64,000 bases of DNA from a virus: positions 1-64,000 of the IMG/VR virus record IMGVR_UViG_3300007512_000015. The stretch is one strand, 5' to 3'. The notes below the pieces were generated by a model. It did no database searches. It worked only from the letters and a program-made list of their open reading frames with translations, and had not been told where the DNA came from. Position numbers and translations under genes: made by a program. Of the stretch, positions 1 through 64,000 are shown one piece after another (position 1 is the first letter of the stretch; each line of letters begins with the position of its first letter).

Positions 1-2171
1 TGGGTAGCACCCTGGTTCGCAAGGGCGTTGATGACGCCTTCGGTGGCCGCCGTAGAGTCAACCTGGAGGTCCAACGTCTCATTGGTGGAATCAATGACGA
101 AAGTAGTTCCACCCGAAGCAGCCGTGTAGGTGATTTCATCACCCGTCATGGTAGCGCCGAAGCCCGTCCCGTGGCCGGTGGGGTCGCCCAAGTCAACCTC
201 GCCGCCTGTGATGGGGGCACCGTCAATCACCACGTCCATCTGATCCGAGGCGTTGTTGATGAGGAAGTAGGGTGCGCTTCCCGGAACCGTGTACTTGGCC
301 AGGGTCGCATCCTGGTCTGCGAACGTGATTGTGATGTCCTCCTCCACAGGTCCCGTGTAAGAGGTCTGGACAAAAGGTGGCTCGAAGCGGCAATCAGGAG
401 TTGCTTCAGAACCGCTGGGGAACTGGATTGTCACTGTCGCCAGCCCAGCCGACTTGGCCGTGAACTGCGGGGTAAAGACAGAAGCTCCAGCACCATCCAA
501 AAGCGTGTATGTCCCGCCTCCAGAGCCGCCTTCCGAGGCAACCGTGACCGTGTAGGTCTGGTCCTGAAGGGTGTTGTAGTAGAAGGTAGCCCAGACACTT
601 GCCCCAACCGGAACAGCCTCTTCCAATGTCATCTGACCAGCTTCGCCGTCTACCTTGGTCACTGTCACACGACCTCGATCCAGCGCGTCCTGCATGTCAT
701 ATCCCCAGTAGGCATACACAAGGTCAGGGCGGTTTGTGGCAAGGTCCACGCGGCCATTGGAGATTTCAGCGAAAGTGCTCGCCGCGAGGGGGGTGCTCCG
801 ACCGTTACCCGTGGTCGGGACCAGAGGCAGGCTCCAGTCCACCCGGTTCTCAACCGAAGGCGTACCGGAAGTGTCCACCACAGGGGAACATTCAGCAAGA
901 TACTGGCGAGTATCTACAAGAGTGCCCGACACCTGAGTGCCGTCCAGGTAGGTAGACCCGGCAGTGTGCTCTCCCGCACGAACCAGGACGGCGCTTCCCC
1001 ACACGATGAGGTCGTCTTCGAGAACAAAGTCAGCGCCCTCAATCCAATCGGTGCGGTCATCGGTGACGCCACACTGGAAAACATCCGTGACATTCCGATG
1101 GGCAAGGTAGTCGAAGGTGTCCTGCCAACTGTTGAAGTAGTATTGGCAAGTAACAACTGCACCAGCCTCGGGAGCGAAAGGAAGGGTGACAGCACCCGTC
1201 TGGCCGTCAAGAGCCGACGGAATCACCTGCACGCTATCGACCTTCACCGTAACGTCGGAGGGATCAGTGGAAGCCACACCCTCATTGGTCCCATCAACAA
1301 TGGGGCGCTGGAAGGTGTAGAAGACCTTGTTGCGGGCTGTGTCGGTTCCTGCGGTGAGTCCCAGAGTGGTGTTGGCACTTCCCGAATCAACATAAATGTC
1401 CCGATCCGCAGTCAAACGGAGGACAGTGTTTCCGAAGTTATCCACCGTAGTGGTGGCGGCCAACGATGCTCCCGCGATGCTCGAAGCAGAGTTGATGAAA
1501 GAAGAAATCTGGGCAGCCGACCACCCAGCAGCCGGTGAAGCGGAGAGGGTAACCTCCACTTCAGTCTCGCTGTCTACGAGGAACTTCAGTTCATCGTTAG
1601 CGCCCGTAGTGATTTGGTAGGTCTCACTGGCCGAGCCGATAACTTCGGGGCCGTTAGGAGAAACCTGTTCCGACAGGGTATCCGTGATGAGGGTGTCAGT
1701 ACGGTTGAAGTAGTAGGTCACCTTCACTTCGTCTGTTGCCTCGGGGGTGACCGAGAGGCGAAGGATTCCCGTGGCACCTGTGATCGCAAGAACAACCACC
1801 GGGTCCCCGTTGACCGTGACCGAGACAGAGGCGGCATCCGTGGCTGTTGTGCCGGTTCCATCTCCGCTCACGATGGGGTAGTGGCGAACCTGAAGTCGAT
1901 CCAGGCTTCCGTCGAAGGACCCGTGAGTAACAGCCCCCGCATCAGAGATAGAGACCACCGCTCGACCCGTCTCATCCTCTTGGACGATTCGCTGGTCTAC
2001 CGTAGAGGAACTCCCACGGACCATAGTAAGGCCCATCTGGACCAAAGTCTCGGAGCCAGTACCCAGGAGAAGGGGGAGGGTGACGGAAGCCGCCAAGCCC
2101 ACGTTGGGATCTTCGTAAAGGGTCTGGGTGTAAACGCCAGGGGGTGCATAAATGCTTCCAGGAAATGCCAC
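1..2171 (-). CDS. Probable tail sheath protein, N-terminal part (cut by left edge)
   Basis: An open frame of about 723 codons runs without a stop from a GTG start to the left edge. The start is set by a GGAGG ribosome site 8 bases upstream. The N-terminus reads MAFPGSIYAPPGVYTQTLYE, and the PGVY-type opening is typical of contractile tail sheath proteins. The rest is rich in beta-prone, Thr/Val/Gly segments, with Ig-like stretches such as VTVNGDPVVVLAITGATG around residue 100, as in enlarged sheaths with inserted domains. The C-terminal sheath core, which would settle the call, lies outside the window. Alternative: another large tail or adhesin protein. A late-type promoter element precedes it at 2237-2254. 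Confidence 0.55.
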   Translation of the reverse strand, partial: MAFPGSIYAPPGVYTQTLYEDPNVGLAASVTLPLLLGTGSETLVQMGLTMVRGSSSTVDQRIVQEDETGRAVVSISDAGAVTHGSFDGSLDRLQVRHYPIVSGDGTGTTATDAASVSVTVNGDPVVVLAITGATGILRLSVTPEATDEVKVTYYFNRTDTLITDTLSEQVSPNGPEVIGSASETYQITTGANDELKFLVDSETEVEVTLSASPAAGWSAAQISSFINSASSIAGASLAATTTVDNFGNTVLRLTADRDIYVDSGSANTTLGLTAGTDTARNKVFYTFQRPIVDGTNEGVASTDPSDVTVKVDSVQVIPSALDGQTGAVTLPFAPEAGAVVTCQYYFNSWQDTFDYLAHRNVTDVFQCGVTDDRTDWIEGADFVLEDDLIVWGSAVLVRAGEHTAGSTYLDGTQVSGTLVDTRQYLAECSPVVDTSGTPSVENRVDWSLPLVPTTGNGRSTPLAASTFAEISNGRVDLATNRPDLVYAYWGYDMQDALDRGRVTVTKVDGEAGQMTLEEAVPVGASVWATFYYNTLQDQTYTVTVASEGGSGGGTYTLLDGAGASVFTPQFTAKSAGLATVTIQFPSGSEATPDCRFEPPFVQTSYTGPVEEDITITFADQDATLAKYTVPGSAPYFLINNASDQMDVVIDGAPITGGEVDLGDPTGHGTGFGATMTGDEITYTAASGGTTFVIDSTNETLDLQVDSTAATEGVINALANQGAT

Positions 2172-2236
2172 GGGTCTATCCTCCGAGATAAGTCGGCCCA
2201 AGCCTCGCGACTCAGGAAGGTGTCAGCACAGCGGTG

Positions 2237-2254
2237 CCAATAGACATTCAACCG
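2237..2254 (-). promoter_or_regulatory. Late-promoter-like element before the sheath gene
   Basis: Reads CGGTTG-AATGTC-TATTGG on the minus strand, 65 bases before the GTG start at 2171. It fits the 18-bp element found before other late genes here (CGGT, pyrimidine before TAT/GAT). Confidence 0.45.
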
Positions 2255-2323
2255 TCCCAGGATGGGAGGAGCAGGGGAAGGCCCCTGCAAAAGCCTCTGG
2301 ATATAGGAAGCCCACCGGAGGTT

Positions 2324-2782
2324 TTAGTCTTTATCGCTCCCAGCCTTTGCAGCGGAGGCGTCATGGGCAACCTTCCTGCGCTCATTCACGGTCCCCACCT
2401 CTTTCTGATCCATGACCCGGTAGTTGCCTTCCACGCGCTCATCCCGAACAACGTGCTCCAGATTGACGGCCCTCCCAGCCTTTCGCTCATCCCGAACGAG
2501 GCTGTGTTTATATGAACGAGTCTTCTCTATCTCCTCCCAACGCCGCGCCGCATCCCGTCCAATGACACGATCCGCGTTGTAGTCGATGGAGTGAACCCCT
2601 GTGTTTTGGGGTCGAGGGCCACCCACAGGGGTGTGGGCAAACGTGTGGTTGCACGCGGACATCATTTTTCGAGCACGCTTTCCGCACTCCCCGCAGTCCA
2701 CTTGGGGATCATCCACGATCCGACGGAACAACTTTTCAAAGCGTACTCCACAGGAATCGCACTGGAACTCATACAAAGGCAC
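2324..2782 (-). CDS. FmdB-like zinc-ribbon protein
   Basis: 152 residues. The N-terminus MPLYEFQCDSCG followed by CGECGKRARKMMS gives two CxxC pairs (about residues 8-11 and 30-33), the pattern of the FmdB/small zinc-ribbon family. The remainder is charged and low in hydrophobic residues. The start is GTG with a GGGAGG site 7 bases upstream. The role in phage is not known; such ribbons are often close to structural genes, and a second one lies at 19368-19754. It is divergent from the plus-strand island starting at 2860. Confidence 0.7.
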   Translation of the reverse strand: MPLYEFQCDSCGVRFEKLFRRIVDDPQVDCGECGKRARKMMSACNHTFAHTPVGGPRPQNTGVHSIDYNADRVIGRDAARRWEEIEKTRSYKHSLVRDERKAGRAVNLEHVVRDERVEGNYRVMDQKEVGTVNERRKVAHDASAAKAGSDKD

Positions 2783-2859
2783 TGGAAAACCTCCCCCCTA
2801 ATCCTACCGAGGGGGTTCCCAAACGAACAAAAGATCGTAAGGAACTCATGGAGGGCACC

Positions 2860-3069
2860 ATGCCTATCACAGACAACCAAATCGCAGAGCTTGCTCGGGT
2901 GGACTCCCTCGAAGCCGTGGCTGAACAGGTCGCGCAAGAGGAGGCCCTGGAGGCCGCTGAACTTCCCATAGAACCCTGGGCAGCCGCCTCGGTGTTGGTG
3001 GGAGGTAGCCCCGGAAACGGCAAGTCCCTTCCCATCTGCTGGGACGAAGACGACGTACTTCCGTTCTAA
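2860..3069 (+). CDS. Small acidic protein of unknown function
   Basis: 69 residues from MPITDNQIAELARVD; a longer form starting at 2848 (MEGT...) is possible. I prefer 2860 because GGAGG lies 5 bases before it, although 2848 also has an AAGGA. The middle is an Ala/Glu-rich helix (EAVAEQVAQEEALEAAE). There is no recognised domain; a GGSPGNGKS stretch near residue 51 looks like a P-loop but sits too close to the C-terminus for an ATPase. First gene of the plus-strand run leading to DNA ligase. Confidence 0.5.
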   Translation: MPITDNQIAELARVDSLEAVAEQVAQEEALEAAELPIEPWAAASVLVGGSPGNGKSLPICWDEDDVLPF

Positions 3070-3079
3070 AGGAGAAGAC

Positions 3080-3190
3080 ATGGAACACCTCATGGGATGT
3101 CACGGTGAATGGGCGCTGCTACTTGGTAGTCTCGCCAACCTCCCGCTGCTGGGGGCTTGGATTCGCTGCAAGCTAAAGGCAAGTGCATGA
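3080..3190 (+). CDS. 36-residue hydrophobic small protein
   Basis: ATG with an AGGAG site 7 bases upstream; the stop overlaps the next start as ATGA at 3187-3190. The product, beginning MEHLMGCHGEWALLLG, is largely hydrophobic (residues about 12-30) with a basic C-terminus, so a single membrane-spanning or membrane-attached peptide is likely. Similar tiny proteins occur beside short early genes in other phages. Function unknown. Confidence 0.5.
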   Translation: MEHLMGCHGEWALLLGSLANLPLLGAWIRCKLKASA

Positions 3191-3405
3191 ACGACTACGA
3201 CGCCATCGGGATCGCGGAAGGGTTTGTCGAGAACCCCGGCAAGACCGACGAAGAGAGAACAAAGATTGAGATTGCTGCTTGGCAACACCTCATCGACACC
3301 GGACTCGCCTGGAACCTCCAGGGCTGGTTCGGACGAACTGCCTTGCACCTCATCAACGAAGGCATCTGCACCAGGAAGACTGATGAAAGCACCAACACGA
3401 ACTGA
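3187..3405 (+). CDS. Small conserved phage protein (DUF7417-like)
   Basis: 72 residues starting MNDYDAIGIAEGF; the start is coupled to the previous gene by an ATGA overlap. The core, WQHLIDTGLAWNLQGWFGRT, matches the consensus I remember for a family very common in phages, in which a short helical protein carries LAWQLQG..GRTA..LI..G. Function unknown. It overlaps the next gene by 23 bases in another frame. Confidence 0.65.
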   Translation: MNDYDAIGIAEGFVENPGKTDEERTKIEIAAWQHLIDTGLAWNLQGWFGRTALHLINEGICTRKTDESTNTN

Positions 3406-3760
3406 CTCGCACGCTATCCATGTCAACTGGGAACCCGGCAACGGGACTCGCTATGACGTGGTGCTTGTCTACCTGGAGCAAGAGTTCCAAGGGACGGGAA
3501 AGGGGATGGTTCTGGTTACTGCGAGCGGTTTCCCAAGAGCAACCTCGTTCATCATCAACCCTAACGGGGGTGTCCTCCACTTCACCTACGTCGTGGAGAA
3601 GTCAGGACTTGAGGTTCACGATGCCAGCGTGGTGACAGAGATTGTGGCCGCAGTCCTTGGACGGGAAGCCGTCCCCACAAAGGAAAGCTGGTATCGAGAG
3701 AGCGTACAGACCCCTTTCGCTGACATTTGGGAGGGTTCCCTTCCATTCGGGTCATCGTAG
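3383..3760 (+). CDS. Hypothetical protein in the ligase island
   Basis: 125 residues from MKAPTRTDSHAIHVNWEPG. The start is chosen over the longer frame because AGGAAG lies 5 bases upstream and the longer form would almost fully overlap the preceding gene. Alternating beta-strand pattern (YDVVLVYLEQEF, GMVLVTAS, GGVLHFTYVVEK) suggests a small alpha/beta fold. No family recognised. 18 bases separate it from the ligase start, so the two are likely co-transcribed. Confidence 0.55.
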   Translation: MKAPTRTDSHAIHVNWEPGNGTRYDVVLVYLEQEFQGTGKGMVLVTASGFPRATSFIINPNGGVLHFTYVVEKSGLEVHDASVVTEIVAAVLGREAVPTKESWYRESVQTPFADIWEGSLPFGSS

Positions 3761-3778
3761 AGAGGGAAAGGAGGGCCT

Positions 3779-5788
3779 ATGCCTATCACCCATGCCCAAG
3801 CTCAAACGCTTGCCCAGGAACTCACTGCCGCACGGGACGCCTACTACAACGGCACCCCCACTATGTCGGATGCGGAGTTTGACGCCAAAGAGGCACAGCT
3901 TCGTAAAGAAATGCCGAACAACCCGTTCTTCACAACGGTTGGTGCGCCTGCTGTGTCGGCGTGGAAGAAGACCCCTCACCGCATCCCGATGGGGTCGTTG
4001 AACAAGGCACAGAACGAATCCGACATGAAGGCGTGGCACAGCGCGTCCGTGTTGAGGATGCCTTCGTCGCAACTGACGAGCCGGGACGTTCTCATCACGG
4101 AGAAGCTGGATGGGATCTCCATCAGCCTTCGGTACGAAAACGGCAAGCTGAAGCAAGCTGTGACTCGCGGGGATGGCCTCATCGGGGAAGACATCACCCG
4201 CAACGTCAAGTTGATGAAGGTCCCCAACACGCTCACCAGTGATTGGAGCGGGTTCGTGCGTGGAGAGATTATCTGCAAGAAGTCGGACTTCGCAGCCCAC
4301 TTCCCCGGAGAATCCAACCCTCGGAACACTGCTTCAGGGACCGCCAAGAGGCAGTCTGACCCCAGCAAGTGCAAGCATCTGACCATCATCGCCTTTGACT
4401 GCTTCCCTGACAACGGTTGGTGCCAGCAAGGGTACGCTGCCTTCGAGCGCAAGGACCAAGAACTCGATGAACTGAAGACCCTCGGATTCGAGACTCCCCA
4501 CTGGCAGAATGTCGGTATCCGGGCCGATGACATCGAGAACTACTACCAGCAGTACATCAGCCCAACTGGTTTCCAGACCCAAGTAGCGGGGAACCTCATC
4601 CCCAGCCGTGCTTCGGTGGATTATGAGATTGATGGTCTCGTCCTCATCATGAACGACAAGCATGAATGGGAGAGCCTGGGCGAGAAGAACCACAGGCCCG
4701 CAGGCTCCATCGCCTACAAGTTCCCCCACGAGGCACAGGAAACCACCCTGAACAACATCCGTTGGCAGGTGGGGAACACTGGCCGGATCACTCCCGTCGC
4801 AGAGTTTGACCCCGTGAGTCTCGCAGGGGCGCAGGTAAAGCAGGCAAGCCTTCACAACGTGGCCAATATCAAGCGCCTTGGGACTACCGCAGCCCCGCGA
4901 ACCTTGGCGATGGGCGACCGCATCCTTGTGTCTCGTCGGAATGACGTGATCCCGTATGTAGAAGCTCTGGTAAAGGCTGCTCCCCCTTCGGTGGTGTGCT
5001 TCGACGTGCCCACTGCCTGCCCCGTGTGTGGGTGCGGAGCAGCCACAGTGGGAGAGTACCTTGTGTGCCCCAACAAGGGCGGCTGTGCTGCACAGACCGC
5101 AGGAGCCGTGAAGCGATGGGTAAAGAAGGTAGGCGTCCTCGGATGGGGAGACACCACCATCGAAGGGCTGTGCGACCAAGGAGTCATCAAGGACCCTGCT
5201 GACCTCTACACGCTGGGGTTCGCTGATGTAGCCCTGATGGAGATCGACGGGCGACGTATCGGCGGGAACGCACGCCCCTTCCTCGATGACCTCCATGCAA
5301 AGAAGGACATGCCGCTCCACGTCTTCGTAGGAAGCCTCGGGATCGACCTTATGGGGCGGTCAATGGTGAAGAAGCTGGTGGATGCGGGGCTGGACAACAT
5401 CAACATGATGTTCCATGCCACGGAACACGCTCTTGCCCGCATCCCCGGAATGGGGGACACCAAGGCAACAGCGTTCCACGTCGGCATCCGTGAGAAGGCC
5501 CCTCTCATCGAGAAGTTGTTCAAGGCAGGTGTCACCATCAAGAAGCAAGCCGCAGGTGCTCTGACAGGCAAGAGCGTCTGTATGACAGGCTTCCGTGACC
5601 CAAGCCTCACCGCAGCCATCGAGGAGCAGGGAGGGTCCGTGAAGAGCAGTGTCAGCAAGTCCTTGGCCTTCCTTGTCTGCAAGGACCCCAACAGCACCTC
5701 TGGCAAGGCCCAGAAGGCACGCCAGTACGGTGTGAAGGTGGTGGGGGTGGATGACATCTGGGAACTGCTGGGAGGCCGTCCTGATTAG
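3779..5788 (+). CDS. ligA: NAD-dependent DNA ligase
   Basis: 669 residues, the normal length for bacterial LigA. It seals nicks in duplex DNA using NAD+. A short domain Ia is followed by the adenylation site K109-L-D-G (TEKLDG), then SISLRYENGKL, TRGDG..GEDIT, VRGE and NPRNTASGT motifs, an OB region, a four-cysteine zinc finger (CPVCGC...CPNKGGC, about residues 417-440), helix-hairpin-helix repeats and a C-terminal BRCT domain (about 590-669, LTGKSVCMTGFRD). All expected parts are present, so it should be active. It is the last gene of the plus-strand island and its stop overlaps the convergent membrane-protein gene by 4 bases. Phages more often carry ATP-dependent ligases. Confidence 0.95.
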   Translation: MPITHAQAQTLAQELTAARDAYYNGTPTMSDAEFDAKEAQLRKEMPNNPFFTTVGAPAVSAWKKTPHRIPMGSLNKAQNESDMKAWHSASVLRMPSSQLTSRDVLITEKLDGISISLRYENGKLKQAVTRGDGLIGEDITRNVKLMKVPNTLTSDWSGFVRGEIICKKSDFAAHFPGESNPRNTASGTAKRQSDPSKCKHLTIIAFDCFPDNGWCQQGYAAFERKDQELDELKTLGFETPHWQNVGIRADDIENYYQQYISPTGFQTQVAGNLIPSRASVDYEIDGLVLIMNDKHEWESLGEKNHRPAGSIAYKFPHEAQETTLNNIRWQVGNTGRITPVAEFDPVSLAGAQVKQASLHNVANIKRLGTTAAPRTLAMGDRILVSRRNDVIPYVEALVKAAPPSVVCFDVPTACPVCGCGAATVGEYLVCPNKGGCAAQTAGAVKRWVKKVGVLGWGDTTIEGLCDQGVIKDPADLYTLGFADVALMEIDGRRIGGNARPFLDDLHAKKDMPLHVFVGSLGIDLMGRSMVKKLVDAGLDNINMMFHATEHALARIPGMGDTKATAFHVGIREKAPLIEKLFKAGVTIKKQAAGALTGKSVCMTGFRDPSLTAAIEEQGGSVKSSVSKSLAFLVCKDPNSTSGKAQKARQYGVKVVGVDDIWELLGGRPD

Positions 5789-6126
5789 TCGGTGCCCCTG
5801 CCAAAGTAGAAGCCGATAGCGGAACCCACCAACCCCGTGATGGGCGGCAGGAGGATGCCAAGCATGTCCTTGATGTTGTCGTAGTCAGTCCATTGACGGG
5901 CAACAGCCATGAACGCGAACAAGATGGTGAAGGCCAGGATTCCCAACAGGAACCACGCAATCGTCCCCCGTACCTGTTCCCTCTTGGGGTTGGGGTCATA
6001 GGTGTCAGCCTGGAGTGCGGCAAACTCTAACTGCGGCCCTTCCCTGGTGAGGTCCACTTCAGCCCCCGCATACGGCTCCTCTTGAGGGGAAGGTATCTCC
6101 GCAGGGGTTTCGGGAACATCAGACAC
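5785..6126 (-). CDS. Two-helix membrane protein, holin candidate
   Basis: 113 residues with a GTG start. The first 50 residues are acidic and Pro-rich; two hydrophobic helices follow, at about 57-75 (IAWFLLGILAFTILFAFMAV) and 87-108 (GILLPPITGLVGSAIGFYFG). It is downstream of the peptidoglycan-active gene at 6409 on the same strand, which makes a holin or other lysis role plausible, but the sequence alone does not prove it. The GTG has only a weak ribosome site and lies 8 bases after the stop of the RHH gene, so translational coupling is likely. Confidence 0.6.
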   Translation of the reverse strand: MSDVPETPAEIPSPQEEPYAGAEVDLTREGPQLEFAALQADTYDPNPKREQVRGTIAWFLLGILAFTILFAFMAVARQWTDYDNIKDMLGILLPPITGLVGSAIGFYFGRGTD

Positions 6127-6134
6127 AAGCCGAC

Positions 6135-6374
6135 CTACCGCTTCACACGGTACATCTGGCCCTTGCGATCCTCGAACAGAAGCGTGCAGCCTTCGTGCGT
6201 CTTGTGGGTGAGGTACACGTCCATCTTGATGGCGCGTCGAATAGCGTCGGTGACGGTGATGCCCTCTTCCCGAGCCAAGGCTTCCAACTCCTCATACTCA
6301 CGACGAGGAAGGTTCACCCGTACCCGAACGAGGTCGTCTTTGTCCCAATGACCTTTTTTGGATGGAGGCTTCAT
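6135..6374 (-). CDS. Ribbon-helix-helix DNA-binding protein
   Basis: 79 residues. The segment VRVRVNLPRREYEELEALAR followed by EEGITVTDAIRRAIKM is the RHH (MetJ/Arc/CopG) fold: a beta strand that would insert in the major groove, then two helices with a conserved turn. A basic C-terminal tail follows. It probably acts as a dimeric repressor; targets are unknown. The start has no clear ribosome site, and a GGTAGGG-TTTATCC sequence touches the ATG, so this mRNA may be translated by coupling or be leaderless. Confidence 0.75.
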   Translation of the reverse strand: MKPPSKKGHWDKDDLVRVRVNLPRREYEELEALAREEGITVTDAIRRAIKMDVYLTHKTHEGCTLLFEDRKGQMYRVKR

Positions 6375-6408
6375 GGATAAACCCTACCCACGAAGCCTCC
6401 AAGCAGGG

Positions 6409-7224
6409 CTACCACCACTGATCCATCAAGGTGTAGCTGAACACGTCGATCCCCAGCAAGTCTCGCTGCTTGTGGGCCAAAGACATCATCTCGTTGAATC
6501 CATCCAGGCGGGCATGAACTTGGCACCCGGCGCTCCACTTATTTACCTGGGTCGATTCGCCGGAAGTCGAGGATCTATGCAGGTTTATCCCGAAGTAGCC
6601 TGTCGCTTCAGAGTCCACGTCGTGATCCAGGATGTCGTCCTTGTTTGAATCACGGTACACCTTGACCTTCGCGGCTCGCTGACAGAGCGCCTCGTACTTC
6701 CCATTGTGCAAGTCAATCTTCCAGGCGTGGTACTGGCCTGGAACAAGAATGGCCGTCCCCCTGACGTTGCTCGGGTTCTCCAACCAATAAGTGCCTGGGT
6801 CGCAAGTCGCAGGCCAATAATGGACTTTCCAAAGGCCCTTTTCGGTGTACGCAACCCCCATCGCATCATCGAAGGAGTTGCTCTTGGGGTTGGGCGAACG
6901 AATACCGAACAGGTTCAAGTGGAAGTCCCCCTCCCACATGATTTCGTGGCCCAGTGATTTGAGGTGTACGAGCACAGGAGGCAGCGGTCCCGGAGGATCC
7001 TTCTTGGCTTCTGCTTCAACATCTGCCTGAAGAGCTTTCCAGGTGTTCTTGCCAACGATCCCGTCAGCCCCCAAGCCCTTGTCGCGCTGGAACTGCATCA
7101 CCTTGGCCTCGGTGCCGGAACCAAAGATTCCATCGGCCCCTGTGGCGTATCCATGTTCCGTAAGAAGTTGCTGACACAACTTCACGTCACTCCCCTTGTC
7201 CCCTTTACGAATAGTAGACGGCAT
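6409..7224 (-). CDS. Endolysin-like peptidoglycan enzyme with PG-binding domain
   Basis: 271 residues. Residues about 4-65 form a PG_binding_1 domain (KGDKGSDVKLCQQLL, GIFGSGTEAKVMQFQRDKGL, ADGIVGKNTW). The C-terminal 180 residues contain FGINLHRSS..., then KWSAGCQV and FSYTLMDQW, matching an L,D-transpeptidase/YkuD-like group in which the HR and the SxGC cysteine are the active residues. The likely role is peptidoglycan cleavage or remodelling at lysis. There is no signal peptide, so it would need a holin or another exit route; a membrane protein lies two genes downstream. Confidence 0.75.
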   Translation of the reverse strand: MPSTIRKGDKGSDVKLCQQLLTEHGYATGADGIFGSGTEAKVMQFQRDKGLGADGIVGKNTWKALQADVEAEAKKDPPGPLPPVLVHLKSLGHEIMWEGDFHLNLFGIRSPNPKSNSFDDAMGVAYTEKGLWKVHYWPATCDPGTYWLENPSNVRGTAILVPGQYHAWKIDLHNGKYEALCQRAAKVKVYRDSNKDDILDHDVDSEATGYFGINLHRSSTSGESTQVNKWSAGCQVHARLDGFNEMMSLAHKQRDLLGIDVFSYTLMDQWW

Positions 7225-7261
7225 CGTTTCTCCCGATCTTTTTAGTTGGTGGCAGGCGAAC

Positions 7262-8491
7262 CTACCGAATCAGAGCGTAGTCCCGCGTCCGGTCCTTGAA
7301 CCAGGGATCCCTCAACGACACCAACTGAAGGTCCTGCACCAACTTCAAATCATTGGGCGAACCTGCTTCAGCAAGGTCGTCGTCGGAAACCCCGGACATG
7401 GCTTGAGCGTTATCCACGCTGGTCTGAATCACCCTACTCAGGGCACGGTCCAATGGAACGTGGATTGCCCAATCAGTCAGCAGGGACACTGATACGCTTG
7501 CCGTATAGAAATAGTCATCACCTGTTTCATCGTAGACCTCCTCCGCTTCCCCGCCCATCGAGACAGTCTGGATTTCAATGCCTTCAGAAGACAGGCGGTT
7601 ACGAAGGATGCCGTGCAAATACATCACCGTGCGGTCAGTGATTTCAGCTTGGGAGTGGACATCCCTTGCCATGATGTCCAAATCAAGGTTCATCTCCCAC
7701 CTGCCGCCATACTCAAGGGCAGCATCTTCCCGCTGTGAGGAGACAACCACAGCCATAATGTCGTTCTCCTGGATGCTACGGCCAAACGCCAACACCACTC
7801 CAGGAATCGCTTGATTGTCTGACATGTTGCTGGGGGCGATAAACGGTCCTGCGGTGGTCCCCGCGTACCGATAATCCACAGAGAGGTAGGTTCCTCTCCG
7901 CAAGGGAGCCGCGAGCGTGATTTGGCCTGTGGCTGCGTCTGCGGTGTAGTTGATGCCTTCATACAGGGGAAGGCTTCCCGGCATCTCAAACACGCGCAGG
8001 GAGCCAGCATGGAAGGCTTGGGACGACACCTCATACAACCGAGGGCCTAATGGTGAGGGTGTTTCATCGTAGACTTCCAGGAGAGGGTCTACATAGAACA
8101 CGAAATGTTCGCCAACCACCCCACGGAAAGTGGCCTCTTCTTTTCGGATCTCGATGAAGTAAATGCCGGGGGGAGAGGGAAACACCCCGTCGTTATCCCG
8201 GATGGCCCTGCCGTCTTCACGAACCCACTCGATAGCCAATCCGGGTTGGTCGAAAACCCCTGTCAGATGGCAATAGGAGACTACCGTGCCTTGGTAGTTG
8301 TCAGCCGAAAGCTGCATCGGGTTGGCCGACGCATTCTTGAGGATGATTGCTTGCTGTGGCCTTTCCTTGAAAGAGAACTTCCCCTGGATGTTGGGAACCA
8401 GGGAGTCTCTGTACTTGGCATTGTAGGACCAGAACTCACGCAACTCCTGGAGAAGCCTGCGTCTGATTCCTTCTGTGAGATTGACAAACAA
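7262..8491 (-). CDS. Predicted virion structural protein (tail/baseplate type)
   Basis: 409 residues, TTG start with GGAGG 4 bases upstream. Mostly beta-prone after an N-terminal helix (RRRLLQELREFWSYNAKY). Contains RGTYLSVDYRYAGTTAGPFI and a domain with RWEMNLDLDIMARDVHSQAEITD, a pattern seen in phage tail-associated proteins that assay-like tail terminators share (a conserved DIxAxD region). No enzyme motif. It has its own late-type promoter (8513-8530) and is followed by the endolysin-like gene. Confidence 0.6.
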   Translation of the reverse strand: MFVNLTEGIRRRLLQELREFWSYNAKYRDSLVPNIQGKFSFKERPQQAIILKNASANPMQLSADNYQGTVVSYCHLTGVFDQPGLAIEWVREDGRAIRDNDGVFPSPPGIYFIEIRKEEATFRGVVGEHFVFYVDPLLEVYDETPSPLGPRLYEVSSQAFHAGSLRVFEMPGSLPLYEGINYTADAATGQITLAAPLRRGTYLSVDYRYAGTTAGPFIAPSNMSDNQAIPGVVLAFGRSIQENDIMAVVVSSQREDAALEYGGRWEMNLDLDIMARDVHSQAEITDRTVMYLHGILRNRLSSEGIEIQTVSMGGEAEEVYDETGDDYFYTASVSVSLLTDWAIHVPLDRALSRVIQTSVDNAQAMSGVSDDDLAEAGSPNDLKLVQDLQLVSLRDPWFKDRTRDYALIR

Positions 8492-8512
8492 GGGACCTCC
8501 AACCTTCCGTGA

Positions 8513-8530
8513 TGGATAGGCACCCTACCA
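8513..8530 (-). promoter_or_regulatory. Late-promoter-like element
   Basis: Reads TGGTAG-GGTGCC-TATCCA on the minus strand, 21 bases before the TTG start at 8491. One mismatch in the CGGT block; the pyrimidine and TAT are kept. Confidence 0.5.
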
Positions 8531-8538
8531 ACCATCTT

Positions 8539-8556
8539 CGGTAGACCGCTGATAGC
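8539..8556 (+). promoter_or_regulatory. Late-promoter-like element for the lipoprotein gene
   Basis: Reads CGGTAG-ACCGCT-GATAGC on the plus strand, 35 bases before the start at 8592. It is arranged back to back with the minus-strand copy at 8513-8530. Confidence 0.45.
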
Positions 8557-8591
8557 GGGTCGTGTCTATGGGCAATGCCCGAGGAGACCAA

Positions 8592-8798
8592 ATGAAAAAC
8601 CTTATGTACTTCCTGTTCGTGTCCTTCCTCATCGCTTGTGGTGGGAAGGACGAGGATACCGGCGACTCCGGTAGCCTCGACTCTGACTCTGGTTCCGAAG
8701 ATTCTGGGGAAGCTGGAGATTCCGGCGACTCTGGTGAGTCTGGAGACTCTGGCGAGAGCGGCGACTCCGGTGAGAGCGGCGACTCTGGCGAAGAGTAG
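8592..8798 (+). CDS. Small lipoprotein with acidic GDSGES repeats
   Basis: 68 residues from MKNLMYFLFVSFLIACGG. The signal peptide ends in the lipobox LIAC, so the mature protein would start with a lipid-modified cysteine and sit in the cell envelope. The mature part is almost only Gly, Asp, Ser and Glu, with GDSGES-type units repeated about six times; the DNA of the repeats varies at third positions, so it is selected as protein. GGAG lies 6 bases before the ATG. It stands alone on the plus strand with its own promoter and a terminator. Possible roles are superinfection exclusion or host-surface change, both inference. Confidence 0.7.
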   Translation: MKNLMYFLFVSFLIACGGKDEDTGDSGSLDSDSGSEDSGEAGDSGDSGESGDSGESGDSGESGDSGEE

Positions 8799-8821
8799 GG
8801 TTCTTACCCTCCGGTAGTCGG

Positions 8822-8840
8822 CCTGCGCCTTTGGTGCAGG
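8822..8840. terminator. Bidirectional hairpin between convergent genes
   Basis: CCTGCGCC and GGTGCAGG form an 8-bp stem (one G-T pair) around a TTT loop. It lies between the lipoprotein stop (8798) and the stop of the gene at 8845, so it may end transcription from both sides. Confidence 0.5.
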
Positions 8841-8844
8841 TCGT

Positions 8845-9129
8845 CTACCCCTCTCCGATAGTATCCCTCTGTACCTGTGATTCTATCTGCTCTTCGAGGG
8901 CTGTCTGGAGAGTGACCATCTCCGAAAGGCTCATCGACTTGATGTTCTTGATCAAGTTTTCGGGAACAACCAGAAAAGCTGCCCCCGTTTCATGGGCGAG
9001 GTCATCAAACGAGTCGCGCAACTCGTCCATCTCTTCAAGATCGCAGCACTCATAAAGCTCAACGAGCACAAGATCCCCTTCCCGGACTCTGCTCGCTCTG
9101 ATGTCAGATACACCACAGGGTGGTTTCAC
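8845..9129 (-). CDS. Hypothetical protein downstream of the actin-like ATPase
   Basis: 94 residues. It overlaps the end of the actin-like gene by ATGA (9126-9129), a strong sign of translational coupling. N-terminal beta strand (GDLVLVELYECCD), a helix and a C-terminal helical tail (LSEMVTLQTALEEQIESQVQ). No family recognised. Its position suggests a partner of the actin-like protein, in the way ParR partners ParM, but it has no visible ribbon-helix-helix motif. This is the last gene of the operon that begins at 14170. Confidence 0.55.
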   Translation of the reverse strand: MKPPCGVSDIRASRVREGDLVLVELYECCDLEEMDELRDSFDDLAHETGAAFLVVPENLIKNIKSMSLSEMVTLQTALEEQIESQVQRDTIGEG

Positions 9130-10136
9130 TCTTCGTATTCCTGCATTGCCTGAATCAGAAGCCCACGGGCAACGGCGTTGAGAGGATCCGCAGCTTGGCG
9201 AATCTCACTGACTTCGATTGGGAAACGCTTACGCTTCCGCTCGAAGACCTTCTCGAAGAAAGGGAGGAAGTTCTCGGCAAGGCTTGTGCCGCCAGAGACA
9301 ACGATAGGGATTGCTGAAGGCAGCGAGAACCGATCCTTGATCCGGGCAAACTCGCGGGCCGTCTGGTCGATGCAATACTCAATCAGGCTCTTGTAGTAGA
9401 GAGCGATGGCTTCTTGCTCCCGGCCTTCCGGGTTCAGCAGGTCAATACCCTTCTCCTTGAGAGCGCAGATGCGGGACCTTGTAGAACCCACTGCGCGGGC
9501 CGCTCCCTCATCAATCCAATCCCCGCCTCGGGCTACGGAAAAAGACAGCCCCTCGATACCGTTGATCGCCAAAGCAAGGTTGCACATTCCCGAACCGAAG
9601 CTGATTCCGAGGCCCGAGAAGCCTTCCTTTGCAGTCTCCGCGAAGATGATAGCCATAGCCTCGTTGCTTGCAACGGCCTCGAACCCACACTCGGTCACAA
9701 TGCGCTCAAACACACCCCGGTGATAAACTACATCACGCTGCTCGTCTACGGGGGCTGCCGGGACCGAGAAGAAACACACCTCGTTCTTTTCAGCAGGCTC
9801 GCCCAAGACATTCTTGACCAAGACACCCAAAACATCGAGGGCCTCGTTCTCCCCGGCTGCAATCAGTCCTTGCGAAAGAGGGCGGCGTGCTTCCCGCCCG
9901 AACACGTTGGCCATATCGAGGGCGGCGTCACCTACAACGATGATGCCTTCGTCCTCCCCACGGTCGATGAAGTTCACACCGGAAAGTTTGAGCATCTTCT
10001 TGGCCCCTGATTCCAGGTCCAGGAAAGCATCGCGCATCCGAGAAGTCTCAACCTTGTCCCCGCCTTTTCGCCGTGCAGAAACCAGATTCATCGTCCCGAC
10101 ATCAAGACCAACACCCAATGTTTTCTTCGTTGCCAT
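9126..10136 (-). CDS. Actin-like ATPase (ParM/MreB/Hsp70 fold)
   Basis: 336 residues, the size of bacterial actins. Phosphate-1 motif GVGLDVGTMN near residue 8 (D12), phosphate-2 motif GISFGSGMCNLAL near residue 172, and adenosine motif IVVSGGTS near residue 285 mark the actin/Hsp70 ATPase fold. In phages, known members build filaments that segregate or position DNA, or belong to other filament systems. Unusually, it lies at the end of a late operon of neck/tail genes (from 14170) and not with replication genes. Coupled by ATGA to the small gene at 8845. The family call is firm; filament formation is inference. Confidence 0.8.
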   Translation of the reverse strand: MATKKTLGVGLDVGTMNLVSARRKGGDKVETSRMRDAFLDLESGAKKMLKLSGVNFIDRGEDEGIIVVGDAALDMANVFGREARRPLSQGLIAAGENEALDVLGVLVKNVLGEPAEKNEVCFFSVPAAPVDEQRDVVYHRGVFERIVTECGFEAVASNEAMAIIFAETAKEGFSGLGISFGSGMCNLALAINGIEGLSFSVARGGDWIDEGAARAVGSTRSRICALKEKGIDLLNPEGREQEAIALYYKSLIEYCIDQTAREFARIKDRFSLPSAIPIVVSGGTSLAENFLPFFEKVFERKRKRFPIEVSEIRQAADPLNAVARGLLIQAMQEYEE

Positions 10137-10144
10137 GAAAGCTC

Positions 10145-10834
10145 CTAATCTTCACTCTTGATGCCGCGCATCGCTTCTTGTGTTTTTCGACGCCTCAAAG
10201 CCCGGAGGGCTTCGTTAGCAGCATCCAATCCACCGGACTGGGACTCTGACGCCTGCACTTGGACTTCAGAGTCCAAATCGTCCCTAACGATACCCGTGGG
10301 AATGTAAACGGGTTCATCAGGACCAGCGGAGCGTGGGCCAGCAGCGTTCGAGCCGCCTCCTTGCGAAGCCGGTCTGCTTTGGAGAGCGTTTTCGATAGTC
10401 CTCTGGAGGCGTTCCTCTACCTCTGCGATTCCAGGAGCCGTGTTCAGTTGCCCGACAACGGCTGCTGCGGCTTGTTGTGCGGCTGCTGCTGCGGCTTGTT
10501 GGACGAGGTCTGCCACCTGTTCTGGTGTCATGCCCGCCTCTTTTGCAGCTTGTTGGATTTGCTGCTGCTTGCCGAAAGGCTTCTGAAGCCCTGCCTTTCG
10601 GGGCCTGCTCAACGCACCAGCTATGGCTGGTGGTCGTCTGGGGGGATCCTTGGACACCTTACACCTCTTTCTGAACGATACCCTCACCTTCCCAAGACGG
10701 ATGAGTTGAGCCAAGCAAGCGGAAGAATCGGCCTTCTCTTTGGGAACCCAGGTGTGGGTTCCTGGACGAACCCACACACCCAAGTCTTGAATATAGACAG
10801 GCTGTGGGGACTCAATCCGGGCTTCCAAAGTCAT
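10145..10834 (-). CDS. Gln/Ala-rich predicted virion protein
   Basis: 229 residues from MTLEARIESPQPVYIQDLG; this start is chosen because it overlaps the preceding stop as ATGA (10831-10834). The N-terminal 60 residues hold a compact beta motif (QDLGVWVRPGTHTWV), also seen in small phage head/tail-associated proteins. The middle is a helical Gln/Ala-rich stretch (PEQVADLVQQAAAAAAQQ), and the C-terminus is charged. Probable structural or assembly role in the neck operon. Confidence 0.55.
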   Translation of the reverse strand: MTLEARIESPQPVYIQDLGVWVRPGTHTWVPKEKADSSACLAQLIRLGKVRVSFRKRCKVSKDPPRRPPAIAGALSRPRKAGLQKPFGKQQQIQQAAKEAGMTPEQVADLVQQAAAAAAQQAAAAVVGQLNTAPGIAEVEERLQRTIENALQSRPASQGGGSNAAGPRSAGPDEPVYIPTGIVRDDLDSEVQVQASESQSGGLDAANEALRALRRRKTQEAMRGIKSED

Positions 10835-11412
10835 AGCAACGGGTCCGATTGTTCTAAAAGGGGGATAACGGCTGCTTTGATGATGTACTCGGCTGCCTTC
10901 AACCTTCCCTTCTTGATTCCTTTCTGGAGGAACCCATACCGGGCGAAACCGGGATGGATCCAAGCATCTTGGGTAGTGAATGGGGCGTACCGAATAATCA
11001 CCTTTCCTGTAGCGGTGACAATGGGCACCGCGTACTTACTCGACTGCACCTTACCCGGACGCTGGGGGAACGGTTCCGCTCCAGCAGCACGGCCAGTAAG
11101 CCATGTCATAGGGTAGGGATCTTTTCCTTCCTCCCACACCTCCGCGTAAGGCCAGTCAGACGAAATCTCGATGGTGCGAGCGCCGCGTAAGGAATACTCG
11201 AAAGAATCCTTGAACTCGTTGGTGTTGGGGATGGGCACCGGCTCCCCACGCCCTCGAACGCCTCGGGCCATAGCCGCTGCTTTGATGATCTCGGACTTCA
11301 CGCTATCCAGGATGATGACACCGACCTGATTCATCACCTCCGGGGTGAGGTCAACCTTCTCCCCGACCAGCTTGCTCCAAGGCTTTCCATACACGCCCTT
11401 CAACCTTGCCAT
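10831..11412 (-). CDS. Neck/tail completion protein candidate
   Basis: 193 residues from MARLKGVYGKPWSKL; the start overlaps the previous stop as TGATG. The core FKDSFEYSLRGARTIEISSD with PYAEVWEEGKDPYPMTWLT resembles the HK97-gp10/tail-completion type, where a strand pair of the kind S-x-E-I-x-S-D-x-P-Y-A is common. Central segment APFTTQDAWIHPGFARYGF also fits (the conserved HPG). Likely sits at the head-tail joint. Confidence 0.6.
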   Translation of the reverse strand: MARLKGVYGKPWSKLVGEKVDLTPEVMNQVGVIILDSVKSEIIKAAAMARGVRGRGEPVPIPNTNEFKDSFEYSLRGARTIEISSDWPYAEVWEEGKDPYPMTWLTGRAAGAEPFPQRPGKVQSSKYAVPIVTATGKVIIRYAPFTTQDAWIHPGFARYGFLQKGIKKGRLKAAEYIIKAAVIPLLEQSDPLL

Positions 11413-11729
11413 CAAGACCCCCAAAAGGCTTTGTAGAGGCCCAAAGCAAACCCAGAGATGGAAAGGAAAATGCTGACGTATGAGATAGCCTTTGCTCGTC
11501 GTGCGTGCTCATAGGCTTCGCCCAGGTTGTCGCGCTGAATCTTGTACTTGAAATGGTCGAAAGGGTGCAGGCCCGGAATCCGCTCGAAGAAATCCTTACA
11601 CTCCCGTTCTTCCCAAACATCATGGTCGGCAAGGCGAATCTGATACCACATACAGACCCCAGCGTACTTCTTCTCCGGGTGGCTGTCCGGGTACTTATTC
11701 CATAGCCCGCATCGTCCACAACGGGCCAT
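11412..11729 (-). CDS. Small protein with Cys-rich start and C-terminal membrane segment
   Basis: 105 residues. MARCGRCGLWNKYP contains a CxxC, with further cysteines at about 26 and 44, and may bind a metal. The C-terminus has one hydrophobic helix (SYVSIFLSISGFALGLYKAF). Its start shares a base with the previous stop and its stop overlaps the next start. Function unknown. Confidence 0.55.
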   Translation of the reverse strand: MARCGRCGLWNKYPDSHPEKKYAGVCMWYQIRLADHDVWEERECKDFFERIPGLHPFDHFKYKIQRDNLGEAYEHARRAKAISYVSIFLSISGFALGLYKAFWGS

Positions 11730-13867
11730 CAGGATCCTTTACCGCCGTAGGTGATGTTGGCCCACACGGGGGTGCGGCCTCGTTGCTCACGGCCATCCTC
11801 AATCTTCGGGACTTCGGTTCCCATTGGAGTGGCTTGGTAGTCAAATCCGACAGGGTACGGTTGAGCGTCCTCGCAAGGGGCTTCTTCTGGCCGCGTGTAG
11901 CGAGTCTCGGGCCATGTAAGCTCCTCCAGCCCGACAAGAGGAACCTTGTATCGAATATCTCCGGTATCCAGGTATCCGATCTGAAAAGCCTGTTGAAGAA
12001 TGACACCCCGCACTCCAGTTCTACGAACTGGACCGATTGAGTACCGCTCCCCGTTCTGCTTCACGATGAAATCCCGCTGCGACATCATCGGGCTGGGGCC
12101 TGTCCAAACCTCATAGTTGTGCTCAAGCCTGCGCCCATTAGCGGTCTGGGTCACTCTACGCTCCGCATCATCAGGCCCGATGATGAGATCAATCGGCCCC
12201 TCGTACCCTCCCTCGTAGCCAGTGCCGAAGCAGGTTTCACAAGTGTTCAGGGGTTGTTCTGTGTACTCCAACAACCGAGGGTCCCACGAACATCGGCAGG
12301 CTGTCCCACTTACACGGCGAATAAACAGCTTCACGCGCTCGCCGCCCTGCTCCAAAATCCAACGATTCCTCCGAATCGCCTCTTTCCAGATGTAGTCCAG
12401 CTTCTCGCTGTTCATAGGGGAGATGGGTTCGGAGTACCCCAAAGGGGTTTCTACAAGACCCGAAGGGCTTTCCCCTGAAGGGTCCACCGCGACCGTGGTG
12501 ACCCGGTAAAAAACCTTGGCCTTCTTGTCGAGGTCCCCCACCAAATCACGGCGACCCCAGGTGTACGACACCACCACCGAAGAGGTTCCATCTGCTTTGG
12601 GCAATGGGGGCCTCACCCATGATTCAGTGGTGACATCCCAAGTGCTGGCTGTAACGAGGTCAATCTCTCCGGTAGGCCCAAAGACCTGTCCGACCGGAGC
12701 CAGACGGCCATCTACATAAACGGTCACGTCGGTGGGGGAGTCTGCGGGAAGGTAGGGACCGGAACCCTTCACGATAGGTGTCTGCCTCGTAGTCAGACGC
12801 CAGAGAACCCCGTTTGGGGCGTCCCCTTTGTAAATCCAGGAGGCGTCCCACGACACAACCTCATTGGAAACTTCAACGCGGTCAGCACGGTCCCGGAAAA
12901 AGTTAGTGCCTACCGGGACTCGGTTGACTCTAAAGTAAGGACCTCTCTCCCCAGTATCAGAGCGATACACGTTCACTCCGATAATGGTCCACATAGTGTT
13001 GGACTTACCAGGACACGGCGTGCCGCTTCCTCCCGTAGTCTGTGAATCAGAGAGGGTAAACGCACTGGAGGTCGTGGCGATCTGGATGCCGTCGCCCAGA
13101 TAACCGTCCTGGAAAGCAGAGATGGTTACGCTGGCCCCGAAATGGTGGTGCAGTTCATCAGTGCTGCCCTCCAAAGAAGCCGTCACAAACCCCAGGTTGT
13201 TGGCTGAATCATTGATGGCATCGGCAATAGAAGTGGCAGTGTCGAAGTTGCTGGGTCCGACCTGGAAATCCATGCCTCCCACCGTCCTGGAATCAGAGGA
13301 AGCCGTGAGAACTTGATCCCCGATAGTGAGTGTGGCTGCTTCAGCCCCTCCGCAGAGGGCGGCTCCAGAAATCCCGAACAGGCTTGATCCAGTCCAGAGG
13401 TCGATTGCGTTGCCTGCGGAACCCGGAGTCACCGCAGTCAGATCCACGGTCCCTCCGGTAGCCACAGCATCAACAATGCCCCAGCCGCCTATCGTTCCGG
13501 TGTTGATGGCTGTTGCGATGTTGGCAGCAACCACGGCAGGGTCCGCAGAAGACCCGTCGAACTCATCGGCTGCTGTGGGCGCACCCGCCACCGACGTGAC
13601 GACGTACCCCGCAATAGAGAAGGTCGCACCCGCTGTGACGGAGCCAGACACCACAATGGAACCCGTAGCTGCCGTCAGGACAGCGGGGGTTCCTGTGACT
13701 GCAACGGACACGGTAGCCCGTGTAGTAGGCGTGGCTGGGCCGGTGCTGATCTCCGAAGGGTCGTCCCAACGGAGATCGGTATCCGTACCCGTGAAGGCCG
13801 ACATCGCCGTACCGTTCATGGGAGGCCACGGAAACTCACCCGATGCTGGATCCCAGCCAGCCGCCAT
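11729..13867 (-). CDS. Large neck/head-closure-like structural protein
   Basis: 712 residues. Residues about 45-300 are Thr/Val/Ala-rich repeats of an Ig-like inserted domain (SVTAGATFSIAGYVVTSV, SAGNAIDLW), also found in the protein at 49672. The C-terminal 220 residues hold TCETCFGTGYEGGYEGPIDL, then MSQRDFIVKQNGERYSIGP, a combination I know from phage neck or head-closure proteins, with the CxxCFGTG knuckle likely binding metal. It is the second gene of the operon starting at 14170. The head-closure assignment is a family inference; the structural class is safer. Confidence 0.6.
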   Translation of the reverse strand: MAAGWDPASGEFPWPPMNGTAMSAFTGTDTDLRWDDPSEISTGPATPTTRATVSVAVTGTPAVLTAATGSIVVSGSVTAGATFSIAGYVVTSVAGAPTAADEFDGSSADPAVVAANIATAINTGTIGGWGIVDAVATGGTVDLTAVTPGSAGNAIDLWTGSSLFGISGAALCGGAEAATLTIGDQVLTASSDSRTVGGMDFQVGPSNFDTATSIADAINDSANNLGFVTASLEGSTDELHHHFGASVTISAFQDGYLGDGIQIATTSSAFTLSDSQTTGGSGTPCPGKSNTMWTIIGVNVYRSDTGERGPYFRVNRVPVGTNFFRDRADRVEVSNEVVSWDASWIYKGDAPNGVLWRLTTRQTPIVKGSGPYLPADSPTDVTVYVDGRLAPVGQVFGPTGEIDLVTASTWDVTTESWVRPPLPKADGTSSVVVSYTWGRRDLVGDLDKKAKVFYRVTTVAVDPSGESPSGLVETPLGYSEPISPMNSEKLDYIWKEAIRRNRWILEQGGERVKLFIRRVSGTACRCSWDPRLLEYTEQPLNTCETCFGTGYEGGYEGPIDLIIGPDDAERRVTQTANGRRLEHNYEVWTGPSPMMSQRDFIVKQNGERYSIGPVRRTGVRGVILQQAFQIGYLDTGDIRYKVPLVGLEELTWPETRYTRPEEAPCEDAQPYPVGFDYQATPMGTEVPKIEDGREQRGRTPVWANITYGGKGS

Positions 13868-13870
13868 ACC

Positions 13871-14170
13871 TTACTCCTTTACAACCATAGCCTTTCCTTC
13901 AGGAGTCATGCGCCAAGGAGTCCCGTCGGGGATCTCCAACCGCTTTGCCTCTTGCTGGAGCAGACGGGTTGCCTCATCATCAAGGCGGTAAATCTCCTTG
14001 AGAAGCCGGTCCTTGTGGACTTCAACACGTCCGACTTCCGTAAGGAGGTTGTTGGTTTGGCCTCGAAGGGCTGTAACTCCATGAAGAACCTGGGGAGAGA
14101 CATCTCCCAGAACCCCCTCCTCGGGAGCCTCGGTCTTCGTGGTCTTCTTGCGGGTACTCTGCTTTGCCAT
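13871..14170 (-). CDS. Small helical protein, first gene of neck operon
   Basis: 99 residues. Lys/Thr-rich start (MAKQSTRKKTTKTEAPEEG), then a predicted coiled coil from about residue 35 to 82 (NNLLTEVGRVEVHKDRLLKE) and a C-terminal WRMTPEGKAMVVKE. GGAGG precedes the ATG and a late-type promoter lies at 14220-14237. No family known. Confidence 0.6.
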   Translation of the reverse strand: MAKQSTRKKTTKTEAPEEGVLGDVSPQVLHGVTALRGQTNNLLTEVGRVEVHKDRLLKEIYRLDDEATRLLQQEAKRLEIPDGTPWRMTPEGKAMVVKE

Positions 14171-14219
14171 GCTGTGAATCCTCCTGCATGAGATGCTTCC
14201 CGCCTAACATCATTCAGCG

Positions 14220-14237
14220 GGGATAAGGACGTTACCG
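14220..14237 (-). promoter_or_regulatory. Late-promoter-like element of the neck operon
   Basis: Reads CGGTAA-CGTCCT-TATCCC on the minus strand, 49 bases before the ATG at 14170. It would drive seven genes down to the actin-like ATPase and its partner. Confidence 0.5.
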
Positions 14238-14253
14238 CGCACAAGGAGAGACG

Positions 14254-14484
14254 ATGCGTACCAAGGCAGAAGAAAACTTCATTGACCAGTACACAAGGTC
14301 CCTTTTGGTGAAGTGGGGGGACGCTCTTATCAGAAGCACGACGCCCGCAATGCACCCGGTTATCGGGGGTGCCGACGAACCCTACACGCAACACGCCATA
14401 AACAAGGGCTGGGTGACCAAGCGGGAACCCAGGCGGCTGACCTCCAAAGGATGGGCTACCGCAGCGAGCTTCCTGAAACGGTGA
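14254..14484 (+). CDS. Small conserved phage protein
   Basis: 76 residues, AGGAG 6 bases before the ATG. The C-terminal half, HAINKGWVTKREPRRLTSKG followed by WATAASFLKR, resembles short winged-helix-like phage proteins ending in LTSKGWATAASFLKR; it may bind DNA. The last codons CGG-TGA form part of the next promoter element. Confidence 0.55.
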   Translation: MRTKAEENFIDQYTRSLLVKWGDALIRSTTPAMHPVIGGADEPYTQHAINKGWVTKREPRRLTSKGWATAASFLKR

Positions 14485-14496
14485 CCTCCCTATCTA
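14479..14496 (+). promoter_or_regulatory. Late-promoter-like element overlapping a stop codon
   Basis: Reads CGGTGA-CCTCCC-TATCTA on the plus strand. The CGG and TGA are the last codon and stop of the preceding gene. It ends 35 bases before the TTG start at 14532. Confidence 0.45.
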
Positions 14497-14531
14497 CAAT
14501 GCTTTACGAACGATGAATCGGGAGGATTCCC

Positions 14532-14894
14532 TTGAAGGTTTTTTATCTACACCGCTTGGAGGACGAGTCGGGGGTGAGCGGTACAGGCCGAATCGCGCAA
14601 GGCTTCGTGGCCGACAACGGTCGAGTGGCCTTGTTCTGGTTGTCCGAACACCCCTCTGTGAACCTATACGACAGTATCGGAGACATCCAATCCATCCACG
14701 GACACGAGGGGAAAACAGAACTACGGTTCGAGCCAGACTACAAAAGGGCTTTCAATGAAGTGACCAGCGCACTTGGCTCCCTGACACTGCCCGAACTCAT
14801 AGCCTCCAGACTTCCCCCTGAAGGCACGGCGTCAAAGCTGATGAAGCCCCCGGATGACCCCAAAAAGGGGGATTCTCCCCCCTCCCCTACATAG
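14532..14894 (+). CDS. Conserved phage protein of unknown function
   Basis: 120 residues, TTG start with GGAGG 6 bases upstream. The core HRLEDESGVSGTGRIAQGFV, ALFWLSEHPSVNLYDSI and IHGHEGKTELRF matches a family I recall in phages and plasmids (ESGVSGTG..AEG, W.TEHPS..., HGH.G.T). Compact beta-sheet fold expected. No known function. Confidence 0.6.
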   Translation: MKVFYLHRLEDESGVSGTGRIAQGFVADNGRVALFWLSEHPSVNLYDSIGDIQSIHGHEGKTELRFEPDYKRAFNEVTSALGSLTLPELIASRLPPEGTASKLMKPPDDPKKGDSPPSPT

Positions 14895-14945
14895 GAATCA
14901 CCCTTCCAGGAGGGAGGGCAGGAGGTAGGCCAATGGAGTGTCAAT

Positions 14946-14971
14946 AGTGTCTCCCAGTTTAGTGAGACACT
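14946..14971 (+). promoter_or_regulatory. Hairpin with imperfect direct repeats before the coiled-coil membrane gene
   Basis: AGTGTCTC and GAGACACT form a perfect 8-bp stem around a 10-base loop. The loop/right arm GTTTAGTGAGAC is echoed by GTTTAGCGAGAC at 14974-14985, just before the ATG at 14990. It could be an operator or a translation-control hairpin; the two GAGAC copies suggest protein binding. No late-type promoter is seen here. Confidence 0.35.
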
Positions 14972-14989
14972 ACGTTTAGCGAGACCCTA

Positions 14990-15400
14990 ATGACCGACTC
15001 CTTCATCAGCCAACTTCTCGACTTCGGGGCGTTAGGCATCTTCGCCGGGTTTCTCATATGGCAGCATATGAAGATGCAGGGCCGTCTCGACAAGTTGATT
15101 GAAGGTTTCCAGAGCCAGCTAAAAGAGATTGAAGGCGGCCACGAAGGGCGTATCGAGAAGATGCGGCTTCGTTATGATTCAGTCATCGAGGCTTACCGCA
15201 AAGAGGCCAAGGAATGCCACGACATGATGGCTGACTGCAAACACGCCATAGCCACCCAGATGCAGGAATCAAACACCAAGCTGGAACAGGTGGCAGAGGA
15301 TGTACGGACAGGGCTATCCGAGATGCGTGACCACTACAGGGACATGGAAATCGCCAAGGAAGCCAAGAAGCTGGCCAAAGAGGCGGCCAAAGAGGACTAA
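14990..15400 (+). CDS. Membrane-anchored coiled-coil protein
   Basis: 136 residues. One N-terminal membrane segment (about 8-24, LLDFGALGIFAGFLIW) followed by about 110 residues of Lys/Glu-rich helix that should form a long coiled coil. This architecture occurs in phage spanin- or holin-accessory-like proteins. The stop overlaps by 4 bases the convergent gene at 15397-15648, which has the same architecture. Confidence 0.6.
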   Translation: MTDSFISQLLDFGALGIFAGFLIWQHMKMQGRLDKLIEGFQSQLKEIEGGHEGRIEKMRLRYDSVIEAYRKEAKECHDMMADCKHAIATQMQESNTKLEQVAEDVRTGLSEMRDHYRDMEIAKEAKKLAKEAAKED

Positions 15401-15648
15401 TCCTCGTCCCGGTTGCGGCGATACCGCTTCTCAACCTTGTTGATGTCTGATCGGACAGTGGAGACTTCACCCTGAAGCTCGGTGACGCGCTCCCTCATCT
15501 CCGATAGGTCATCTTCAAGGCGCGTCAGACGATGTTCCGTGGTGTAGTAGAACCCCACAATGGCGGCTACCGCAGCAAGAACGGGCAAGAGGCCCTTGAT
15601 TTGAAGAATGAGGTCGATGGGTTTGGAGTTGGTGGGTTCGTCTGCCAT
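15397..15648 (-). CDS. Membrane-anchored coiled-coil protein, convergent partner
   Basis: 83 residues from MADEPTNSKPIDLILQI; a longer frame to 15750 lies inside the preceding gene, so the inner ATG is chosen. One membrane segment (about 16-36, LLPVLAAVAAIVGFYYT), then a heptad-rich helix (RLEDDLSEMRERVTELQGEV) and a basic tail. Like its convergent neighbour it could act in lysis or membrane anchoring. Function not proven. Confidence 0.6.
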   Translation of the reverse strand: MADEPTNSKPIDLILQIKGLLPVLAAVAAIVGFYYTTEHRLTRLEDDLSEMRERVTELQGEVSTVRSDINKVEKRYRRNRDED

Positions 15649-15655
15649 GAAGGTC

Positions 15656-16549
15656 CTAAATGAAGTTCCGGGGAGACAGAACCCCTCTCCCAACGTAGGG
15701 GCCAAAAGCAGAACGGACGCCGCGCCCAAACCGGGGTTGCGCCAAGCCACGCATGTACTTTGTGGTCCTCACCTTTGCTTCAGTGAGTTTGTCCCACTGC
15801 TCTTCGGCGTTCTGCTTCAGGGACTCGTACTTGGAGGATTTCTCAATAGACAGAGAGATTCCCCCAATCGAGTAGTCAAACTCGTTGGCGACCCAGTTGT
15901 ATGCCAAGGCTTGGGCAGCGTTCACCAACGCTCCCCAAAGGATCGCCGCTTTCCACACCGCTTTGTTGGCGCACAGCTTATCCAGAGTGGAAAGCTCTTC
16001 CGTCTCTGGGGGGTGCATGTTCCACTTCCAGAGGGCGATTTCCAGGTACTGAACGAACTCCTCGTCAGTCCAGATGTACCCGAACACCTGATTGTAGCAA
16101 CCAACGGTGCCCTCTCCCTCTGGTGGCATGAAACGGTAGTTGCGATCCGGGTCGTTATCCCTCGTCATGAACCGCATCTTGGTGATGAGGTCCTGGATGC
16201 AGTCCGTGTAAATCGAAGCAGTGGTCACAGCGGCATCCACCACACCAAACTCTTGGACCGCGCCCTCTTCAGGAGACGCCGCCGTTTCCCTGAAAAGCCA
16301 GCGGATACGGTAGTCTCCGGGCGTGGCATTCGGGGGGATCTGGAGGCTTGCGTAGTATTCGCCCACTGCGGGGTTCACAGGGGTTCGCCCTGCACTTCCG
16401 ATGAGAACCTCGGCGCAAGTGGCCGGGTCTACATAGTAGAGGGCGTAGGAGATAGCGAAGGCGTTGGTAGGATTGCCCGCAGAGTTCGACAAGAAGATGT
16501 CGAGGTCATTCCTACCAAGGGTTTCTCCTGGTGTGAATACAACGCCCAT
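15656..16549 (-). CDS. Predicted virion structural protein
   Basis: 297 residues. The first 115 residues are an Ig-like beta domain (GDYRIRWLFRE, with IPPNATPGDYRIRW typical of such domains). The C-terminal part is helical, with EEFVQYLEIALWKWNMHPPE and WGALVNAAQALAYNWVANEF. The two-part layout recurs in large-phage virion proteins of the neck region. Late-type promoter at 16572-16589. Confidence 0.55.
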   Translation of the reverse strand: MGVVFTPGETLGRNDLDIFLSNSAGNPTNAFAISYALYYVDPATCAEVLIGSAGRTPVNPAVGEYYASLQIPPNATPGDYRIRWLFRETAASPEEGAVQEFGVVDAAVTTASIYTDCIQDLITKMRFMTRDNDPDRNYRFMPPEGEGTVGCYNQVFGYIWTDEEFVQYLEIALWKWNMHPPETEELSTLDKLCANKAVWKAAILWGALVNAAQALAYNWVANEFDYSIGGISLSIEKSSKYESLKQNAEEQWDKLTEAKVRTTKYMRGLAQPRFGRGVRSAFGPYVGRGVLSPRNFI

Positions 16550-16571
16550 GTCGAACCTCCGCTATTCTCAA

Positions 16572-16589
16572 ACCATAAGGGAACTAACG
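16572..16589 (-). promoter_or_regulatory. Late-promoter-like element overlapping a stop codon
   Basis: Reads CGTTAG-TTCCCT-TATGGT on the minus strand, 22 bases before the ATG at 16549. It includes the stop TAG of the gene at 16584. One mismatch in the CGGT block. Confidence 0.4.
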
Positions 16590-16832
16590 GTCGGCATAAG
16601 TCATGGACTTCATCAGCCGAATCGCCTGCACAAAAGACATGGCGGGAACCTTCGCCACGTCAGCGAAATACTGACGCTTCAACTCCCGCATGATCGAAGA
16701 CCCCTGGTCCTCGAACAAGAAATAGACGCGCCCGCCATCGCGAAAGGTGTCCACAAAGGGGACCGCAGCCACTTTCAGATACGCAGCAAAGTACAAGTCG
16801 CTTGTGCGGTAGTGCGTCTGCGGCTCTGTCAT
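16584..16832 (-). CDS. DUF5659-type small protein
   Basis: 82 residues from MTEPQTHYRTSDLYFAAYLK. The sequence TSDLYFAAYLKVAAVPFVDT, then GGRVYFLFED and RQYFADVAKVPAMSFVQAIR, is the DUF5659 pattern: a short protein common in large phages that begins with a (T/S)SDL(Y/A)FAAYL strand. Function unknown. A strong terminator separates it from the upstream operon. Confidence 0.7.
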   Translation of the reverse strand: MTEPQTHYRTSDLYFAAYLKVAAVPFVDTFRDGGRVYFLFEDQGSSIMRELKRQYFADVAKVPAMSFVQAIRLMKSMTYADR

Positions 16833-16849
16833 CCGATCCTCAAATGAAA

Positions 16850-16877
16850 ACTCCGGGCAGGAGGGCCTGCCCGGAGT
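16850..16877 (-). terminator. Strong hairpin terminator after the tandem paralogues
   Basis: ACTCCGGGCAG and CTGCCCGGAGT form a perfect 11-bp GC-rich stem, followed on the minus strand by TTTTCATTT. It lies just after the stop at 16937. Confidence 0.75.
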
Positions 16878-16936
16878 CCTAAAGCATCGGGGGCGATGCA
16901 GAGAAGGTCCAACCCTCTGCACTCTACCCGGAGAAA

Positions 16937-17632
16937 TCAGGCGTAAACGCTTCCGTCGTCCGCAAGGACAGAGACAGCAGCCCCGGCTGTTCCCTCGTAA
17001 GAGTAGGTAGCGTCGAGCAACTCATTGAGTTCCCCACCAGCAAAGCTGATAGCAAAAGCACCCGTATCATAAGAGTGACGGAAATAGTTTGGCGTCATCG
17101 CACCCGCAGCGGCATAGCCTACCGTGGTGACGTTCTCCGGGGATCCTGCGGGAAGCAGGTAAGACCCACCCGCACAAATCTGGAGAACATCCGCAAGGGA
17201 GCCGACGGAACCCGTTCCACCTGCGGAGGTAAGGGTTTCATCTCCCTGCGCCCCTGCAACACCCTGCATAGTGGTGTTGATGGTAGCGAGAGCCAAAGCA
17301 GCGCCCGTGTCCATCAGGTTCATGATGGCTGTTGCCATCAGGTTGGCGATAGCCGCAGGAACCGTAAGGCCCGAGATGGTGGACCCCACGTTATCCGCGA
17401 TGTACGCAGCGAGGCCGTAGGTGTCATAGAGCGTGACGTTTCCGGCAGCAGCCAGGGTGGTAGGACGACCATTAGCCGCGTTCCGACCAGCACCAGTGAA
17501 CTCACCACGGTTGACGTACTTCGTCTGGCCGTGAGGACCCACTGGATGAGCTTGCGACGTATTAGGCCACAGGTCGAGAAGCTGAAGCGTCCCGTTGTCG
17601 ATGTCAGTACGAATCATGCAAACGTAAGGCAT
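16937..17632 (-). CDS. Predicted virion protein, tandem paralogue A
   Basis: 231 residues. The N-terminus MPYVCMIRTDIDNGTLQLLD continues into LWPNTSQ, and QTKYVNRGEFTGAGRNAANG matches the next gene closely, as do QICAGGSYLLPAGS and YDTGAFAISF. The fold is probably a beta/alpha virion component present in many copies (decoration, tail tube or fibre base). Ten bases separate it from paralogue B, so they share one mRNA that ends at the hairpin at 16850. Confidence 0.6.
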   Translation of the reverse strand: MPYVCMIRTDIDNGTLQLLDLWPNTSQAHPVGPHGQTKYVNRGEFTGAGRNAANGRPTTLAAAGNVTLYDTYGLAAYIADNVGSTISGLTVPAAIANLMATAIMNLMDTGAALALATINTTMQGVAGAQGDETLTSAGGTGSVGSLADVLQICAGGSYLLPAGSPENVTTVGYAAAGAMTPNYFRHSYDTGAFAISFAGGELNELLDATYSYEGTAGAAVSVLADDGSVYA

Positions 17633-17641
17633 TGTTTCTCC

Positions 17642-18334
17642 TCAACCAGTGTAAACGGTTCCGTCGTCTGCATAGACGACGACAGCGGCACCAGTGGTGC
17701 CATCACCGACCGGATCGAAAGTTGCATCCAGCATCTCGGAGAGGTCTCCCTCACCAAAGCTGATCTTCAGGGCACCCGTGTCGTAGGTCCAGCGGTAGGT
17801 TCCAGCCTGGAACGCGCCGTCACCCATCAGGGTGACCGCTTGGGTCTCTGTCGAACCAGCAGGAAGCAGGTAGGAGCCGCCAGCACAAATCTGGAGGACA
17901 CCAGCTACCGTAGCCAGACCGCCACCGAGAAGGGTGGTGCCCACCCCAGCGCCTGCTGTGATGAGTTCTGTGGATACCGAAGCATCACTGATGACACCGC
18001 CCGCATCAAGGACGTTATCCCGAACACCTGCCGCCGCGATGTTGGCGATAGCAGCCGTGATTCCAACACCCGACACGCTATCCACAACAGTATCGCAAAG
18101 GTAGGCTGCGAGGCCGTAGGTGTCGTACCCCGTAGCGTGAGCCGTTGCGGTGATGGTCGTGGGACGGCCATTGTCAGCATTCTGACCAGTGCCGGTGAAC
18201 TCACCACGCTTCAGATACTTGGTCTGGGCGATAGGGTCGTAGATTGCGCTTCGCTGGGAAGCATTGGGCCACAGGTCGAGGACCTGGAGGGTGCCGTCCG
18301 AGAAGTCGGTACGGATCTTACAGATATAGGGCAT
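17642..18334 (-). CDS. Predicted virion protein, tandem paralogue B
   Basis: 230 residues, clearly related to the next gene (MPYICKIRTDFSDGTLQVLD, RGEFTGTGQNADNGRPTTIT, QICAGGSYLLPAGS, DTGALKISFGEGDLSEMLDA). The central 60 residues differ most, suggesting that the termini form the conserved core. The pair arose by duplication. Late-type promoter at 18381-18398. Confidence 0.6.
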   Translation of the reverse strand: MPYICKIRTDFSDGTLQVLDLWPNASQRSAIYDPIAQTKYLKRGEFTGTGQNADNGRPTTITATAHATGYDTYGLAAYLCDTVVDSVSGVGITAAIANIAAAGVRDNVLDAGGVISDASVSTELITAGAGVGTTLLGGGLATVAGVLQICAGGSYLLPAGSTETQAVTLMGDGAFQAGTYRWTYDTGALKISFGEGDLSEMLDATFDPVGDGTTGAAVVVYADDGTVYTG

Positions 18335-18380
18335 TGTGTTTTCTCCAGAAGGAAGAGGGTTGGACCTTCAATAAGATTGG

Positions 18381-18398
18381 GGTATCGACTCTCTACCG
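18381..18398 (-). promoter_or_regulatory. Late-promoter-like element
   Basis: Reads CGGTAG-AGAGTC-GATACC on the minus strand, 46 bases before the ATG at 18334. Nearly identical to the copy at 33506-33523. Confidence 0.55.
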
Positions 18399-18405
18399 AG
18401 GCCCT

Positions 18406-19125
18406 CTACGATTCGAGGCCGTTGACAAGGGTGCAGACCATCTGGAAAGTTGCGGCGTCACCAGCAGCACATCGAATATAAATCTCCGACGCACCCGGCT
18501 CTGCAAACTCCCAAGTAGTTCCTGCGGTGATAGTGATTTCCTGGCGACCAGGACCGAAAGAAACAAAAGCATCATCCGTACTGATCTGGATCTGAACAGC
18601 ATCGGCATAGCGAGGAAGGGCGATCTTCATCGCTGTGGGGGGCGGGAACCCTGAAGCCAGGGCAGCCACAGCAGGGGCCGTTCCCGTCAACACCAAGGAA
18701 GCACGGCCCGTAGCGAAGAAATCAGGCGGGGGCACGACCAGGATGCCCGGAGCCGAAGCCGCTCCCAGAACACCTCCGAGCCACGTCGAGGTCCCATCAG
18801 GGTAAAACTCTTCCGTGATGAGGTACTGGGTAACCCCGTCTCCAGGAGGCGCACCGCCTGCCGCAGAATAATCGCTGGGGTCATACATGATTCGAGTCAG
18901 CCCCATGTTGGACTCATCACAACGATTCTTGCCGTTACGGACCAGTCGAGGCGAACGCCAACTATCTCCCTTGGGGACCTGCATCAGAGCAGTCGCGGTA
19001 GTCAAATAGGCATTATTGAGGCTTGTTGCCGAACTTACACGATAAGAAGAGGCCGACGCACGATTAGAAATAGCAAGGTCTACAATCCCTTCGTGACGAC
19101 CAACAAGACGGGGTGCGATAGCCAT
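18406..19125 (-). CDS. Predicted virion structural protein
   Basis: 239 residues from MAIAPRLVGRHEGIVDLAI. Contains SNRASASSYRVSSATSLNNA and RSPRLVRNGKNRCDESNMGL, then a C-terminal beta domain (QIQISTDDAFVSFGPGRQEI, EIYIRCAAGDAATFQMV). It lies directly upstream of the paralogue pair and probably shares its virion context. No precise family. Confidence 0.55.
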   Translation of the reverse strand: MAIAPRLVGRHEGIVDLAISNRASASSYRVSSATSLNNAYLTTATALMQVPKGDSWRSPRLVRNGKNRCDESNMGLTRIMYDPSDYSAAGGAPPGDGVTQYLITEEFYPDGTSTWLGGVLGAASAPGILVVPPPDFFATGRASLVLTGTAPAVAALASGFPPPTAMKIALPRYADAVQIQISTDDAFVSFGPGRQEITITAGTTWEFAEPGASEIYIRCAAGDAATFQMVCTLVNGLES

Positions 19126-19146
19126 TGAGCCTCCACTCAAAGTGAA

Positions 19147-19164
19147 GTGATAGCCGAACTACCG
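19147..19164 (-). promoter_or_regulatory. Late-promoter-like element overlapping a stop codon
   Basis: Reads CGGTAG-TTCGGC-TATCAC on the minus strand; CGG-TAG is the final Arg codon and stop of the gene at 19159. It ends 21 bases before the ATG at 19125. Confidence 0.45.
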
Positions 19165-19455
19165 GGGCACGCTCTCCTCGAAATCAACGTCTATAACGTC
19201 ACCTGAAGGCTTCCCCACGGTGGGGTCTGGGACAGGAGGTACATACTGTCCTGCCAACTTCCGCATGATTCGGTTGGCCGAGCGGGTCACCACGATCCCG
19301 AGGATGGCTCCCAAGATCATGACGAAAAGGGAAACCCCAGCCGTCACCTTGAGGGCTGTGTGTGCCGCTACTTCTGCTTTTCCTTTCGGGCGAGCTTTTC
19401 GTAGCCGCTGGTGTCCTTTCCCTTCGATTTCGCCAACTTCGTCGCGTCCGACCAT
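19159..19455 (-). CDS. Small membrane protein overlapping the zinc-ribbon gene
   Basis: 98 residues in the longest form, with a basic N-terminal half, one membrane helix (about 37-57, VTAGVSLFVMILGAILGIVV) and an acidic tail ending FEESVPR. The longest form overlaps the upstream gene by 88 bases in another frame; a GTG at 19347 would remove the overlap and give a 63-residue membrane protein, but has no clear ribosome site. The start is therefore unsure. Confidence 0.5.
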   Translation of the reverse strand: MVGRDEVGEIEGKGHQRLRKARPKGKAEVAAHTALKVTAGVSLFVMILGAILGIVVTRSANRIMRKLAGQYVPPVPDPTVGKPSGDVIDVDFEESVPR

Positions 19456-19754
19456 GAATCCACCCGCTCTCCTCCGACATTGGGCGCAAGCGTCATGCCC
19501 GGAGCATCTCTTTTCATCTCATTCTCTTTACCGGCAAGTCGGCGGTTCTTCTCCCGCATCTGCTTGGCAACTCTTCCATTCTTGGTAGCCCAACCATCAC
19601 CCTTGAAGATAACCCCAACCTGCGTGACGAGCTTTTTCGTCTCCCCAGTGCAATCGGGACAGGGGTAAGGATCGCTGCACTGCGAGATAGGACGCATCAC
19701 GTCCCCCTCCCACTGGCAGGGATCAGACTCGCACCGATAAGAGTAAATAGGCAT
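19368..19754 (-). CDS. FmdB-like zinc-ribbon protein, second copy
   Basis: 128 residues from MPIYSYRCESDPCQWEGDV; this start has AGGAG 7 bases upstream and fits the family, whose members begin MPxYxYxC. Cysteines at about 8, 13, 24, 30 and 33 and the following strand QVGVIFKGDGWATKNG are typical of the FmdB type in phages. The C-terminal 70 residues are basic (RVAKQMREKNRRLAGKENEM). Function unknown. Confidence 0.65.
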   Translation of the reverse strand: MPIYSYRCESDPCQWEGDVMRPISQCSDPYPCPDCTGETKKLVTQVGVIFKGDGWATKNGRVAKQMREKNRRLAGKENEMKRDAPGMTLAPNVGGERVDSWSDATKLAKSKGKDTSGYEKLARKEKQK

Positions 19755-19776
19755 CCAGCATCTCCTGATGCCTACG

Positions 19777-21585
19777 TTACCCACTCAACAGGGCATCCTC
19801 GTCCAAGATAACCACTGCATCTTGGTCCCAGAGGGTGCCTTCAGAACTGAACCGCCAGCCCCTCGCCTTGCTCAAAGCAGCAACTACATGCTTGCACGCT
19901 CCGTGGTGGCCTTTCGGGTCCATGACCTTGGGATTGGAGGCAGTACCTACAGGACGACCGTAAAGATACTGTCCTTGCTTGGCCCAGTGTTCTGGTCCTT
20001 GCCACCGAAAGAAAGGACAAGAGCAAGACACTTTGATCTGGGCTTTGTCCAAGTTCTTCACGTTGCCTCGACGGACTCCCTTGACACGCACAATGTAGGT
20101 GCCCTGGCTCCCGGCAGCCTTGAAGCTCCAAAAACCCTTCGCCGGATTGAACCGGTAAGGGCTGATTCGGACTGCTTTGGCGCGATTCAAGATCGTGGAA
20201 TCACACTTCGAGAGGACTTGACCTATGGTAGCTGCCACTCTCAAGTTGGGTGCCGCCTGCACATAAGTCAGGTTGTCCCGGAGGTTTTCCTTCATCTCAT
20301 CGGGAATGACCCTGCTTGAAGCAGGAGGAACATCTTCGGTCTGGTTACTTGGAGGAGCGTGTCCTGGAGGAACTCCCTCTCGCTCATCCGGCCTGAACTC
20401 GTAAGTCGTCGGACCCTCTGCGCGATAGTTCACGTCGGGACCGGGCTGTTTGATTTCGTTGTTGGCAGGGTTCCACTGATCGTAAAGGATGATGTCCCCG
20501 CCCTCTTTGAGAAGCCTGGGGAGTTTCTTCACCGAGCGCGGCGCTCTGCGCTTGTACCGCTGCGGGTGTTTCCTATACAACTCTCTTTTCATCTTGCACT
20601 GACGGTTTCGCTTACAGAACTGGTGATACCGCTTCAGCGCCATGCGCCTCTTTATCATGCGGTTGGGGCGGTACTCCTCCCGGTTCTGCCGCCTGCGCTC
20701 CGCAGGCTTCTGGCGATGTTGCCGCCTCGGACCCGGAGGCCCTGCCTCCCACGCCTCTACAAGAGCAGAGGTAAAGGTGCGTCGGGTGATGTAGTTGTCG
20801 AGGACATTAGTGGGATGGCCTCGCTGCTCTCCCGGCTCCGACAACGTGCGAGGCTTTATGTCCGAACTCGAATCGGGAGTGTTGTACTCGAACTTGCCGA
20901 TTTCTCGACCAGCCCCTCCAGGAACGGCGCTTCCAGGAAGAGGGGCTGCTGAATCAGGCTCCCTGCTATCGTTACTGGGAGGAATCCCCTTCGCAGAGTC
21001 TTCGGTGACATAAGTCTGAACCCCCGGCGTAGGGGCAATCTTCAAGCCAACCCGAACCGAACAGGAGTCCTCATCCTCTGGACGAGGGTCAGGCTGCCCT
21101 TCCCAATAAGCGGTAACAAGCGTAGCGACATCACGGTTGGCGGTAAACACCACCGCCAGCTTGATTTGGGGATCTTCCCAACGAATCGGCTGGCCTCTTG
21201 CCATGTCCTCTTCCCAGTTACGCCAGCGATACCCCTGACGAGACTTGTCATCGTTCCATGCTTTCTGGAAAGACTTGAGGGCGATGCGGAGTTCGTTGAC
21301 GATGATTCCCCGTTGGTCCATCCGGTACTGGGCATGGGGAGTGATGCGGAGTTTCTTGAACCTGCCAGCCCCACGGTCCACTTCCAGATCATAGATGGCC
21401 GCTGCTTCAGGGTTAGACAGCTTGTCGCCGTCTTCCACTGAATCAACGAGCTTCTCCTGGAGTTTGGGGTTCCTCACCTCATCTCGGATGCGCTGCATGA
21501 CGTGGCACGGGCCGCCCGGATAGCCCAACGGCGGGTTCAAATCCGCATATCGGGCAGCTACACGAGCAGGGGATGGACGCGGCAC
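19777..21585 (-). CDS. SWIM zinc-finger protein with basic centre and RVAARY start
   Basis: 602 residues from a GTG (MPRPSPARVAARYADL) with GGAGG 4 bases upstream; the 14-residue longer form at 21627 is less likely because the promoter element ends only 6 bases from it. Residues about 75-180 resemble a DUF4258-like domain (RITPHAQYRMDQRGI). The centre is very basic (RPNRMIKRRMALKRYHQFCK). The C-terminus has a SWIM zinc finger, CSCPFF...GACKHVVAAL, known to bind DNA or proteins. Possibly a virion-packaged DNA-binding protein; its N-terminal motif is shared with other proteins here. Confidence 0.6.
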   Translation of the reverse strand: MPRPSPARVAARYADLNPPLGYPGGPCHVMQRIRDEVRNPKLQEKLVDSVEDGDKLSNPEAAAIYDLEVDRGAGRFKKLRITPHAQYRMDQRGIIVNELRIALKSFQKAWNDDKSRQGYRWRNWEEDMARGQPIRWEDPQIKLAVVFTANRDVATLVTAYWEGQPDPRPEDEDSCSVRVGLKIAPTPGVQTYVTEDSAKGIPPSNDSREPDSAAPLPGSAVPGGAGREIGKFEYNTPDSSSDIKPRTLSEPGEQRGHPTNVLDNYITRRTFTSALVEAWEAGPPGPRRQHRQKPAERRRQNREEYRPNRMIKRRMALKRYHQFCKRNRQCKMKRELYRKHPQRYKRRAPRSVKKLPRLLKEGGDIILYDQWNPANNEIKQPGPDVNYRAEGPTTYEFRPDEREGVPPGHAPPSNQTEDVPPASSRVIPDEMKENLRDNLTYVQAAPNLRVAATIGQVLSKCDSTILNRAKAVRISPYRFNPAKGFWSFKAAGSQGTYIVRVKGVRRGNVKNLDKAQIKVSCSCPFFRWQGPEHWAKQGQYLYGRPVGTASNPKVMDPKGHHGACKHVVAALSKARGWRFSSEGTLWDQDAVVILDEDALLSG

Positions 21586-21633
21586 AAAGCCTCCAGAAGC
21601 AATAAAGCCCAGACGGCACTCAACCATCCGGGC

Positions 21634-21651
21634 TTTATCGGGAATGTACCG
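21634..21651 (-). promoter_or_regulatory. Late-promoter-like element
   Basis: Reads CGGTAC-ATTCCC-GATAAA on the minus strand, 48 bases before the chosen GTG at 21585. Its position supports the shorter start of that gene. Confidence 0.45.
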
Positions 21652-21655
21652 CAGC

Positions 21656-22612
21656 CTAATCCTTGTAGAGCCGCTTCATAATGTCCTTCCGCACCGCTTC
21701 TGTCTCAATCGAGAGGATGGCGTTGATGACGGGAAGGTTGTCCCCGTACTTGGACACGGCCAGCTTGGCTCGCTTGGCCCACTGCATGTTCATGTCCCAC
21801 TGGAACCCCGGAACAAACTGACGGACTACCTCAAGTTTTGCTTCGATGATTTCAGGGGAAAGCCCGTCTGCGGAAAGTGCCTTCTTCGAGGCGATGGAGG
21901 CGACCACCTCACCGTCATCAGCAGTGCCGACAGTAGTGGAACCCTTGGCAGTAACGGCCTTGGCGCGTAGTTCAGACTCATCACCCCGACCTTCCCCGGA
22001 GACGCCCTTGGGGGGAACGTCCGCGTTCGCAGCATCAGGAAGGATGTCCACAAGCTCATCCCCTGCCATCGCTTCGTCCACGTCCCCTGTAGCCACACGG
22101 GCAGGCTCAACAATGTCCCGAGAGTCGTTGTCGAGGGTCTTGACCACCTTGCGGTCTTCCCCGTCAATGCGAATGGGACCGGACTTGGCACTCCTCTTCA
22201 TACGGCCCACAACGGCTGCGTCGTCTGCATCCTTCTCGACCGCGCCTGTGGGAGCGCCAGTGCTGACGCGACTGGCAACAGTGCCTACATCTCGCTCCTC
22301 ATCCTGGATTGTGAGGGGGGCGCGAGCCTCTCGACTTTCCGAACTGGTAGGGGCCGCTTCGTGGATCTTGATGTCAGCGGGTTTGGGGGTGTACGAGGTT
22401 TCCTCGGAGTCTTCAGGAACAAGCCATCCCACCTTGATAGCTGCACGCAGAGTGTGGATTTCATCCTCCCCGTCGCCACGTTTGAGTGTGGTCCCGTCGA
22501 AGAGAACGGTCTCGCCTTCCTGAATGTCGAACTCAAGTGCTCCCAGGTGAATCTTTGTGATCGCCCTGTAAGACCTGAAATCCCCTTTCTCAAACGTACC
22601 TGCTGCCATCAT
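21656..22612 (-). CDS. Predicted virion protein, acidic linker type
   Basis: 318 residues from MMAAGTFEKGDFRSYRAITK, with GGAGG 7 bases upstream. The first 75 residues form a small beta domain (HLGALEFDIQEGETVLFDGT, LRAAIKVGWLVP), recurrent in large phages. A long low-complexity acidic linker follows (about 80-250), then a helical C-terminal domain (AKLEVVRQFVPGFQWDMNMQ, RKDIMKRLYKD). Likely structural; role unknown. Confidence 0.55.
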   Translation of the reverse strand: MMAAGTFEKGDFRSYRAITKIHLGALEFDIQEGETVLFDGTTLKRGDGEDEIHTLRAAIKVGWLVPEDSEETSYTPKPADIKIHEAAPTSSESREARAPLTIQDEERDVGTVASRVSTGAPTGAVEKDADDAAVVGRMKRSAKSGPIRIDGEDRKVVKTLDNDSRDIVEPARVATGDVDEAMAGDELVDILPDAANADVPPKGVSGEGRGDESELRAKAVTAKGSTTVGTADDGEVVASIASKKALSADGLSPEIIEAKLEVVRQFVPGFQWDMNMQWAKRAKLAVSKYGDNLPVINAILSIETEAVRKDIMKRLYKD

Positions 22613-22631
22613 GCCATGCCCTCCGTAAATA

Positions 22632-23057
22632 TCAGACACTAATACCGTACCGAGCATCGGTACTGATGAATAACTCTGTGGCAGAAACCGCCACCCCAAG
22701 TGGAACTACCACACTACCGGCACCCGAAGGAGCGGTGTGAACCACCTCCCCCAAAGTGTCCGAAAGAAAAACCAGATCACCTGTGGTGAGAGAACCGCCA
22801 CCTTCCACAATGGGGGTGACGGTGGACCCTCGAAACGTGACCACCGCAACAACCTCTCCATCAGCCACCGCTTTAGCGGCGAAACCTGCAAAGGTGTTGC
22901 CGTTCGAGGTTGCTGAACACTCCTCGACCACTGCATCAACGCCGTCGAGGACTACCGCTACCGCAGCGCCCGCCCGGATGGCCCCGTTAGCAGTCGTACC
23001 TGGGATCACAAAAGACCCAGCCGAGGTACTCGCTGACGGAACCCTTCCAATCGGCAT
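22632..23057 (-). CDS. Capsid decoration-like beta protein
   Basis: 141 residues, nearly all beta-prone: RAGAAVAVVLDGVDAVVEEC, GFAAKAVADGEVVAVVTFRG, GDLVFLSDTLGEVVHTA. The pattern of an entry strand, AxGxVxVVxxxGxVxx and repeated valines resembles DUF2190-type capsid cement proteins. Start overlaps the stop of the next upstream gene by one base. Confidence 0.5.
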   Translation of the reverse strand: MPIGRVPSASTSAGSFVIPGTTANGAIRAGAAVAVVLDGVDAVVEECSATSNGNTFAGFAAKAVADGEVVAVVTFRGSTVTPIVEGGGSLTTGDLVFLSDTLGEVVHTAPSGAGSVVVPLGVAVSATELFISTDARYGISV

Positions 23058-23341
23058 TAGTTCGTGCCGCCCAAAGCAGGCATCAAGAAAACCCCCTCGG
23101 ACGAGGGCACCGTATCTGTCAAGTCTTGGGAGATCCTGTCTCGAATCACCTGGAGCATGGAGGCCGCCAACCGAACTCGGCTAACTACCCGCGCCTTGTT
23201 GTCCTGTGCCGAATACACGCAGAAATCCAAAAGGACATCATCCCCGCTGTCAGGGATGATGCGAATAGCGTTAGCGTATTCCCCAAAAGAATCCCCATCC
23301 GACACCTCAACCGGGCATTGGATGTTCTTGGAAGAGGACAT
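23057..23341 (-). CDS. Small DUF3467-like protein
   Basis: 94 residues. EYANAIRIIPDSGDDVLLDF followed by RVRLAASMLQVIRDRI recalls DUF3467: YAN at the start of a strand, then a DF strand and an Arg followed by a helix. Similarity is at pattern level only. Tightly packed with neighbours. Confidence 0.5.
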   Translation of the reverse strand: MSSSKNIQCPVEVSDGDSFGEYANAIRIIPDSGDDVLLDFCVYSAQDNKARVVSRVRLAASMLQVIRDRISQDLTDTVPSSEGVFLMPALGGTN

Positions 23342-23353
23342 GAAAGCTCCTGG

Positions 23354-23710
23354 TCAAGACGACGCGGTTTCTTCAAGCCACTGTGCGGTGACATCTGCGA
23401 TGTAGCAGAAGGCGCAAGACGCGAAGGCGAACACGATACCCTCGGAAACCAACGAGAGAGCGTCCAGATCCCCCTCCCCGAGAAGAACGGGAGCAGAAAC
23501 CACAAGATAAGTGATCCAGCCCGCATGAAACCCCGTGCAGTAAGGGCAACGGAGCATACGCCCGAAGGTGTTCTCCCCGTCCTCGGCCCGAAACAGAGGC
23601 AGCTTCTTCAAGGGGTTGGTGATCAGAGCAGCCTTATCGTTCACCAGCCCAAAGCAGACCGCATACGAAGCCAAGAGTCCCAAAATCACTTGTTCAATCG
23701 ACATAATCAC
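23354..23710 (-). CDS. Membrane protein with CPYC-GFH motif (DUF1360-like)
   Basis: 118 residues with a GTG start in a GTGA overlap with the upstream gene; an ATG at 23704 is an alternative. Three or so hydrophobic helices and the motif MLRCPYCTGFHAGWITYLVV resemble DUF1360 proteins of Bacillus and phages (CxxCxGxHxG). Function unknown; the cysteines may bind metal or form a disulfide. Confidence 0.6.
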   Translation of the reverse strand: MIMSIEQVILGLLASYAVCFGLVNDKAALITNPLKKLPLFRAEDGENTFGRMLRCPYCTGFHAGWITYLVVSAPVLLGEGDLDALSLVSEGIVFAFASCAFCYIADVTAQWLEETASS

Positions 23711-24069
23711 TTCCTTTTCCGCGTACCACGAGCGGTCTTTTTAGCCGCCTGCGGCTTCTTGCGTGTTGACTTGCGTCCTGATGATACTTTCTTGCCGTCC
23801 ATAGGGAGGATGCGGCAACACGAAGTCTGGGCAGACTGCATGAAGATTTCCACGGTGTCGGGAACCCCGTCCATGTTGCAGTCAAACCCGAGGTCCAGCT
23901 TGTACTGTTGGTTGAGGGCTTCGACAATCAACCTGCGCTCCTCCATGAGATCCGCTCGGGAACCTCCGTACCCCTGCGCTGCTCCTGCATCTACCCGGAT
24001 GAGGCGTTCGATAGCCTCTCCCAGACCCATCTGAACCCGAGTTTCAAAGTTCTTGGCATTCTTGGCCAT
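23707..24069 (-). CDS. Basic-tailed small protein
   Basis: 120 residues from MAKNAKNFETRVQMGLGEAI, with GAGGA 6 bases upstream. Residues 40-75 include EALNQQYKLDLGFDCNMDGV and PDTVEIFMQSAQTSCCRI; the last 30 residues are Lys/Arg-rich (SSGRKSTRKKPQAAKKTARG) and would bind nucleic acid. Possibly a virion DNA-binding protein; no family known. A terminator separates it from the downstream fibre-like gene. Confidence 0.55.
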   Translation of the reverse strand: MAKNAKNFETRVQMGLGEAIERLIRVDAGAAQGYGGSRADLMEERRLIVEALNQQYKLDLGFDCNMDGVPDTVEIFMQSAQTSCCRILPMDGKKVSSGRKSTRKKPQAAKKTARGTRKRK

Positions 24070-24105
24070 AGCATTTCCTCGTTGCATCATACCCACCATG
24101 AATGA

Positions 24106-24143
24106 CAAGGCCCGCCCGCCCCTTGAAGGACGAACGGGCCTTG
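24106..24143 (-). terminator. Hairpin terminator between fibre-like gene and upstream-lying operon
   Basis: CAAGGCCCG (24106-24114) pairs with CGGGCCTTG (24135-24143), a 9-bp stem with a 20-base GC-rich loop. It lies after the stop at 24164 on the minus strand. Confidence 0.55.
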
Positions 24144-24163
24144 AATCAGGCTAAAGCCTATCG

Positions 24164-26386
24164 CTACGGAATGGTAGCGACGAACTGCGGCAGGAAGTGA
24201 ACGACGACAGCGGCGGCAGCGGCCTGGGTCTCCATCGCGATGCCGACCCGGTGGACAGCATCACCGGATGCCGTACCGAGGTTTCCTTGCATGACAACCT
24301 TTCCAGCATCGGCACCCTTGCCCAGATACACAACCTCGCCTCGGGTAGTGCCCCCGGAACCGGCGATCATCGCGGAGGGGGTTCCAGGACAAGTCCTGAT
24401 GAGGACAGGGTTCGTGTTGTTGGCGTTGGCAACCACTGCGCCGAACACCGAAGCGCCAGCGATAGAGGCTGCGTCTGCGGGCTTGACACGTTGGTCACCA
24501 GAAGCGTCCACCGTGACCAACGTGTTGATGGTGATCTGGGCACCCGTCTGGTTGGTGTACTGGCCCTGCTGAACAATCACAGCACCCGATGCCGCCCGCA
24601 GTACGACGTCAACGTCTGACTCCAGCAGCATCGAGTTAGCGCCACCGGCATTGGAGTTGACCGACTGGATGGTGAGCGTCTTGTCGGCTGCCCCACAATC
24701 ACCGGAGAGGCCCCAGACACTGTCGGCCTTCCCGGTCAGCGTTACCGCGCCCGCCGTGGCTACCACGGAGGCTGCGCCAGTGGTTGCAGTGACGGAAGCA
24801 TCAACGGCACCTGTGACGGCTACGGCACCCACCGAGGAGTCGATAGCGACGTGGGTGAAATCAACGTCCAGCTTGGAGTCACCCGCGCCACCATTGGTTC
24901 CACGAAGCGTCAGGTCCTGGTCGACCCCGGAGATTGCCGCGATGGTGAGGTTGCTTGCTGTCACACCATCGAGTGAAATACCACCGTGGGAGGACTGGGC
25001 ATCAATGTCAAGCGCACTGCGAAGCTGCATCCCCGCATTGTTCCCGACGTTGGCTGCTTCGAGCTTCATGGCATCGGCGGCTCCGTTGGAGCCAGAGACA
25101 GAAACCTTCCCAGTCGAAGTAACGGCAATGCCTGAGCCAAGGATGGTTGCACCGAGCTTGTCGGCATCCATCTGGATGAAGCCGTTACCGGCTCCAGCGT
25201 TCGTGGCCGACAGCAACAACGACTTGTCATTGTTGTCACTGGCTTCCATCTTGATGGCCATCTCATCGTCCGAGTCGATGAGCATGTCCGCACCACCACT
25301 GACAGTGAGCTTGCCCGCAGTGGTCGTGGACATCGTCAATGCTGCGCTCGTGACTCCGATGCTGCGAGCCGCTCCCGTGGCGAAAGTGATGTCACTTGCG
25401 ATTTGACCATCAAGGATGGTCATGACGTTCGAGCCAGCCCCGACTGTAAGACGGGTGCCTTGGGTGCCCGTTGTGAGGTAGTTCTGATTCGAGGCGTTGT
25501 TCAGCTTGAAGTCAGCCGGGTTGGGGTTGGTGTCATCAGTCTTGATGATCATGTCACCCGCGCCACCACCAGCGGCGTCGGCCAGGGTGATTCCAGCGCC
25601 TGCTTGGTATGCCTCCTGCAGGGTCACGTTCTGGGACGCCTCGTACTCCATCGCACCAGCGTTACCGGGGGCCTTGGCGTTGGCGTCAGTAGAGTAGGCG
25701 GTAACGAATGCACCAGCGGGGGTGATCGGGTTACCGGCTGCATCCGTGAGGGTGCCGTCAGTGAAAGCGGCGACTGCCAGCTTGAGTTCGTACCCAAGAC
25801 TGCCAGCGTCTTCAGTGCCTGCCACGAAGTCGGTCTGGCAGAAGGGGATGTTGACTGCGGCAGCAACTTCAGCAGCGGTGTAGATCGTGATCAAACCAGC
25901 AGAAGCGTCTACCACTGACTTGACGGCGAAAAGGCCGTTGTTACCTGCTGCGGCTCCCGTGAAGCCGGAAAACTCGATGATGTCGTCGGCAGCAAGAACA
26001 TTGGGGTTGAAGCCGTTGATGCTCACGGTAGCGCCACCAGCACCAGCAGCCACGAACGTCGCGCCAGTTCCGGCAGCATTGATGTCTACGCTCTGCGCTG
26101 CCCGGATGTTGCAGGTGAAACCACCCGACTGATCGGCACCCTGCTGGCCATTATTGAGGTCAATGAAGTTGTCCTCAACGATGAAGTCGCGTTGACCACC
26201 ACTAATGGTGTCACCCAGGACAGTAAGGTTGGCTTGGATGAGGGCGTTGCCGGTTACATCGAGGCCACCGGTAGCGGTGAGGTTAGCAGATTGAAAGTTA
26301 CCGCCGATTTGAACATTGTCGGTAGCGCCGATGGTCTTGGTAAGACCTTGTTCGAGCCGGATAAGTGAGTTGACGGAATCAGCCAT
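24164..26386 (-). CDS. Large fibre-like virion protein
   Basis: 740 residues. Long repetitive beta pattern rich in Ala, Gly, Thr and Asp (ATGGLDVTGNALIQANLTVL, LTVSGGADMLIDSDDEMAIK) as in tail fibre and appendage proteins that fold as beta-helices or trimers. A head-proximal N-terminus (MADSVNSLIRLEQGLTKTIG) is followed by a GGQRDFIVEDNFIDLNNG segment typical of phage fibre shafts. The C-terminus (VGIAMETQAAAAAVVVHFLP) looks like a capping domain. No peptidase or enzymatic motif. Late-type promoter at 26517-26534, terminator at 24106. Confidence 0.65.
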   Translation of the reverse strand: MADSVNSLIRLEQGLTKTIGATDNVQIGGNFQSANLTATGGLDVTGNALIQANLTVLGDTISGGQRDFIVEDNFIDLNNGQQGADQSGGFTCNIRAAQSVDINAAGTGATFVAAGAGGATVSINGFNPNVLAADDIIEFSGFTGAAAGNNGLFAVKSVVDASAGLITIYTAAEVAAAVNIPFCQTDFVAGTEDAGSLGYELKLAVAAFTDGTLTDAAGNPITPAGAFVTAYSTDANAKAPGNAGAMEYEASQNVTLQEAYQAGAGITLADAAGGGAGDMIIKTDDTNPNPADFKLNNASNQNYLTTGTQGTRLTVGAGSNVMTILDGQIASDITFATGAARSIGVTSAALTMSTTTAGKLTVSGGADMLIDSDDEMAIKMEASDNNDKSLLLSATNAGAGNGFIQMDADKLGATILGSGIAVTSTGKVSVSGSNGAADAMKLEAANVGNNAGMQLRSALDIDAQSSHGGISLDGVTASNLTIAAISGVDQDLTLRGTNGGAGDSKLDVDFTHVAIDSSVGAVAVTGAVDASVTATTGAASVVATAGAVTLTGKADSVWGLSGDCGAADKTLTIQSVNSNAGGANSMLLESDVDVVLRAASGAVIVQQGQYTNQTGAQITINTLVTVDASGDQRVKPADAASIAGASVFGAVVANANNTNPVLIRTCPGTPSAMIAGSGGTTRGEVVYLGKGADAGKVVMQGNLGTASGDAVHRVGIAMETQAAAAAVVVHFLPQFVATIP

Positions 26387-26516
26387 TGGGAAACTCCAAA
26401 AGTTGGAAAAGGGGTCAGTTCAGAGGGAAAAGCGCAAAAAGGAGTAGCCCAAAAAAAGCACAACGCGAACCCGAGGTGGTTGCCACACACGGGCATCCCT
26501 CTCACCCATAGGGTCA

Positions 26517-26534
26517 GGAATAAAGACCCTACCG
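26517..26534 (-). promoter_or_regulatory. Late-promoter-like element with overlapping hairpin
   Basis: Reads CGGTAG-GGTCTT-TATTCC on the minus strand, 130 bases before the ATG at 26386, the longest leader in the set. A 7-bp hairpin TAGGGTC/GACCCTA (26509-26531) covers the element and could modulate it. Confidence 0.45.
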
Positions 26535-26552
26535 AGAATCAGAACTTCCCTC

Positions 26553-26570
26553 CGGTTGGTAGTCTATGAG
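26553..26570 (+). promoter_or_regulatory. Late-promoter-like element of the plus-strand fibre operon
   Basis: Reads CGGTTG-GTAGTC-TATGAG on the plus strand, 22 bases before the ATG at 26593. It is divergent from the element at 26517-26534, only 18 bases apart. Confidence 0.5.
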
Positions 26571-26592
26571 CGAGAAGTTTTAGGAGTTCCGA

Positions 26593-26766
26593 ATGGCGTT
26601 CACGAAAACGGGCATAGCAGTAGCCGCACCGCGAGTTGTGCAGCTTCCTCTTCCTATGGACCTTCCAGAACCGAAGGTCGGTGAAGAAATGAACGGAATG
26701 GTGTGGGACGGAAAAGAGTGGATTGAAAAGAGGGAGTGGCTTCTCCGAGAACTCCCAAAGGAGTAA
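26593..26766 (+). CDS. 57-residue small protein leading the fibre operon
   Basis: ATG with AGGAG 6 bases upstream; stop at 26764-26766, three bases before the next gene. Begins MAFTKTGIAVAAPRVVQLPL and contains GEEMNGMVWDGKEWIEKREW. The short WDGKEWI motif is common in tiny phage proteins and fibre-linked peptides. Function unknown. Confidence 0.6.
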   Translation: MAFTKTGIAVAAPRVVQLPLPMDLPEPKVGEEMNGMVWDGKEWIEKREWLLRELPKE

Positions 26767-26769
26767 CCG

Positions 26770-28818
26770 ATGGCTAAAGGGATCATCGGGGAACCCTTCA
26801 CCTTTACCGCACTGTTCCTGGACAGCAGTGGGAACCCGATCACGCCCCTAAACCCCTCCATTGAGGTCTTCTACTTCGATGCTTCAGGGAACCGGCAAGG
26901 GGTGGTTGTGGCAGGCACAGCCATGTCTGCCGTCACCGGGGTCACAGGAAGATACAAATACACCGTCACCATCCCGGCGATACTGACCCCCTCGATCATG
27001 CTCTACGGAGTGATGGAAGGAGAAGACCCCGCCACCGGGGTTTTAGCGGTCGTAGAAGAAGGAGTTGACTGTTTTGAGTCGGGGGGTGGGGGGGCTGGAG
27101 TTGATATTGAGGATGAAGGAGTCTCTCTTGGAACCTTCACCACCATCAACTTTGTAGGCGCGGACGTAGAAGTTCTTGACGTGGGCGGTGTGGCTACCGT
27201 CTATATCCCGCCACTCCCGCCCCCTTCATACAGTAGCCACTGGGACACGTCCGACGGTAATAACGGTAATCAGTCGGTCACCGAAAGCCTCTCGCGTACC
27301 ACCGCCCACATATCCACCCCACATGGGGGAGAGGGGACCCCCTTCAAAACCGGAGGCTGGGCCGGGACCGACCAGCCAGCCACACTTCAAGATGACATTA
27401 CATTCACCACGCCAGGGGACACCACCGGATTTGGGGGAGACGCGACTGCTGTGGTGACGATGTATGACGCGGATGGGGTTTCAGTCTTAGAAACCTACAC
27501 CACCCCTTCTCTGACAGGTGACGCCACCCACACCTCTGGCTCGGGAAACCTCTTTGTAGTAATTTCTGGCTATGGCGTGGATGACGCCTTCCACCCTGCC
27601 CGCCAAAAGGCAAACATGTCAGTGGGGGTGGACACTTCAACCATCCTCACCAATGCAGGATTAGAGGGAGGTCGCTACCATGTCGAGGTGGTGATGACCC
27701 CAGACTCGGCAACGGATGGGAGTGGTCCTTATACTTATACTCAAGCTGCTGTGTTCCTTGACGCCAACCCCACTACCCCCTCCATCAGCGGGGTTTGTAC
27801 CCTGAGTGAGACTCCTGGGATGGTGGCCACCCGGTACTTGTCCGGGGTGCTTTATTACGACACGAGTTCCCAGTTCACTGTGGAGGTGACGGGCATTGAT
27901 CAACTGAATCGCAACACCTCTCGCGCCACGGGAAACCTGACCATCTCGTCATCGAATGTTGGGGGCACGTTGCCCACATTGAGTCAATCGCCTTTTGGGG
28001 ATGGGGCTGCCAGTTTCGCTGGTTGGAACAATGATGAAAACACCGATGGTGTGTCCTACTCCAAGACCGACTGGGCGTTCAGCGGAACTGGATACCGCTA
28101 TCTCGGCTCCTCGGTTGCTGCTTCGGCAGTGGCAGCGGACTCCTGGGGAAGTGGGGCTGCTGCTGCGAGTGCTTCTCTTGCTCTTGTTGTGGACACACAC
28201 ACTACTGCCAGTTCCGATACCGCAGAGTATTTCAATGACGAGAACCGGAGACAGGACTCCACTTACAACGGGGGAGCGACAACCGGGAACTGGAACAGCA
28301 CCACGACTTTGGTGGGGGGAGAGGGGATAGTTTGTGATGGGAATCTGTCAGTCCCTAACCAAGCCCCCATTCTGGATTGGTCTGTGTACAACCCCACGGG
28401 AGGCCCCGACTACACCGCCTTGGGAGGAACTGTCTCCTACTACCGGACCTTCGTGGACACCGCAGGAACAAACCGCTCCTCGATGACCCTGAACTTCTCT
28501 GGAACCTTCCTCGGGGATGCGACCACAGACCTTGCTGCGGAGGATCTCCGGGTCTACGTCAGGCGTGTAGCCTCTGCCACAGGAGGGGGTGCGGGACCGA
28601 CAGCCAACCCCCTCCGTGTACATGGGGGTTTGTACAACTTCGCCAGCTTCGATGACGGAGCTACCGTTCTCGGCTCCTACATACGAGAAGGGACCTCCAG
28701 CGGAAACACAGTCAACATCACCTTCGGCGGCTTCTCTTGCGAGAACGGCATCTACATTGAGATCGAGATCGCCAACCCTGGAATCATGGTCGATTCCCTG
28801 GTCGTATCTTTCGTTTGA
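26770..28818 (+). CDS. Large fibre/appendage-like protein
   Basis: 682 residues. The first 90 residues are an Ig-like beta domain (IGEPFTFTALFLDSSGNPIT, GRYKYTVTIPAIL), as in other phage appendage starts. Then Gly/Thr/Ser-rich beta-prone sequence with Asp-rich turns. The region at about 590-680 (LRVHGGLYNFASFDDGATVL, FGGFSCENGIYIEIEIANPG) may be a trimerising or receptor-binding head. No enzyme motif found. Confidence 0.6.
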   Translation: MAKGIIGEPFTFTALFLDSSGNPITPLNPSIEVFYFDASGNRQGVVVAGTAMSAVTGVTGRYKYTVTIPAILTPSIMLYGVMEGEDPATGVLAVVEEGVDCFESGGGGAGVDIEDEGVSLGTFTTINFVGADVEVLDVGGVATVYIPPLPPPSYSSHWDTSDGNNGNQSVTESLSRTTAHISTPHGGEGTPFKTGGWAGTDQPATLQDDITFTTPGDTTGFGGDATAVVTMYDADGVSVLETYTTPSLTGDATHTSGSGNLFVVISGYGVDDAFHPARQKANMSVGVDTSTILTNAGLEGGRYHVEVVMTPDSATDGSGPYTYTQAAVFLDANPTTPSISGVCTLSETPGMVATRYLSGVLYYDTSSQFTVEVTGIDQLNRNTSRATGNLTISSSNVGGTLPTLSQSPFGDGAASFAGWNNDENTDGVSYSKTDWAFSGTGYRYLGSSVAASAVAADSWGSGAAAASASLALVVDTHTTASSDTAEYFNDENRRQDSTYNGGATTGNWNSTTTLVGGEGIVCDGNLSVPNQAPILDWSVYNPTGGPDYTALGGTVSYYRTFVDTAGTNRSSMTLNFSGTFLGDATTDLAAEDLRVYVRRVASATGGGAGPTANPLRVHGGLYNFASFDDGATVLGSYIREGTSSGNTVNITFGGFSCENGIYIEIEIANPGIMVDSLVVSFV

Positions 28819-28826
28819 GGTCCAAA

Positions 28827-29141
28827 ATGCCCCGATTCACCCAACCCTTCCACATCACCAGAGACCATGAAGTCAACACTGTGAGGGTGTCCATCGCCAC
28901 TTCTGAAGGGCGTGTAGACGAGGTAACCCTTACCGACAGAGATTTCCGTGATGTAGCTCGTGCCTTATGGGATCGCGCCGTGTTCTATGTCGGAACCCAA
29001 ACGGTAAGAGCCAAGTACAAGGAGGGGTACTTCTCCTTGTCTGTGCAAACCGGGATCCACACCCGAACCGTATACCGGCTCGAAGAAAACGACGTGATGC
29101 CTGTCCTGGGGCAGTACATGGCCCAAACAGGAGGTGAGTAG
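28827..29141 (+). CDS. Small protein within the fibre operon
   Basis: 104 residues from MPRFTQPFHITRDHEVNTVR. Mixed beta/alpha; LTDRDFRDVARALWDRAVFY is a clear helix, and RVSIATSEGRVDEVTLTDRD precedes it. Its stop shares a base with the GTG start of the next gene. Perhaps a fibre assembly factor; no family recognised. Confidence 0.5.
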   Translation: MPRFTQPFHITRDHEVNTVRVSIATSEGRVDEVTLTDRDFRDVARALWDRAVFYVGTQTVRAKYKEGYFSLSVQTGIHTRTVYRLEENDVMPVLGQYMAQTGGE

Positions 29142-30175
29142 TGGGATTCAGCCAACTTGAAAGAATCAACATCGCGGCCAAGGCTCTCCAGGCCGGGGTT
29201 ATTGACGCCAACCCCAATAGTGTTTGGTACGAGGTCTTCTTCCCCTTCACCTTTGTTCTCGCCGCAGAACAGGTATGGACGGAGATGCCTCGGCTCCAGG
29301 GGTTGGTGGCCGGGAACCTCGCAACGGCACAAACCAACGCGGCGGCCAACCCGGATCTGATTCAGGACCTGTCTGACCCTGCGTCCGCTACCCAAATGAC
29401 CCTGGTTCCGGGAACCAACTTCTCCACCTACGCAGCCTACGAAACGCCGGGGGATACTTCCTCCGCACAACTCCGAAACTGGCTGCTTCCACAGTTAGTC
29501 CCCCAAGCGTCTGGCGCTCCGAGCAACGGATACGCCATGCAGTTGTACAACGGTGATCCAAACGCTGGCGGTGTTCTCATCACCACCACGGAAGGGACCA
29601 CAGGAGTTGGGGCCAACAAGACCGTAGGGTGGACTTTCAACTATGCCAACGGGCTTCTCCTCTTCTCGGCAGACTTCTTCGCTCTAACAGGGATTGTCGC
29701 TGCGACGTTTGATCCCTGGATTGTGGGATTCCGGTATGTCGGGAAGACAGCGGGCGATGCGGGGGCACCCGACGATGCCCAGTACGTCACCCTGGCCGCT
29801 GACGCTGACCTTCCTAATGCCCGTGTGCTTGCAGAAGGCACAGGCATCGACATCACGGACGACGGTACAAACGTCACCGTCTCCCTGGAAAACACTGCCG
29901 TAACTCCCGGATCCTACGAAAACCCTGATGTCACGGTAGACGCCCAAGGCCGAATCACGTCGGCTGCTTCAAACGTGCTAACGGGCGGGACCGGCATCAA
30001 CATCACAGACGGGGTGGGGACAAAGACCTTTGACCTCGCAAACACAGGCGTCACGGCGGGGACTTACACCAACCCCGTCGTCACCATTGACGACCAAGGA
30101 CGAATAACAGAGGCAACTGAAGGAACCGCAAGCACTGGCTTGCGGGTATCGTTCATCAAAACCGGAAGGTGCTGA
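29141..30175 (+). CDS. Tail fibre-like protein with phage repeat units
   Basis: 344 residues, GTG start coupled to the previous stop. C-terminal units of the type AVTPGSYENPDVTVDAQGRI and GVTAGTYTNPVVTIDDQGRI are a repeat widely seen in phage tail fibres and tail-associated lectin proteins. The N-terminal 180 residues (FSQLERINIAAKALQAGVID, WYEVFFPFTFVLAAEQVWTE) form a distinct attachment domain. Likely a host-contacting fibre. Confidence 0.7.
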   Translation: MGFSQLERINIAAKALQAGVIDANPNSVWYEVFFPFTFVLAAEQVWTEMPRLQGLVAGNLATAQTNAAANPDLIQDLSDPASATQMTLVPGTNFSTYAAYETPGDTSSAQLRNWLLPQLVPQASGAPSNGYAMQLYNGDPNAGGVLITTTEGTTGVGANKTVGWTFNYANGLLLFSADFFALTGIVAATFDPWIVGFRYVGKTAGDAGAPDDAQYVTLAADADLPNARVLAEGTGIDITDDGTNVTVSLENTAVTPGSYENPDVTVDAQGRITSAASNVLTGGTGINITDGVGTKTFDLANTGVTAGTYTNPVVTIDDQGRITEATEGTASTGLRVSFIKTGRC

Positions 30176-30176
30176 C

Positions 30177-30866
30177 GTGAACACAAACCTGCGGGAAACC
30201 GCCTCTCAAAACATCGTGTCCCTGCAAGAGAAGCTGAAGGAGCTTCCCAAATCCCTGAAGGCTATGCAAGCACAGCATAAAGAGAAGAGGGATGCCTTGA
30301 TGAAGGAGGCGGGAATCCTGGAAGCTGTGGAAAACCTCGACAGCCAGATGGAGGACTACTTCAAGCAACTGCAATCCAGTGCTGATCAACTCCAAGGCCA
30401 ACTTCAGGCATGGACGGAGGTGGCAGCAGCACTCGTAGCGGAGGAAAATGAAGTCGCCAATGACGTTGCTTCCGCTCCTGAACCAGAAGATGAGGAAGAG
30501 GAAGAGGACGGTGAAGCAGAGCCGGAAATCATCCACGGGATCGACGTGAGCCGTCTGGACCTCGCGACAAGGATGCAGGTGCTTGCAGGCAACCCGGAAA
30601 CCATCGCCATTCTCAAGGGACTTCAGGACGGAGAAGAAGAGAAGGACGACGAAGGGGAATGGGACGACGAAGGGGAAGACCTGCTCGACCAGATGGATGA
30701 GGTAGACGCCATCCTGGATGGTGTCCGGGTAGCTCCTGAATCAGACGAAGAGAACGACGAACCTGACGAGTTCGACGTGGATGATTTCTTCGGGGATGAA
30801 GGGGAAGAGGGATCTCCAGTAGAAGCTCTGGTTGAACGGTATCGATCCGACAGGCCCACTTCCTGA
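30177..30866 (+). CDS. Acidic coiled-coil protein
   Basis: 229 residues, GTG start one base after the previous stop. Residues 1-85 form a coiled coil (IVSLQEKLKELPKSLKAMQA), and the rest is Asp/Glu-rich (EPEDEEEEEDGEAEPEIIHG; FDVDDFFGDEGEEGS). The strongly acidic, low-complexity tail suggests an assembly chaperone or scaffold for the fibre. Its stop overlaps the start of the sulfotransferase-like gene. Confidence 0.55.
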   Translation: MNTNLRETASQNIVSLQEKLKELPKSLKAMQAQHKEKRDALMKEAGILEAVENLDSQMEDYFKQLQSSADQLQGQLQAWTEVAAALVAEENEVANDVASAPEPEDEEEEEDGEAEPEIIHGIDVSRLDLATRMQVLAGNPETIAILKGLQDGEEEKDDEGEWDDEGEDLLDQMDEVDAILDGVRVAPESDEENDEPDEFDVDDFFGDEGEEGSPVEALVERYRSDRPTS

Positions 30867-31627
30867 TGTCCCTCTTCTACACGGACAAGATCGCTTACTG
30901 GCATATGCCCAAGACAGGGGGCATGTCCGTCTACCGTGTGTTGAAGCAACTCCAACCCCCAGGGCTTGGGGTTATCAACAGCTTGCGGCGTCACGGAAGG
31001 GCCTCTGACATCCCTACCTCGGCACTGGCGAAAAGAGCTTTGGTCGGGAGCGTGCGAGACCCCTGGTCCTGGTACGCCTCCCTCTACAACATGGCCATCT
31101 CCAGTGCCTACCCGTCGGAACAGCAGCAAGAGAACGTCAGGAGAATGGGCAATGGATCCTCGGAGTTCAAGGACTTCCTCTTCGGGGCAACCCACCCCCT
31201 GGACCTGGAAGAACTCCCGCGCCCCTTCCCGCTTATCTGGGACCCGGACCCGCTCGGCCATTATGGAGCCGAGATAGACTACCTCGGTGCTGGCCTGGGC
31301 CTGTGTAGTTGGACATTCCGGTTCTGTTACGGCAAGCCTCCACGCCCAGACCTTTTCATCAACACCTCCACCCTCTACGAAGGGCTTGCGGAAGTGTTGA
31401 ACGAGGACCTGGAGAAAGTACAGAGTGTGACACCCCAAAACCGTGCGTCACACCGGCCCGCGTCGTGGATCAAAGACCCGGAATCCCTCTACGACGATGA
31501 GATGAAAGAATGGGTGGCGAAGGCCGACGCACCTCTGATTCAGATGTTTGGGTACGAGCCGTTCATGGACCCGGAATGGACAGTCATGAAAACGTCTGAT
31601 TTGAGGATACCGCCCTCTTTGGTGTAG
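30866..31627 (+). CDS. Sulfotransferase-family protein
   Basis: 253 residues. The start YWHMPKTGGMSVYRVL (residues 11-26) matches the 5'-phosphosulfate loop of PAPS-dependent sulfotransferases (FxHIPKTGGTS), and LVGSVRDPWSWYASLYN (59-75) matches the 3'-phosphate site (RxPxxRxxSxY) with R64, D65 and P66. C-terminal region has NTSTLYEGLAEVLNEDLEKV. The family transfers sulfate from PAPS to carbohydrates or proteins. It is the last gene of the fibre operon, so a role in modifying a fibre, capsid or host glycan is possible (inference). It overlaps the convergent kinase by 44 bases. Confidence 0.75.
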   Translation: MSLFYTDKIAYWHMPKTGGMSVYRVLKQLQPPGLGVINSLRRHGRASDIPTSALAKRALVGSVRDPWSWYASLYNMAISSAYPSEQQQENVRRMGNGSSEFKDFLFGATHPLDLEELPRPFPLIWDPDPLGHYGAEIDYLGAGLGLCSWTFRFCYGKPPRPDLFINTSTLYEGLAEVLNEDLEKVQSVTPQNRASHRPASWIKDPESLYDDEMKEWVAKADAPLIQMFGYEPFMDPEWTVMKTSDLRIPPSLV

Positions 31628-32219
31628 GCAGACGACCAACAACCTCGGCTACATCCCCGTAGGAACGCCAATCCATAGCGACCACCCTTGTGATGGTAGA
31701 CATACGGGTAGCCCACTCCTCATACACGCGATGAAGATGGGAGAGGTAGTCCAAGGAAATCGCCATCTCGGAAGCTCTGCCTCTGGAACCGATGCGCTGG
31801 AGAGCCTCCTCGGGGGGAACCCGCAAGTAGACAACGGCATCTGGAACCGGGACCACCTCAATAAGAGAGCGGTGAAGACCTTTGTACGTCTCCCACTCTC
31901 GTTCAGACAGGTGTTCCATTTCGTAGAGAACTTGGGCAAATACCCAATCCTCGTGAAGACACCGATCCAAAAGATAGCCCTCACTGCTATCAGTGATCTC
32001 CTGCTGCCGACGGAAGCGATCCGTGATCATGAATATCTGGGCTGTAAAGGCCCATCTCGTCGGATCTATGTAGAAGTCAGCGAGGTAGGGGTTCGTGGAC
32101 ACCGGCTCTGGAATCAGGGTAAAACCGGTCTCGCCAGCAAGCCTCGCGCAGAGAGTGGATTTGCCGACACCGATAGTCCCTGAAACTGCTACGAGCACCT
32201 CACCCTCCAGTGTGCTCAC
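31584..32219 (-). CDS. Deoxynucleoside kinase
   Basis: 211 residues, GTG start. P-loop GTIGVGKST (14-22), then EPVSTNPYLADFYIDPTRWA (substrate-binding E and the family NPYL..FY), DRCLHEDWVFA (about 84-94, DRS-like) and the lid RGRASE near 147. This order is typical of the dAdo/dGuo/dCyd/thymidine kinase family. It phosphorylates deoxynucleosides to dNMP to feed DNA synthesis. Location between the fibre operon and capsid genes is odd for a nucleotide enzyme. Confidence 0.85.
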   Translation of the reverse strand: MSTLEGEVLVAVSGTIGVGKSTLCARLAGETGFTLIPEPVSTNPYLADFYIDPTRWAFTAQIFMITDRFRRQQEITDSSEGYLLDRCLHEDWVFAQVLYEMEHLSEREWETYKGLHRSLIEVVPVPDAVVYLRVPPEEALQRIGSRGRASEMAISLDYLSHLHRVYEEWATRMSTITRVVAMDWRSYGDVAEVVGRLPTPKRAVSSNQTFS

Positions 32220-32240
32220 ACTACCCAGCGAAGATCGTCT

Positions 32241-32870
32241 TCAGTGGCCGAACCCGGCCATTGTTTGGCTTTTAGGACGACCATCCCAACTATACGCGCT
32301 GGAGTAGGAGTTGATGCTCACAGCAATGCCGTCGCTGTAGCCGGGACGCCACTTTCTACGGAGAGCCTTCCCTCTTGGATCGAACTTCCCCTTGAGGGGG
32401 ATGACCTTCTCATCAGTGCGGCCCGTGCTCACAACCTTCTTGAGAAGCTGCTTTATGACGACCTGCTTTGGGGTCGCCTTGATGATCTGGTAGTAGTCGA
32501 TGTTGGTCTGGTCATATCCCCAGTTGGAATAGAGAATGTCTCCGACCACAGGCTCCTCTGGGAGCGCGGCGTAGTGGTGCCGGGAAGCAGGGTCGTTGAA
32601 GTCATGGGGGTCTGCGCCATAGCCTGGGCGCATAACCCAGGCACCGTAGCCAGTACGGTAACCCCCAACCCCAGCACGAAAAGCCTTTTGGTAGGCTTTC
32701 TGGAAGGCGTCAGAAGTGCGGCTATCAGGCAACTCCACGGACCAATCGCGCCCACGCCCTGACAACTCACCTTCGATTCCCGTGCGCCTCAAAAGGGCTT
32801 TCACTTGCCGAAGCGTGGGAGGGGATGCCGCATAACGGGCAGCTACTCTTGAAGGCGATGGCTGAATCAT
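32241..32870 (-). CDS. Conserved phage/plasmid protein with RVAARY start
   Basis: 209 residues. N-terminus MIQPSPSRVAARYAASPPTL carries the shared basic motif. Residues about 105-209 contain GDILYSNWGYDQTNIDYYQI, IKATPKQVVIKQL and YSSAYSWDGRPKSQTMAGFG. The YSxWGYDQTNxDxYQV core is common in phage and plasmid proteins of unknown function. The N-terminal 90 residues are unrelated. The start shares a base with the next gene's stop. Confidence 0.6.
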   Translation of the reverse strand: MIQPSPSRVAARYAASPPTLRQVKALLRRTGIEGELSGRGRDWSVELPDSRTSDAFQKAYQKAFRAGVGGYRTGYGAWVMRPGYGADPHDFNDPASRHHYAALPEEPVVGDILYSNWGYDQTNIDYYQIIKATPKQVVIKQLLKKVVSTGRTDEKVIPLKGKFDPRGKALRRKWRPGYSDGIAVSINSYSSAYSWDGRPKSQTMAGFGH

Positions 32871-33475
32871 TAGGACTTGAGAAGTGTGAGGAGCTTCTTA
32901 CGGGAAGCATCGCCCTTGGGCATCTCGGCAGCCATCCGAATCAGGCTTCTGCGGAAATCAGCAGCGGACTTGAGGCCCTGGCTCTCGGCCCGGATCTTAC
33001 CGCAAACCTTTTCAGCAACTTCCTTGCTGCCGTATTCCTTCATCTGATCGGCAATACAATCATCCCAGGGGTACTTTTCCTTGGCCTCTTTGTCGCCTTC
33101 CTTCTCCTTCTCCTTGCACTGTGCCTTCAGGGCGTCGGGAAGTTTGGGAGAGTCGCAGCCACCACCGGCTTCCTTCTTGTCCTCATTCTTCTTCCCTTCT
33201 TCAACCTTCTTCAAGCACTGCTCTTTGAAGGGAGCGGGGGCGTCATCACAAGGGGCAGCCTTCTTGTCCTTCACGGGACTCGGCTCGTTAGTCTCGCCGT
33301 CACCGTCCTTGTCATTCCCCTTGGGATTGGGGTTGTTCTCGCTGTCGAACTGGTGCTTCTTCAGGTGGTCAGCGTCAGCGGCAAGAATGGAGAGGATCTC
33401 TCCACGCTCCGTGCTGCCCTTGGGCAACGTAGAGGCGAGGCGAATCAAGCGGTGACGGGCGGGGGTATCAGACAT
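32870..33475 (-). CDS. Charged protein with two copies of an RLIRLA-LPKGS motif
   Basis: 201 residues. The N-terminal RHRLIRLASTLPKGSTERGE and the C-terminal FRRSLIRMAAEMPKGDASRK are copies of one helical motif. Between them is a Lys/Glu/Asp linker and a cysteine-containing part (CDDAPAPFKEQCLKKVEEGK, PWDDCIADQMKEYGSKEVAE). Similar basic helices occur at the ends of other proteins here. Late-type promoter at 33506. Function unknown; possibly packaged in the head with the capsid genes next door. Confidence 0.6.
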   Translation of the reverse strand: MSDTPARHRLIRLASTLPKGSTERGEILSILAADADHLKKHQFDSENNPNPKGNDKDGDGETNEPSPVKDKKAAPCDDAPAPFKEQCLKKVEEGKKNEDKKEAGGGCDSPKLPDALKAQCKEKEKEGDKEAKEKYPWDDCIADQMKEYGSKEVAEKVCGKIRAESQGLKSAADFRRSLIRMAAEMPKGDASRKKLLTLLKS

Positions 33476-33505
33476 GACTGTCTCCAGAAGGGTTACTTCC
33501 CATTG

Positions 33506-33523
33506 AGTATCGACACTCTACCG
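33506..33523 (-). promoter_or_regulatory. Late-promoter-like element
   Basis: Reads CGGTAG-AGTGTC-GATACT on the minus strand, 30 bases before the ATG at 33475. Best match with the copy at 18381-18398 (17 of 18 bases apart from two changes). Confidence 0.55.
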
Positions 33524-33539
33524 GCACCCCAAAGCAAAC

Positions 33540-33567
33540 GAGGCCCGAGACTTTCGTCCCGGACCTC
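33540..33567. terminator. Hairpin downstream of the capsid operon
   Basis: GAGGCCCGAGAC and GTCCCGGACCTC form a 12-bp stem with two mismatches around TTTC. Together with the hairpin at 33745-33778 it isolates the capsid operon from the element at 33506. The 33568-33744 interval between them (177 bases) holds no credible gene. Confidence 0.5.
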
Positions 33568-33744
33568 TCGGTACTCGTATGGCGTTTAGACTGACAAGGT
33601 TTCGCCGCTGCTCGGTCTTGTGGGTAGCGCAGTGGTCAACGGGTCTTGATCGCCCTCCACCTTTGTCGAATCAGTCTGGGTGTCCCATCCCTCCTCTTGA
33701 ACTCTTTACGGCAGCCAGTCAGAACGGGAACCCCCCAAACGCAA

Positions 33745-33778
33745 GAAACCCCCGATTGGCGAACCAACCGGGGGTTTC
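33745..33778 (-). terminator. Strong terminator of the major capsid gene
   Basis: GAAACCCCCG (33745-33754) pairs with CGGGGGTTTC (33769-33778), and TTGG/CCAA extends it inside around a CGAA loop. It lies 22 bases after the capsid-protein stop (33801). Confidence 0.8.
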
Positions 33779-33800
33779 AGAAGCCGTCACCGGCTAAATG

Positions 33801-34673
33801 CTACCGAGTGATGGTCAGTCGGGCCAAACCACGGGGGTTGTAGGCACCAAGACCCAGGTTCTCGAAGCAGGAGAAGCCGATGGTGCGAGCCTTCGGATCG
33901 TCTGCGGAAAGAACGGTCAGTTCGGTACGGACGGGGATACGTCCAAACATCTCTGGCTCGCAGCAAACATACACCGTGCCCACGGGGACAAGGCGGCTGA
34001 CGATGACCTGTGCGCCCCAGAGGGTGCCCATAAGGCCGGTCTTCAGCAGTTCGCGCTGCGTTTCGATGTCCAAGATGTCCCGGCCAAACTTACGCAGGTC
34101 AGCGTAGTCGCGAGCGTTCATGAACACGCGAGCAACCCGGAGGTCGTGGCGCTCGATGAGCGAGAAGGCGTCAGCAAGGACGGCTCCGCTAATCGGTGCA
34201 ACAACGGGGGTGTCGGGGTTCGTACCACCAGCGATGCTGTCGAAACCAGTGGTTGCGATAGCGTCAAGGACGGCGAACACGCGCTCATCTTCAGCAGCCT
34301 GAATCTGGGCACGGGCGAGATCCTGTGCCCGCTCAATGAGGTCGAAACGACGCTCCTTGATCTGGGTCAGGGGGATCTCCGGGTTGGACGCGATCTCGAA
34401 CAAAGGAAAGATGACGCGGCGAGGCTTGGTGATGGCAAGAATGTTCTCACCTTCTTCACCGACCACATATGCCGTAACATCAGGATCTTTGTCGTAAATC
34501 GGCAGGGCACCGTCGGGCAACTGCTCGACAAGGAAGGTCTTACGACCCACTGCCATGTAGTCGCGACGAAGCCGCAGGGGTTGAGTCATTGATGCAGCGA
34601 GCTTGGCACGTCCCTGGGGAGTACCGATGTAGTCGCTGATCAGCTTCTGCTTCACAGAGTTTGCAACTGACAT
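33801..34673 (-). CDS. Major capsid protein
   Basis: 290 residues. Begins MSVANSVKQKLISDYIGTPQ, then QPLRLRRDYMAVGRKTFLVE, DGALPIYDKDPDVTAYVVGE and a long helix-rich E/P region (ERRFDLIERAQDLARAQIQA, AEDERVFAVLDAIATTG). The C-terminal part has LWGAQVIVSRLVPVGTVYVC and GRIPVRTELTVLSADD. This is the pattern of HK97-fold capsid proteins of myoviruses with a protease/scaffold module, which is exactly what follows upstream on the strand. Thousands of copies would form the head. Strong terminator after the gene. Confidence 0.85.
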   Translation of the reverse strand: MSVANSVKQKLISDYIGTPQGRAKLAASMTQPLRLRRDYMAVGRKTFLVEQLPDGALPIYDKDPDVTAYVVGEEGENILAITKPRRVIFPLFEIASNPEIPLTQIKERRFDLIERAQDLARAQIQAAEDERVFAVLDAIATTGFDSIAGGTNPDTPVVAPISGAVLADAFSLIERHDLRVARVFMNARDYADLRKFGRDILDIETQRELLKTGLMGTLWGAQVIVSRLVPVGTVYVCCEPEMFGRIPVRTELTVLSADDPKARTIGFSCFENLGLGAYNPRGLARLTITR

Positions 34674-34688
34674 TGTGTGTACTCCTTA

Positions 34689-35354
34689 TCAGACGCGGAG
34701 ATCGAAAACGATCTCTGGTTGGGTTGCATCAGCAGGCATCTTGAGGACACCCATCATCGTTTCGGTTCCAGCGGCGTGGCCATGCTCGACATCGGAACTG
34801 TTACCAGCGTTGGCGAAGGTGCCACCGTTGACAATGTCCCAGAGAGGCATGAGGTAGCCGTTACGGGAAGCGATCATACGCATTCCAGTAGTCCAGGTGA
34901 TTGCATCACCAGCAGCACCACCACCACCAGAGGCGGCCAAGAACTGGGTCTCGAACAGCGAGGAAGCATAAGTTCCCTGACCGCTGACGTAAGGACCCTT
35001 GCCCGATGCAGGACCGGGAGTGTTCTCATAGGCGTTACCTACGGCGTCGTTGATGAAGAGTCCGAGGGGCAAGACGAACAGTTCGTTCGCAGCACCAACA
35101 CCTTCGGCGTTGGGGCCGATGAAGTTGACGCCCTGATCGGGTCGAGTGTACGCGATACTACCAGAGAGGGCACCAAGAACACTGGTGTCAACATTGGTAC
35201 TGATAGTTGAAGTGGCCGTAACTACTGGCGGGTTGGTCTGGGTGAAGGAGTCGTTCGTAAGAACGCCCACGGAGTTTCGGATTCCCAAGTTGAGAATACG
35301 AAGTGCCGAAGATGACTCTGTCCACCCACCGCTGGCCTGTCCAAGCAAAGGCAT
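34689..35354 (-). CDS. Capsid-associated structural protein
   Basis: 221 residues from MPLLGQASGGWTESSSALRI, with AGGAG 5 bases upstream; the longer frame to 35438 lies in the leader. Beta-rich, with IRNSVGVLTNDSFTQTNPPV, ISTNVDTSVLGALSGSIAYT and TGMRMIASRNGYLMPLWDIV. Located between scaffold and major capsid protein, so a minor capsid or decoration protein is likely. No family I recognise. Confidence 0.6.
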   Translation of the reverse strand: MPLLGQASGGWTESSSALRILNLGIRNSVGVLTNDSFTQTNPPVVTATSTISTNVDTSVLGALSGSIAYTRPDQGVNFIGPNAEGVGAANELFVLPLGLFINDAVGNAYENTPGPASGKGPYVSGQGTYASSLFETQFLAASGGGGAAGDAITWTTGMRMIASRNGYLMPLWDIVNGGTFANAGNSSDVEHGHAAGTETMMGVLKMPADATQPEIVFDLRV

Positions 35355-35438
35355 GATTTCTCCTGACTGTGCTCCCTGTTTACAGGAAGGGGTGTGATGA
35401 AAGACTCTCGGGCCGTATGCCTTCAAGTCCAGACGCAA

Positions 35439-35481
35439 ACCGTCTAACTATAAGACGGTGTATCAAGTATCTATTGAACCG
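35439..35481 (-). promoter_or_regulatory. Leader hairpin and weak promoter-like sequence of the capsid operon
   Basis: The 35355-35518 interval is the leader of the capsid pair. ACCGTCT/AGACGGT (35439-35459) is a perfect 7-bp stem with a 7-base loop. CGGTTC-AATAGA-TACTTG on the minus strand (35464-35481) resembles the late element but lacks its TAT/GAT and the pyrimidine. Either could control capsid gene output. Confidence 0.35.
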
Positions 35482-35518
35482 AAGGTCCCTTTTGTCCCGT
35501 TAGGGAGAAACCTTGGAC

Positions 35519-35554
35519 CCCCCAGGCGTGAAAGTTGCCCTCCACGCCTGGGGG
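35519..35554 (-). terminator. Terminator of the scaffold gene
   Basis: CCCCCAGGCGTG (35519-35530) pairs perfectly with CACGCCTGGGGG (35543-35554). It lies 12 bases after the stop at 35567 and separates scaffold from capsid transcription. Confidence 0.8.
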
Positions 35555-35566
35555 AAAGGGTTGGGA

Positions 35567-36889
35567 TTAGTTGAAGAACCGGCTCACGTCGGGAGCAGAC
35601 TCCCAAAGCTGGGAAAGGTTGCCGACCTCGTTGCCTGCCGACTTGGAGACACCGCCAAGACGCTTCGCGCCCTTGCTGGCCTTCTTAGGCTGGGGCTTAC
35701 GGGCCGCCTTCTTTTCCTCTTTCTTGAGGTCCTTTTCTTCCTCGTCCTTGTCTTCCTCAAGGGACTCGATGTGGTCCTCATCATCCTTGATGGCACCCTC
35801 GTCGTGGTCTTCCTTTTCGTCCTTGTCCTCGTCGTCATCGTCGTCAGCCTGCTTGCCGAAGAGAACTGCGAGCATCTCGCTATCCTTTTCGTCCAGGTCG
35901 CGAGCCATGACGCCCATCGGATCATCGACAACCGGATCTGCCATCATGACAGCCTCGTCCACCACCATCGACTCCTCGAAGCCGTCGGGATCATGGTCGC
36001 CCGGATCATGCGACTCGCCATCTTCGTAGAGGGCTTCCTCACCGGGAACACCGGGGTCTGCGGACATGGCCTCGGCAACTTCCTCGGCCATAGCCTCGGC
36101 TTCTGCTTCAGCAAGCATCTCCTCAAGCATCGCCTCGGGGTCTTCCATAGCCTCGGGCTTCTCCATCATGCCTTCCTCGGCAAGCATGGCTTCGAGCATG
36201 GCTTCGTCTTCGTCCAAGTGGCCCGAAGCCTTCTTGTCGTCGTCCATAGCCTCGTCGCCGCTGTCATCCTCGGCCTTCTTTCCCACAAGGATGCTCAAGG
36301 CTTCCTCGATCTTGGCAAGACGGTTCTCGACAGCTTCCTTGTCGGTAGCTTCCTTGGCGAGATCCTCTTCAGCAGCCTTGGCATCATCCTTGTCGATGGC
36401 CTCGTCAGCAGAATCATCGGCCTTCTTGGCTTCAGCAGCGTGCTCCTTGTCCTCTTGGATGGTCTTTGCTGCCTCTGCCTCTGCGCCTTCCTCGTCCTCT
36501 TTCTTCTTCTCTGCATCTTCGCCAAGGCGAGAAAGGGAAGAATGGAGGGCACGGTCGTCCATATCCATAAAGGCGAGAGCTTGGTCTTCGATGGCCTCTA
36601 CAGAAGCGCCATCACCAAGCATGGCAGTTGCAAGACGGATGCACTTGGCAGCCTTGCGCTCAAGCATGGCAGCAGCCTGCCTCTCGCTGGGCACAGCAGG
36701 TGCTTCGCTTTCCACCACAGGAGACTCGTCCTTGCCTTCGGCCCACTCTTCAGTGTCGCCCTTGGCATAAGCCTCTGGTGCGGGGTCTTCCTTGGCGGCG
36801 GGGCTTGCGGCTCCCTCGCTGTCGGACGGGGTTGCAGGGGCTTCAGAAGCCTGCTTGTCATCGGTCCAGGTCATTCGTTCGCGACTCAT
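35567..36889 (-). CDS. Prohead scaffolding/core protein
   Basis: 440 residues, extremely rich in Glu, Asp, Ala and Lys (for example DKEAVENRLAKIEEALSILV, EDEAMLEAMLAEEGMMEKPE), almost without aromatic residues outside the ends. It sits between protease and capsid protein. This matches prohead core scaffolds, which are helical, acidic and degraded by the protease. The last part turns basic (KKEEKKAARKPQPKKASKGA) and ends SAPDVSRFFN, a likely capsid-interacting tail. The plus-strand long frames here are only its shadow. Confidence 0.75.
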   Translation of the reverse strand: MSRERMTWTDDKQASEAPATPSDSEGAASPAAKEDPAPEAYAKGDTEEWAEGKDESPVVESEAPAVPSERQAAAMLERKAAKCIRLATAMLGDGASVEAIEDQALAFMDMDDRALHSSLSRLGEDAEKKKEDEEGAEAEAAKTIQEDKEHAAEAKKADDSADEAIDKDDAKAAEEDLAKEATDKEAVENRLAKIEEALSILVGKKAEDDSGDEAMDDDKKASGHLDEDEAMLEAMLAEEGMMEKPEAMEDPEAMLEEMLAEAEAEAMAEEVAEAMSADPGVPGEEALYEDGESHDPGDHDPDGFEESMVVDEAVMMADPVVDDPMGVMARDLDEKDSEMLAVLFGKQADDDDDEDKDEKEDHDEGAIKDDEDHIESLEEDKDEEEKDLKKEEKKAARKPQPKKASKGAKRLGGVSKSAGNEVGNLSQLWESAPDVSRFFN

Positions 36890-36908
36890 GACTATTCTCC
36901 TTGTGTAT

Positions 36909-38321
36909 TCAGGTAACGGATTGAGTGGTTTTGCTCGCCCGTCGGGAAAGCAGATAGCCGACTCGGATTGCTACCCGAACTTCGGCAGAGGACATCTTGC
37001 GACCCGTAGCGGAGCCAAGAGCAGCAAGAAAGGACTTCAAGTCAGGATGGCTCGAAGGGGTTCCCGCAGCCAAAACCGCACGGTAAATGTCCCGTGCAAC
37101 TTTGACTCCGTAGGAATCATTGACCGCAGCAACCCCGTCAACGAGGGCTACGTCAGAGGACGCCACCCGCACAACCGTCTGAATAGCAGTCTTGTACTGG
37201 TGGAGCTTGCCCTCTTTTTGAAGGGTGTCGTTGGGCCAAGTGGACGGAGGACCTGGGTTATCCAGTTGCTCTTCCACGTTGGAATCAGCCATGTCTTTCT
37301 GAAGGCGCTCTTGAACGCGCTTCTTCACCATGTCGTAGATTTGGTCTTCGATGTCAGTGAAAGGCTTCCCTGAATCAGCGGGTGCCTCTTCGGCGGGCTT
37401 TTCATCATCCTCGCCAAAACCAAAGGCGCGTACCGTAGAGGCTGCCTTCGCAATCGCGTCCTGCGACCATGCCTCTGGGGGCGCGGAGAGGACCTGTTCC
37501 AACTTCTGGGTCTGGGAGGTGGCCTCCGCAGGACTCAAAATGTTCCGCATGACAGCGCCGGAAAAGGCCGGGGTCGCTACCCAAGACGCCTCGATAAACG
37601 TCACGCCACCCGTCTCATCGTAGTCGGGATGGCCGCAAAGCTCTGCAATCACGCGCTTCTTGCCGCCGCCATCCATGAAAGTGTTGAGCTTCGCATACCG
37701 AATATGGTCGCAAAGTTCAGTCTCATCAGCGGCAACATGACCGCACTTCGTGCAGATGGTGAAATCCGTGGTGCAGCCCATAGAGAGCGTTGCAATCTTG
37801 CCGGATTCAATGTCCTGGACAAGTGCTGCGTGCTTTCGGTCAGTGGCAACGAGGATGTCGATATAAACCGAAGAGCCAACGTCACGGGCTACGGCATCAA
37901 TGATGCGGCCCTTCGACTGCTCCTCAATCTGGACATGCTCCTGGAAGTTGTGGGAGCCGATGAAAGTCCGGTAAGACTTCAGCAAGACATCCCGGCTCCA
38001 GGAATCCCCGTTGTTGTTCACCATCGCGGATGATTCAGGGGAGATGTAGTAGTCGGCGTACTTACGGTTGATGGTACGGCTGCCGATCTTGACGTTCCCG
38101 AGTTTCGCGCCCGCTACCTTCTCTACCTCAACCGATCCCACAATAGTGCAGTGGGTAAGGAGGTACTGGTCCGGGCTAAAAGGAGTGCCGAGAATCGTGG
38201 TGGCTTGCGCGGAGAGGTCGCGGGTGGGGGTAGAAGACGCAGTACGCTGCACACCGCCCCAAGAGGCAGCATTGACACGAGGATGGAGGACCATCGCCTT
38301 GGCGTACTTGGCAAAAGCCAT
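36909..38321 (-). CDS. Prohead maturation protease
   Basis: 470 residues. NRKYADYYISPESSAMVNNN and the FIGSHNFQEH segment (catalytic His candidate H124) are followed by LVATDRKHAALVQDIESG and ATLSMGCTTDF (nucleophile candidate S181). A zinc-knuckle-like CxCxxC pattern follows at C184, C191, C194 and C205/H207 (CTKCGHVAADETELCDHI), a signature of a widespread phage prohead protease family. The C-terminal 200 residues are helical, with a PADSGKPFTDIEDQIYDMV segment, and may act as a scaffold-like extension. It lies directly before the scaffold gene. Confidence 0.85.
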   Translation of the reverse strand: MAFAKYAKAMVLHPRVNAASWGGVQRTASSTPTRDLSAQATTILGTPFSPDQYLLTHCTIVGSVEVEKVAGAKLGNVKIGSRTINRKYADYYISPESSAMVNNNGDSWSRDVLLKSYRTFIGSHNFQEHVQIEEQSKGRIIDAVARDVGSSVYIDILVATDRKHAALVQDIESGKIATLSMGCTTDFTICTKCGHVAADETELCDHIRYAKLNTFMDGGGKKRVIAELCGHPDYDETGGVTFIEASWVATPAFSGAVMRNILSPAEATSQTQKLEQVLSAPPEAWSQDAIAKAASTVRAFGFGEDDEKPAEEAPADSGKPFTDIEDQIYDMVKKRVQERLQKDMADSNVEEQLDNPGPPSTWPNDTLQKEGKLHQYKTAIQTVVRVASSDVALVDGVAAVNDSYGVKVARDIYRAVLAAGTPSSHPDLKSFLAALGSATGRKMSSAEVRVAIRVGYLLSRRASKTTQSVT

Positions 38322-38323
38322 GT

Positions 38324-38890
38324 CTAACCCTCCTCTCCGACTTCAAGTTCAGCGTTATCCCCAAGGAAGTTCACAATATCGAGTTCCTTGATGAGAAACA
38401 TGCACCCAGGACATCCCATCAGGCGCTCGCTGGCACCGTCCCTACGCTTGTAGATTGCTCGCTTGAGGGAGCCTTCCTTGCACTTGGGACAACCGATAGC
38501 CCCACCGTCTTTTTCAGAGCGGGTCAACTTGTACTTACGATCCGTGGATGCCCAGTACAAAGCTCTACGCACGGCTGCTTCAGCAACTCTTTCAGCAGAC
38601 GCGCTCTTACCGTAAGGGCCTCCTGGAACCGAAACCGTAGGCTGGCCTCCCGGAGCAGAGTCTGTGGTAGGCGGGGCTGCGTTACCGTTGCCGTCGTAAC
38701 GCTGGAGGTCTTCCGCAGGGAACCGCTTGTTGCCGTTAGGCATTTCAACATCAATCATGCCAATAGCAGGCCAGACCGCTGTTACGCGGCCTGCTTGAGA
38801 CTCGTAGGCTCCGAAGATTCCCACGAGATCACCGACAGAGAACTCTGTGGCTCTCTCTTGCCAGTTGACGTTGTTAGTGCCGGTCTTCAA
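38324..38890 (-). CDS. Small protein with SH3-like start and C-terminal zinc ribbon
   Basis: 188 residues, TTG start with GGAG 6 bases upstream. FSVGDLVGIFGAYESQAGRV and AVWPAIGMIDVEMPNGNKRF form an SH3/KOW-like barrel. The C-terminus has CPKCKEGSLKRAIYKRRDGA and GCPGCMF, two CxxC pairs of a zinc ribbon. It sits next to the prohead protease; the combination suggests a head-assembly or DNA-contacting role. Confidence 0.6.
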   Translation of the reverse strand: MKTGTNNVNWQERATEFSVGDLVGIFGAYESQAGRVTAVWPAIGMIDVEMPNGNKRFPAEDLQRYDGNGNAAPPTTDSAPGGQPTVSVPGGPYGKSASAERVAEAAVRRALYWASTDRKYKLTRSEKDGGAIGCPKCKEGSLKRAIYKRRDGASERLMGCPGCMFLIKELDIVNFLGDNAELEVGEEG

Positions 38891-38899
38891 CGGAGACTC

Positions 38900-39961
38900 C
38901 TACTCGGAAAAGAAATCGAAACCGTGGACTTCGGTGGCAGCCTTGCCCATCTCGGACTCGAACTGGTCGAGTTCCCGCAGGAACATGGAGGTGTCCTTCT
39001 CCATCTTGCGGCCCACGCCCTTGAAAAGACGAGTGGCCTGCTCTGCCATACCGACAATGCGCTTCAGGCCACCAACGAGCCATTCGCGGAAGCGAACCAG
39101 CTTGTCGAGGACACCAGCGTTCTTGTCAGCAACGGACGCGGTACGCATCTCAAGCTCGAATCCCTTGAAGGCGACAGCCATAGTCTTCTTTTCTTCGCGC
39201 AGTGCGTTCTCCAGTTCAGGAAGGCGCTGACGAATACTCTCACCGTACTCCTCGGCAAGAGCGGCCAGGAGTTCATCCCGGACCTTCTGCGGAGTGCGCC
39301 TGCGAGCAACGACTGCCAACCTTGCCTGGGCGTCCACCAGAGCGGTCTTGCGCTCGATGATGACGTTGCCCTGTGCCGAAAGATTCTCCTTGTAGTCTTT
39401 CTTGAGAACCTCAACGGCGGCCTTCATCTCCTTGTCGAGATCCTTCTTGCGCGACAAAAGGCCGCTGGTGGCGGCCTCAAGCTCTGCTTCAAGCATCTCG
39501 ATTTCGGTGGAGAGTTCGTCTAAACGGCGAACCTGATCCGTAAAGCCCCGGAATCCTTGGACGTTGATGGTGGGCATCGCGGCTTCCATCACGCGGTCTG
39601 CCTCTTCCATCAGAGAAGCCAGCTTGTCGGCGGCTTCTTCGGCGTCTGCCATCTCGGTAAGCTCGTGGAACTTCTCTTGGGTGAAGTGTTCATCGATCTG
39701 TGCATTGGGAGGATCATCAACCAAAGGACCCGGAACCTCTTCGCCAATCTCATCGGCGTTGAAGTCAGCTTGCTTCAAAGGGAAGTTGGCCGCCGCTTGC
39801 TTCTCCACCGCATCGCTAACCAAATCGCAGCGGAAGGCGAAGTCGGTGGCAATGTTCGAGGGGAGGCCCAAAAGGGCTGCATTGTGTTGAACGGCGGTAG
39901 CGATACGGTCAAGGGTCTCGGTGAAGGCCCGTGCCCCGCTCCGGGTAAGGTTGTCGGCCAT
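38900..39961 (-). CDS. Long coiled-coil virion protein
   Basis: 353 residues from MADNLTRSGARAFTETLDRI; this start has TGGAG 7 bases upstream. Residues about 100-280 are a heptad-rich helix (LEAATSGLLSRKKDLDKEMK, ERKTALVDAQARLAVVARRR). C-terminal helical part LVGGLKRIVGMAEQATRLFK. Likely a structural or internal head protein. It has a late-type promoter at 40046 and a 13-bp tandem repeat in its leader. Confidence 0.55.
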   Translation of the reverse strand: MADNLTRSGARAFTETLDRIATAVQHNAALLGLPSNIATDFAFRCDLVSDAVEKQAAANFPLKQADFNADEIGEEVPGPLVDDPPNAQIDEHFTQEKFHELTEMADAEEAADKLASLMEEADRVMEAAMPTINVQGFRGFTDQVRRLDELSTEIEMLEAELEAATSGLLSRKKDLDKEMKAAVEVLKKDYKENLSAQGNVIIERKTALVDAQARLAVVARRRTPQKVRDELLAALAEEYGESIRQRLPELENALREEKKTMAVAFKGFELEMRTASVADKNAGVLDKLVRFREWLVGGLKRIVGMAEQATRLFKGVGRKMEKDTSMFLRELDQFESEMGKAATEVHGFDFFSE

Positions 39962-39973
39962 GACGATTCTCCA

Positions 39974-40006
39974 GTAAGGGGGTCCTGTAAGGGGGTCCTG
40001 TAAGGA
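39974..40006. repeat. 13-bp tandem repeat in the leader of the coiled-coil gene
   Basis: GTAAGGGGGTCCT is present twice in tandem (39974-39986 and 39987-39999) and a partial third copy follows. On the minus strand it reads ACAGGACCCCCTT and lies between the late-type promoter and the ribosome site of the gene at 38900. Confidence 0.6.
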
Positions 40007-40045
40007 CAGGGATTCCACGAGCACAAGTCTCGCTCATAGGGTGAA

Positions 40046-40063
40046 GGTATAGGAACGTTACCG
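40046..40063 (-). promoter_or_regulatory. Late-promoter-like element overlapping a stop codon
   Basis: Reads CGGTAA-CGTTCC-TATACC on the minus strand; CGG-TAA is the last codon and stop of the 1713-residue gene. It lies 84 bases before the ATG at 39961. Confidence 0.5.
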
Positions 40064-43000
40064 CGCATCTAACGGGACAGAGTTTCCCGTTGGAAGTTTG
40101 GAAGTGTCCCACGGCTGCAAATCATAACGATCAAGGGCTGTCTTTTCCGTCGAAGATTCAGGCTCGTCGCCTTCAACGATGGCTTGCCATTTATCCTTTC
40201 TCGAATCAGGGAAGATGGCATCAAGAAGGGCGGCGAAGAATCCCTTCTTCCGCTCTGCACCCTCCTCCTTCTTTTCTTCTGTGTCTTCCGACCCTGCACC
40301 CTCGGACTCGGCAGAAGTATCGGCGTCTTCGTCATCCTGCTTCGCCCCAGAACCCTGCGCCTCGTCAATAGCGGATTGGTCCAAGAACTGACCTTTCGCA
40401 TCCCGAAGGGCAGACGTCATCCGAGACTTGTCCTTCTTCCGGCGCTCCTTCAAGCTCTGCTTCACGTCGCCCGTAGTAGGCTCATCCTTTTGATGATCCT
40501 CGCGAGTCGCCTCTTCCACCACCGTGATTTCATCCGTCAAATAATCAGCAATGATTGTGCGAAGAAACTGCTTATCCTCCATCCCCAAATCAGCGGATTC
40601 ATCACTCAACAACTCCGCGATAGGGAAGATGGGGTCATCCTCCTCGACCAAACTTCCCCAGTCTTCGTCAAGCACGTCAGTGAGGGCGGCCCGGATGCCC
40701 TCCTGCGCCTCTGGAGTGGAAAGGTCGCCCCCAACCGGTGCAAACAAGGCCCCATCGGGACCTGCTGCCCCAGCCTTATCGAGTGCTTTGACGAGAAGCT
40801 GCATCGTAGGTCCGACGCCAGTAGCCTCTTCCCCGTCATGCAAAGCTGACGCGGCAAGCAGTCCTGAAACAACACCTTGAAGCTCCACCTTCGCGGCAGA
40901 CCCGTCAGGAAGACCCTCCAACTGCTGGGCGAGTGCTTCACGGGAATGGGCGCGTTCCTCGGGGCTTGCCTCCTTGAAGCGTTCAAAGGCATTCGCAGCA
41001 TGAGTTGCGCTGCGCTTTTTCGACTTCGCGAGGTCGTCGCCCGTCACGACACCCTGGCTATCGGAGACTGGGTTGGCGGGGTCTATGAGGGAAGGATTGA
41101 ACAGAACCTTCGAGGCATACTCGAATAGCGCCAGCACCTCTCCCATCACGCCTGGGTTTCCGTCCTTGATGGAGGCCAGAACCGCATCAAGGCTTTCGGC
41201 AAGGGTGAGCAACTCTTTACGGGCGGCAGGGTCGCCTCGAACCGCAGAGTCCCGCGCCTTGGCGGTTTCCTGCGCCTTCTCATATGATTCAAGGAATGTT
41301 GCCCGGTCATCACCCTTCAAGCCTTGAAGGGCTGATTCAACCTTCTCGGACCCGTCACCTCCAAAAGACTGGGTAAGGAGGACGAGGTTGTTGGACGCCG
41401 AATCCATCGCCGCTTGGCTCTTGATCTGGTCCTTGCGTTCCTTGGCCGCTGCTGGGCTGAAAGGGTCCACCCCTTCCGCAGCTTGCTCCATCATCATGTC
41501 CTGGACGTCTTCTTCAGTGATCGTGGTGTTGGGGTATTCGTCCTGAATCTTCCCAAACTCGGTCCCTGCGCCCTCTGCCAAGAGATCCATTTGCTCATCA
41601 GAGGAAAGTTCTTCCCAGGTATCCTCGGACGCACCCCCATCCTCGCCGTCCTCACCTATTGACCGGATCGTGTGGTCGTCCTTATTGGCCCCTGGGTGCT
41701 TGGATTTATACGTCTTCCACTCTTGCTCCGTAAACTCCTCGGCCTTCCTGTACCGAAAAGCTACACGCCGAGCGGCCATCGAGGCGGCGATGTCCTTGAA
41801 GTTGTGGGACGTATCCTTCCGATCTTGCTCTTTATCGGGATCCCTTTCGGAATCCGAATCCTCGACATGACGGCGTTCCAGGTCCACCCGAGGCGGCTTT
41901 TTCTTGGGGGACTTACGCACAAGTCGCTGGGCCTCTTCCTCTTCACGCTCTGCTTCAGACTTCGTGGCTTGCTTCAGGAGAAGCGTATGAGCCACACGCG
42001 AGAACCGAACCCCTCGGGTAGCTTCGCGCTCGCTCCTGTATTTCTGGACCCGGAAACCATCTCCAATGCTGGCGTACCAACTACCGCCCATCTTCCAGAT
42101 GTAGCCCTCGGGAACCAACCCTCCTGGAAGATCCGCTGGGCCGTCCAGCTTTTGCTCACCCCACTCAAAGATCGCCTTGACCACCGTGGACTTACTGACG
42201 ATCCCCATGAGCCACGAACGAAAGCCTGCATCCCGACCCAGAGAGGCAGCCTTGGCCAAATCATCAATAACAGTCCCGTCCTTCATGTAGAAGTCCTCCA
42301 GCCCTGGCACGAGGTACTGGGACCGGAGCGTGGATGCCTGATGCCCCACCGCCTCTGCAACCGCCTCCAATGCTTCCTTGAACTCTGCCTTTAGGATCTT
42401 GTCTCGGTCTTTTCGACCTCGGGGAAGGCTCTCGCCCTTCTTGCGAACATCCTTCAACCGAACACGCATCTCCTCATTGGCATGTAGCCCCCGAAGATCC
42501 TTGGCCGTGATGTCAAACGGCTTGAGGTAACCGTTGACGTGCCGCGCTCGAATCTGACAATCATCGCCGTCGCACAGAATGCGCTCGTCACCCTCTTTTC
42601 CGTCCACTGCCGCTTTGAGAACCTCAATGATTTGAGGGTCCGTCACAACCTTCTTCTGCTTCACCCCGCTCTTGCCAACGTACTCAAAGGTGGCTTTCTT
42701 GTCCTTCAGGTCCAGGTGGCTGACCCGCAAGGTCGTGATTCCAAAATGGCCACGATCATCAGCGGATTTCTCGTTACCCACGCGCTCATAAGTCTTGTCG
42801 AGCAACGCCACCGCCAAAGCCGTAAGCCTCGTCTCCGGGTCGTCTGACACCATGTCCTCCGAAACCTGACCCCTCAAATCAGAAAGGGATGCCTTCAACC
42901 CCTCCAATCTCTTGGCCTTTTCTTTATGGCGTTGGGCTACCTGCCGAGGGCCGTACTCGTAAACAGTGGTGGTCCCGCTGCCGTCTGCTTTGGGCACCTC

Positions 43001-45199
43001 TTTCTTGCTCTTGTACTTGGCTACGACGCGACGGGGGCTTGCCTCCTTGCCCTCCTCCACCTCTCGGGGGCGCACCCGGAACAGCTTCAACTCTTTGGGC
43101 TGCTTGCGGCCAGTTGGATTAGGCACCTGTTCGACGGTGATGATCACGTCACCCTTCTCGTTGGTGCTGAACCCATCAATGATCCCCCGCTTGTTCTTAT
43201 ACTTCCCGTACCAGATAGGATCGCCCTTGTTGACGGTGAACGTCTTGGCCCAGCGATGCCTCTGTAGGGCGTGTGAAGCCCTCCTCTCCATGATCCGCGC
43301 CACGCGAGGACTCCAAGCCTCGGGAACATCCATGAAGTCAGCCATATGGTCAGCAACTTCAACGCCGTAGAGGATGTCACTGGGCCAGTGGTAGCCTGCT
43401 TGCGCCCGACCCCACGCAATCTGGTCAACCAAATCAAAGTATTCAGCCGCATGTTCGGGGTCCAGGCGGCTTGATGCCTCTCCCAAGAGGAACGCTTGGA
43501 TGGCATGACCGCTTGGGTACGAAGGGGAGTGGGCCGTTTCTGAAGCAAGTGCCTCGAAGGGCTGTCCGATAGCGTCCCCTACCTGATATGGACGTGGGCG
43601 ATTGAAGTGCCACTTCAGCTTGGCGACGTGGGTTTTCGCCTGTTTGACCATCTCTCGCATCCACCTCTTATCGACTCGGACACCATGATCGCGCCACAGA
43701 CGATCAAAGAGATGGAGAATCTCCCCATCAGACTCCTTGATGAACTCTTCAGCTTCCGGGCGCTGTTCTTCAGCGAGTTCGCGTAGGTCTTGAAGCTCCT
43801 CAAGGGTTTCCTCCTGGTCGGGGGGCGGGATCAGGTGAAAATCCTCGAACGCGAGGGGAAATATGGGAGTGGGGGCTTCCATAGTTGCGCGGTCGGCATC
43901 CGAAGGGGTGCCGTAAACCAAAGCAGAGCTTGCCCGTCGGGGCAGTTGACGAGGCAGTTCCCGACGAACCCGCTGAACGAGCCTCGATGAAGAAGCCGCC
44001 AAAGAAGGATCTTCGAGGAGAAGGTCCCGCACAACCCTATTCAAGACGGGTGAAAAATCCCGCATTTCGTTTTGTCGATAGCCGTGCTCTTGCGCCAAAG
44101 CCAGGGTAGCCCCTCCCAAGGCACTGCCCGTCTGGCGCAACATACCCAAAAAATCCAAAGCGGCGTCACGATCCATAACAGACGTTACTTCCCGAAAACG
44201 CTTCTGCTGCGCTGCATCAAGGAAAGAGATTGGAGCGCCTACAGGGATGCCCACGTCCATCAGATCAAGCATGTAAGCAACACCCTTCTTTCTGGCGTGG
44301 CTCTCCATAAAGGACCGAAAGGGCTTGTTCTCCAGCATTATCTCCTTGATGACTGCGTTCACGCCAAGGCGATCCATGACATCAAGGGCTTTCTTGTATT
44401 GGGGGTTATCCAACACAATCTTCTGAAGAATGCTCTGGGTCTTGGAAGGGATGCGTTTGAGTCCCTTGGCCTGCCGGATAGCTGCTGCCTTCACGTCGGG
44501 CGGCAGCTTCATGCCGTACTTGAAGGCGAACTTGATGGTGCGGATGATCCGGGTGGGGTCCTGCGCGAATGTCTCGTCGGGGTCGCCAGGGCAGCGCATC
44601 TCGCGGTTTTTTAGATCCTTTAGACCACACCCCGTGAGGTCAATGATTTCGGCCTTGTCAGGGCCATTGGCGAGCGACAGCAGCGTCCACATCAATGTAT
44701 TGAACGTGAACTCGCGGCGAGAAATGTCGATCTCCATCGTGGTGGGTTCGACCCGTTCCGGCTTGTGTCCGGTGTACTCACCTGTCTGGGGGTCAACCGC
44801 GTACTCCTCCAAGCGAGCGTTGACGATCTCGATCTCCTCCCCCTCCATCTGATGGCCGTCAAGGCTCCAAGGACCCTCCACAGTGATATGAGAAACCATC
44901 AGGCTATCGGTCCACACCTTGGTAGGGGCGGGGATTGCACGGGCTACCTGCTGCGCCACCCAAGCGGCGTCACGATTCCCGCGCAGTGCGAGAGAATCCA
45001 CCACCATGTCTATGTCCTTGATGGGCTTCTCAAGCAGGAAGTTCCTGACGGCACCGCCGACGACGTAGACGTGCTGCGCTACCCCGGCCTTTCGGGTGAC
45101 TCGGGAGAGCCACTTCATCAAGGCCACCGATGCCTCTGTGGACATCTCGGCCTGCTTCAGTGTCGCTACCGCTTCAGGATTTGGGTGACGAGGAGCCAC
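40058..45199 (-). CDS. Trifunctional fusion: CCA-adding/poly(A) polymerase head, PAP2-type phosphatase, type IB topoisomerase
   Basis: 1713 residues, GTG start with GGGAG 6 bases upstream. Residues 40-280 are a nucleotidyltransferase head (VVGGAVRNFLL, D62-I-D64) followed by FTFNTLMWTLLSLANGPDKA and RIIRTIKFAFKYGMKLPPDV, as in tRNA CCA-adding enzymes. Residues about 475-640 match PAP2 phosphatases: K529-x6-R536-P, PSGH with S563 and H565, and R598-x5-H604-x3-D608. Residues about 745-1000 match poxvirus-like topoisomerase IB: R806 (RVGNE), K843 (GKSG), R903-x2-H906, Y962. The C-terminal 600 residues hold an ARRVAFRYRKAEEF motif (about 1143), HPGANKDDH, and helical Ala-rich sequence. It sits among virion genes, so it may be carried in the particle. 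Confidence 0.85.
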   Translation of the reverse strand: MAPRHPNPEAVATLKQAEMSTEASVALMKWLSRVTRKAGVAQHVYVVGGAVRNFLLEKPIKDIDMVVDSLALRGNRDAAWVAQQVARAIPAPTKVWTDSLMVSHITVEGPWSLDGHQMEGEEIEIVNARLEEYAVDPQTGEYTGHKPERVEPTTMEIDISRREFTFNTLMWTLLSLANGPDKAEIIDLTGCGLKDLKNREMRCPGDPDETFAQDPTRIIRTIKFAFKYGMKLPPDVKAAAIRQAKGLKRIPSKTQSILQKIVLDNPQYKKALDVMDRLGVNAVIKEIMLENKPFRSFMESHARKKGVAYMLDLMDVGIPVGAPISFLDAAQQKRFREVTSVMDRDAALDFLGMLRQTGSALGGATLALAQEHGYRQNEMRDFSPVLNRVVRDLLLEDPSLAASSSRLVQRVRRELPRQLPRRASSALVYGTPSDADRATMEAPTPIFPLAFEDFHLIPPPDQEETLEELQDLRELAEEQRPEAEEFIKESDGEILHLFDRLWRDHGVRVDKRWMREMVKQAKTHVAKLKWHFNRPRPYQVGDAIGQPFEALASETAHSPSYPSGHAIQAFLLGEASSRLDPEHAAEYFDLVDQIAWGRAQAGYHWPSDILYGVEVADHMADFMDVPEAWSPRVARIMERRASHALQRHRWAKTFTVNKGDPIWYGKYKNKRGIIDGFSTNEKGDVIITVEQVPNPTGRKQPKELKLFRVRPREVEEGKEASPRRVVAKYKSKKEVPKADGSGTTTVYEYGPRQVAQRHKEKAKRLEGLKASLSDLRGQVSEDMVSDDPETRLTALAVALLDKTYERVGNEKSADDRGHFGITTLRVSHLDLKDKKATFEYVGKSGVKQKKVVTDPQIIEVLKAAVDGKEGDERILCDGDDCQIRARHVNGYLKPFDITAKDLRGLHANEEMRVRLKDVRKKGESLPRGRKDRDKILKAEFKEALEAVAEAVGHQASTLRSQYLVPGLEDFYMKDGTVIDDLAKAASLGRDAGFRSWLMGIVSKSTVVKAIFEWGEQKLDGPADLPGGLVPEGYIWKMGGSWYASIGDGFRVQKYRSEREATRGVRFSRVAHTLLLKQATKSEAEREEEEAQRLVRKSPKKKPPRVDLERRHVEDSDSERDPDKEQDRKDTSHNFKDIAASMAARRVAFRYRKAEEFTEQEWKTYKSKHPGANKDDHTIRSIGEDGEDGGASEDTWEELSSDEQMDLLAEGAGTEFGKIQDEYPNTTITEEDVQDMMMEQAAEGVDPFSPAAAKERKDQIKSQAAMDSASNNLVLLTQSFGGDGSEKVESALQGLKGDDRATFLESYEKAQETAKARDSAVRGDPAARKELLTLAESLDAVLASIKDGNPGVMGEVLALFEYASKVLFNPSLIDPANPVSDSQGVVTGDDLAKSKKRSATHAANAFERFKEASPEERAHSREALAQQLEGLPDGSAAKVELQGVVSGLLAASALHDGEEATGVGPTMQLLVKALDKAGAAGPDGALFAPVGGDLSTPEAQEGIRAALTDVLDEDWGSLVEEDDPIFPIAELLSDESADLGMEDKQFLRTIIADYLTDEITVVEEATREDHQKDEPTTGDVKQSLKERRKKDKSRMTSALRDAKGQFLDQSAIDEAQGSGAKQDDEDADTSAESEGAGSEDTEEKKEEGAERKKGFFAALLDAIFPDSRKDKWQAIVEGDEPESSTEKTALDRYDLQPWDTSKLPTGNSVPLDAR

Positions 45200-45202
45200 A
45201 GG

Positions 45203-47365
45203 TCACTCCCACAGGAAGCCACCCAAGACGATTTCACCAATCTTCTCGTTTTCGGGGAGCGGGGCCAGTTCTACCTCGTCCTCGAAATCCGCACTGCGAA
45301 GGTTGTATTCATCCGGGTCATAGGTAGCGCCGAACAGGGAAGCAATACCTTCCGCATCCGTCTGGTCTGCCCCGGTGATGTTGGCCTTCTTGATGGACTT
45401 GATGTCTCCGGGAAGGTCCGAACGCTCCAGAAGCACCTTGTTGTAGGTGCTGCACTTCCGCGTGCCGCAGGAAAGTGTGCAAACTCGGGTACACCCTTGG
45501 CACCGGGAACTGGCCAGGACAGCAGGTAGCTGGTTGGATCGATGACGAAGGGCACCTGTCTCGCAACCTTTCACCCCTGTGGGAGCCATGTAGGCTTCGG
45601 AGTCAACGTAGAGAAATCCAGCAGCGCCCTCGTGGGTGTCGCGAATACTCTGAATCAATCCCGAAGCAGACTTGAGGATCCGGTTCGAGAAACGATGACG
45701 AAGCAGTTCAGTAAGCTCACTTCCGGCAGACCCTTGGGACATATGACGAGAGGCCCACTTGAGGACACCCTTGATCTCCGAAACAGAAACATCACCATCA
45801 GAAGCAGCCTTGGCGAGCGCCGCGTCCTTATCAGAAAGCTCCACAGCCTCCCGCACCTCGGGGGCACGTTCGTAAACATGACCATCATAGGAAGCGGCCT
45901 TGCTCTCTTCTTCGAGGGCACCGGTCTTTTCCAATGTTGGACGCAGCCGACGCACTGCTTCAGCAGCAAACTTCTGCGGAATCACCTTGTTGATAAAGGA
46001 CTTGAGGTAAGAACCGCGTGCGCCCTGCTCGATCTTCTCAATGACCTTTGCGATGCGCTGGTCCAGATCATCGGAGTTTCGGAAAGCGACGATTTCTCGG
46101 AGCCGTGCTTCAGAAGCCTCTTTGGCGTGGTCCTTACGGACAAGACGGAGATGCTGGCGCTTCTGGGCCGCCTCAACGGCGGTGTTAGGGGCACCCGTGA
46201 AACCAGAGGTCCCGTTACGACGAGCGTTCACCGCATCGAGAGCACGGGCCAACTTCTGGTTCGGCGTCAGATCGGCAGCCTGAATCTGCTCAACCAAGTC
46301 AGAGTCAATCATATTGCTCTGCTTCCAGAGTTGAAGCCGTCGATTCAACACGGCGTCTGTCACCTGGACTTCCGTGGGAGTGTTGTCGGCGGCCTTCAGG
46401 CTTGCCGCAGCCTCTTCAGAAGAAACCGTATCGCATACAGCCTTGTAACGAGGAAGACGCTCACCGCGTGCAACCGGCAACGAGGTCGGTGCAAGAAAGG
46501 CGGCCCGGAGGGCATCCTTTGCTGGAACGTCCGTAGCTACCCGATGCCCCGTAGCAAGCAACAAAGGCTTGTAGTGAGACAGGGCCTTGCTCCAAGGAAC
46601 CTCAAGGACGGCCTTCTTGCCCGTTACAGTGCAGCGACCGTTCTGGATATGAGTAGAACCAAAGTCCTGGCCCGAGACAAGGATGTACTCGGCTCCCTTG
46701 GCGGCCTTCAGAATCTCGTCGCGGTACTTCCCCTTTTCATAAGAGGGGTATGCGGCGGCACGAACAAAGACCTTTCCTGCAAGACCATGCTCGCTGCGGA
46801 TAATGGAAAGCCCCTTCTCGATTCGATCTGCATCCACGCCAGCGGCGATTCGGGACTGTTCGATGATCAGGCTGATGTCCTCACCAGCCGCAGAGCGCCG
46901 CATGGCCGTAACCAGAATGTCCGACAAGTCGCGTTCATTCATGGGGAGGCGCGTGTCAGGGGCCGACGCCTTGGCGTGGGCAAGATCCGTAGAGAACACC
47001 TGGATACCGTTAGTGCGGCGATCAACGCCCCAGGCTTCCTCAAGTTCCGGGATTCCCAAATCAACCGGGTTCTGGGGGAGACGCTCGGGGTCTTGTTCTG
47101 CATCGGCAAGCCAAGACAGGTCGGCCAACTCGGCCTCCTTCATCATCTCCTGGACGCCCATGTCTGATTCAGCAACGCGCTCCAGCCCAGTAGGCAACGC
47201 GGGAGGAGGCATCAACTCGGGATCCAGGACGCCTTCAAGGACGCCTTGGTTGTAGTGCATGTCCTCAAACCCAGGCATACCGTAGTTGGAGCCAAGGGTA
47301 GGGGTGAGGAGGTCAGCCGGAAGGTGACTCTCCCCCAAAACATCGAGGGGCTTGTCGCTACTCAC
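45203..47365 (-). CDS. Large virion-associated protein with cysteine cluster
   Basis: 720 residues, GTG start; the end nearly touches the start of the fusion gene (3 bases apart). No known domain by eye. Features: an alpha/beta region at about 200-290 (VFVRAAAYPSYEKGKYRDEI, YILVSGQDFGSTHIQ), long helical stretches at 360-560, and near 640-665 a Cys cluster SSRCQGCTRVCTLSCGTRKC that may hold metal or an Fe-S cluster. The C-terminus is acidic and ends GEIVLGGFLWE. Probably translated together with the fusion protein. Function unknown. Confidence 0.55.
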   Translation of the reverse strand: MSSDKPLDVLGESHLPADLLTPTLGSNYGMPGFEDMHYNQGVLEGVLDPELMPPPALPTGLERVAESDMGVQEMMKEAELADLSWLADAEQDPERLPQNPVDLGIPELEEAWGVDRRTNGIQVFSTDLAHAKASAPDTRLPMNERDLSDILVTAMRRSAAGEDISLIIEQSRIAAGVDADRIEKGLSIIRSEHGLAGKVFVRAAAYPSYEKGKYRDEILKAAKGAEYILVSGQDFGSTHIQNGRCTVTGKKAVLEVPWSKALSHYKPLLLATGHRVATDVPAKDALRAAFLAPTSLPVARGERLPRYKAVCDTVSSEEAAASLKAADNTPTEVQVTDAVLNRRLQLWKQSNMIDSDLVEQIQAADLTPNQKLARALDAVNARRNGTSGFTGAPNTAVEAAQKRQHLRLVRKDHAKEASEARLREIVAFRNSDDLDQRIAKVIEKIEQGARGSYLKSFINKVIPQKFAAEAVRRLRPTLEKTGALEEESKAASYDGHVYERAPEVREAVELSDKDAALAKAASDGDVSVSEIKGVLKWASRHMSQGSAGSELTELLRHRFSNRILKSASGLIQSIRDTHEGAAGFLYVDSEAYMAPTGVKGCETGALRHRSNQLPAVLASSRCQGCTRVCTLSCGTRKCSTYNKVLLERSDLPGDIKSIKKANITGADQTDAEGIASLFGATYDPDEYNLRSADFEDEVELAPLPENEKIGEIVLGGFLWE

Positions 47366-48608
47366 CGTTCACCTCCATAAACCGTGCAAGCACACGGGCG
47401 GTGCTTCCGGGGATTCCTGCCATGCGCTGACGCCTCTCGATTTCTCGAAGAAGGTCCTCCTCGTCGTCCGAGACTGCTTTCACAAGTGCAGGCATGTACT
47501 TCTTGATATGCTTTTCAATAAGGACCGCGTCATCGACAGGGTTGCCGACCCACCTGTGCCGAACCAAACCGGGCGAACGCTTGTCGTTATACCCGTCGAT
47601 AATGAACTGAATGTTCGTGCCATCGGGCATGAATCGAAACTCTGCGGTGGCCCCCTCGTCCAAGACGCCCCAGTTGAAAAGCACGACCTTTCCCGGCTCT
47701 GAAACCAACTCGTAACCAGAAGGGACTCGAACACGACGGCTCTCAACCGCCTTGCCAAGAGTCCAGCGGTCATCTCCGCGCATGTAGTCGATGCCTGCCC
47801 ATGCAGCCGTCTTGCGGCGAACCGTCTGGGCTGCGCGTGGCCTTGGAGTGTCCGAACCAATGCCCTTCACAAACCCCTCCAGGCTTCGGAGGGCAGTCTT
47901 GACTGCTTTGAACTCCCGGCTTCGGGAAGATCCGGTGGGGAGGTCTTTTCCAAGCTCAATGAGAAGATCCGTCATCGCATACGCTTTATCGAGCGGGGTG
48001 TCCCCCCGATAGGACAAAGTACCAGCGGTCTTGCCGAACTCGTCTTCCTCTTCCTCGTCGGCCCAGCCGGTGGGGTCCTCTCGGATTTCTTCGGCTTCCT
48101 CAACGATCTCCCGAACCTCATCCCGATCACGCGGATCAAGAGTGTCCTCGGCAGGATCCCAGTGAGGGGCTGCCATCTCGTCATAGATGGTGTCGGTGAA
48201 AGCAGACAGGGCCTCGGAACAGTTCATCAACTGCCGACGCATCTCGGAAACTTTCTGGATGTACCCCTTACCGCCAAGGCTGCCGTCAGGGCTAACGTCG
48301 CGGCTCTTGATCTTGAGAAAGCGGTCGTGAGCAGACGAAACATGGCCCAGAGCCATAAGCGCAGAGCGCATCGTCGTTGCCAGGGGCTTCAGGTACTTGG
48401 GATCAAACACGAAGTCGGACGTGATTTGGCGCTCGCTGGGACCAGGGCTTCCCCAACCCCACTCGTTCTTGTCACCGCCACGGTCCTTGATGAAGCGAAC
48501 CTCACCAGCAGTGCGGGACATGGAAGCCGTCTTCTGGCCGTCAGCAGACGCACCAAGCCGCTGCTTGCGGGTATGGGCTTTCGCGATGCGTGCTGGGTCA
48601 GGGCGCAT
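47358..48608 (-). CDS. Predicted virion protein with RIAKAH start
   Basis: 416 residues from MRPDPARIAKAHTRKQRLGA, with AGGAG 9 bases upstream. The N-terminal motif is a variant of RVAARY. Residues 60-230 are helical and acidic; YAMTDLLIELGKDLPTGSSR resembles the LPKGS motif of the gene at 32870. Residues about 260-350 form a beta domain (DDRWTLGKAVESRRVRVPSG, EFRFMPDGTNIQFIIDGYND). Ends with TARVLARFMEVNGE, again motif-like. The stop overlaps the next start. Probably structural. Confidence 0.55.
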   Translation of the reverse strand: MRPDPARIAKAHTRKQRLGASADGQKTASMSRTAGEVRFIKDRGGDKNEWGWGSPGPSERQITSDFVFDPKYLKPLATTMRSALMALGHVSSAHDRFLKIKSRDVSPDGSLGGKGYIQKVSEMRRQLMNCSEALSAFTDTIYDEMAAPHWDPAEDTLDPRDRDEVREIVEEAEEIREDPTGWADEEEEDEFGKTAGTLSYRGDTPLDKAYAMTDLLIELGKDLPTGSSRSREFKAVKTALRSLEGFVKGIGSDTPRPRAAQTVRRKTAAWAGIDYMRGDDRWTLGKAVESRRVRVPSGYELVSEPGKVVLFNWGVLDEGATAEFRFMPDGTNIQFIIDGYNDKRSPGLVRHRWVGNPVDDAVLIEKHIKKYMPALVKAVSDDEEDLLREIERRQRMAGIPGSTARVLARFMEVNGE

Positions 48609-48634
48609 GGGCACACTCTCCTACGAAACAGAAC

Positions 48635-48652
48635 AGAATAGGCGCTCTACCG
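48635..48652 (-). promoter_or_regulatory. Late-promoter-like element
   Basis: Reads CGGTAG-AGCGCC-TATTCT on the minus strand, 26 bases before the ATG at 48608. It would drive three large genes, including the 1713-residue fusion. Confidence 0.55.
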
Positions 48653-48660
48653 TACAAGGC

Positions 48661-49662
48661 TCATCCCTTGAGGGGTTGCCCTTCGTCATCGAAGAGGCGT
48701 TCAATAAGGAAACCCTCACCGTCGGCGGTCACGGACCACAGATCATTGGTGCTCTTGTGGACCAGATGCCCGTCCGCAGCTTTGAGGAAATCCGTGAGGT
48801 TGCCCAAGTTCGACACGCGGATCGTCTTGGCCGCCTTGCCGAGCGACTTCAGTTCCTTCTGCATCTCGGCCATCTGCCCGATCTCTTTCTCGATCTTCTG
48901 CACCACGGCCATTTGCTTGTCAGTAGGGGCGAAACCCTTGTCAGCCATCTGCTTCAGCAAGCCCTTCAAGAACTTGCTGTCAGGCTTCTTCTTGACCAGG
49001 GCCTTGATCTTCTCGAAGTCAGCCTTGAGATCAGAGGCGGCTTTGTGTTTCTTCAGCGCAGATACAGCATCCCCCACGGAGCCAATGCTGATGTCCATTT
49101 TGATTTTCTTGGGGCGTTTATCCGAAGTCCAAACATCAATGGTGTTCTTGTCCCCGTGTTTGACAAACATGACCATGCGACCATCCCCGAGATCCCACAT
49201 CTGCTGCTTCTTGTTGAAGAATGCCTTGGGGAACTTCTTTGCAACCGCCTTGCCCAGTTCCCCCGTATCCATAGAGGCAAAATCCTTTGCGGTCTTGCCC
49301 TGTTTCGCCAATCGCAAGTGTTCCGCATGAATGGCCCGAAACTTACCATCATCCCACTGCACGAAGACTTTGCCGTCATGATTGGTGATGTCACCGTTGG
49401 CTGATTTGACGTTCACAACTTCACCGATAGCACCCTTTGGAGGCGGGTTTTCGTAAGTCATGTACGCGCCAAGGCCGCCTGTAAAGGACACCTTGGTTCC
49501 TGCTTCAGTGCTCAGAGGAAGCGCATTGGCCGCCCTGGAAACATCCGTGAGATCCCGCACCGAATCAAAACTCTGGCCTGACACCTTCTCGGAAAGGTGT
49601 CGGTCAATGGCGCTCGGGATTGTCCCGGTGAAGATGCCTGTATTGTCCCAAAAGTTGCTCAT
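48661..49662 (-). CDS. Large-phage conserved protein with SH3-like domain
   Basis: 333 residues. An SH3/KOW-like domain at about 65-120 (PPPKGAIGEVVNVKSANGDI, KVFVQWDDGKFRAIHAEHLR). Then a Lys-rich helical part. The C-terminus, NLGNLTDFLKAADGHLVHKS followed by DLWSVTADGEGFLIERLFDD, is a motif I recall in structural proteins of large phages (L..DFL....LVHKS..DLW.....G..VIERLFD). No catalytic motif. Likely virion. Confidence 0.6.
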   Translation of the reverse strand: MSNFWDNTGIFTGTIPSAIDRHLSEKVSGQSFDSVRDLTDVSRAANALPLSTEAGTKVSFTGGLGAYMTYENPPPKGAIGEVVNVKSANGDITNHDGKVFVQWDDGKFRAIHAEHLRLAKQGKTAKDFASMDTGELGKAVAKKFPKAFFNKKQQMWDLGDGRMVMFVKHGDKNTIDVWTSDKRPKKIKMDISIGSVGDAVSALKKHKAASDLKADFEKIKALVKKKPDSKFLKGLLKQMADKGFAPTDKQMAVVQKIEKEIGQMAEMQKELKSLGKAAKTIRVSNLGNLTDFLKAADGHLVHKSTNDLWSVTADGEGFLIERLFDDEGQPLKG

Positions 49663-49671
49663 GGCTTACCT

Positions 49672-51243
49672 CTAAATATCTCGAAGCACGACGTAGTTGA
49701 CGGTCGCGGTTATCGGTGTCGCGGGGCCTGCTACCTCGGCCAAATCAAATGATGCAGCAAGTTTGTTCTGAACCCCCACGACGCCTCCCCCTGGCTGTTC
49801 TGAAACAACGGTGTAGAGCGCGTCAGGCTGGGGGATGTCGAAAGTGATTGTCTCGGAAGCCGAGGCAACAAACGCCTGGGATCCAATGATCCGGGACTCT
49901 GCGAGGGTAGGGGTCCCCCCAGAAATCGCCAGGGTTCCTCGTTCCGTATTGCGGAACGTAGCTGCTGTAGTAGTCCCAAGAGTTGTAGCCCCGCCCACCA
50001 CACAGTTGTTGAGAGCCAAGGTTTGGTCACCATCCTGGGCCAGCACGCTGATGTCGGGGCAGTTGGAAATAGTGAGGGAACCCAGACCAACCAGATTGCA
50101 AGAGAGGTCATGGATACGGCCACAGTTCAAAATCTGATACTCGGAGGTCGTGTCGTTGGGTTGATCCAGGGTGTTGTCGTAAGCGAGTTGGAAATCATTT
50201 GTCCACTCGACACCTTCCAACAAAACCTGGGCCGTATTGGATGCCTGAAACACGGACGTAGCAGCCGAACCTCGGAAGGTTCCACCGCGCACTCGAATAT
50301 GGTTCGCGGTATCTGCGTTGACCTGGAAGCACCCCGCTCCTGAAGCAACCAGGACACAATCCTCAATGGTCAAAGCACCGTTTGCCACAAGGTTCCCGGA
50401 GGAACCGCCTCCCGCCAGGGTTGCGCCAGAGGGAACCAAGTCCAACGGCACTGCTACGGATACCGCCAAAGTGATCGCGTTGCCCGTAACGCCTGCCGTT
50501 ACAGCGGTGAATGTCACCACGTTCAGAGCAGAGGTCGCGGTCACAACATCAGTGAAGCTGTTCGCGCTATCCATGACCGCTTCAGCAATCTCGGCAGCGA
50601 TGATGTCAGTGGTAGCGCCGTTGACCGAGAAATCATCGGAACCGGAGGTCCGGGTTCCAGAAACTCCTGTGAGAACCACGCCTCCCACAGTGATGGTGTC
50701 TCCTGCCGTAAGCGGTGCGTTGTCTACATCGACAGTCCCAGAGGCGAAAGTATCAGCCCCGAGAACATAGACGCAGGCATCTCCCGCATGGGTGTTCTCA
50801 ATCTCCAAGCCCTTGAGCAGCACGTTCTGCGGGGTCGAGGTTGATTCAGCCTTGATGGTCAGGGTGTGGGTCCCTGTAAGATTCACCAGCTTGGCCCCGC
50901 CAAGACCGACGATGTAAACGCCGTCCCGCGTAAGGGTCAAATCTTCCGTGTAGACCCCCGGCATCACCAGGACGAGGGAGGGCACCAAAGCAGTGGAAGA
51001 GGCAGGGATAGCATCCAACGCTGACTGGACCGTTGTATAAGCAGCGCCGTCACCGGCACGGCCCACGACGAAGACTCCCGTGATGTTACGGATTCCAACA
51101 AGATTCGGGAGCAGGACACCAGACGTGACCACCGCATCGACAAACTGCATGGCTCCGTCAGTGGAGTCACGGTCAATGGTGATGGTGTCTCCAGACCCAG
51201 GTTCAATCTGGAGAACATCTACAAGCCAAGGGGGTTGAGCCAT
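49672..51243 (-). CDS. Right-handed beta-helix virion protein with inserted Ig-like domain
   Basis: 523 residues. YTTVQSALDAIPASS, LVMPGVYTEDLTLTRDGVYI and VGLGGAKLVNLTGTHTLTI are the pectate-lyase-like helix entry, common in tailspikes. At about 165-285 a separate domain is inserted (TVDVDNAPLTAGDTITVGGV, AEIAEAVMDSANSFTDVVTA, TAGVTGNAITLAVS), close to repeats in the protein at 11729. The helix then resumes (LTIEDCVLVASGAGCFQVNA, LTISNCPDISVLAQDGDQTL). No clear acidic catalytic pair; likely structural/adhesive. Confidence 0.65.
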   Translation of the reverse strand: MAQPPWLVDVLQIEPGSGDTITIDRDSTDGAMQFVDAVVTSGVLLPNLVGIRNITGVFVVGRAGDGAAYTTVQSALDAIPASSTALVPSLVLVMPGVYTEDLTLTRDGVYIVGLGGAKLVNLTGTHTLTIKAESTSTPQNVLLKGLEIENTHAGDACVYVLGADTFASGTVDVDNAPLTAGDTITVGGVVLTGVSGTRTSGSDDFSVNGATTDIIAAEIAEAVMDSANSFTDVVTATSALNVVTFTAVTAGVTGNAITLAVSVAVPLDLVPSGATLAGGGSSGNLVANGALTIEDCVLVASGAGCFQVNADTANHIRVRGGTFRGSAATSVFQASNTAQVLLEGVEWTNDFQLAYDNTLDQPNDTTSEYQILNCGRIHDLSCNLVGLGSLTISNCPDISVLAQDGDQTLALNNCVVGGATTLGTTTAATFRNTERGTLAISGGTPTLAESRIIGSQAFVASASETITFDIPQPDALYTVVSEQPGGGVVGVQNKLAASFDLAEVAGPATPITATVNYVVLRDI

Positions 51244-51251
51244 CTTCTACC

Positions 51252-51680
51252 TCACACGAACACGTCGAAGCCCACAGTGCCTGAAAAGTCGGCACCGGCT
51301 TGGACAGTAAAAGTTGTGGTCGTCTGGGCACTAATCCGCAACGGAACAAAGGCGTCACTGGAAAGCACGACGCGGTAGTGCGCGTCCGTCATGGCCTCTA
51401 CAAACGTGAAGGTTTCTTCGTGCGAATCAGTGAACGTGAGAGTGCCGTTCACTGCGGATGTAGCAGCCATTAGCGCCTCCACCTGTGAGATTGCGGAATG
51501 AATGTCGTCTTCAACGGATTTGGGGATACGGGAGTACGGACTTACCACCATGCCGTAAGCATTCTGGATGTCGCGCACTGAAAGGTTGCCTTGGGAGTCG
51601 GAAACGACCGTGAATAGGTACTGGTCCGAAGCAGACCCAGACGTGTAACTAAACTCCGAAAGAACCAATGCGGCAGCCAT
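51252..51680 (-). CDS. Small structural protein
   Basis: 142 residues from MAAALVLSEFSYTSGSASDQ. Beta-prone throughout; contains YLFTVVSDSQGNLSVRDIQN, a phage-like SxGNLxVRxIxxxYG motif, a helix EDDIHSAISQVEALMAATSA, and NGTLTFTDSHEETFTFVEAM. It lies one gene upstream of the beta-helix protein and probably belongs to the same virion part. Confidence 0.55.
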   Translation of the reverse strand: MAAALVLSEFSYTSGSASDQYLFTVVSDSQGNLSVRDIQNAYGMVVSPYSRIPKSVEDDIHSAISQVEALMAATSAVNGTLTFTDSHEETFTFVEAMTDAHYRVVLSSDAFVPLRISAQTTTTFTVQAGADFSGTVGFDVFV

Positions 51681-51688
51681 GATCCCCC

Positions 51689-52003
51689 CTACCAAACGCC
51701 AGTTGTTTCACAGCCCACCGCCTGAAGCCACTCGTCCAACTCGACAAGCCCTTCACGGTTAGCTGACCAAAGTTCAACATGATCAAACCCGGCTTTGACT
51801 CCGAGATCGCGAACAGGGTCTACAGATCCAACCTTGATCTTGCCATCACGGAAAGAACGGAGGAGTCCCGGAAGATTGCGAAGACCCTTGGGACCCATGT
51901 ACACGGTGATCCGGTACTCGGGGCGCACGTTGGCCTTGATCCATCTTCGCGCCAGCCGCTTCGCCATAGCCACGCGGCGGTGAGAAGGTTTTGACTTCGG
52001 CAT
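51689..52003 (-). CDS. Small basic conserved phage protein
   Basis: 104 residues. Arg/Lys-rich start (SHRRVAMAKRLARRWIKA), then RITVYMGPKGLRNLPGLLRS, FRDGKIKVGSVDPVRDLGVK and FDHVELWSANREGLVELDEW. The RNLPGLLRSFRDG..P..DLGV...FD..ELWS pattern is a conserved small phage protein of unknown role. The start repeats the RVA-type motif. First gene of the late block, with a late element at 52044. Confidence 0.6.
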   Translation of the reverse strand: MPKSKPSHRRVAMAKRLARRWIKANVRPEYRITVYMGPKGLRNLPGLLRSFRDGKIKVGSVDPVRDLGVKAGFDHVELWSANREGLVELDEWLQAVGCETTGVW

Positions 52004-52043
52004 AACTTGTCCTCCGAAGGAACGCGCCCTTCACGGGACATGC

Positions 52044-52061
52044 TCAATAAGAGGAACACCG
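52044..52061 (-). promoter_or_regulatory. Late-promoter-like element at the border of the late block
   Basis: Reads CGGTGT-TCCTCT-TATTGA on the minus strand, 40 bases before the ATG at 52003 and 3 bases after the stop of the sigma-like gene. It is the last copy found; none is seen from 52.1 to 64 kb. Confidence 0.45.
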
Positions 52062-52064
52062 AGA

Positions 52065-52679
52065 TCAGGTAACCAAGTAAATCACCGGTTCAGACCACTT
52101 GGCCCGCTGTACCTCGCGAAGAATGTTCAAGTTCCCCGACACATGCTTGAACACAGCAACGTACCCGTCCATCCCCGGCATCTGCTCCAAAGCAGCGATT
52201 GTGCGGAGGAAGCGATGACGGACAAAGCCTTGGGAAACCCCCATCCTCTTGGCTACCTCGCTCTGGCAAGTGGTCTCGACCATCCCGATCATGACGTCAA
52301 CATCGACCGGATCACCGAGAACCTTCGAGAGTTCCACGCGCATCTCGCCCAAATCATGTTCAGGAAGACCCAAAAGATACTTGATTCGGGCCGCTGCACG
52401 CTGGAGCCGATAGCAGACCGTGGGCTGTGAGACATTGAAGATGTCTGCGATAGCCGTCTGCCGAACCCGCTTGAAGAAATACAGTTCAACGAAATCTGCT
52501 TCCCTGGGAGGGATGGAGTCGAGAACGGCGCGAACCTCGGCCAACTGGGAGGTGCGGCTCTCCGACATGTACTCGGTGCCGGTGCAGTCAAGGTGAGCCA
52601 GACTGTCCTCCGTGGAGAACTGACGCTCCATGTCTTGCGGATCTAAAATCTTATGTCCGCACCAATAACTACTCGACAT
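52065..52679 (-). CDS. Sigma-factor-like protein (region-4 helix-turn-helix)
   Basis: 204 residues. VRAVLDSIPPREADFVELYF followed by FKRVRQTAIADIFNVSQPTV and CYRLQRAAARIKYLLG is the sigma70 region-4 pattern (PxREaxfv-LyF...qtaIAdifnVSQptV..RlqrA). A second HTH-like stretch occurs near 145 (EVAKRMGVSQGFVRHRFLR), giving a possible tandem. No region-2 motif is seen, so it may replace only the -35-binding part, act with host RNA polymerase, or be a separate activator. Directly follows the NusG-like gene. Confidence 0.7.
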   Translation of the reverse strand: MSSSYWCGHKILDPQDMERQFSTEDSLAHLDCTGTEYMSESRTSQLAEVRAVLDSIPPREADFVELYFFKRVRQTAIADIFNVSQPTVCYRLQRAAARIKYLLGLPEHDLGEMRVELSKVLGDPVDVDVMIGMVETTCQSEVAKRMGVSQGFVRHRFLRTIAALEQMPGMDGYVAVFKHVSGNLNILREVQRAKWSEPVIYLVT

Positions 52680-52686
52680 TCGCCAC

Positions 52687-53232
52687 CTACCCGTTTGCTG
52701 TTTTAGGCCGAAGTACGGTGCGAGGAATGGACCGTATAGCCTTGAGGGACCTCATCTCAACGTAGACATGAGCATTGTCCCCCTCAAGCTCTACCACGTT
52801 TCCAGACAACCCCGCGTATGGCCCGTCCACCACCTCGACCTGCATACCCGTTTCAATCTCCACCGCGATCATTTTACGAAGACCGGCCCGTATCTCGTCA
52901 AGGTTTGAATCAGGAATCGTTGATAGAACGGCCACACCACCCTGTTGGTGGTGACACAACACTTGACGGATGTAGGCGCAATCGTGTTCGAGAGCGATGT
53001 AGGTACTCTCTGGTAACCCGGCAGCGACAAAAACGTAGCCCTCCATCATATTGAGGACAATGCGCGTGTTGTCACGCTCGTAGACCACGCAGGGAACGAA
53101 CACGGGCCAGTCGTTTCCAACATTCAGGGCGTCTTGCAGCAGCACAGGAAGCTCTCCCTCCTCTGCCTTCTGCTCCCCGAGCCTTGTCAGTTCAAGAACC
53201 ACCCATGTTGTTTCGTCCCGAGAATCTGCCAC
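52687..53232 (-). CDS. NusG-like transcription elongation factor
   Basis: 181 residues, GTG start. The N-terminal NGN-like part has WVVLELTRLGEQKAEEGELP, VFVPCVVYERDNTRIVLNMM and EGYVFVAAGLPESTYIALEH; the C-terminal KOW part has GMQVEVVDGPYAGLSGNVVE followed by AHVYVEMRS, the classical G-V-DGPFxGxxGxV form. NusG binds RNA polymerase and controls pausing/termination. Phage-coded copies are uncommon. It overlaps dnaX by 41 bases and is coupled to the sigma-like gene. Confidence 0.8.
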   Translation of the reverse strand: MADSRDETTWVVLELTRLGEQKAEEGELPVLLQDALNVGNDWPVFVPCVVYERDNTRIVLNMMEGYVFVAAGLPESTYIALEHDCAYIRQVLCHHQQGGVAVLSTIPDSNLDEIRAGLRKMIAVEIETGMQVEVVDGPYAGLSGNVVELEGDNAHVYVEMRSLKAIRSIPRTVLRPKTANG

Positions 53233-54586
53233 GTTGCCGCCTCAACTCTGCCAGACGGACTTGAAGGATGGTCTGGAAAACATGCGGCTCAAGAGCGGCG
53301 CTTGAATCGTTGATAGTAGGCGGTTTGTCCCGTGAAACCGGCTGCTTGCCGACCCCTGTACCGCTTCCAACAGCACGAGGATCAACGAAAACCCCTGATT
53401 TAGTGGTGTGGGCAGCACGAGCAGACTCCTTACGTCTGTCAACAGTACCCACCCTTGACAGTGACAAGTCTTCCCGTTGTGTAGAGGGTGCGGCAGGCGT
53501 GATTCCGGGGGCTGCCACAAAGACCCCGGTCCCGTGATGCGAACGGGCAACGTCAAGCACAAGGGAACGCCTTGTGGGGCGACGGGGAGGGGCCGCGAAA
53601 ACCTCTGCGATAGGCAACAGGCCCTCTCCTAAAGAAGACCCCAATGCCGCCACTTGTTCCTCGTCCCAGTAGCGAGGAACTTTCCCCACCCCCAGCGTTG
53701 TCTCATAAGCCAGAAGAGCGGCTGCCGCGATGCGCTCGTAGGCTACGGAGGGGGAAACCTCATCGGACAAGGTCTTGGCTGAGAGCAACGCCATCGGCAA
53801 GTCAGCCTTGATGCTCTGGAGAAGGTCCCACACCAACTGGTTAGCGTCCAGGCGAAGATACGATGAAACCGCAGCGGTGGTTACAGGCCCCACCATAGAA
53901 ACGCCCTCGACCATCTTGAGGGCGTCACGAATATGGCTCTCGCTGTGGTCAGCGATAAGCTCCAAGGCAGGCAACTCATACTCCAAGCCTTCCTGGGAAC
54001 AGACCTGTGCCAATCGCTCCCCAATGGCCTTGGAACTCACCTGCCTGATGACGAAGGCCGGGGCGCATCGAGAAAAGATAGTAGAGCGCATCTTGTCTGG
54101 CTCTGTGGTGGCAAAGATGCACACCAACTGTTTGTCCTCGACCCCCTGGACACAATCCTCCATCGGCTTCAACAGCGCATCGAGCGCCTGCTTGGAAAGC
54201 CGGTGTGCTTCGTCAAAGAGGTAAATGCACCGCTTACCGCTAAAGGTGGCGTATCCGATGTCCTCTACAATCTTGGCTACGTCAGCCTTGCCTGACTTCG
54301 TGGCAGCATCGAGTTCGACAAAGCATTCTGAAGCACCCTTCTCCAGAATAGAGATGCAAGAGGTGCAAGAGTCGCAAGGCCCTCCTTCTTGGGGGTTCTC
54401 GCAAAGGAGTGAGCGGGCCAGGATGCGACCCAAGGTGGTCTTGCCAGAGCCGTGTTGCCCGCAGAATACATAGGATTGGTGGAAGCCCCGACCCTCACGC
54501 ACGAACTGGCGCAAGACCTCTACTGTGGCGTCCTGTCCCAGCACCTCGTCATAGGTGAGAGGTCGATACTTGGTATCAAACGCCAT
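53192..54586 (-). CDS. dnaX: DNA polymerase III clamp-loader subunit (gamma/tau type)
   Basis: 464 residues. KYRPLTYDEVLGQDATVEVL, Walker A GQHGSGKT (43-50), four cysteines C62, C71, C74, C77 (zinc), Walker B LFDEAHRLSK (D125-E-A-H), sensor CIFATTEPDKMRSTIFSRC with the SRC arginine finger. Domain III helices follow, then a Ser/Thr/Pro-rich linker and a short tail (VFQTILQVRLAELRRQR). It loads the sliding clamp; the clamp gene at 57832 is in the same block. A bacterial-type, one-gene clamp loader is unusual in phages, which normally use T4-like RFC subunits. Confidence 0.9.
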   Translation of the reverse strand: MAFDTKYRPLTYDEVLGQDATVEVLRQFVREGRGFHQSYVFCGQHGSGKTTLGRILARSLLCENPQEGGPCDSCTSCISILEKGASECFVELDAATKSGKADVAKIVEDIGYATFSGKRCIYLFDEAHRLSKQALDALLKPMEDCVQGVEDKQLVCIFATTEPDKMRSTIFSRCAPAFVIRQVSSKAIGERLAQVCSQEGLEYELPALELIADHSESHIRDALKMVEGVSMVGPVTTAAVSSYLRLDANQLVWDLLQSIKADLPMALLSAKTLSDEVSPSVAYERIAAAALLAYETTLGVGKVPRYWDEEQVAALGSSLGEGLLPIAEVFAAPPRRPTRRSLVLDVARSHHGTGVFVAAPGITPAAPSTQREDLSLSRVGTVDRRKESARAAHTTKSGVFVDPRAVGSGTGVGKQPVSRDKPPTINDSSAALEPHVFQTILQVRLAELRRQRGRFSGRNNMGGS

Positions 54587-54932
54587 TGGCCCGCCATACC
54601 GCTACATAGACTTGAAACTGTCCTACCTCTTCGAGAGCCAAGAGAAGAGGGCCTTCTGCCTCCAAAAGCTCCGCAAGGGCTTTCTTGAAGGCATCTGTGG
54701 TGAGTGCTGGCTCCCCCGGACCCCCCAACCCAGAAGAATCTACGAAGAAAGTCTTCAGCCGGGAGTGGGTTTTGTCTACGTCGTCACAGGCATAGCCAAG
54801 GTGGGGGAACGGGAAAGGAGGCCACTCCTTCAGGGAAGACGCCTCGACAACAAGATGGGGAGCGGCTTCCCGCTTCCTGGCAGCCTCGGCTGCCTCCTTG
54901 TTGATCTGCTTTATGGTCTCAAGACCCCACAC
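54576..54932 (-). CDS. Conserved phage protein of unknown function
   Basis: 118 residues, GTG start (MWGLETIKQINKEAAEAARK). Contains PPFPFPHLGYACDDVDKTHS, LKTFFVDSSGLGGPGEPALT and a GPLLLALEEVGQFQVYVAVW strand. The MWGIxTIxxxN and FVDxSGxGxxGEPALT pattern is one I know in many phages. Overlaps dnaX by 11 bases. Confidence 0.6.
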   Translation of the reverse strand: MWGLETIKQINKEAAEAARKREAAPHLVVEASSLKEWPPFPFPHLGYACDDVDKTHSRLKTFFVDSSGLGGPGEPALTTDAFKKALAELLEAEGPLLLALEEVGQFQVYVAVWRANGV

Positions 54933-55499
54933 CTAAATGTCACCAAGACGGTCTGCTTCACCGAGATGGTCCTCTCCTTCATCGGAGTCGAGAAGTTCAT
55001 CAAGGATCTCATCCACGTCCGTCGGCTGATCCGGCACTTTGTCAGCCTCTCCGAACATCTCAATCACGGGTGTGGCGCTCTCGTCCTCTTCTTGAGGAAA
55101 CCACATTCCGTAGCGTTCAACATTCTCACGGAAAGCCATGATGTCAGGCTTCGCCACAGAACACTTGAACTCCCCGCTGTTGGGATCTTCCTCACACCGA
55201 CAGGCAGTCAGGAGGTGGTCCAACAACGCTTCGCGCTGCTTCCCCGTCAACTCCTGCTCCCACTGATCAGCGGCAAGCTCCAGGACGAACTTGAAGCTCT
55301 GCCCAGCAAGGGCATTAGCCAGAGGAGCGACCTTCTTGGAAGACCCGAGAACCACTTGGCCTCCAGTCTTTCCCGCCTTTTCCCGGAACACGCACACCAC
55401 CTCATCCGACACCAAAGCAAGGTCAGGGTGGTGCTGCCCAATCAAGTCCAGGATCTTCTGGTGGATCTCGTCGTTCGCCTTCCAATACTCAACAGCCAT
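54933..55499 (-). CDS. Phage putative metallopeptidase-like protein, motif altered
   Basis: 188 residues. HQKILDLIGQHHPDLALVSD, FREKAGKTGGQVVLGSSKKV, FKFVLELAADQWEQ and LTGKQREALLDHLLTACRCE follow a phage family whose members carry DHELxH where this protein has DHLLTAC. The Glu and second His of the HExxH-type site are therefore missing. EEDPNSGEFKCSVAKPDIMA and RYGMWFPQEE complete the family pattern. It is either inactive or uses other ligands; the rest of the fold is intact. Confidence 0.55.
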   Translation of the reverse strand: MAVEYWKANDEIHQKILDLIGQHHPDLALVSDEVVCVFREKAGKTGGQVVLGSSKKVAPLANALAGQSFKFVLELAADQWEQELTGKQREALLDHLLTACRCEEDPNSGEFKCSVAKPDIMAFRENVERYGMWFPQEEDESATPVIEMFGEADKVPDQPTDVDEILDELLDSDEGEDHLGEADRLGDI

Positions 55500-55576
55500 G
55501 TTGAAACTCCTATCTCCCGTAAAGGGTCACACACTCTTACCCGCCAGCAGGACGGTCAGACCCCCCAATAAGACCC

Positions 55577-56275
55577 TCAAAGCCGAAAGGCTTTCCGCAG
55601 GCCAGAGGTGCCAGAACGCTCCCAGACCTCTCCGGGGTCTTTCCCTCCCCGATAACGAACATCCCGACACCGGACGCCCACCCGCTCCAAACGACGGGGG
55701 ACCCCCGGAACCCACTTCCCCGTGCGCTCGTCAGTGAACCCCGTAGCCTGTCGGCGGCCTGTCTCATCCTCGTCAAAGACAAGGTGGACGAAAGAGGTAG
55801 AAGAAACATACCGCTGTAGAAAAAGGAGGTGGCGTTTCCGAAGTGCAGCCCCGCCTGTGGCAAGCACCACGTCCTTATCCGGGACAGCGTGGGCCAAGGC
55901 AAGATCAAAGACCCCCTCGACTATCCAGACATCCCCGCCATCCCAGATCCGGCGAAAAGTGGAAGGAGTGAGTCCAACAAACGTGGGAATCCAACGTGCT
56001 TCAGGAAGGTGGTACTTCTTGACCGCTTTCGGTCGATCCCCCCACGCCCGAAACTCCAAGCCAACCACCTCGTCTCGCGGAGACCAAGTAGGAACCACCA
56101 GAGAGCCATGCCATCCTCGAAAATCTGAATCAGGGGCAGAGGTAGGGGGAGGGGTCCAAACCCCAATCCCAATGTCAGACACCAATGCTTCTGGAAGGCC
56201 GCGCCCGAGGACATATGCTTCCGCATCTTCCGACAAGCTCAACGATGACAATGCTTCTCGAAGCCACCTTTTCAC
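55577..56275 (-). CDS. TOPRIM primase-like protein
   Basis: 232 residues, GTG start. The N-terminal half (GRGLPEALVSDIGIGVWTPP, GSLVVPTWSPRDEVVGLEFR) resembles the DnaG N-terminal core; the TOPRIM part has VWIVEGVFDLALA (E about 118) and VHLVFDEDETGRRQ (D-x-D), then YRGGKDPGEVWERSG. No zinc finger and no helicase-binding domain are present. It probably makes primers or acts as a primase subunit together with the clamp loader and clamp of this block. The stop of the upstream gene overlaps its start by GTGA. Confidence 0.8.
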   Translation of the reverse strand: MKRWLREALSSLSLSEDAEAYVLGRGLPEALVSDIGIGVWTPPPTSAPDSDFRGWHGSLVVPTWSPRDEVVGLEFRAWGDRPKAVKKYHLPEARWIPTFVGLTPSTFRRIWDGGDVWIVEGVFDLALAHAVPDKDVVLATGGAALRKRHLLFLQRYVSSTSFVHLVFDEDETGRRQATGFTDERTGKWVPGVPRRLERVGVRCRDVRYRGGKDPGEVWERSGTSGLRKAFRL

Positions 56276-56796
56276 TCGGGGTCGCCAATCAGGACCGCCA
56301 CACCCCGCGCAGCATTATGAACCACCGTAGCGAAGAGGCCCTCCTTGAAGCAGAGGGTGGTGCCTACAAAAGAACGGTCAACAGGAACCACAACCGCCCA
56401 CCCTTTAGGAACCCAAGGAGCTTCTCGAACCGGGACACCCTCGGGGATTCCTACATCGCGGGTAGAGGGCGAAAAGAGAACCTCTACATCCCCAAACCCA
56501 TAGTATTGGAGATGGGCCAGGGCCTCCCGAACCCCCTTCTCTGACAGAGGGTGGCAGTTCCCCCATTCTTCGGCGTCCCCTTTGATTGCAATATGCTCGA
56601 TGAGGGATTTAGCGTGACCTTGGTGATTGGTCACCGCAGCCCGAACACAGTTGTTGGGGTGGGGGCGTTCAATCCAGAGAGCAGACTTGGACGAGGACAC
56701 CAAATACGGAGCCAACTCCCGATCCACCGGAACCTCTACAAGAAGAGGTGTCTTCTTGCCCAAGTCGTAGGGGATCATCTGGGTAAGGGTCACCAT
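56272..56796 (-). CDS. Hypothetical protein upstream of the primase-like gene
   Basis: 174 residues from MVTLTQMIPYDLGKKTPLLV. Contains EVPVDRELAPYLVSSSKSAL, VTNHQGHAKSLIEHIAIKGD, and VLFSPSTRDVGIPEGVPVRE. No recognised family; the DNA-primase neighbourhood and the ATGA/GTGA couplings suggest a replication role. The shorter start is preferred since the longer form overlaps the upstream gene more. Confidence 0.5.
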   Translation of the reverse strand: MVTLTQMIPYDLGKKTPLLVEVPVDRELAPYLVSSSKSALWIERPHPNNCVRAAVTNHQGHAKSLIEHIAIKGDAEEWGNCHPLSEKGVREALAHLQYYGFGDVEVLFSPSTRDVGIPEGVPVREAPWVPKGWAVVVPVDRSFVGTTLCFKEGLFATVVHNAARGVAVLIGDPE

Positions 56797-57200
56797 GAGA
56801 ACGCCCTCTTCCACCAGGGTTTCGACACCTCCCCCTCTATCTCCTGGAGACGGTCAACAAGACGGTCAAGGTGGTGTTGGGCCTGGACAGCTTCCTCTGG
56901 AGTGTCAGCCCAAAGAGGGATGCCTCCCAAGGAGCCAACCAGGGTTGCTCCCGGCATCAAGCTGTCCTCGGTGTCCACCGAATCCGAAAGCACCCACATC
57001 AAGACAGCGACATCAGGATAGAGCGGGGCAATCGTTGAGACAGAAGCGCCCTCAAAGGTTTTCTTTAGCTCCTTCTTCAAGTTGTCCTTCGCAGCGTCAG
57101 AAAGATCCGGTGAGGTACGCACGGCCTTGGCCAGAACTCGCTTGATATGTCGAAAGCGAGCCTGCTTTAGCTTCTGTGCGACTTCCCCGGCACTTTTCAT
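56790..57200 (-). CDS. Hypothetical helical protein
   Basis: 136 residues. Basic helical start (VAQKLKQARFRHIKRVLAKA), a strand VAVLMWVLSDSVDTEDSLMP, an LVGSLGGIPLWADTPEEAVQ loop, and a C-terminal coiled coil (AQHHLDRLVDRLQEIEGEV). Overlaps both neighbours in the recombination/replication operon. Not recognised. Confidence 0.5.
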   Translation of the reverse strand: MKSAGEVAQKLKQARFRHIKRVLAKAVRTSPDLSDAAKDNLKKELKKTFEGASVSTIAPLYPDVAVLMWVLSDSVDTEDSLMPGATLVGSLGGIPLWADTPEEAVQAQHHLDRLVDRLQEIEGEVSKPWWKRAFSW

Positions 57201-57844
57201 GTACGGACCTCTTCAAAGCTGGCCGAGCTTCCAACCTTTTTGATGCGGTACGCCTTGTTGGCAGCTTCCACCAAGACACGATTATGGGTGACCGCGAGTA
57301 TATCCATACCTACCCGTTCAGCGAGCAGTGTCAGGAACTGGCCGACACGGGGGACATAGTGTTCCGCTACCGCCCCCAAAGACTCATCCAGCAAGAGCAA
57401 GGGCCGCATACCTCGACGCAACACCACAACCACACGCAAAAGCACCGACTGTACGGCTGTAACGGAACCCCCGTAACCCTCGGTCGAAGGGGCATCGGTG
57501 ATGGTTCCATCAGGCTGTCTTTGGACTGTGAACAGGTTGACCGCTACACGACCTCGCTGAACGTCGATCTCACTGCGAACTGAAAGGTCCATGTCATCGA
57601 AAACGGTACGAAGGCCCTCCGTCAACAACGATTCAGCAGCCTGGGCATTGGCGGCGATCTCCTGGTCTATGAGAAGACGCAGAAGGTCGGCCACACGATC
57701 CAGGATTTGCCCCTCGGCTTCCAAGGACGCAACCACGGCCTCCCCTGAAGCCATGCGCTCCTGAACGGAATCCCTACGGCCTTGGGCACGGGAGAGGTTG
57801 TCGCGTAGTTCCGCAAGCCGTCGCTTATGGCCTACTGCCTCCAC
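57197..57844 (-). CDS. SbcC/Rad50 C-terminal ATPase half (separate gene)
   Basis: 215 residues, GTG start. An N-terminal coiled coil (LAELRDNLSRAQGRRDSVQE) leads into the C-terminal ABC-ATPase lobe: GYGGSVTAVQSVLLRVVVVL (signature-like), LLLLDESLGAVAEHYV (Walker B with catalytic E, then D-loop), DILAVTHN (switch His). No Walker A and no CxxC hook are present. The missing N-terminal half, with Walker A and CPTC hook, is encoded 4.6 kb upstream on the same strand (62408-63529). The two would join to form one ATPase acting with SbcD at 61452. Confidence 0.8.
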   Translation of the reverse strand: MEAVGHKRRLAELRDNLSRAQGRRDSVQERMASGEAVVASLEAEGQILDRVADLLRLLIDQEIAANAQAAESLLTEGLRTVFDDMDLSVRSEIDVQRGRVAVNLFTVQRQPDGTITDAPSTEGYGGSVTAVQSVLLRVVVVLRRGMRPLLLLDESLGAVAEHYVPRVGQFLTLLAERVGMDILAVTHNRVLVEAANKAYRIKKVGSSASFEEVRT

Positions 57845-58986
57845 ACAACCACCGTATGATAGTTGCTATCGGTAGAGCCGAAGGTCTCCGCGTGACGGAA
57901 GGCCACGAAGCCGCCCTTTCCGCGACGGTTGACGCCAAGGTTCAGATCACCAAGACCGAAATGGTCGATGATCCCCAGCAAGTAAGAATAGTCCACGACG
58001 AAACCCTCTTCCGAAAAAACATCTGCGTTCTCCAGAGAGCTACACGGGACCGGGTACTCATCGTCTCCCCCCGCTTCAGAAGACATCGACAGGATCACCC
58101 CCTCACCATTGGCGCGTACACGCACTCCGGTGTTGTCCTTGGGGGCAGAAGCGGAGAGGACCGACACTGCCGACCGGAGATCCTCACAAGCCACCGTGAA
58201 AGAAGCCTCATCATCAGCTTCTCGATCAACCTTGAGAAGGGGAAACTCAGCCTGCGGCCTCGAAACACCCAAATGGGAACCGTCCTCTCGGGCAATGAAA
58301 AAGGCAGCATCGTGCTGAAACAAGGAAACCGTGCTGGTGTCCAATGACTTGGCCCCTGCCGGACCCACAGATTGAGACAAGAACCGTGCAAGGGTGCTCA
58401 CATCCTTCCCTGCAACGCGAAGGTTGCTGTTTTCCAGCCCCTCCACCTCAACCAAAGAAACTGTCCGTCGATCAGACGACCACAGCACCCCGTCAATCAC
58501 CTCCACCTGACTAATGGCAGGCCGAGTGGTGTCCTCAGCCGCCACGAACCTCTTGGAGTACCCCAAGGCAGCAGCAAGCTGAACGGAAGACACACACCCT
58601 GCATCCTCAGCTTCCGAGAAGGTGTTGTCCCAATAAGGGAACTTGGTGGGGTCAAGAGAGCGAAGCCGGATCTTGCTGCGACCGCCAGAGGCCGACACTT
58701 TGCCGCCTTCTCCAGATTCAAGCGTAAGGGAAGTACCCGACACACCGCCAAGCCACTTGTCCAGCCGCCAAGCCTCCACCGTGAAAGCATCCCCCTCATC
58801 CCCCTCCACACTGCACTTGAGAGGGGCACGGGCGAAAACCCGTTGGCAGTAGGCGAGAACCTCGGCCCCGCCCTCCGTGGCCCGGAACAAATAATGAGTG
58901 GAGAGGTCATTCCCCGTTGTCCCCACCACAAGGCGGGCGACCTGCAAGGCGGTTTCCAGGTCAACTTTGGCGGCTTCGATCTTCAT
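57832..58986 (-). CDS. dnaN: DNA polymerase III beta sliding clamp
   Basis: 384 residues, the length of bacterial beta clamps (about 366). Three similar domains: LETALQVARLVVGTTGNDLS, then QLAAALGYSKRFVAAEDTTR with SQVEVIDGVLWSSDRRTVSL, and SFTVACEDLRSAVSVLSASA with GVRVRANGEGVILSMSSEAG. The C-terminal region has EEGFVVDYSYLLGIIDHFG. It encircles DNA and tethers polymerase. Together with dnaX and the primase-like gene it indicates a bacterial-type replication apparatus. Confidence 0.8.
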   Translation of the reverse strand: MKIEAAKVDLETALQVARLVVGTTGNDLSTHYLFRATEGGAEVLAYCQRVFARAPLKCSVEGDEGDAFTVEAWRLDKWLGGVSGTSLTLESGEGGKVSASGGRSKIRLRSLDPTKFPYWDNTFSEAEDAGCVSSVQLAAALGYSKRFVAAEDTTRPAISQVEVIDGVLWSSDRRTVSLVEVEGLENSNLRVAGKDVSTLARFLSQSVGPAGAKSLDTSTVSLFQHDAAFFIAREDGSHLGVSRPQAEFPLLKVDREADDEASFTVACEDLRSAVSVLSASAPKDNTGVRVRANGEGVILSMSSEAGGDDEYPVPCSSLENADVFSEEGFVVDYSYLLGIIDHFGLGDLNLGVNRRGKGGFVAFRHAETFGSTDSNYHTVVVWRQ

Positions 58987-59255
58987 CAGGGGTTCTCCAG
59001 ATACGGGGTAAGGTTGAGTTGGGCTTTTTCGAGGTCCTGCTCAAAGGTTTGCACGCCTTCGGCGTAACGAGCTTGCAGGTCTTCCAGGACCGAATCCAGC
59101 TTTGCAGGGTCAAGCCCTTTATCCCGGATGGCCTCTTCGACCTCGGAGAGAGTGGTGCGAGCAGCATCGAGACGACCCTCAACCCGCTGAACATCAGCGG
59201 CCAGTTGGTCACGGGTCTGCATTGCTTGTTGCAGTCGCTGGTCCAGTTCTTCCAT
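58986..59255 (-). CDS. Small coiled-coil protein
   Basis: 89 residues from MEELDQRLQQAMQTRDQLAA, with GGAGG 6 bases upstream; it is heptad-rich nearly throughout (VQRVEGRLDAARTTLSEVEE). Adjacent to clamp and split Rad50 genes, it may stand in for part of the missing Rad50 coiled coil or bind it. Inference only. Confidence 0.55.
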   Translation of the reverse strand: MEELDQRLQQAMQTRDQLAADVQRVEGRLDAARTTLSEVEEAIRDKGLDPAKLDSVLEDLQARYAEGVQTFEQDLEKAQLNLTPYLENP

Positions 59256-59303
59256 CGGATACCTCCACACAGAAGTACCCACCCGAACCCACGAAAGACC
59301 CCC

Positions 59304-60221
59304 CTACAGGGAAAGGTCTACGAAGCCGTCTGAATCGCTCAAGGCATCAATCTTCTTGGGCTTACGGCTTCTGCTCGCCTTCTGTTCCTTCCGGGCATCG
59401 CAGACACTCTCGAAGTCGCAGAACCGGCAAACGGACGCGGAGGGGGTAGGCTTGAACTTCTCGTAGCGCATCCCCTTTTTGGCATCGACAGCACGCTGGG
59501 CCAACCCACGAAGGTCGTCCTCCGTGAAATCAACCCACTCCACCCCCTCTTCAAGCTCGCCCTCTGTGTTCTCGGACCCATAGGGAAACCTGAACCAAAC
59601 AAAGGCCAGTCGATCCGGCATCACCTTGTAAGCCAGCTTGAAAAGCATGGCGTACCACCTCAACTGGTCTGGATCGGTGTACTTCATCTTGTGAAGGGTG
59701 TTCTTGCCGTCAATGATCGTGATGCCGGTGTCCTCTCGACGGACAATCGTATCGGCACGGCCACCTACGCCGTTCCACTTATCAATCCACCCTACGAGGT
59801 TGACCTCTGCTTTGGCATAAGGCCCAAGCAGCTTGTGGGCCTTCATCGTGGAAAGGTATCCCACCACCCCATCCCGGCAGACCTGACGCAAAGAGCGTGA
59901 AGATCCGGCAACCCGGTAGTCGATCCAGTTCCGCTCCTTGGAGGACTCCCGATCCCATTCCGAATCAACAATCTCCAGGAGGCGCTGCTTCAGGAGGGCA
60001 GGCTCGCGATACAACTCATCGTTGTACATCCGCTCGATGGCGTACTGCGTAACAATCCCCATGACGGCGTGGTGTCGAGTGCGCCGAACAGGGATGGGCT
60101 TTCCTTCCCCTGGGCCTGCTCCGACATCAAGGGTTCCCCACCCCTTTGTCCACAGAAACTTCTGCGGACACTCCTCATACATTTTGAGGTGGGACCAGTA
60201 GAGGGTGGACTTGTTATTCAA
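59304..60221 (-). CDS. RecB/Cas4-like nuclease with Fe-S cysteines
   Basis: 305 residues, TTG start with GGAG 6 bases upstream. YWSHLKMYEECPQKFLW carries the first Cys of an Fe-S cluster, and CRFCDFESVCD (about 270-280) the last three. The nuclease core is GGRADTIVRREDTGITIIDG with the DxK-type (I-I-D-G-K) and the QLRWYAML motif. This arrangement is that of the PD-(D/E)xK AddB/Cas4 group, single-strand exonucleases used in recombination. Terminator upstream at 60251. It may process ends for RecA and SbcCD. Confidence 0.8.
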   Translation of the reverse strand: MNNKSTLYWSHLKMYEECPQKFLWTKGWGTLDVGAGPGEGKPIPVRRTRHHAVMGIVTQYAIERMYNDELYREPALLKQRLLEIVDSEWDRESSKERNWIDYRVAGSSRSLRQVCRDGVVGYLSTMKAHKLLGPYAKAEVNLVGWIDKWNGVGGRADTIVRREDTGITIIDGKNTLHKMKYTDPDQLRWYAMLFKLAYKVMPDRLAFVWFRFPYGSENTEGELEEGVEWVDFTEDDLRGLAQRAVDAKKGMRYEKFKPTPSASVCRFCDFESVCDARKEQKASRSRKPKKIDALSDSDGFVDLSL

Positions 60222-60250
60222 GAGGTTCTCCAGTTCACACAGTACCTACA

Positions 60251-60287
60251 AATAGGCCCCCTGTGATCTTCTCCCAGGGGGCCTATT
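60251..60287 (-). terminator. Strong terminator within the recombination block
   Basis: AATAGGCCCCCTG (60251-60263) pairs perfectly with CAGGGGGCCTATT (60275-60287), a 13-bp stem and 11-base loop. It lies 18 bases after the stop at 60306 and before the nuclease gene. Confidence 0.8.
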
Positions 60288-60305
60288 CAGCAGGGAGGTC
60301 GGCTA

Positions 60306-60953
60306 TCAGGTGCCGCCCTTCTTCTTCTTTGCGGCAGGGGGATTGTCACCATCATCCGCAGCATCGCCGCCAGAAACTGACGTGGGGGCAATAGCGGAGT
60401 TGAGCATGTCGAGAACCTTCATCAAGCCTTCAGGCGGCCCGTCGTCGCGTGCAACGACTCTGACATTGTACTTGGCCGAGTTGTCCGACTTACGGGTGTT
60501 AGAACTATGGGTAGCAACATGCCCGTGGACATGAACCTTCATACTGAAGATGCCGTAGTTCAACTTGGCCGTCGCATCCAGATCGGCTTCTGAATCGGAA
60601 CTGGACTCACTGCTGGTGCTTGAAGACACCGACATAGTGAAGTCCACTTCCGCTTCCTTCACCGACAGTGAAGGGGTGTTGATGATGGCCAACAAGGGGA
60701 CTTCAAGGTCCACCTTTTCTGTGCTGACGGTTCCATCGGGAAGTTGTGTGGGGCGGGTGAAGCCAAAGTCAACTGTACGGGCCGAGTAGCTGCCACTCCC
60801 GTCGTCCTGGAGACCAATATCCTTGATGAAGGACGCGCTGGCGTTCGCCAGAAGGGTTTGTGCATCGCAGGCTGCCTGCAAAGGACCACCAATCAGGTCC
60901 TTCATGGGCAAGCCCTTGAACTGGGAAGACATATTTACAAGGCCGTCAGCCAT
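60306..60953 (-). CDS. DUF2589-type protein
   Basis: 215 residues. MKDLIGGPLQAACDAQTLLA and ANASASFIKDIGLQDDG are the DUF2589 helix; then VDFGFTRPTQLPDGTVSTEK, VDLEVPLLAIINTPSLSVKE, and YNVRVVARDDGPPEGLMKVL with MLNSAI, all family patterns. The middle is a Ser/Asp-rich loop and the tail is Lys-rich (AAKKKKGGT). The family is known from many bacteria without a clear role, often as neighbouring pairs. Its partner is the next gene upstream. Confidence 0.75.
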   Translation of the reverse strand: MADGLVNMSSQFKGLPMKDLIGGPLQAACDAQTLLANASASFIKDIGLQDDGSGSYSARTVDFGFTRPTQLPDGTVSTEKVDLEVPLLAIINTPSLSVKEAEVDFTMSVSSSTSSESSSDSEADLDATAKLNYGIFSMKVHVHGHVATHSSNTRKSDNSAKYNVRVVARDDGPPEGLMKVLDMLNSAIAPTSVSGGDAADDGDNPPAAKKKKGGT

Positions 60954-60962
60954 TTCTTACTC

Positions 60963-61442
60963 CTACGCTGGGAAAGTTTTGAGGATTTTATCGTTGATCC
61001 GCATCATACCCTCGGAAGGGTCTTCCCCCTTGAAGGTCACCTCTACTTTCGCCATAGTCTTTCTACTGAAAACGCCTGCGGGGGTACTGGCAAGCATGTT
61101 TTCGCTGCCTGCGCCCTCGGACTCCAACTCCTCCAGGCCATGAAGTTCGACCTCGAAGTTGATCTTGAGGGTATCCAGCGCGACAGACTGGTGCTTCACC
61201 AAGGAGTACAGAGGAACGTCATACTGTACAGGCTTTATCTCCTCCCCTTCAGGGGTAGGAAGAACGAGTGACAAGGTTTTCGGCTTCCACACCCCCGTAG
61301 GGGTTCCGTCCTCGTTGTGAACCTGACTGAAGTAGTCTTTTTTCAGGGACTGGATCGAAGTCTCACGAGCAACCTTGGTGGCCTGGATCACAGCCTTGTG
61401 GAGAGCTTGGAACAACGCATGGAGTGGGAACTGTTTAGCCAT
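60963..61442 (-). CDS. DUF2589-like partner protein
   Basis: 159 residues. FPLHALFQALHKAVIQATKV, then VQYDVPLYSLVKHQSVALDT and LKINFEVELHGLEELESEGA resemble DUF2589 (PLxxIVxxPxLxIxxVxVxFxVxV). MAKVEVTFKGEDPSEGMMRI parallels the PEGLMKVLD ending of the neighbour. Probably the second protein of a pair. Positioned between SbcD and the nuclease. Confidence 0.6.
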   Translation of the reverse strand: MAKQFPLHALFQALHKAVIQATKVARETSIQSLKKDYFSQVHNEDGTPTGVWKPKTLSLVLPTPEGEEIKPVQYDVPLYSLVKHQSVALDTLKINFEVELHGLEELESEGAGSENMLASTPAGVFSRKTMAKVEVTFKGEDPSEGMMRINDKILKTFPA

Positions 61443-61451
61443 AATCTACCT

Positions 61452-62411
61452 CTATACCCGCTCCAGGTAAGACAACGCCCTCTCCCGGACCTCTTGAGGA
61501 ACATCCGCGAAACCCTGAACTACATCGGCCAAGGTTTCCCCCGCCTCGCTCTGGAGTGAGTCCCGGATAGCCGACACGAAGGAATCCATCTCGACTTGGC
61601 GCTGGACTTGGCGGGCACGGCCCTCTATATCGAACACCTCCTCGGAAGGCTTCACCCGAAGCCTCACGACCTTAGCCGTCATCTCCTGCTCCGAGAAAGA
61701 CAGGAGAACACACGCAGGGCGACGGCCTACATCGTCCTGGGACAGCGTCCCTCGGGTCAGGCTTCCGACATTCACGAAGGTCTTATCCTGTAACTCCACG
61801 ATGCCCTGGTCTTTATGCCAATGCCCAAAGAGGAACATATCCGGGGCTGTGTCACGGAGAGCTTCGTACTTGATGATGTCCTCCCCCTCAAACATCGAGC
61901 CGCCCTTCTTGGAAGCCAAGACATGGGCCACACAGATGAGGTAGTCCTCGTCCTTGCGCTCGATGTAGTGGAAACGGTCCATGGCATAAGTAGTGCCGTG
62001 GTAGGGCACCCCCACCACACGGACCTTCACCCCATCCTTCTCAAATACGGCCTCGTGTTCGTCATAGAGCCTGCGGAACACACCGCTGGCATACAGGACT
62101 CCAAGAGGCTGTTGTGGAAGGAAGGAGTAGTCTCCGTAGATCGAATCGTGGTTGCCCGGAGTGCAGTAGACGGGGCACGGATAATCGGCGTGGTGCTCCG
62201 CAGTTCGATGGACCAAGGAATGGGAGTTCCGGCCCGGTGACTTGATATGGAAGAAGTCGCCGCCGTCCAGGATCGCTGCTGCACCGACCTTCTTTGCTAC
62301 ACGGCGAACCTGATCCAACTTGTCGAACACCGTAGCAGCCCAATCATCGGTGCGACTGGAGGGTGCTTTGTCAGAAAGGTGGACATCAGTGCGCCAGACA
62401 AGTTGAATCAT
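61452..62411 (-). CDS. sbcD: SbcD/Mre11 nuclease
   Basis: 319 residues. Metal-binding motifs of the calcineurin-like fold in order: RTDVHLSDK (D9, H11), ILDGGDFFH (D52), TPGNHDSIY (N87, H88), VCVAHVLA-type His and LFGHWHKDQG (about 204-213), VNVGSLTRG. It ends with a helical capping region that binds Rad50 coiled coil (QVQRQVEMDSFVSAIRDSLQ). SbcD with SbcC trims hairpins and blocked ends. Its ATG overlaps the stop of the sbcC N-terminal gene by ATGA. Confidence 0.9.
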   Translation of the reverse strand: MIQLVWRTDVHLSDKAPSSRTDDWAATVFDKLDQVRRVAKKVGAAAILDGGDFFHIKSPGRNSHSLVHRTAEHHADYPCPVYCTPGNHDSIYGDYSFLPQQPLGVLYASGVFRRLYDEHEAVFEKDGVKVRVVGVPYHGTTYAMDRFHYIERKDEDYLICVAHVLASKKGGSMFEGEDIIKYEALRDTAPDMFLFGHWHKDQGIVELQDKTFVNVGSLTRGTLSQDDVGRRPACVLLSFSEQEMTAKVVRLRVKPSEEVFDIEGRARQVQRQVEMDSFVSAIRDSLQSEAGETLADVVQGFADVPQEVRERALSYLERV

Positions 62412-63529
62412 TTGGAAGAAGCCTCCATGAAGCGTGATTCGTGAAGAGGAGCATCTTCATCAAATACGGTTTCACAGGTGGGACAGATCCCCCGGTCTCC
62501 CAGAATGGTCCAGAAAGTTTCTTGAGCCTCGGATAGACGGACCCCCGTTTCTCGAAGCTCCACTTCCAGGAGGCGCACCGCCTTACGGGCTGTGTGCAAC
62601 CGTCCCCCAAGCTCTTGAACCTGTTTGATGGCGCTTGCCACCTTCTCCACCCCGGCACTGGAAGGGAGGGGGTGCTTCTCCACCGCCTCCAACACTCCAA
62701 CAGCCCTCTCCACAGCGCCCTGGGAGGAGCGAAGCTGCTTCTGAAAGGTTCTTGCCTCCTGGACCCCTGCCCGTACATCCCTAAACCACTCACGGTGCGC
62801 CAGAGGCACAAGTGAGGGGTCAAACCCGTCAAGGGCCTTCACCACACCCTGTGTGGCTTCAAGCTGCCTCTTCAAGTTGGCCACCTCTTGAACCTCTACA
62901 TCCAGAAATGAGAGGGCCTCGTAGGCAGTAACCGCACTGTCCACGAGCAGAGCGGCCTCGTCCAGCCCCTCAAAAGTCCTAAACTCCTCCTTCAAAGCCA
63001 CTGCATCTTTGCGACGTATCTTGAGTTCAGAAGTGACCGAGCGCCTGTCTGATTCAGAGAGTCGAAGGGCATCCGACAGCCTCCCTACCCGATCTACATC
63101 CGAAAGAGCCTCGGCCACCACCGACCCTGGACGGTCCACCAGAAACAGCACTCCCCCGAACTGTTCCGCGATTTGAGGCCACAACCTATCGGAAGCGGCC
63201 TTCACCTCTTGAAGACCGATGGCAGCAACCTCGGGAGGGACCCCTCGACCGACGTTATCAAGCACCTTCCCGTTGAGGGTGTAGCGGTTGATCTTCTTGC
63301 CCTTCTCCCAACGGACAACAGCATCCTCAAAGGTCATGTCAACCGTCAGGTGGGGGCAACCGTGACGAACCAGGGAGCCAGCGGGGGCATTGGTGAACAC
63401 CCCCCGAATAGCTCGCATCAACGCACTCTTGCCGCTGTTGTTAGGGCCGGTAACGACAGTGAAGCCGTCTATCTCAATCGAAGCATCCTCGATTGACTGA
63501 AAGTTCTGAAGTCGGACAAGAACGCTCAT
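62408..63529 (-). CDS. SbcC/Rad50 N-terminal ATPase half with zinc hook (separate gene)
   Basis: 373 residues. MSVLVRLQNFQSIEDASIEI, then Walker A GPNNSGKSA (28-36), the arm GSLVRHGCPHLTVDMTFEDA, QLRS-like region and long coiled coil (about 160-345). It ends just after the hook CPTC (349-352, followed by ETVFDEDAPLHESRF). No Walker B or signature is present. The break falls at the hook, where the chain would normally turn back; the return arm and C-terminal lobe are in the gene at 57197. Confidence 0.85.
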   Translation of the reverse strand: MSVLVRLQNFQSIEDASIEIDGFTVVTGPNNSGKSALMRAIRGVFTNAPAGSLVRHGCPHLTVDMTFEDAVVRWEKGKKINRYTLNGKVLDNVGRGVPPEVAAIGLQEVKAASDRLWPQIAEQFGGVLFLVDRPGSVVAEALSDVDRVGRLSDALRLSESDRRSVTSELKIRRKDAVALKEEFRTFEGLDEAALLVDSAVTAYEALSFLDVEVQEVANLKRQLEATQGVVKALDGFDPSLVPLAHREWFRDVRAGVQEARTFQKQLRSSQGAVERAVGVLEAVEKHPLPSSAGVEKVASAIKQVQELGGRLHTARKAVRLLEVELRETGVRLSEAQETFWTILGDRGICPTCETVFDEDAPLHESRFMEASSK

Positions 63530-63573
63530 AGCACCCCCATCCTTCCTACTACCCGGTCAACAAGCCATCCCAC

Positions 63574-64000
63574 CTACCCCAAGACCTCGCTCAAGGCGGC
63601 GTCGATGTCACTCTCTTCTTCCACGTCCTCTTCCTCATACACCTCAACGGACCCAAGGAGAGGGTAGACCTGCGAGCACAGGTCATTGTAGGCATCAGCA
63701 TCCTCAATCAAGTAGTCCCGGAGCTTCTCGATGCCCTGCTTCTTCACCAGACCATCAGGCCGATCCCAGGACAACCAAGCCCCTCCCTTCTTGATGAGTC
63801 CGTGTGCGATAGCGATCTCCAAGATCGAACGGTAGTTGTCGATGCCCTCGCCCCAACGGATGTAGAACACGACCTCCCGGCCCTGTGACTTGGACATCTT
63901 GCACTTGACCGCCTTGGCCTTGATGATGCCGCCGATGACACGCTCATCAGTGCGGTGGGTCAGTGCGTCATGGCGTCGAGACTTCTCATTCTGCACACGA
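63574..64000 (-). CDS. recA: RecA-like recombinase, C-terminal part (cut by right edge)
   Basis: About 142 residues to the stop at 63574; the frame stays open to the edge, and the GTG at 63996 is probably internal. VIGGIIKAKAVKCKMSKSQG, REVVFYIRWGEGIDNYRSIL and EIAIAHGLIKKGGAWLSWDR match the RecA C-terminal domain (K.K..KNK...P......I.YGEG......DL.....I...GAWY). The end is acidic (EEEDVEEESDIDAALSEVLG), as in RecA. Walker motifs lie outside. Confidence 0.75.
   Translation of the reverse strand, partial: RVQNEKSRRHDALTHRTDERVIGGIIKAKAVKCKMSKSQGREVVFYIRWGEGIDNYRSILEIAIAHGLIKKGGAWLSWDRPDGLVKKQGIEKLRDYLIEDADAYNDLCSQVYPLLGSVEVYEEEDVEEESDIDAALSEVLG

Follow-up and report, generated by a model that had tools for sequence, protein, structure and literature searches.

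A 1713-residue phage protein joins CCA-adding-type, PAP2 and topoisomerase IB domains in a head-gene locus

Phage polyvalent proteins are encoded among late virion genes and have been proposed to be injected into the host cell (Iyer et al. 2017, PMC5512222). The survey that described them makes no mention of CCA-adding enzymes or PAP2 phosphatases and contains the word 'topoisomerase' once, in its reference list. Moreover, the Pol-beta domains that it reports are of a minimal type and restricted to conjugative elements, and 2H domains were never seen with RNA ligases (PMC5512222). RNA-repair enzymes of jumbo phages, comprising CCA-adding enzymes, Swiss-army-knife HAD phosphatases, 2H phosphoesterases and ATP-grasp ligases, are mainly encoded as separate genes that supplement tRNAs; 2H enzymes open cyclic phosphates, HAD enzymes remove phosphates, ligases seal and CCA-adding enzymes restore the 3' ends (PMC7824862). 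Jumbo phages such as Lu11, PaBG, phiRSL1 and Motura additionally carry a distant topoisomerase I of the tyrosine-recombinase superfamily (PMC7824862), of which we have seen no fusion described. On the side of host defence, Cas12a3, described in January 2026, removes the CCA tails of tRNAs, and, as its authors point out, how phages might resist it is not known (PMC12851939).

The locus considered here lies in a 64,000-nucleotide stretch (the window) of a 100,895-base virus record, IMGVR_UViG_3300007512_000015. An earlier note, made from the letters alone, had described one uninterrupted frame of 1713 codons carrying a CCA-adding or poly(A) polymerase head, a PAP2-type phosphatase and a topoisomerase IB. 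The frame holds up and, a point absent from the earlier note, runs on the minus strand (Table 1). Codon position 2 has the lowest GC content in 17 of 17 blocks of 100 codons, indicating that the frame is coding throughout. IMG/VR contig 3300007504_000097 has the frame letter for letter, and contig 3300007770_000007 has it with a single base difference. An assembly artefact or frameshift joining separate genes, which the earlier note had named as grounds for refutation, could appeal to relative L052, where two adjoining ORFs separately encode the CCA region and the topoisomerase. Given the identical and one-SNP frames in two further assemblies, the unbroken codon bias and the recurrence of CCA-topoisomerase fusions in L058, L079 and L087, we reject this explanation as extremely improbable.

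Table 1. Positions in the window of the 1713-residue protein, its parts and the neighbouring genes.
Feature	Position	Strand	Remarks
Whole ORF, 1713 aa	40058..45199	minus	GTG start at 45199, stop at 40058; SD-like GGGAG just 5' of the start
Predicted class II CCA-adding nucleotidyltransferase head, aa 1-260	44420..45199	minus	Pfam PolyA_pol; motifs G48-G49, D62-x-D64, RR161-162, D214-x2-R217
Helical neck/body of the predicted CCA enzyme, aa 261-430	43910..44419	minus	AF2 model; region common to relatives
Soluble PAP2/class A acid phosphatase-like domain, aa ~441-640	43280..43879	minus	Pfam, PDB profile and fold matches
KYKNxRGI beta module, KOW-like, aa 646-716	43052..43264	minus	Between PAP2 and topoisomerase
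RVVAKY copy of the recurring linear motif (S/A)xxRVA(A/S)R(Y/F/W)	43013..43030	minus	Domain boundary before the topoisomerase
Topoisomerase IB catalytic core, aa 717-985	42245..43051	minus	R806, K843, R903, H953, Y962; Pfam
Insertion between topoisomerase and tail, aa 986-1066	42002..42244	minus	Common to L076, weakly L087
KPSPKKKPPRxDL tail module, aa 1067-1146	41762..42001	minus	Occurrence in relatives
C-terminal region, aa 1147-1713	40061..41761	minus	No Pfam match
Four conserved upstream genes (720, 418, 333, 523 aa), no assigned function	45203..51243	minus	Same order in L019, L021/L054, L052
Two conserved genes (188 aa and 374 aa)	38324..40024	minus	Between giant gene and protease; synteny in L005, L006, L012, L052-L054, others
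Head maturation protease	36909..38321	minus	PHROG 1.2e-14; downstream of giant gene, syntenic in relatives
Major head protein	33801..34673	minus	PHROG 1.8e-52

Three Pfam families, PolyA_pol, PAP2 and Topoisom_I, match the protein above their curated cut-offs, far beyond chance expectation. PolyA_pol covers residues 44-202 (E=2.8e-14), and the N-terminal module displays the features of class II CCA-adding enzymes, namely a GG...D-x-D head, RR-x-F-T-x-N, D-x-x-R and a helical neck. D62 and D64, the nucleotidyltransferase site pointed out previously, are invariant in the 18 relatives of the CCA alignment together with R161, R162, D214 and R217, and every catalytic residue is intact in the ten relatives tested. 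An AlphaFold (AF2) model of residues 1-450 is confident (mean pLDDT 86), and its best PDB fold matches are all CCA-adding/tRNA nucleotidyltransferases (top E=1.5e-12), whereas the bacterial poly(A)-polymerase-type entry 3aqm ranks lower (3.6e-10). The TM-scores of the fold matches are about 0.4-0.5, and the body of the enzyme therefore differs or is hinged. Residues 261-430 are common to L012, L017, L021, L052, L053, L058 and other relatives, with a PolyA_pol_RNAbd match in L021. As CCA-adding enzymes outrank bacterial poly(A) polymerase in both fold and profile matches, a poly(A) polymerase identity is less likely; by sequence, the module is of the class II CCA-adding type, with CCA addition as its predicted activity.

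Class A non-specific acid phosphatases such as PhoN and PhoC are secreted single-domain proteins. The second enzyme of the window protein resembles these phosphatases, including PDB entries 7f17 and 7f18, in its PAP2 motifs and, tentatively, in the all-alpha PAP2 fold, but is an internal domain of cytosolic type, in which no transmembrane stretch was found. Pfam PAP2 matches residues 527-613 (E=1e-8), and the motif set listed in the earlier note is complete (K529-x6-RP, PSGH565, R598-x5-H604-x3-D608) and conserved in alignment A9. The profile match to 7f17/7f18 reaches 2.5e-20; the fold match to the same entries (E=1e-5) comes from a weak model (pLDDT 50, four sequences), so that the assignment leans mainly on sequence. 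Among the fetched loci, a genuine PAP2 domain stands beside the topoisomerase only in the window phage and in one relative (L005/L014), which makes its link to RNA ends weak. Apparent PAP2 domains in L012, L017, L033 and L043 were rejected, the matches having come from the KOW-like segment that ended the query.

Poxvirus topoisomerase IB is carried in the virion core and aids early transcription. The third enzyme of the window protein shares its fold and catalytic residues, and again a large DNA virus encodes its own topoisomerase IB; the poxvirus enzyme, on the other hand, is a single-domain protein of an unrelated virus and has no RNA-repair fusion. Topoisom_I matches residues 756-957 (E=4.2e-29), and the core aligns with the structures of the variola, Deinococcus and eukaryotic topoisomerase I. 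The catalytic set of this family (R, K, R, H and the nucleophilic Y) is present as R806, K843, R903, H953 and Y962, all invariant in 29 relatives. R806, K843, R903 and Y962 had been named before; the histidine proposed with them, H906, is rejected because several relatives have R, G or A at that position, whereas H953 is invariant. The latter lies within GH-QASTLRSQY962, aligned to the GH of variola topoisomerase, and this conservation identifies it as the predicted general-acid histidine. Apart from this one correction, the catalytic residues named in the earlier note are present, and the Pfam matches together with the complete catalytic sets bear out three enzymes in one chain.

A scan with the topoisomerase core yielded 39 viral loci, with topoisomerase ORFs of 272 to 2834 aa, and a scan with the CCA part yielded 31 loci that partly overlap the first set. 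About 40 distinct topoisomerase IB loci were fetched, nearly all from uncultured phages, and the enzyme is thus no one-off. One relative, L086, lies on a contig binned with an Actinomycetota MAG, which may be mis-binning.

In the branch to which the window belongs, the topoisomerase gene precedes the prohead protease within the head-gene cluster, and the enzyme is either fused to swappable RNA-end enzymes or encoded next to them: CCA-adding enzyme, Swiss-army-knife HAD phosphatase, LigT/2H phosphoesterase and Rnl-type RNA ligase. The earlier note had missed this principal feature: in many large phages, the topoisomerase is a constant hub of the head locus around which RNA-end-repair modules are exchanged. 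By Pfam, the fused or adjacent modules are HAD_SAK_1, 2_5_RNA_ligase2/LigT, RNA_ligase, InPase, GNAT, a metallopeptidase-like domain, LPD1 (found in sister topoisomerases) and DUF5661. Synteny in the relatives runs portal ... CCA/phosphatase/LigT ... topoisomerase ... 374 - 188 - protease - 440 - 249 - head protein. Besides the window phage, three more phages encode the CCA enzyme and topoisomerase IB in one frame, L058 (2094 aa), L079 (2806 aa) and L087 (2086 aa), the last additionally with a tRNA-ligase-type phosphodiesterase and GNAT. The four fusions are spread over the topoisomerase tree, where strongly supported branches call for no fewer than two changes and parsimony for four. In L021, CCA, HAD_SAK and LigT form one 919-aa protein directly before a 2130-aa protein with topoisomerase and InPase. 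Gene borders shift freely between domains among the relatives. Other topoisomerases of the family lie away from the head locus and have different partners.

The association with RNA-end enzymes was counted, to avoid bias, only in topoisomerase-recruited loci plus the window and after removal of near-duplicates. An RNA-end module (CCA, HAD_SAK, LigT or RNA ligase) is present within the fetched stretch in 12 of the 13 head-locus loci, the thirteenth (L005/L014) having PAP2, and in none of the 16 loci elsewhere (arranged terminase-topoisomerase-portal, or with no head gene detected within 8 kb). The 16 form one sister clade, split from the rest at 96/95 support, and the contrast is therefore one between lineages and represents few independent events. 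An ordinary fusion of housekeeping phage enzymes by stop-codon deletion, with no joint role, would be in line with the occurrence of CCA-adding enzymes as single genes in many phages and with the fluid gene borders seen here; it supposes that CCA enzymes, phosphatases and topoisomerases, all frequent in large phages, were joined by chance. We consider it distinctly unlikely, as CCA and topoisomerase co-locate in 14 head-locus phages (found in part by the CCA query) and share a frame in four phages on separate branches of the topoisomerase tree, and as RNA-end enzymes, not random genes, recur as the partners. The arrangement in L015, L018 and L027, where the topoisomerase gene lies between terminase and portal and overlaps the terminase gene by four bases, would suit a protein that acts late in the cell during head assembly or DNA packaging and is not delivered, its topoisomerase relieving torsion in the concatemers fed to the terminase and its other domains being passengers. 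Such a role appears unlikely for the window protein, since it explains neither the RNA-end enzymes in those 12 of 13 loci nor a CCA enzyme that keeps its catalytic residues across ten relatives.

The position of the giant gene among virion genes, already recognised in the earlier note, is borne out by the protease and the major head protein listed in Table 1. Terminase and portal lie at 82-87 kb of the record on the other strand; in most relatives they precede the locus. The adjoining protease and head protein, and the presence of terminase and portal in the same record, establish that the locus is phage. Beyond the four conserved upstream genes lie sigma-like, antiterminator-like and clamp-loader genes. 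A late-type promoter had been proposed for the locus, but no sigma-70-like site was found on the minus strand between 38000 and 54800, with overall fewer sites than expected by chance, despite the sigma-like factor and antiterminator-like gene upstream. No tRNA genes were found in the record, which makes host tRNAs a likely substrate. A search of the rest of the record found no RNA ligase, LigT or HAD_SAK, the HAD_SAK search having had no responding positive control; an RNA_ligase match at 4085-4471 proved to be the NAD-dependent DNA ligase gene. As the record has no known RNA ligase, the window phage could not reseal cleaved tRNA alone, and the presence of only the CCA and phosphatase modules points to restoration of host tRNA 3' ends rather than resealing.

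The remaining parts of the protein, among them the KOW-like module and the C-terminal stretch that the earlier note does not mention, also recur in relatives. The KYKNxRGI module, which forms three strands in a low-confidence model, is found in L012, L017, L058 and L066 in other domain contexts and orders. The KPSPKKKPPRxDL module follows the topoisomerase and, where the latter is separate, begins the gene after the portal. No Pfam match was obtained for the approximately 730 residues C-terminal to the topoisomerase; residues 1147-1713 have counterparts in the C-terminus of L021 and, as ORFs of their own, in L005 and L019. Among 798 predicted ORFs of the loci there are 70 copies of the hexapeptide pattern R(V/I)(A/V)(A/S)(R/K)(Y/W/F/H), compared with 0.5 in shuffles; the shared start of the topoisomerase module accounts for some of the 70. 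The RVA(A/S)(R/K)(Y/W/F/H) segment sits at domain borders and protein ends. Across the 297-kb relative G001, a strict version turns up 20 times in unrelated proteins, frequently close to an end of the chain or between two domains, and a looser version in 26 copies where 3.5 are expected. As a lead only, the RVAxRY-type motif may be a packaging cargo mark or a processing site.

Prohead proteases usually cleave at xE sites, which the RVAxRY-type motif does not resemble. Moreover, single-domain proteins also have the motif at their very ends, N-terminal and C-terminal, where cutting would free nothing. Both points weigh against a polyprotein from which the head maturation protease, or another one, cuts out the CCA, phosphatase and topoisomerase enzymes, possibly at RVAxRY. 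Nevertheless, wherever a head locus was read far enough, a protease gene lies a short way downstream, the gene borders between domains are mobile in relatives, and the enriched motif is placed at such borders. We regard processing of this kind as a tentative possibility; it would be compatible with delivery of the protein.

On balance, we lean towards the view that the window protein is a phage polyvalent protein of the head locus, most likely made late, packaged and delivered with the DNA, which would restore host tRNA ends and relax DNA. Like the described polyvalent proteins, which are large chains of unrelated enzymes encoded among virion genes (PMC5512222), it combines disparate activities in one chain (three enzymes, within the range of 2-15 domains) and is encoded near the late/virion genes of a mobile element. 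The kind of locus, the domains found together and the links through LPD1 and InPase all fit the concept: InPase, 2H/LigT phosphoesterase, GNAT and metallopeptidase are common to polyvalent proteins and the topoisomerase relatives, and LPD1 to sister topoisomerases. Of these, InPase, 2H/LigT, GNAT and LPD1 are present in the relatives, not in the window protein. Under the delivery reading, the tail module and the C-terminal region would probably anchor the giant protein in the particle, and it would enter the cell together with the DNA. The N-terminal enzyme would then regrow the CCA tail of host tRNAs trimmed by host defence or decay. PAP2 would probably remove terminal phosphates from RNA ends or clear phosphorylated nucleotides, an assignment suggested by the RNA-repair HAD phosphatase that fills its slot in relatives. 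The topoisomerase IB would relax the incoming genome in the manner of poxviruses and thereby help early transcription and replication of the linear DNA.

A further-reaching proposal is that many uncultured large phages carry a packaged RNA-repair kit on a topoisomerase IB hub, whose CCA module counters Cas12a3-like cleavage of tRNA tails from the first minutes, before phage translation, with the RVAxRY-type peptide and KPSPKxKPPR possibly serving as cargo tags; we consider this rather doubtful. Phages that rely on host tRNAs are vulnerable to tRNA-cutting defences, and a repair enzyme that needs translation may come too late, a delay that would not arise if the enzyme entered with the DNA. Should the phage meet Cas12a3-type immunity, a packaged CCA-adding enzyme would be a candidate answer to it. 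As a candidate linear motif, the recurring peptide might provide the means of recognising cargo proteins in large phages.

Compared with the polyvalent proteins described so far (PMC5512222), the window family is distinguished by a topoisomerase IB hub joined to RNA-end enzymes, and it extends their repertoire by topoisomerase IB, CCA-adding and PAP2 domains. Its RNA-end enzymes belong to the classes known from the RNA repair of jumbo phages and fit the repair logic set out for these (PMC7824862), but differ in that they are joined to a topoisomerase of the head locus, in the window's case in a record lacking tRNA genes. The earlier note knew of no described protein with this arrangement, and the phage-record and literature searches revealed none. 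No paper combining topoisomerase IB, phage and tRNA nucleotidyltransferase was found, in a search that mostly did not extend to subscription papers and bioRxiv, and none was found for the peptide RVAARYL together with phage. Thus, while the polyvalent kind is already known, the branch with a topoisomerase hub and RNA-end modules appears to be undescribed within the searchable literature. A tblastn search of the core against 50,697 phage records returned four distant jumbo records at 27.6% and one close record, LR745208 (50.8%). The latter is an unannotated 485-kb genome that encodes a HAD_SAK-topoisomerase protein of 508 aa just after the portal.

The linear motif (P/A)S(P/A)xRVA(A/S)R(Y/F/W) is strongly enriched at domain borders and protein ends, as seen in the window and in the pieces (L091-L105) of its 297-kb relative G001. 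Its role is possibly that of a cargo tag or a cleavage site.

Insertions are found in several proteins of the relatives. An in-frame intein with a LAGLIDADG domain (Pfam Intein_splicing, 3.7e-10) interrupts the CCA-adding enzyme of a 2806-aa CCA-topoisomerase protein (L079:4428-12848, aa ~730-1188), and intein-like insertions with borders C...HN/SN-C are present in portal and head maturation protease. In two further loci (L017:1623-4177 and L071:7977-11559), head and neck of the CCA-adding enzyme are encoded by two ORFs, the sequence between them being perhaps an intron or a broken intein.

Coordinates of motif copies and intein-like insertions
Feature	Sequence	Coordinates	Position (aa)
Linear motif	window	43013-43030	
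Linear motif	window	ORF 19777-21627	22
Linear motif	window	ORF 32241-32870	8
Insertion, portal/protease	L062	1147-4614	
Insertion, portal/protease	L053	15157-17155	
Insertion, portal/protease	L079	14521-16771	
Insertion, portal/protease	L087	15397-18330	

In the full record of the window's phage (G000), terminase and portal are encoded on the plus strand (82046-86933), about 31-35 kb from the other head genes, an arrangement that most relatives do not share. One group of phages (L015, L018, L027, L030, L037) carries a separate topoisomerase IB gene of ~350 aa between terminase and portal, either overlapping the terminase gene or lying immediately next to it; the KPSPKxKPPR module, which follows the topoisomerase in the giant protein, here forms the start of the gene 3' of portal. 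A 288-kb phage genome (G007) has, at another site (201943-203391, L116), a second topoisomerase IB ORF of 482 aa.

A relative of the giant-gene locus lies on a 22-kb contig (L086, RFZO01000018.1) binned in an Actinomycetota MAG, possibly a host hint or a mis-binning.
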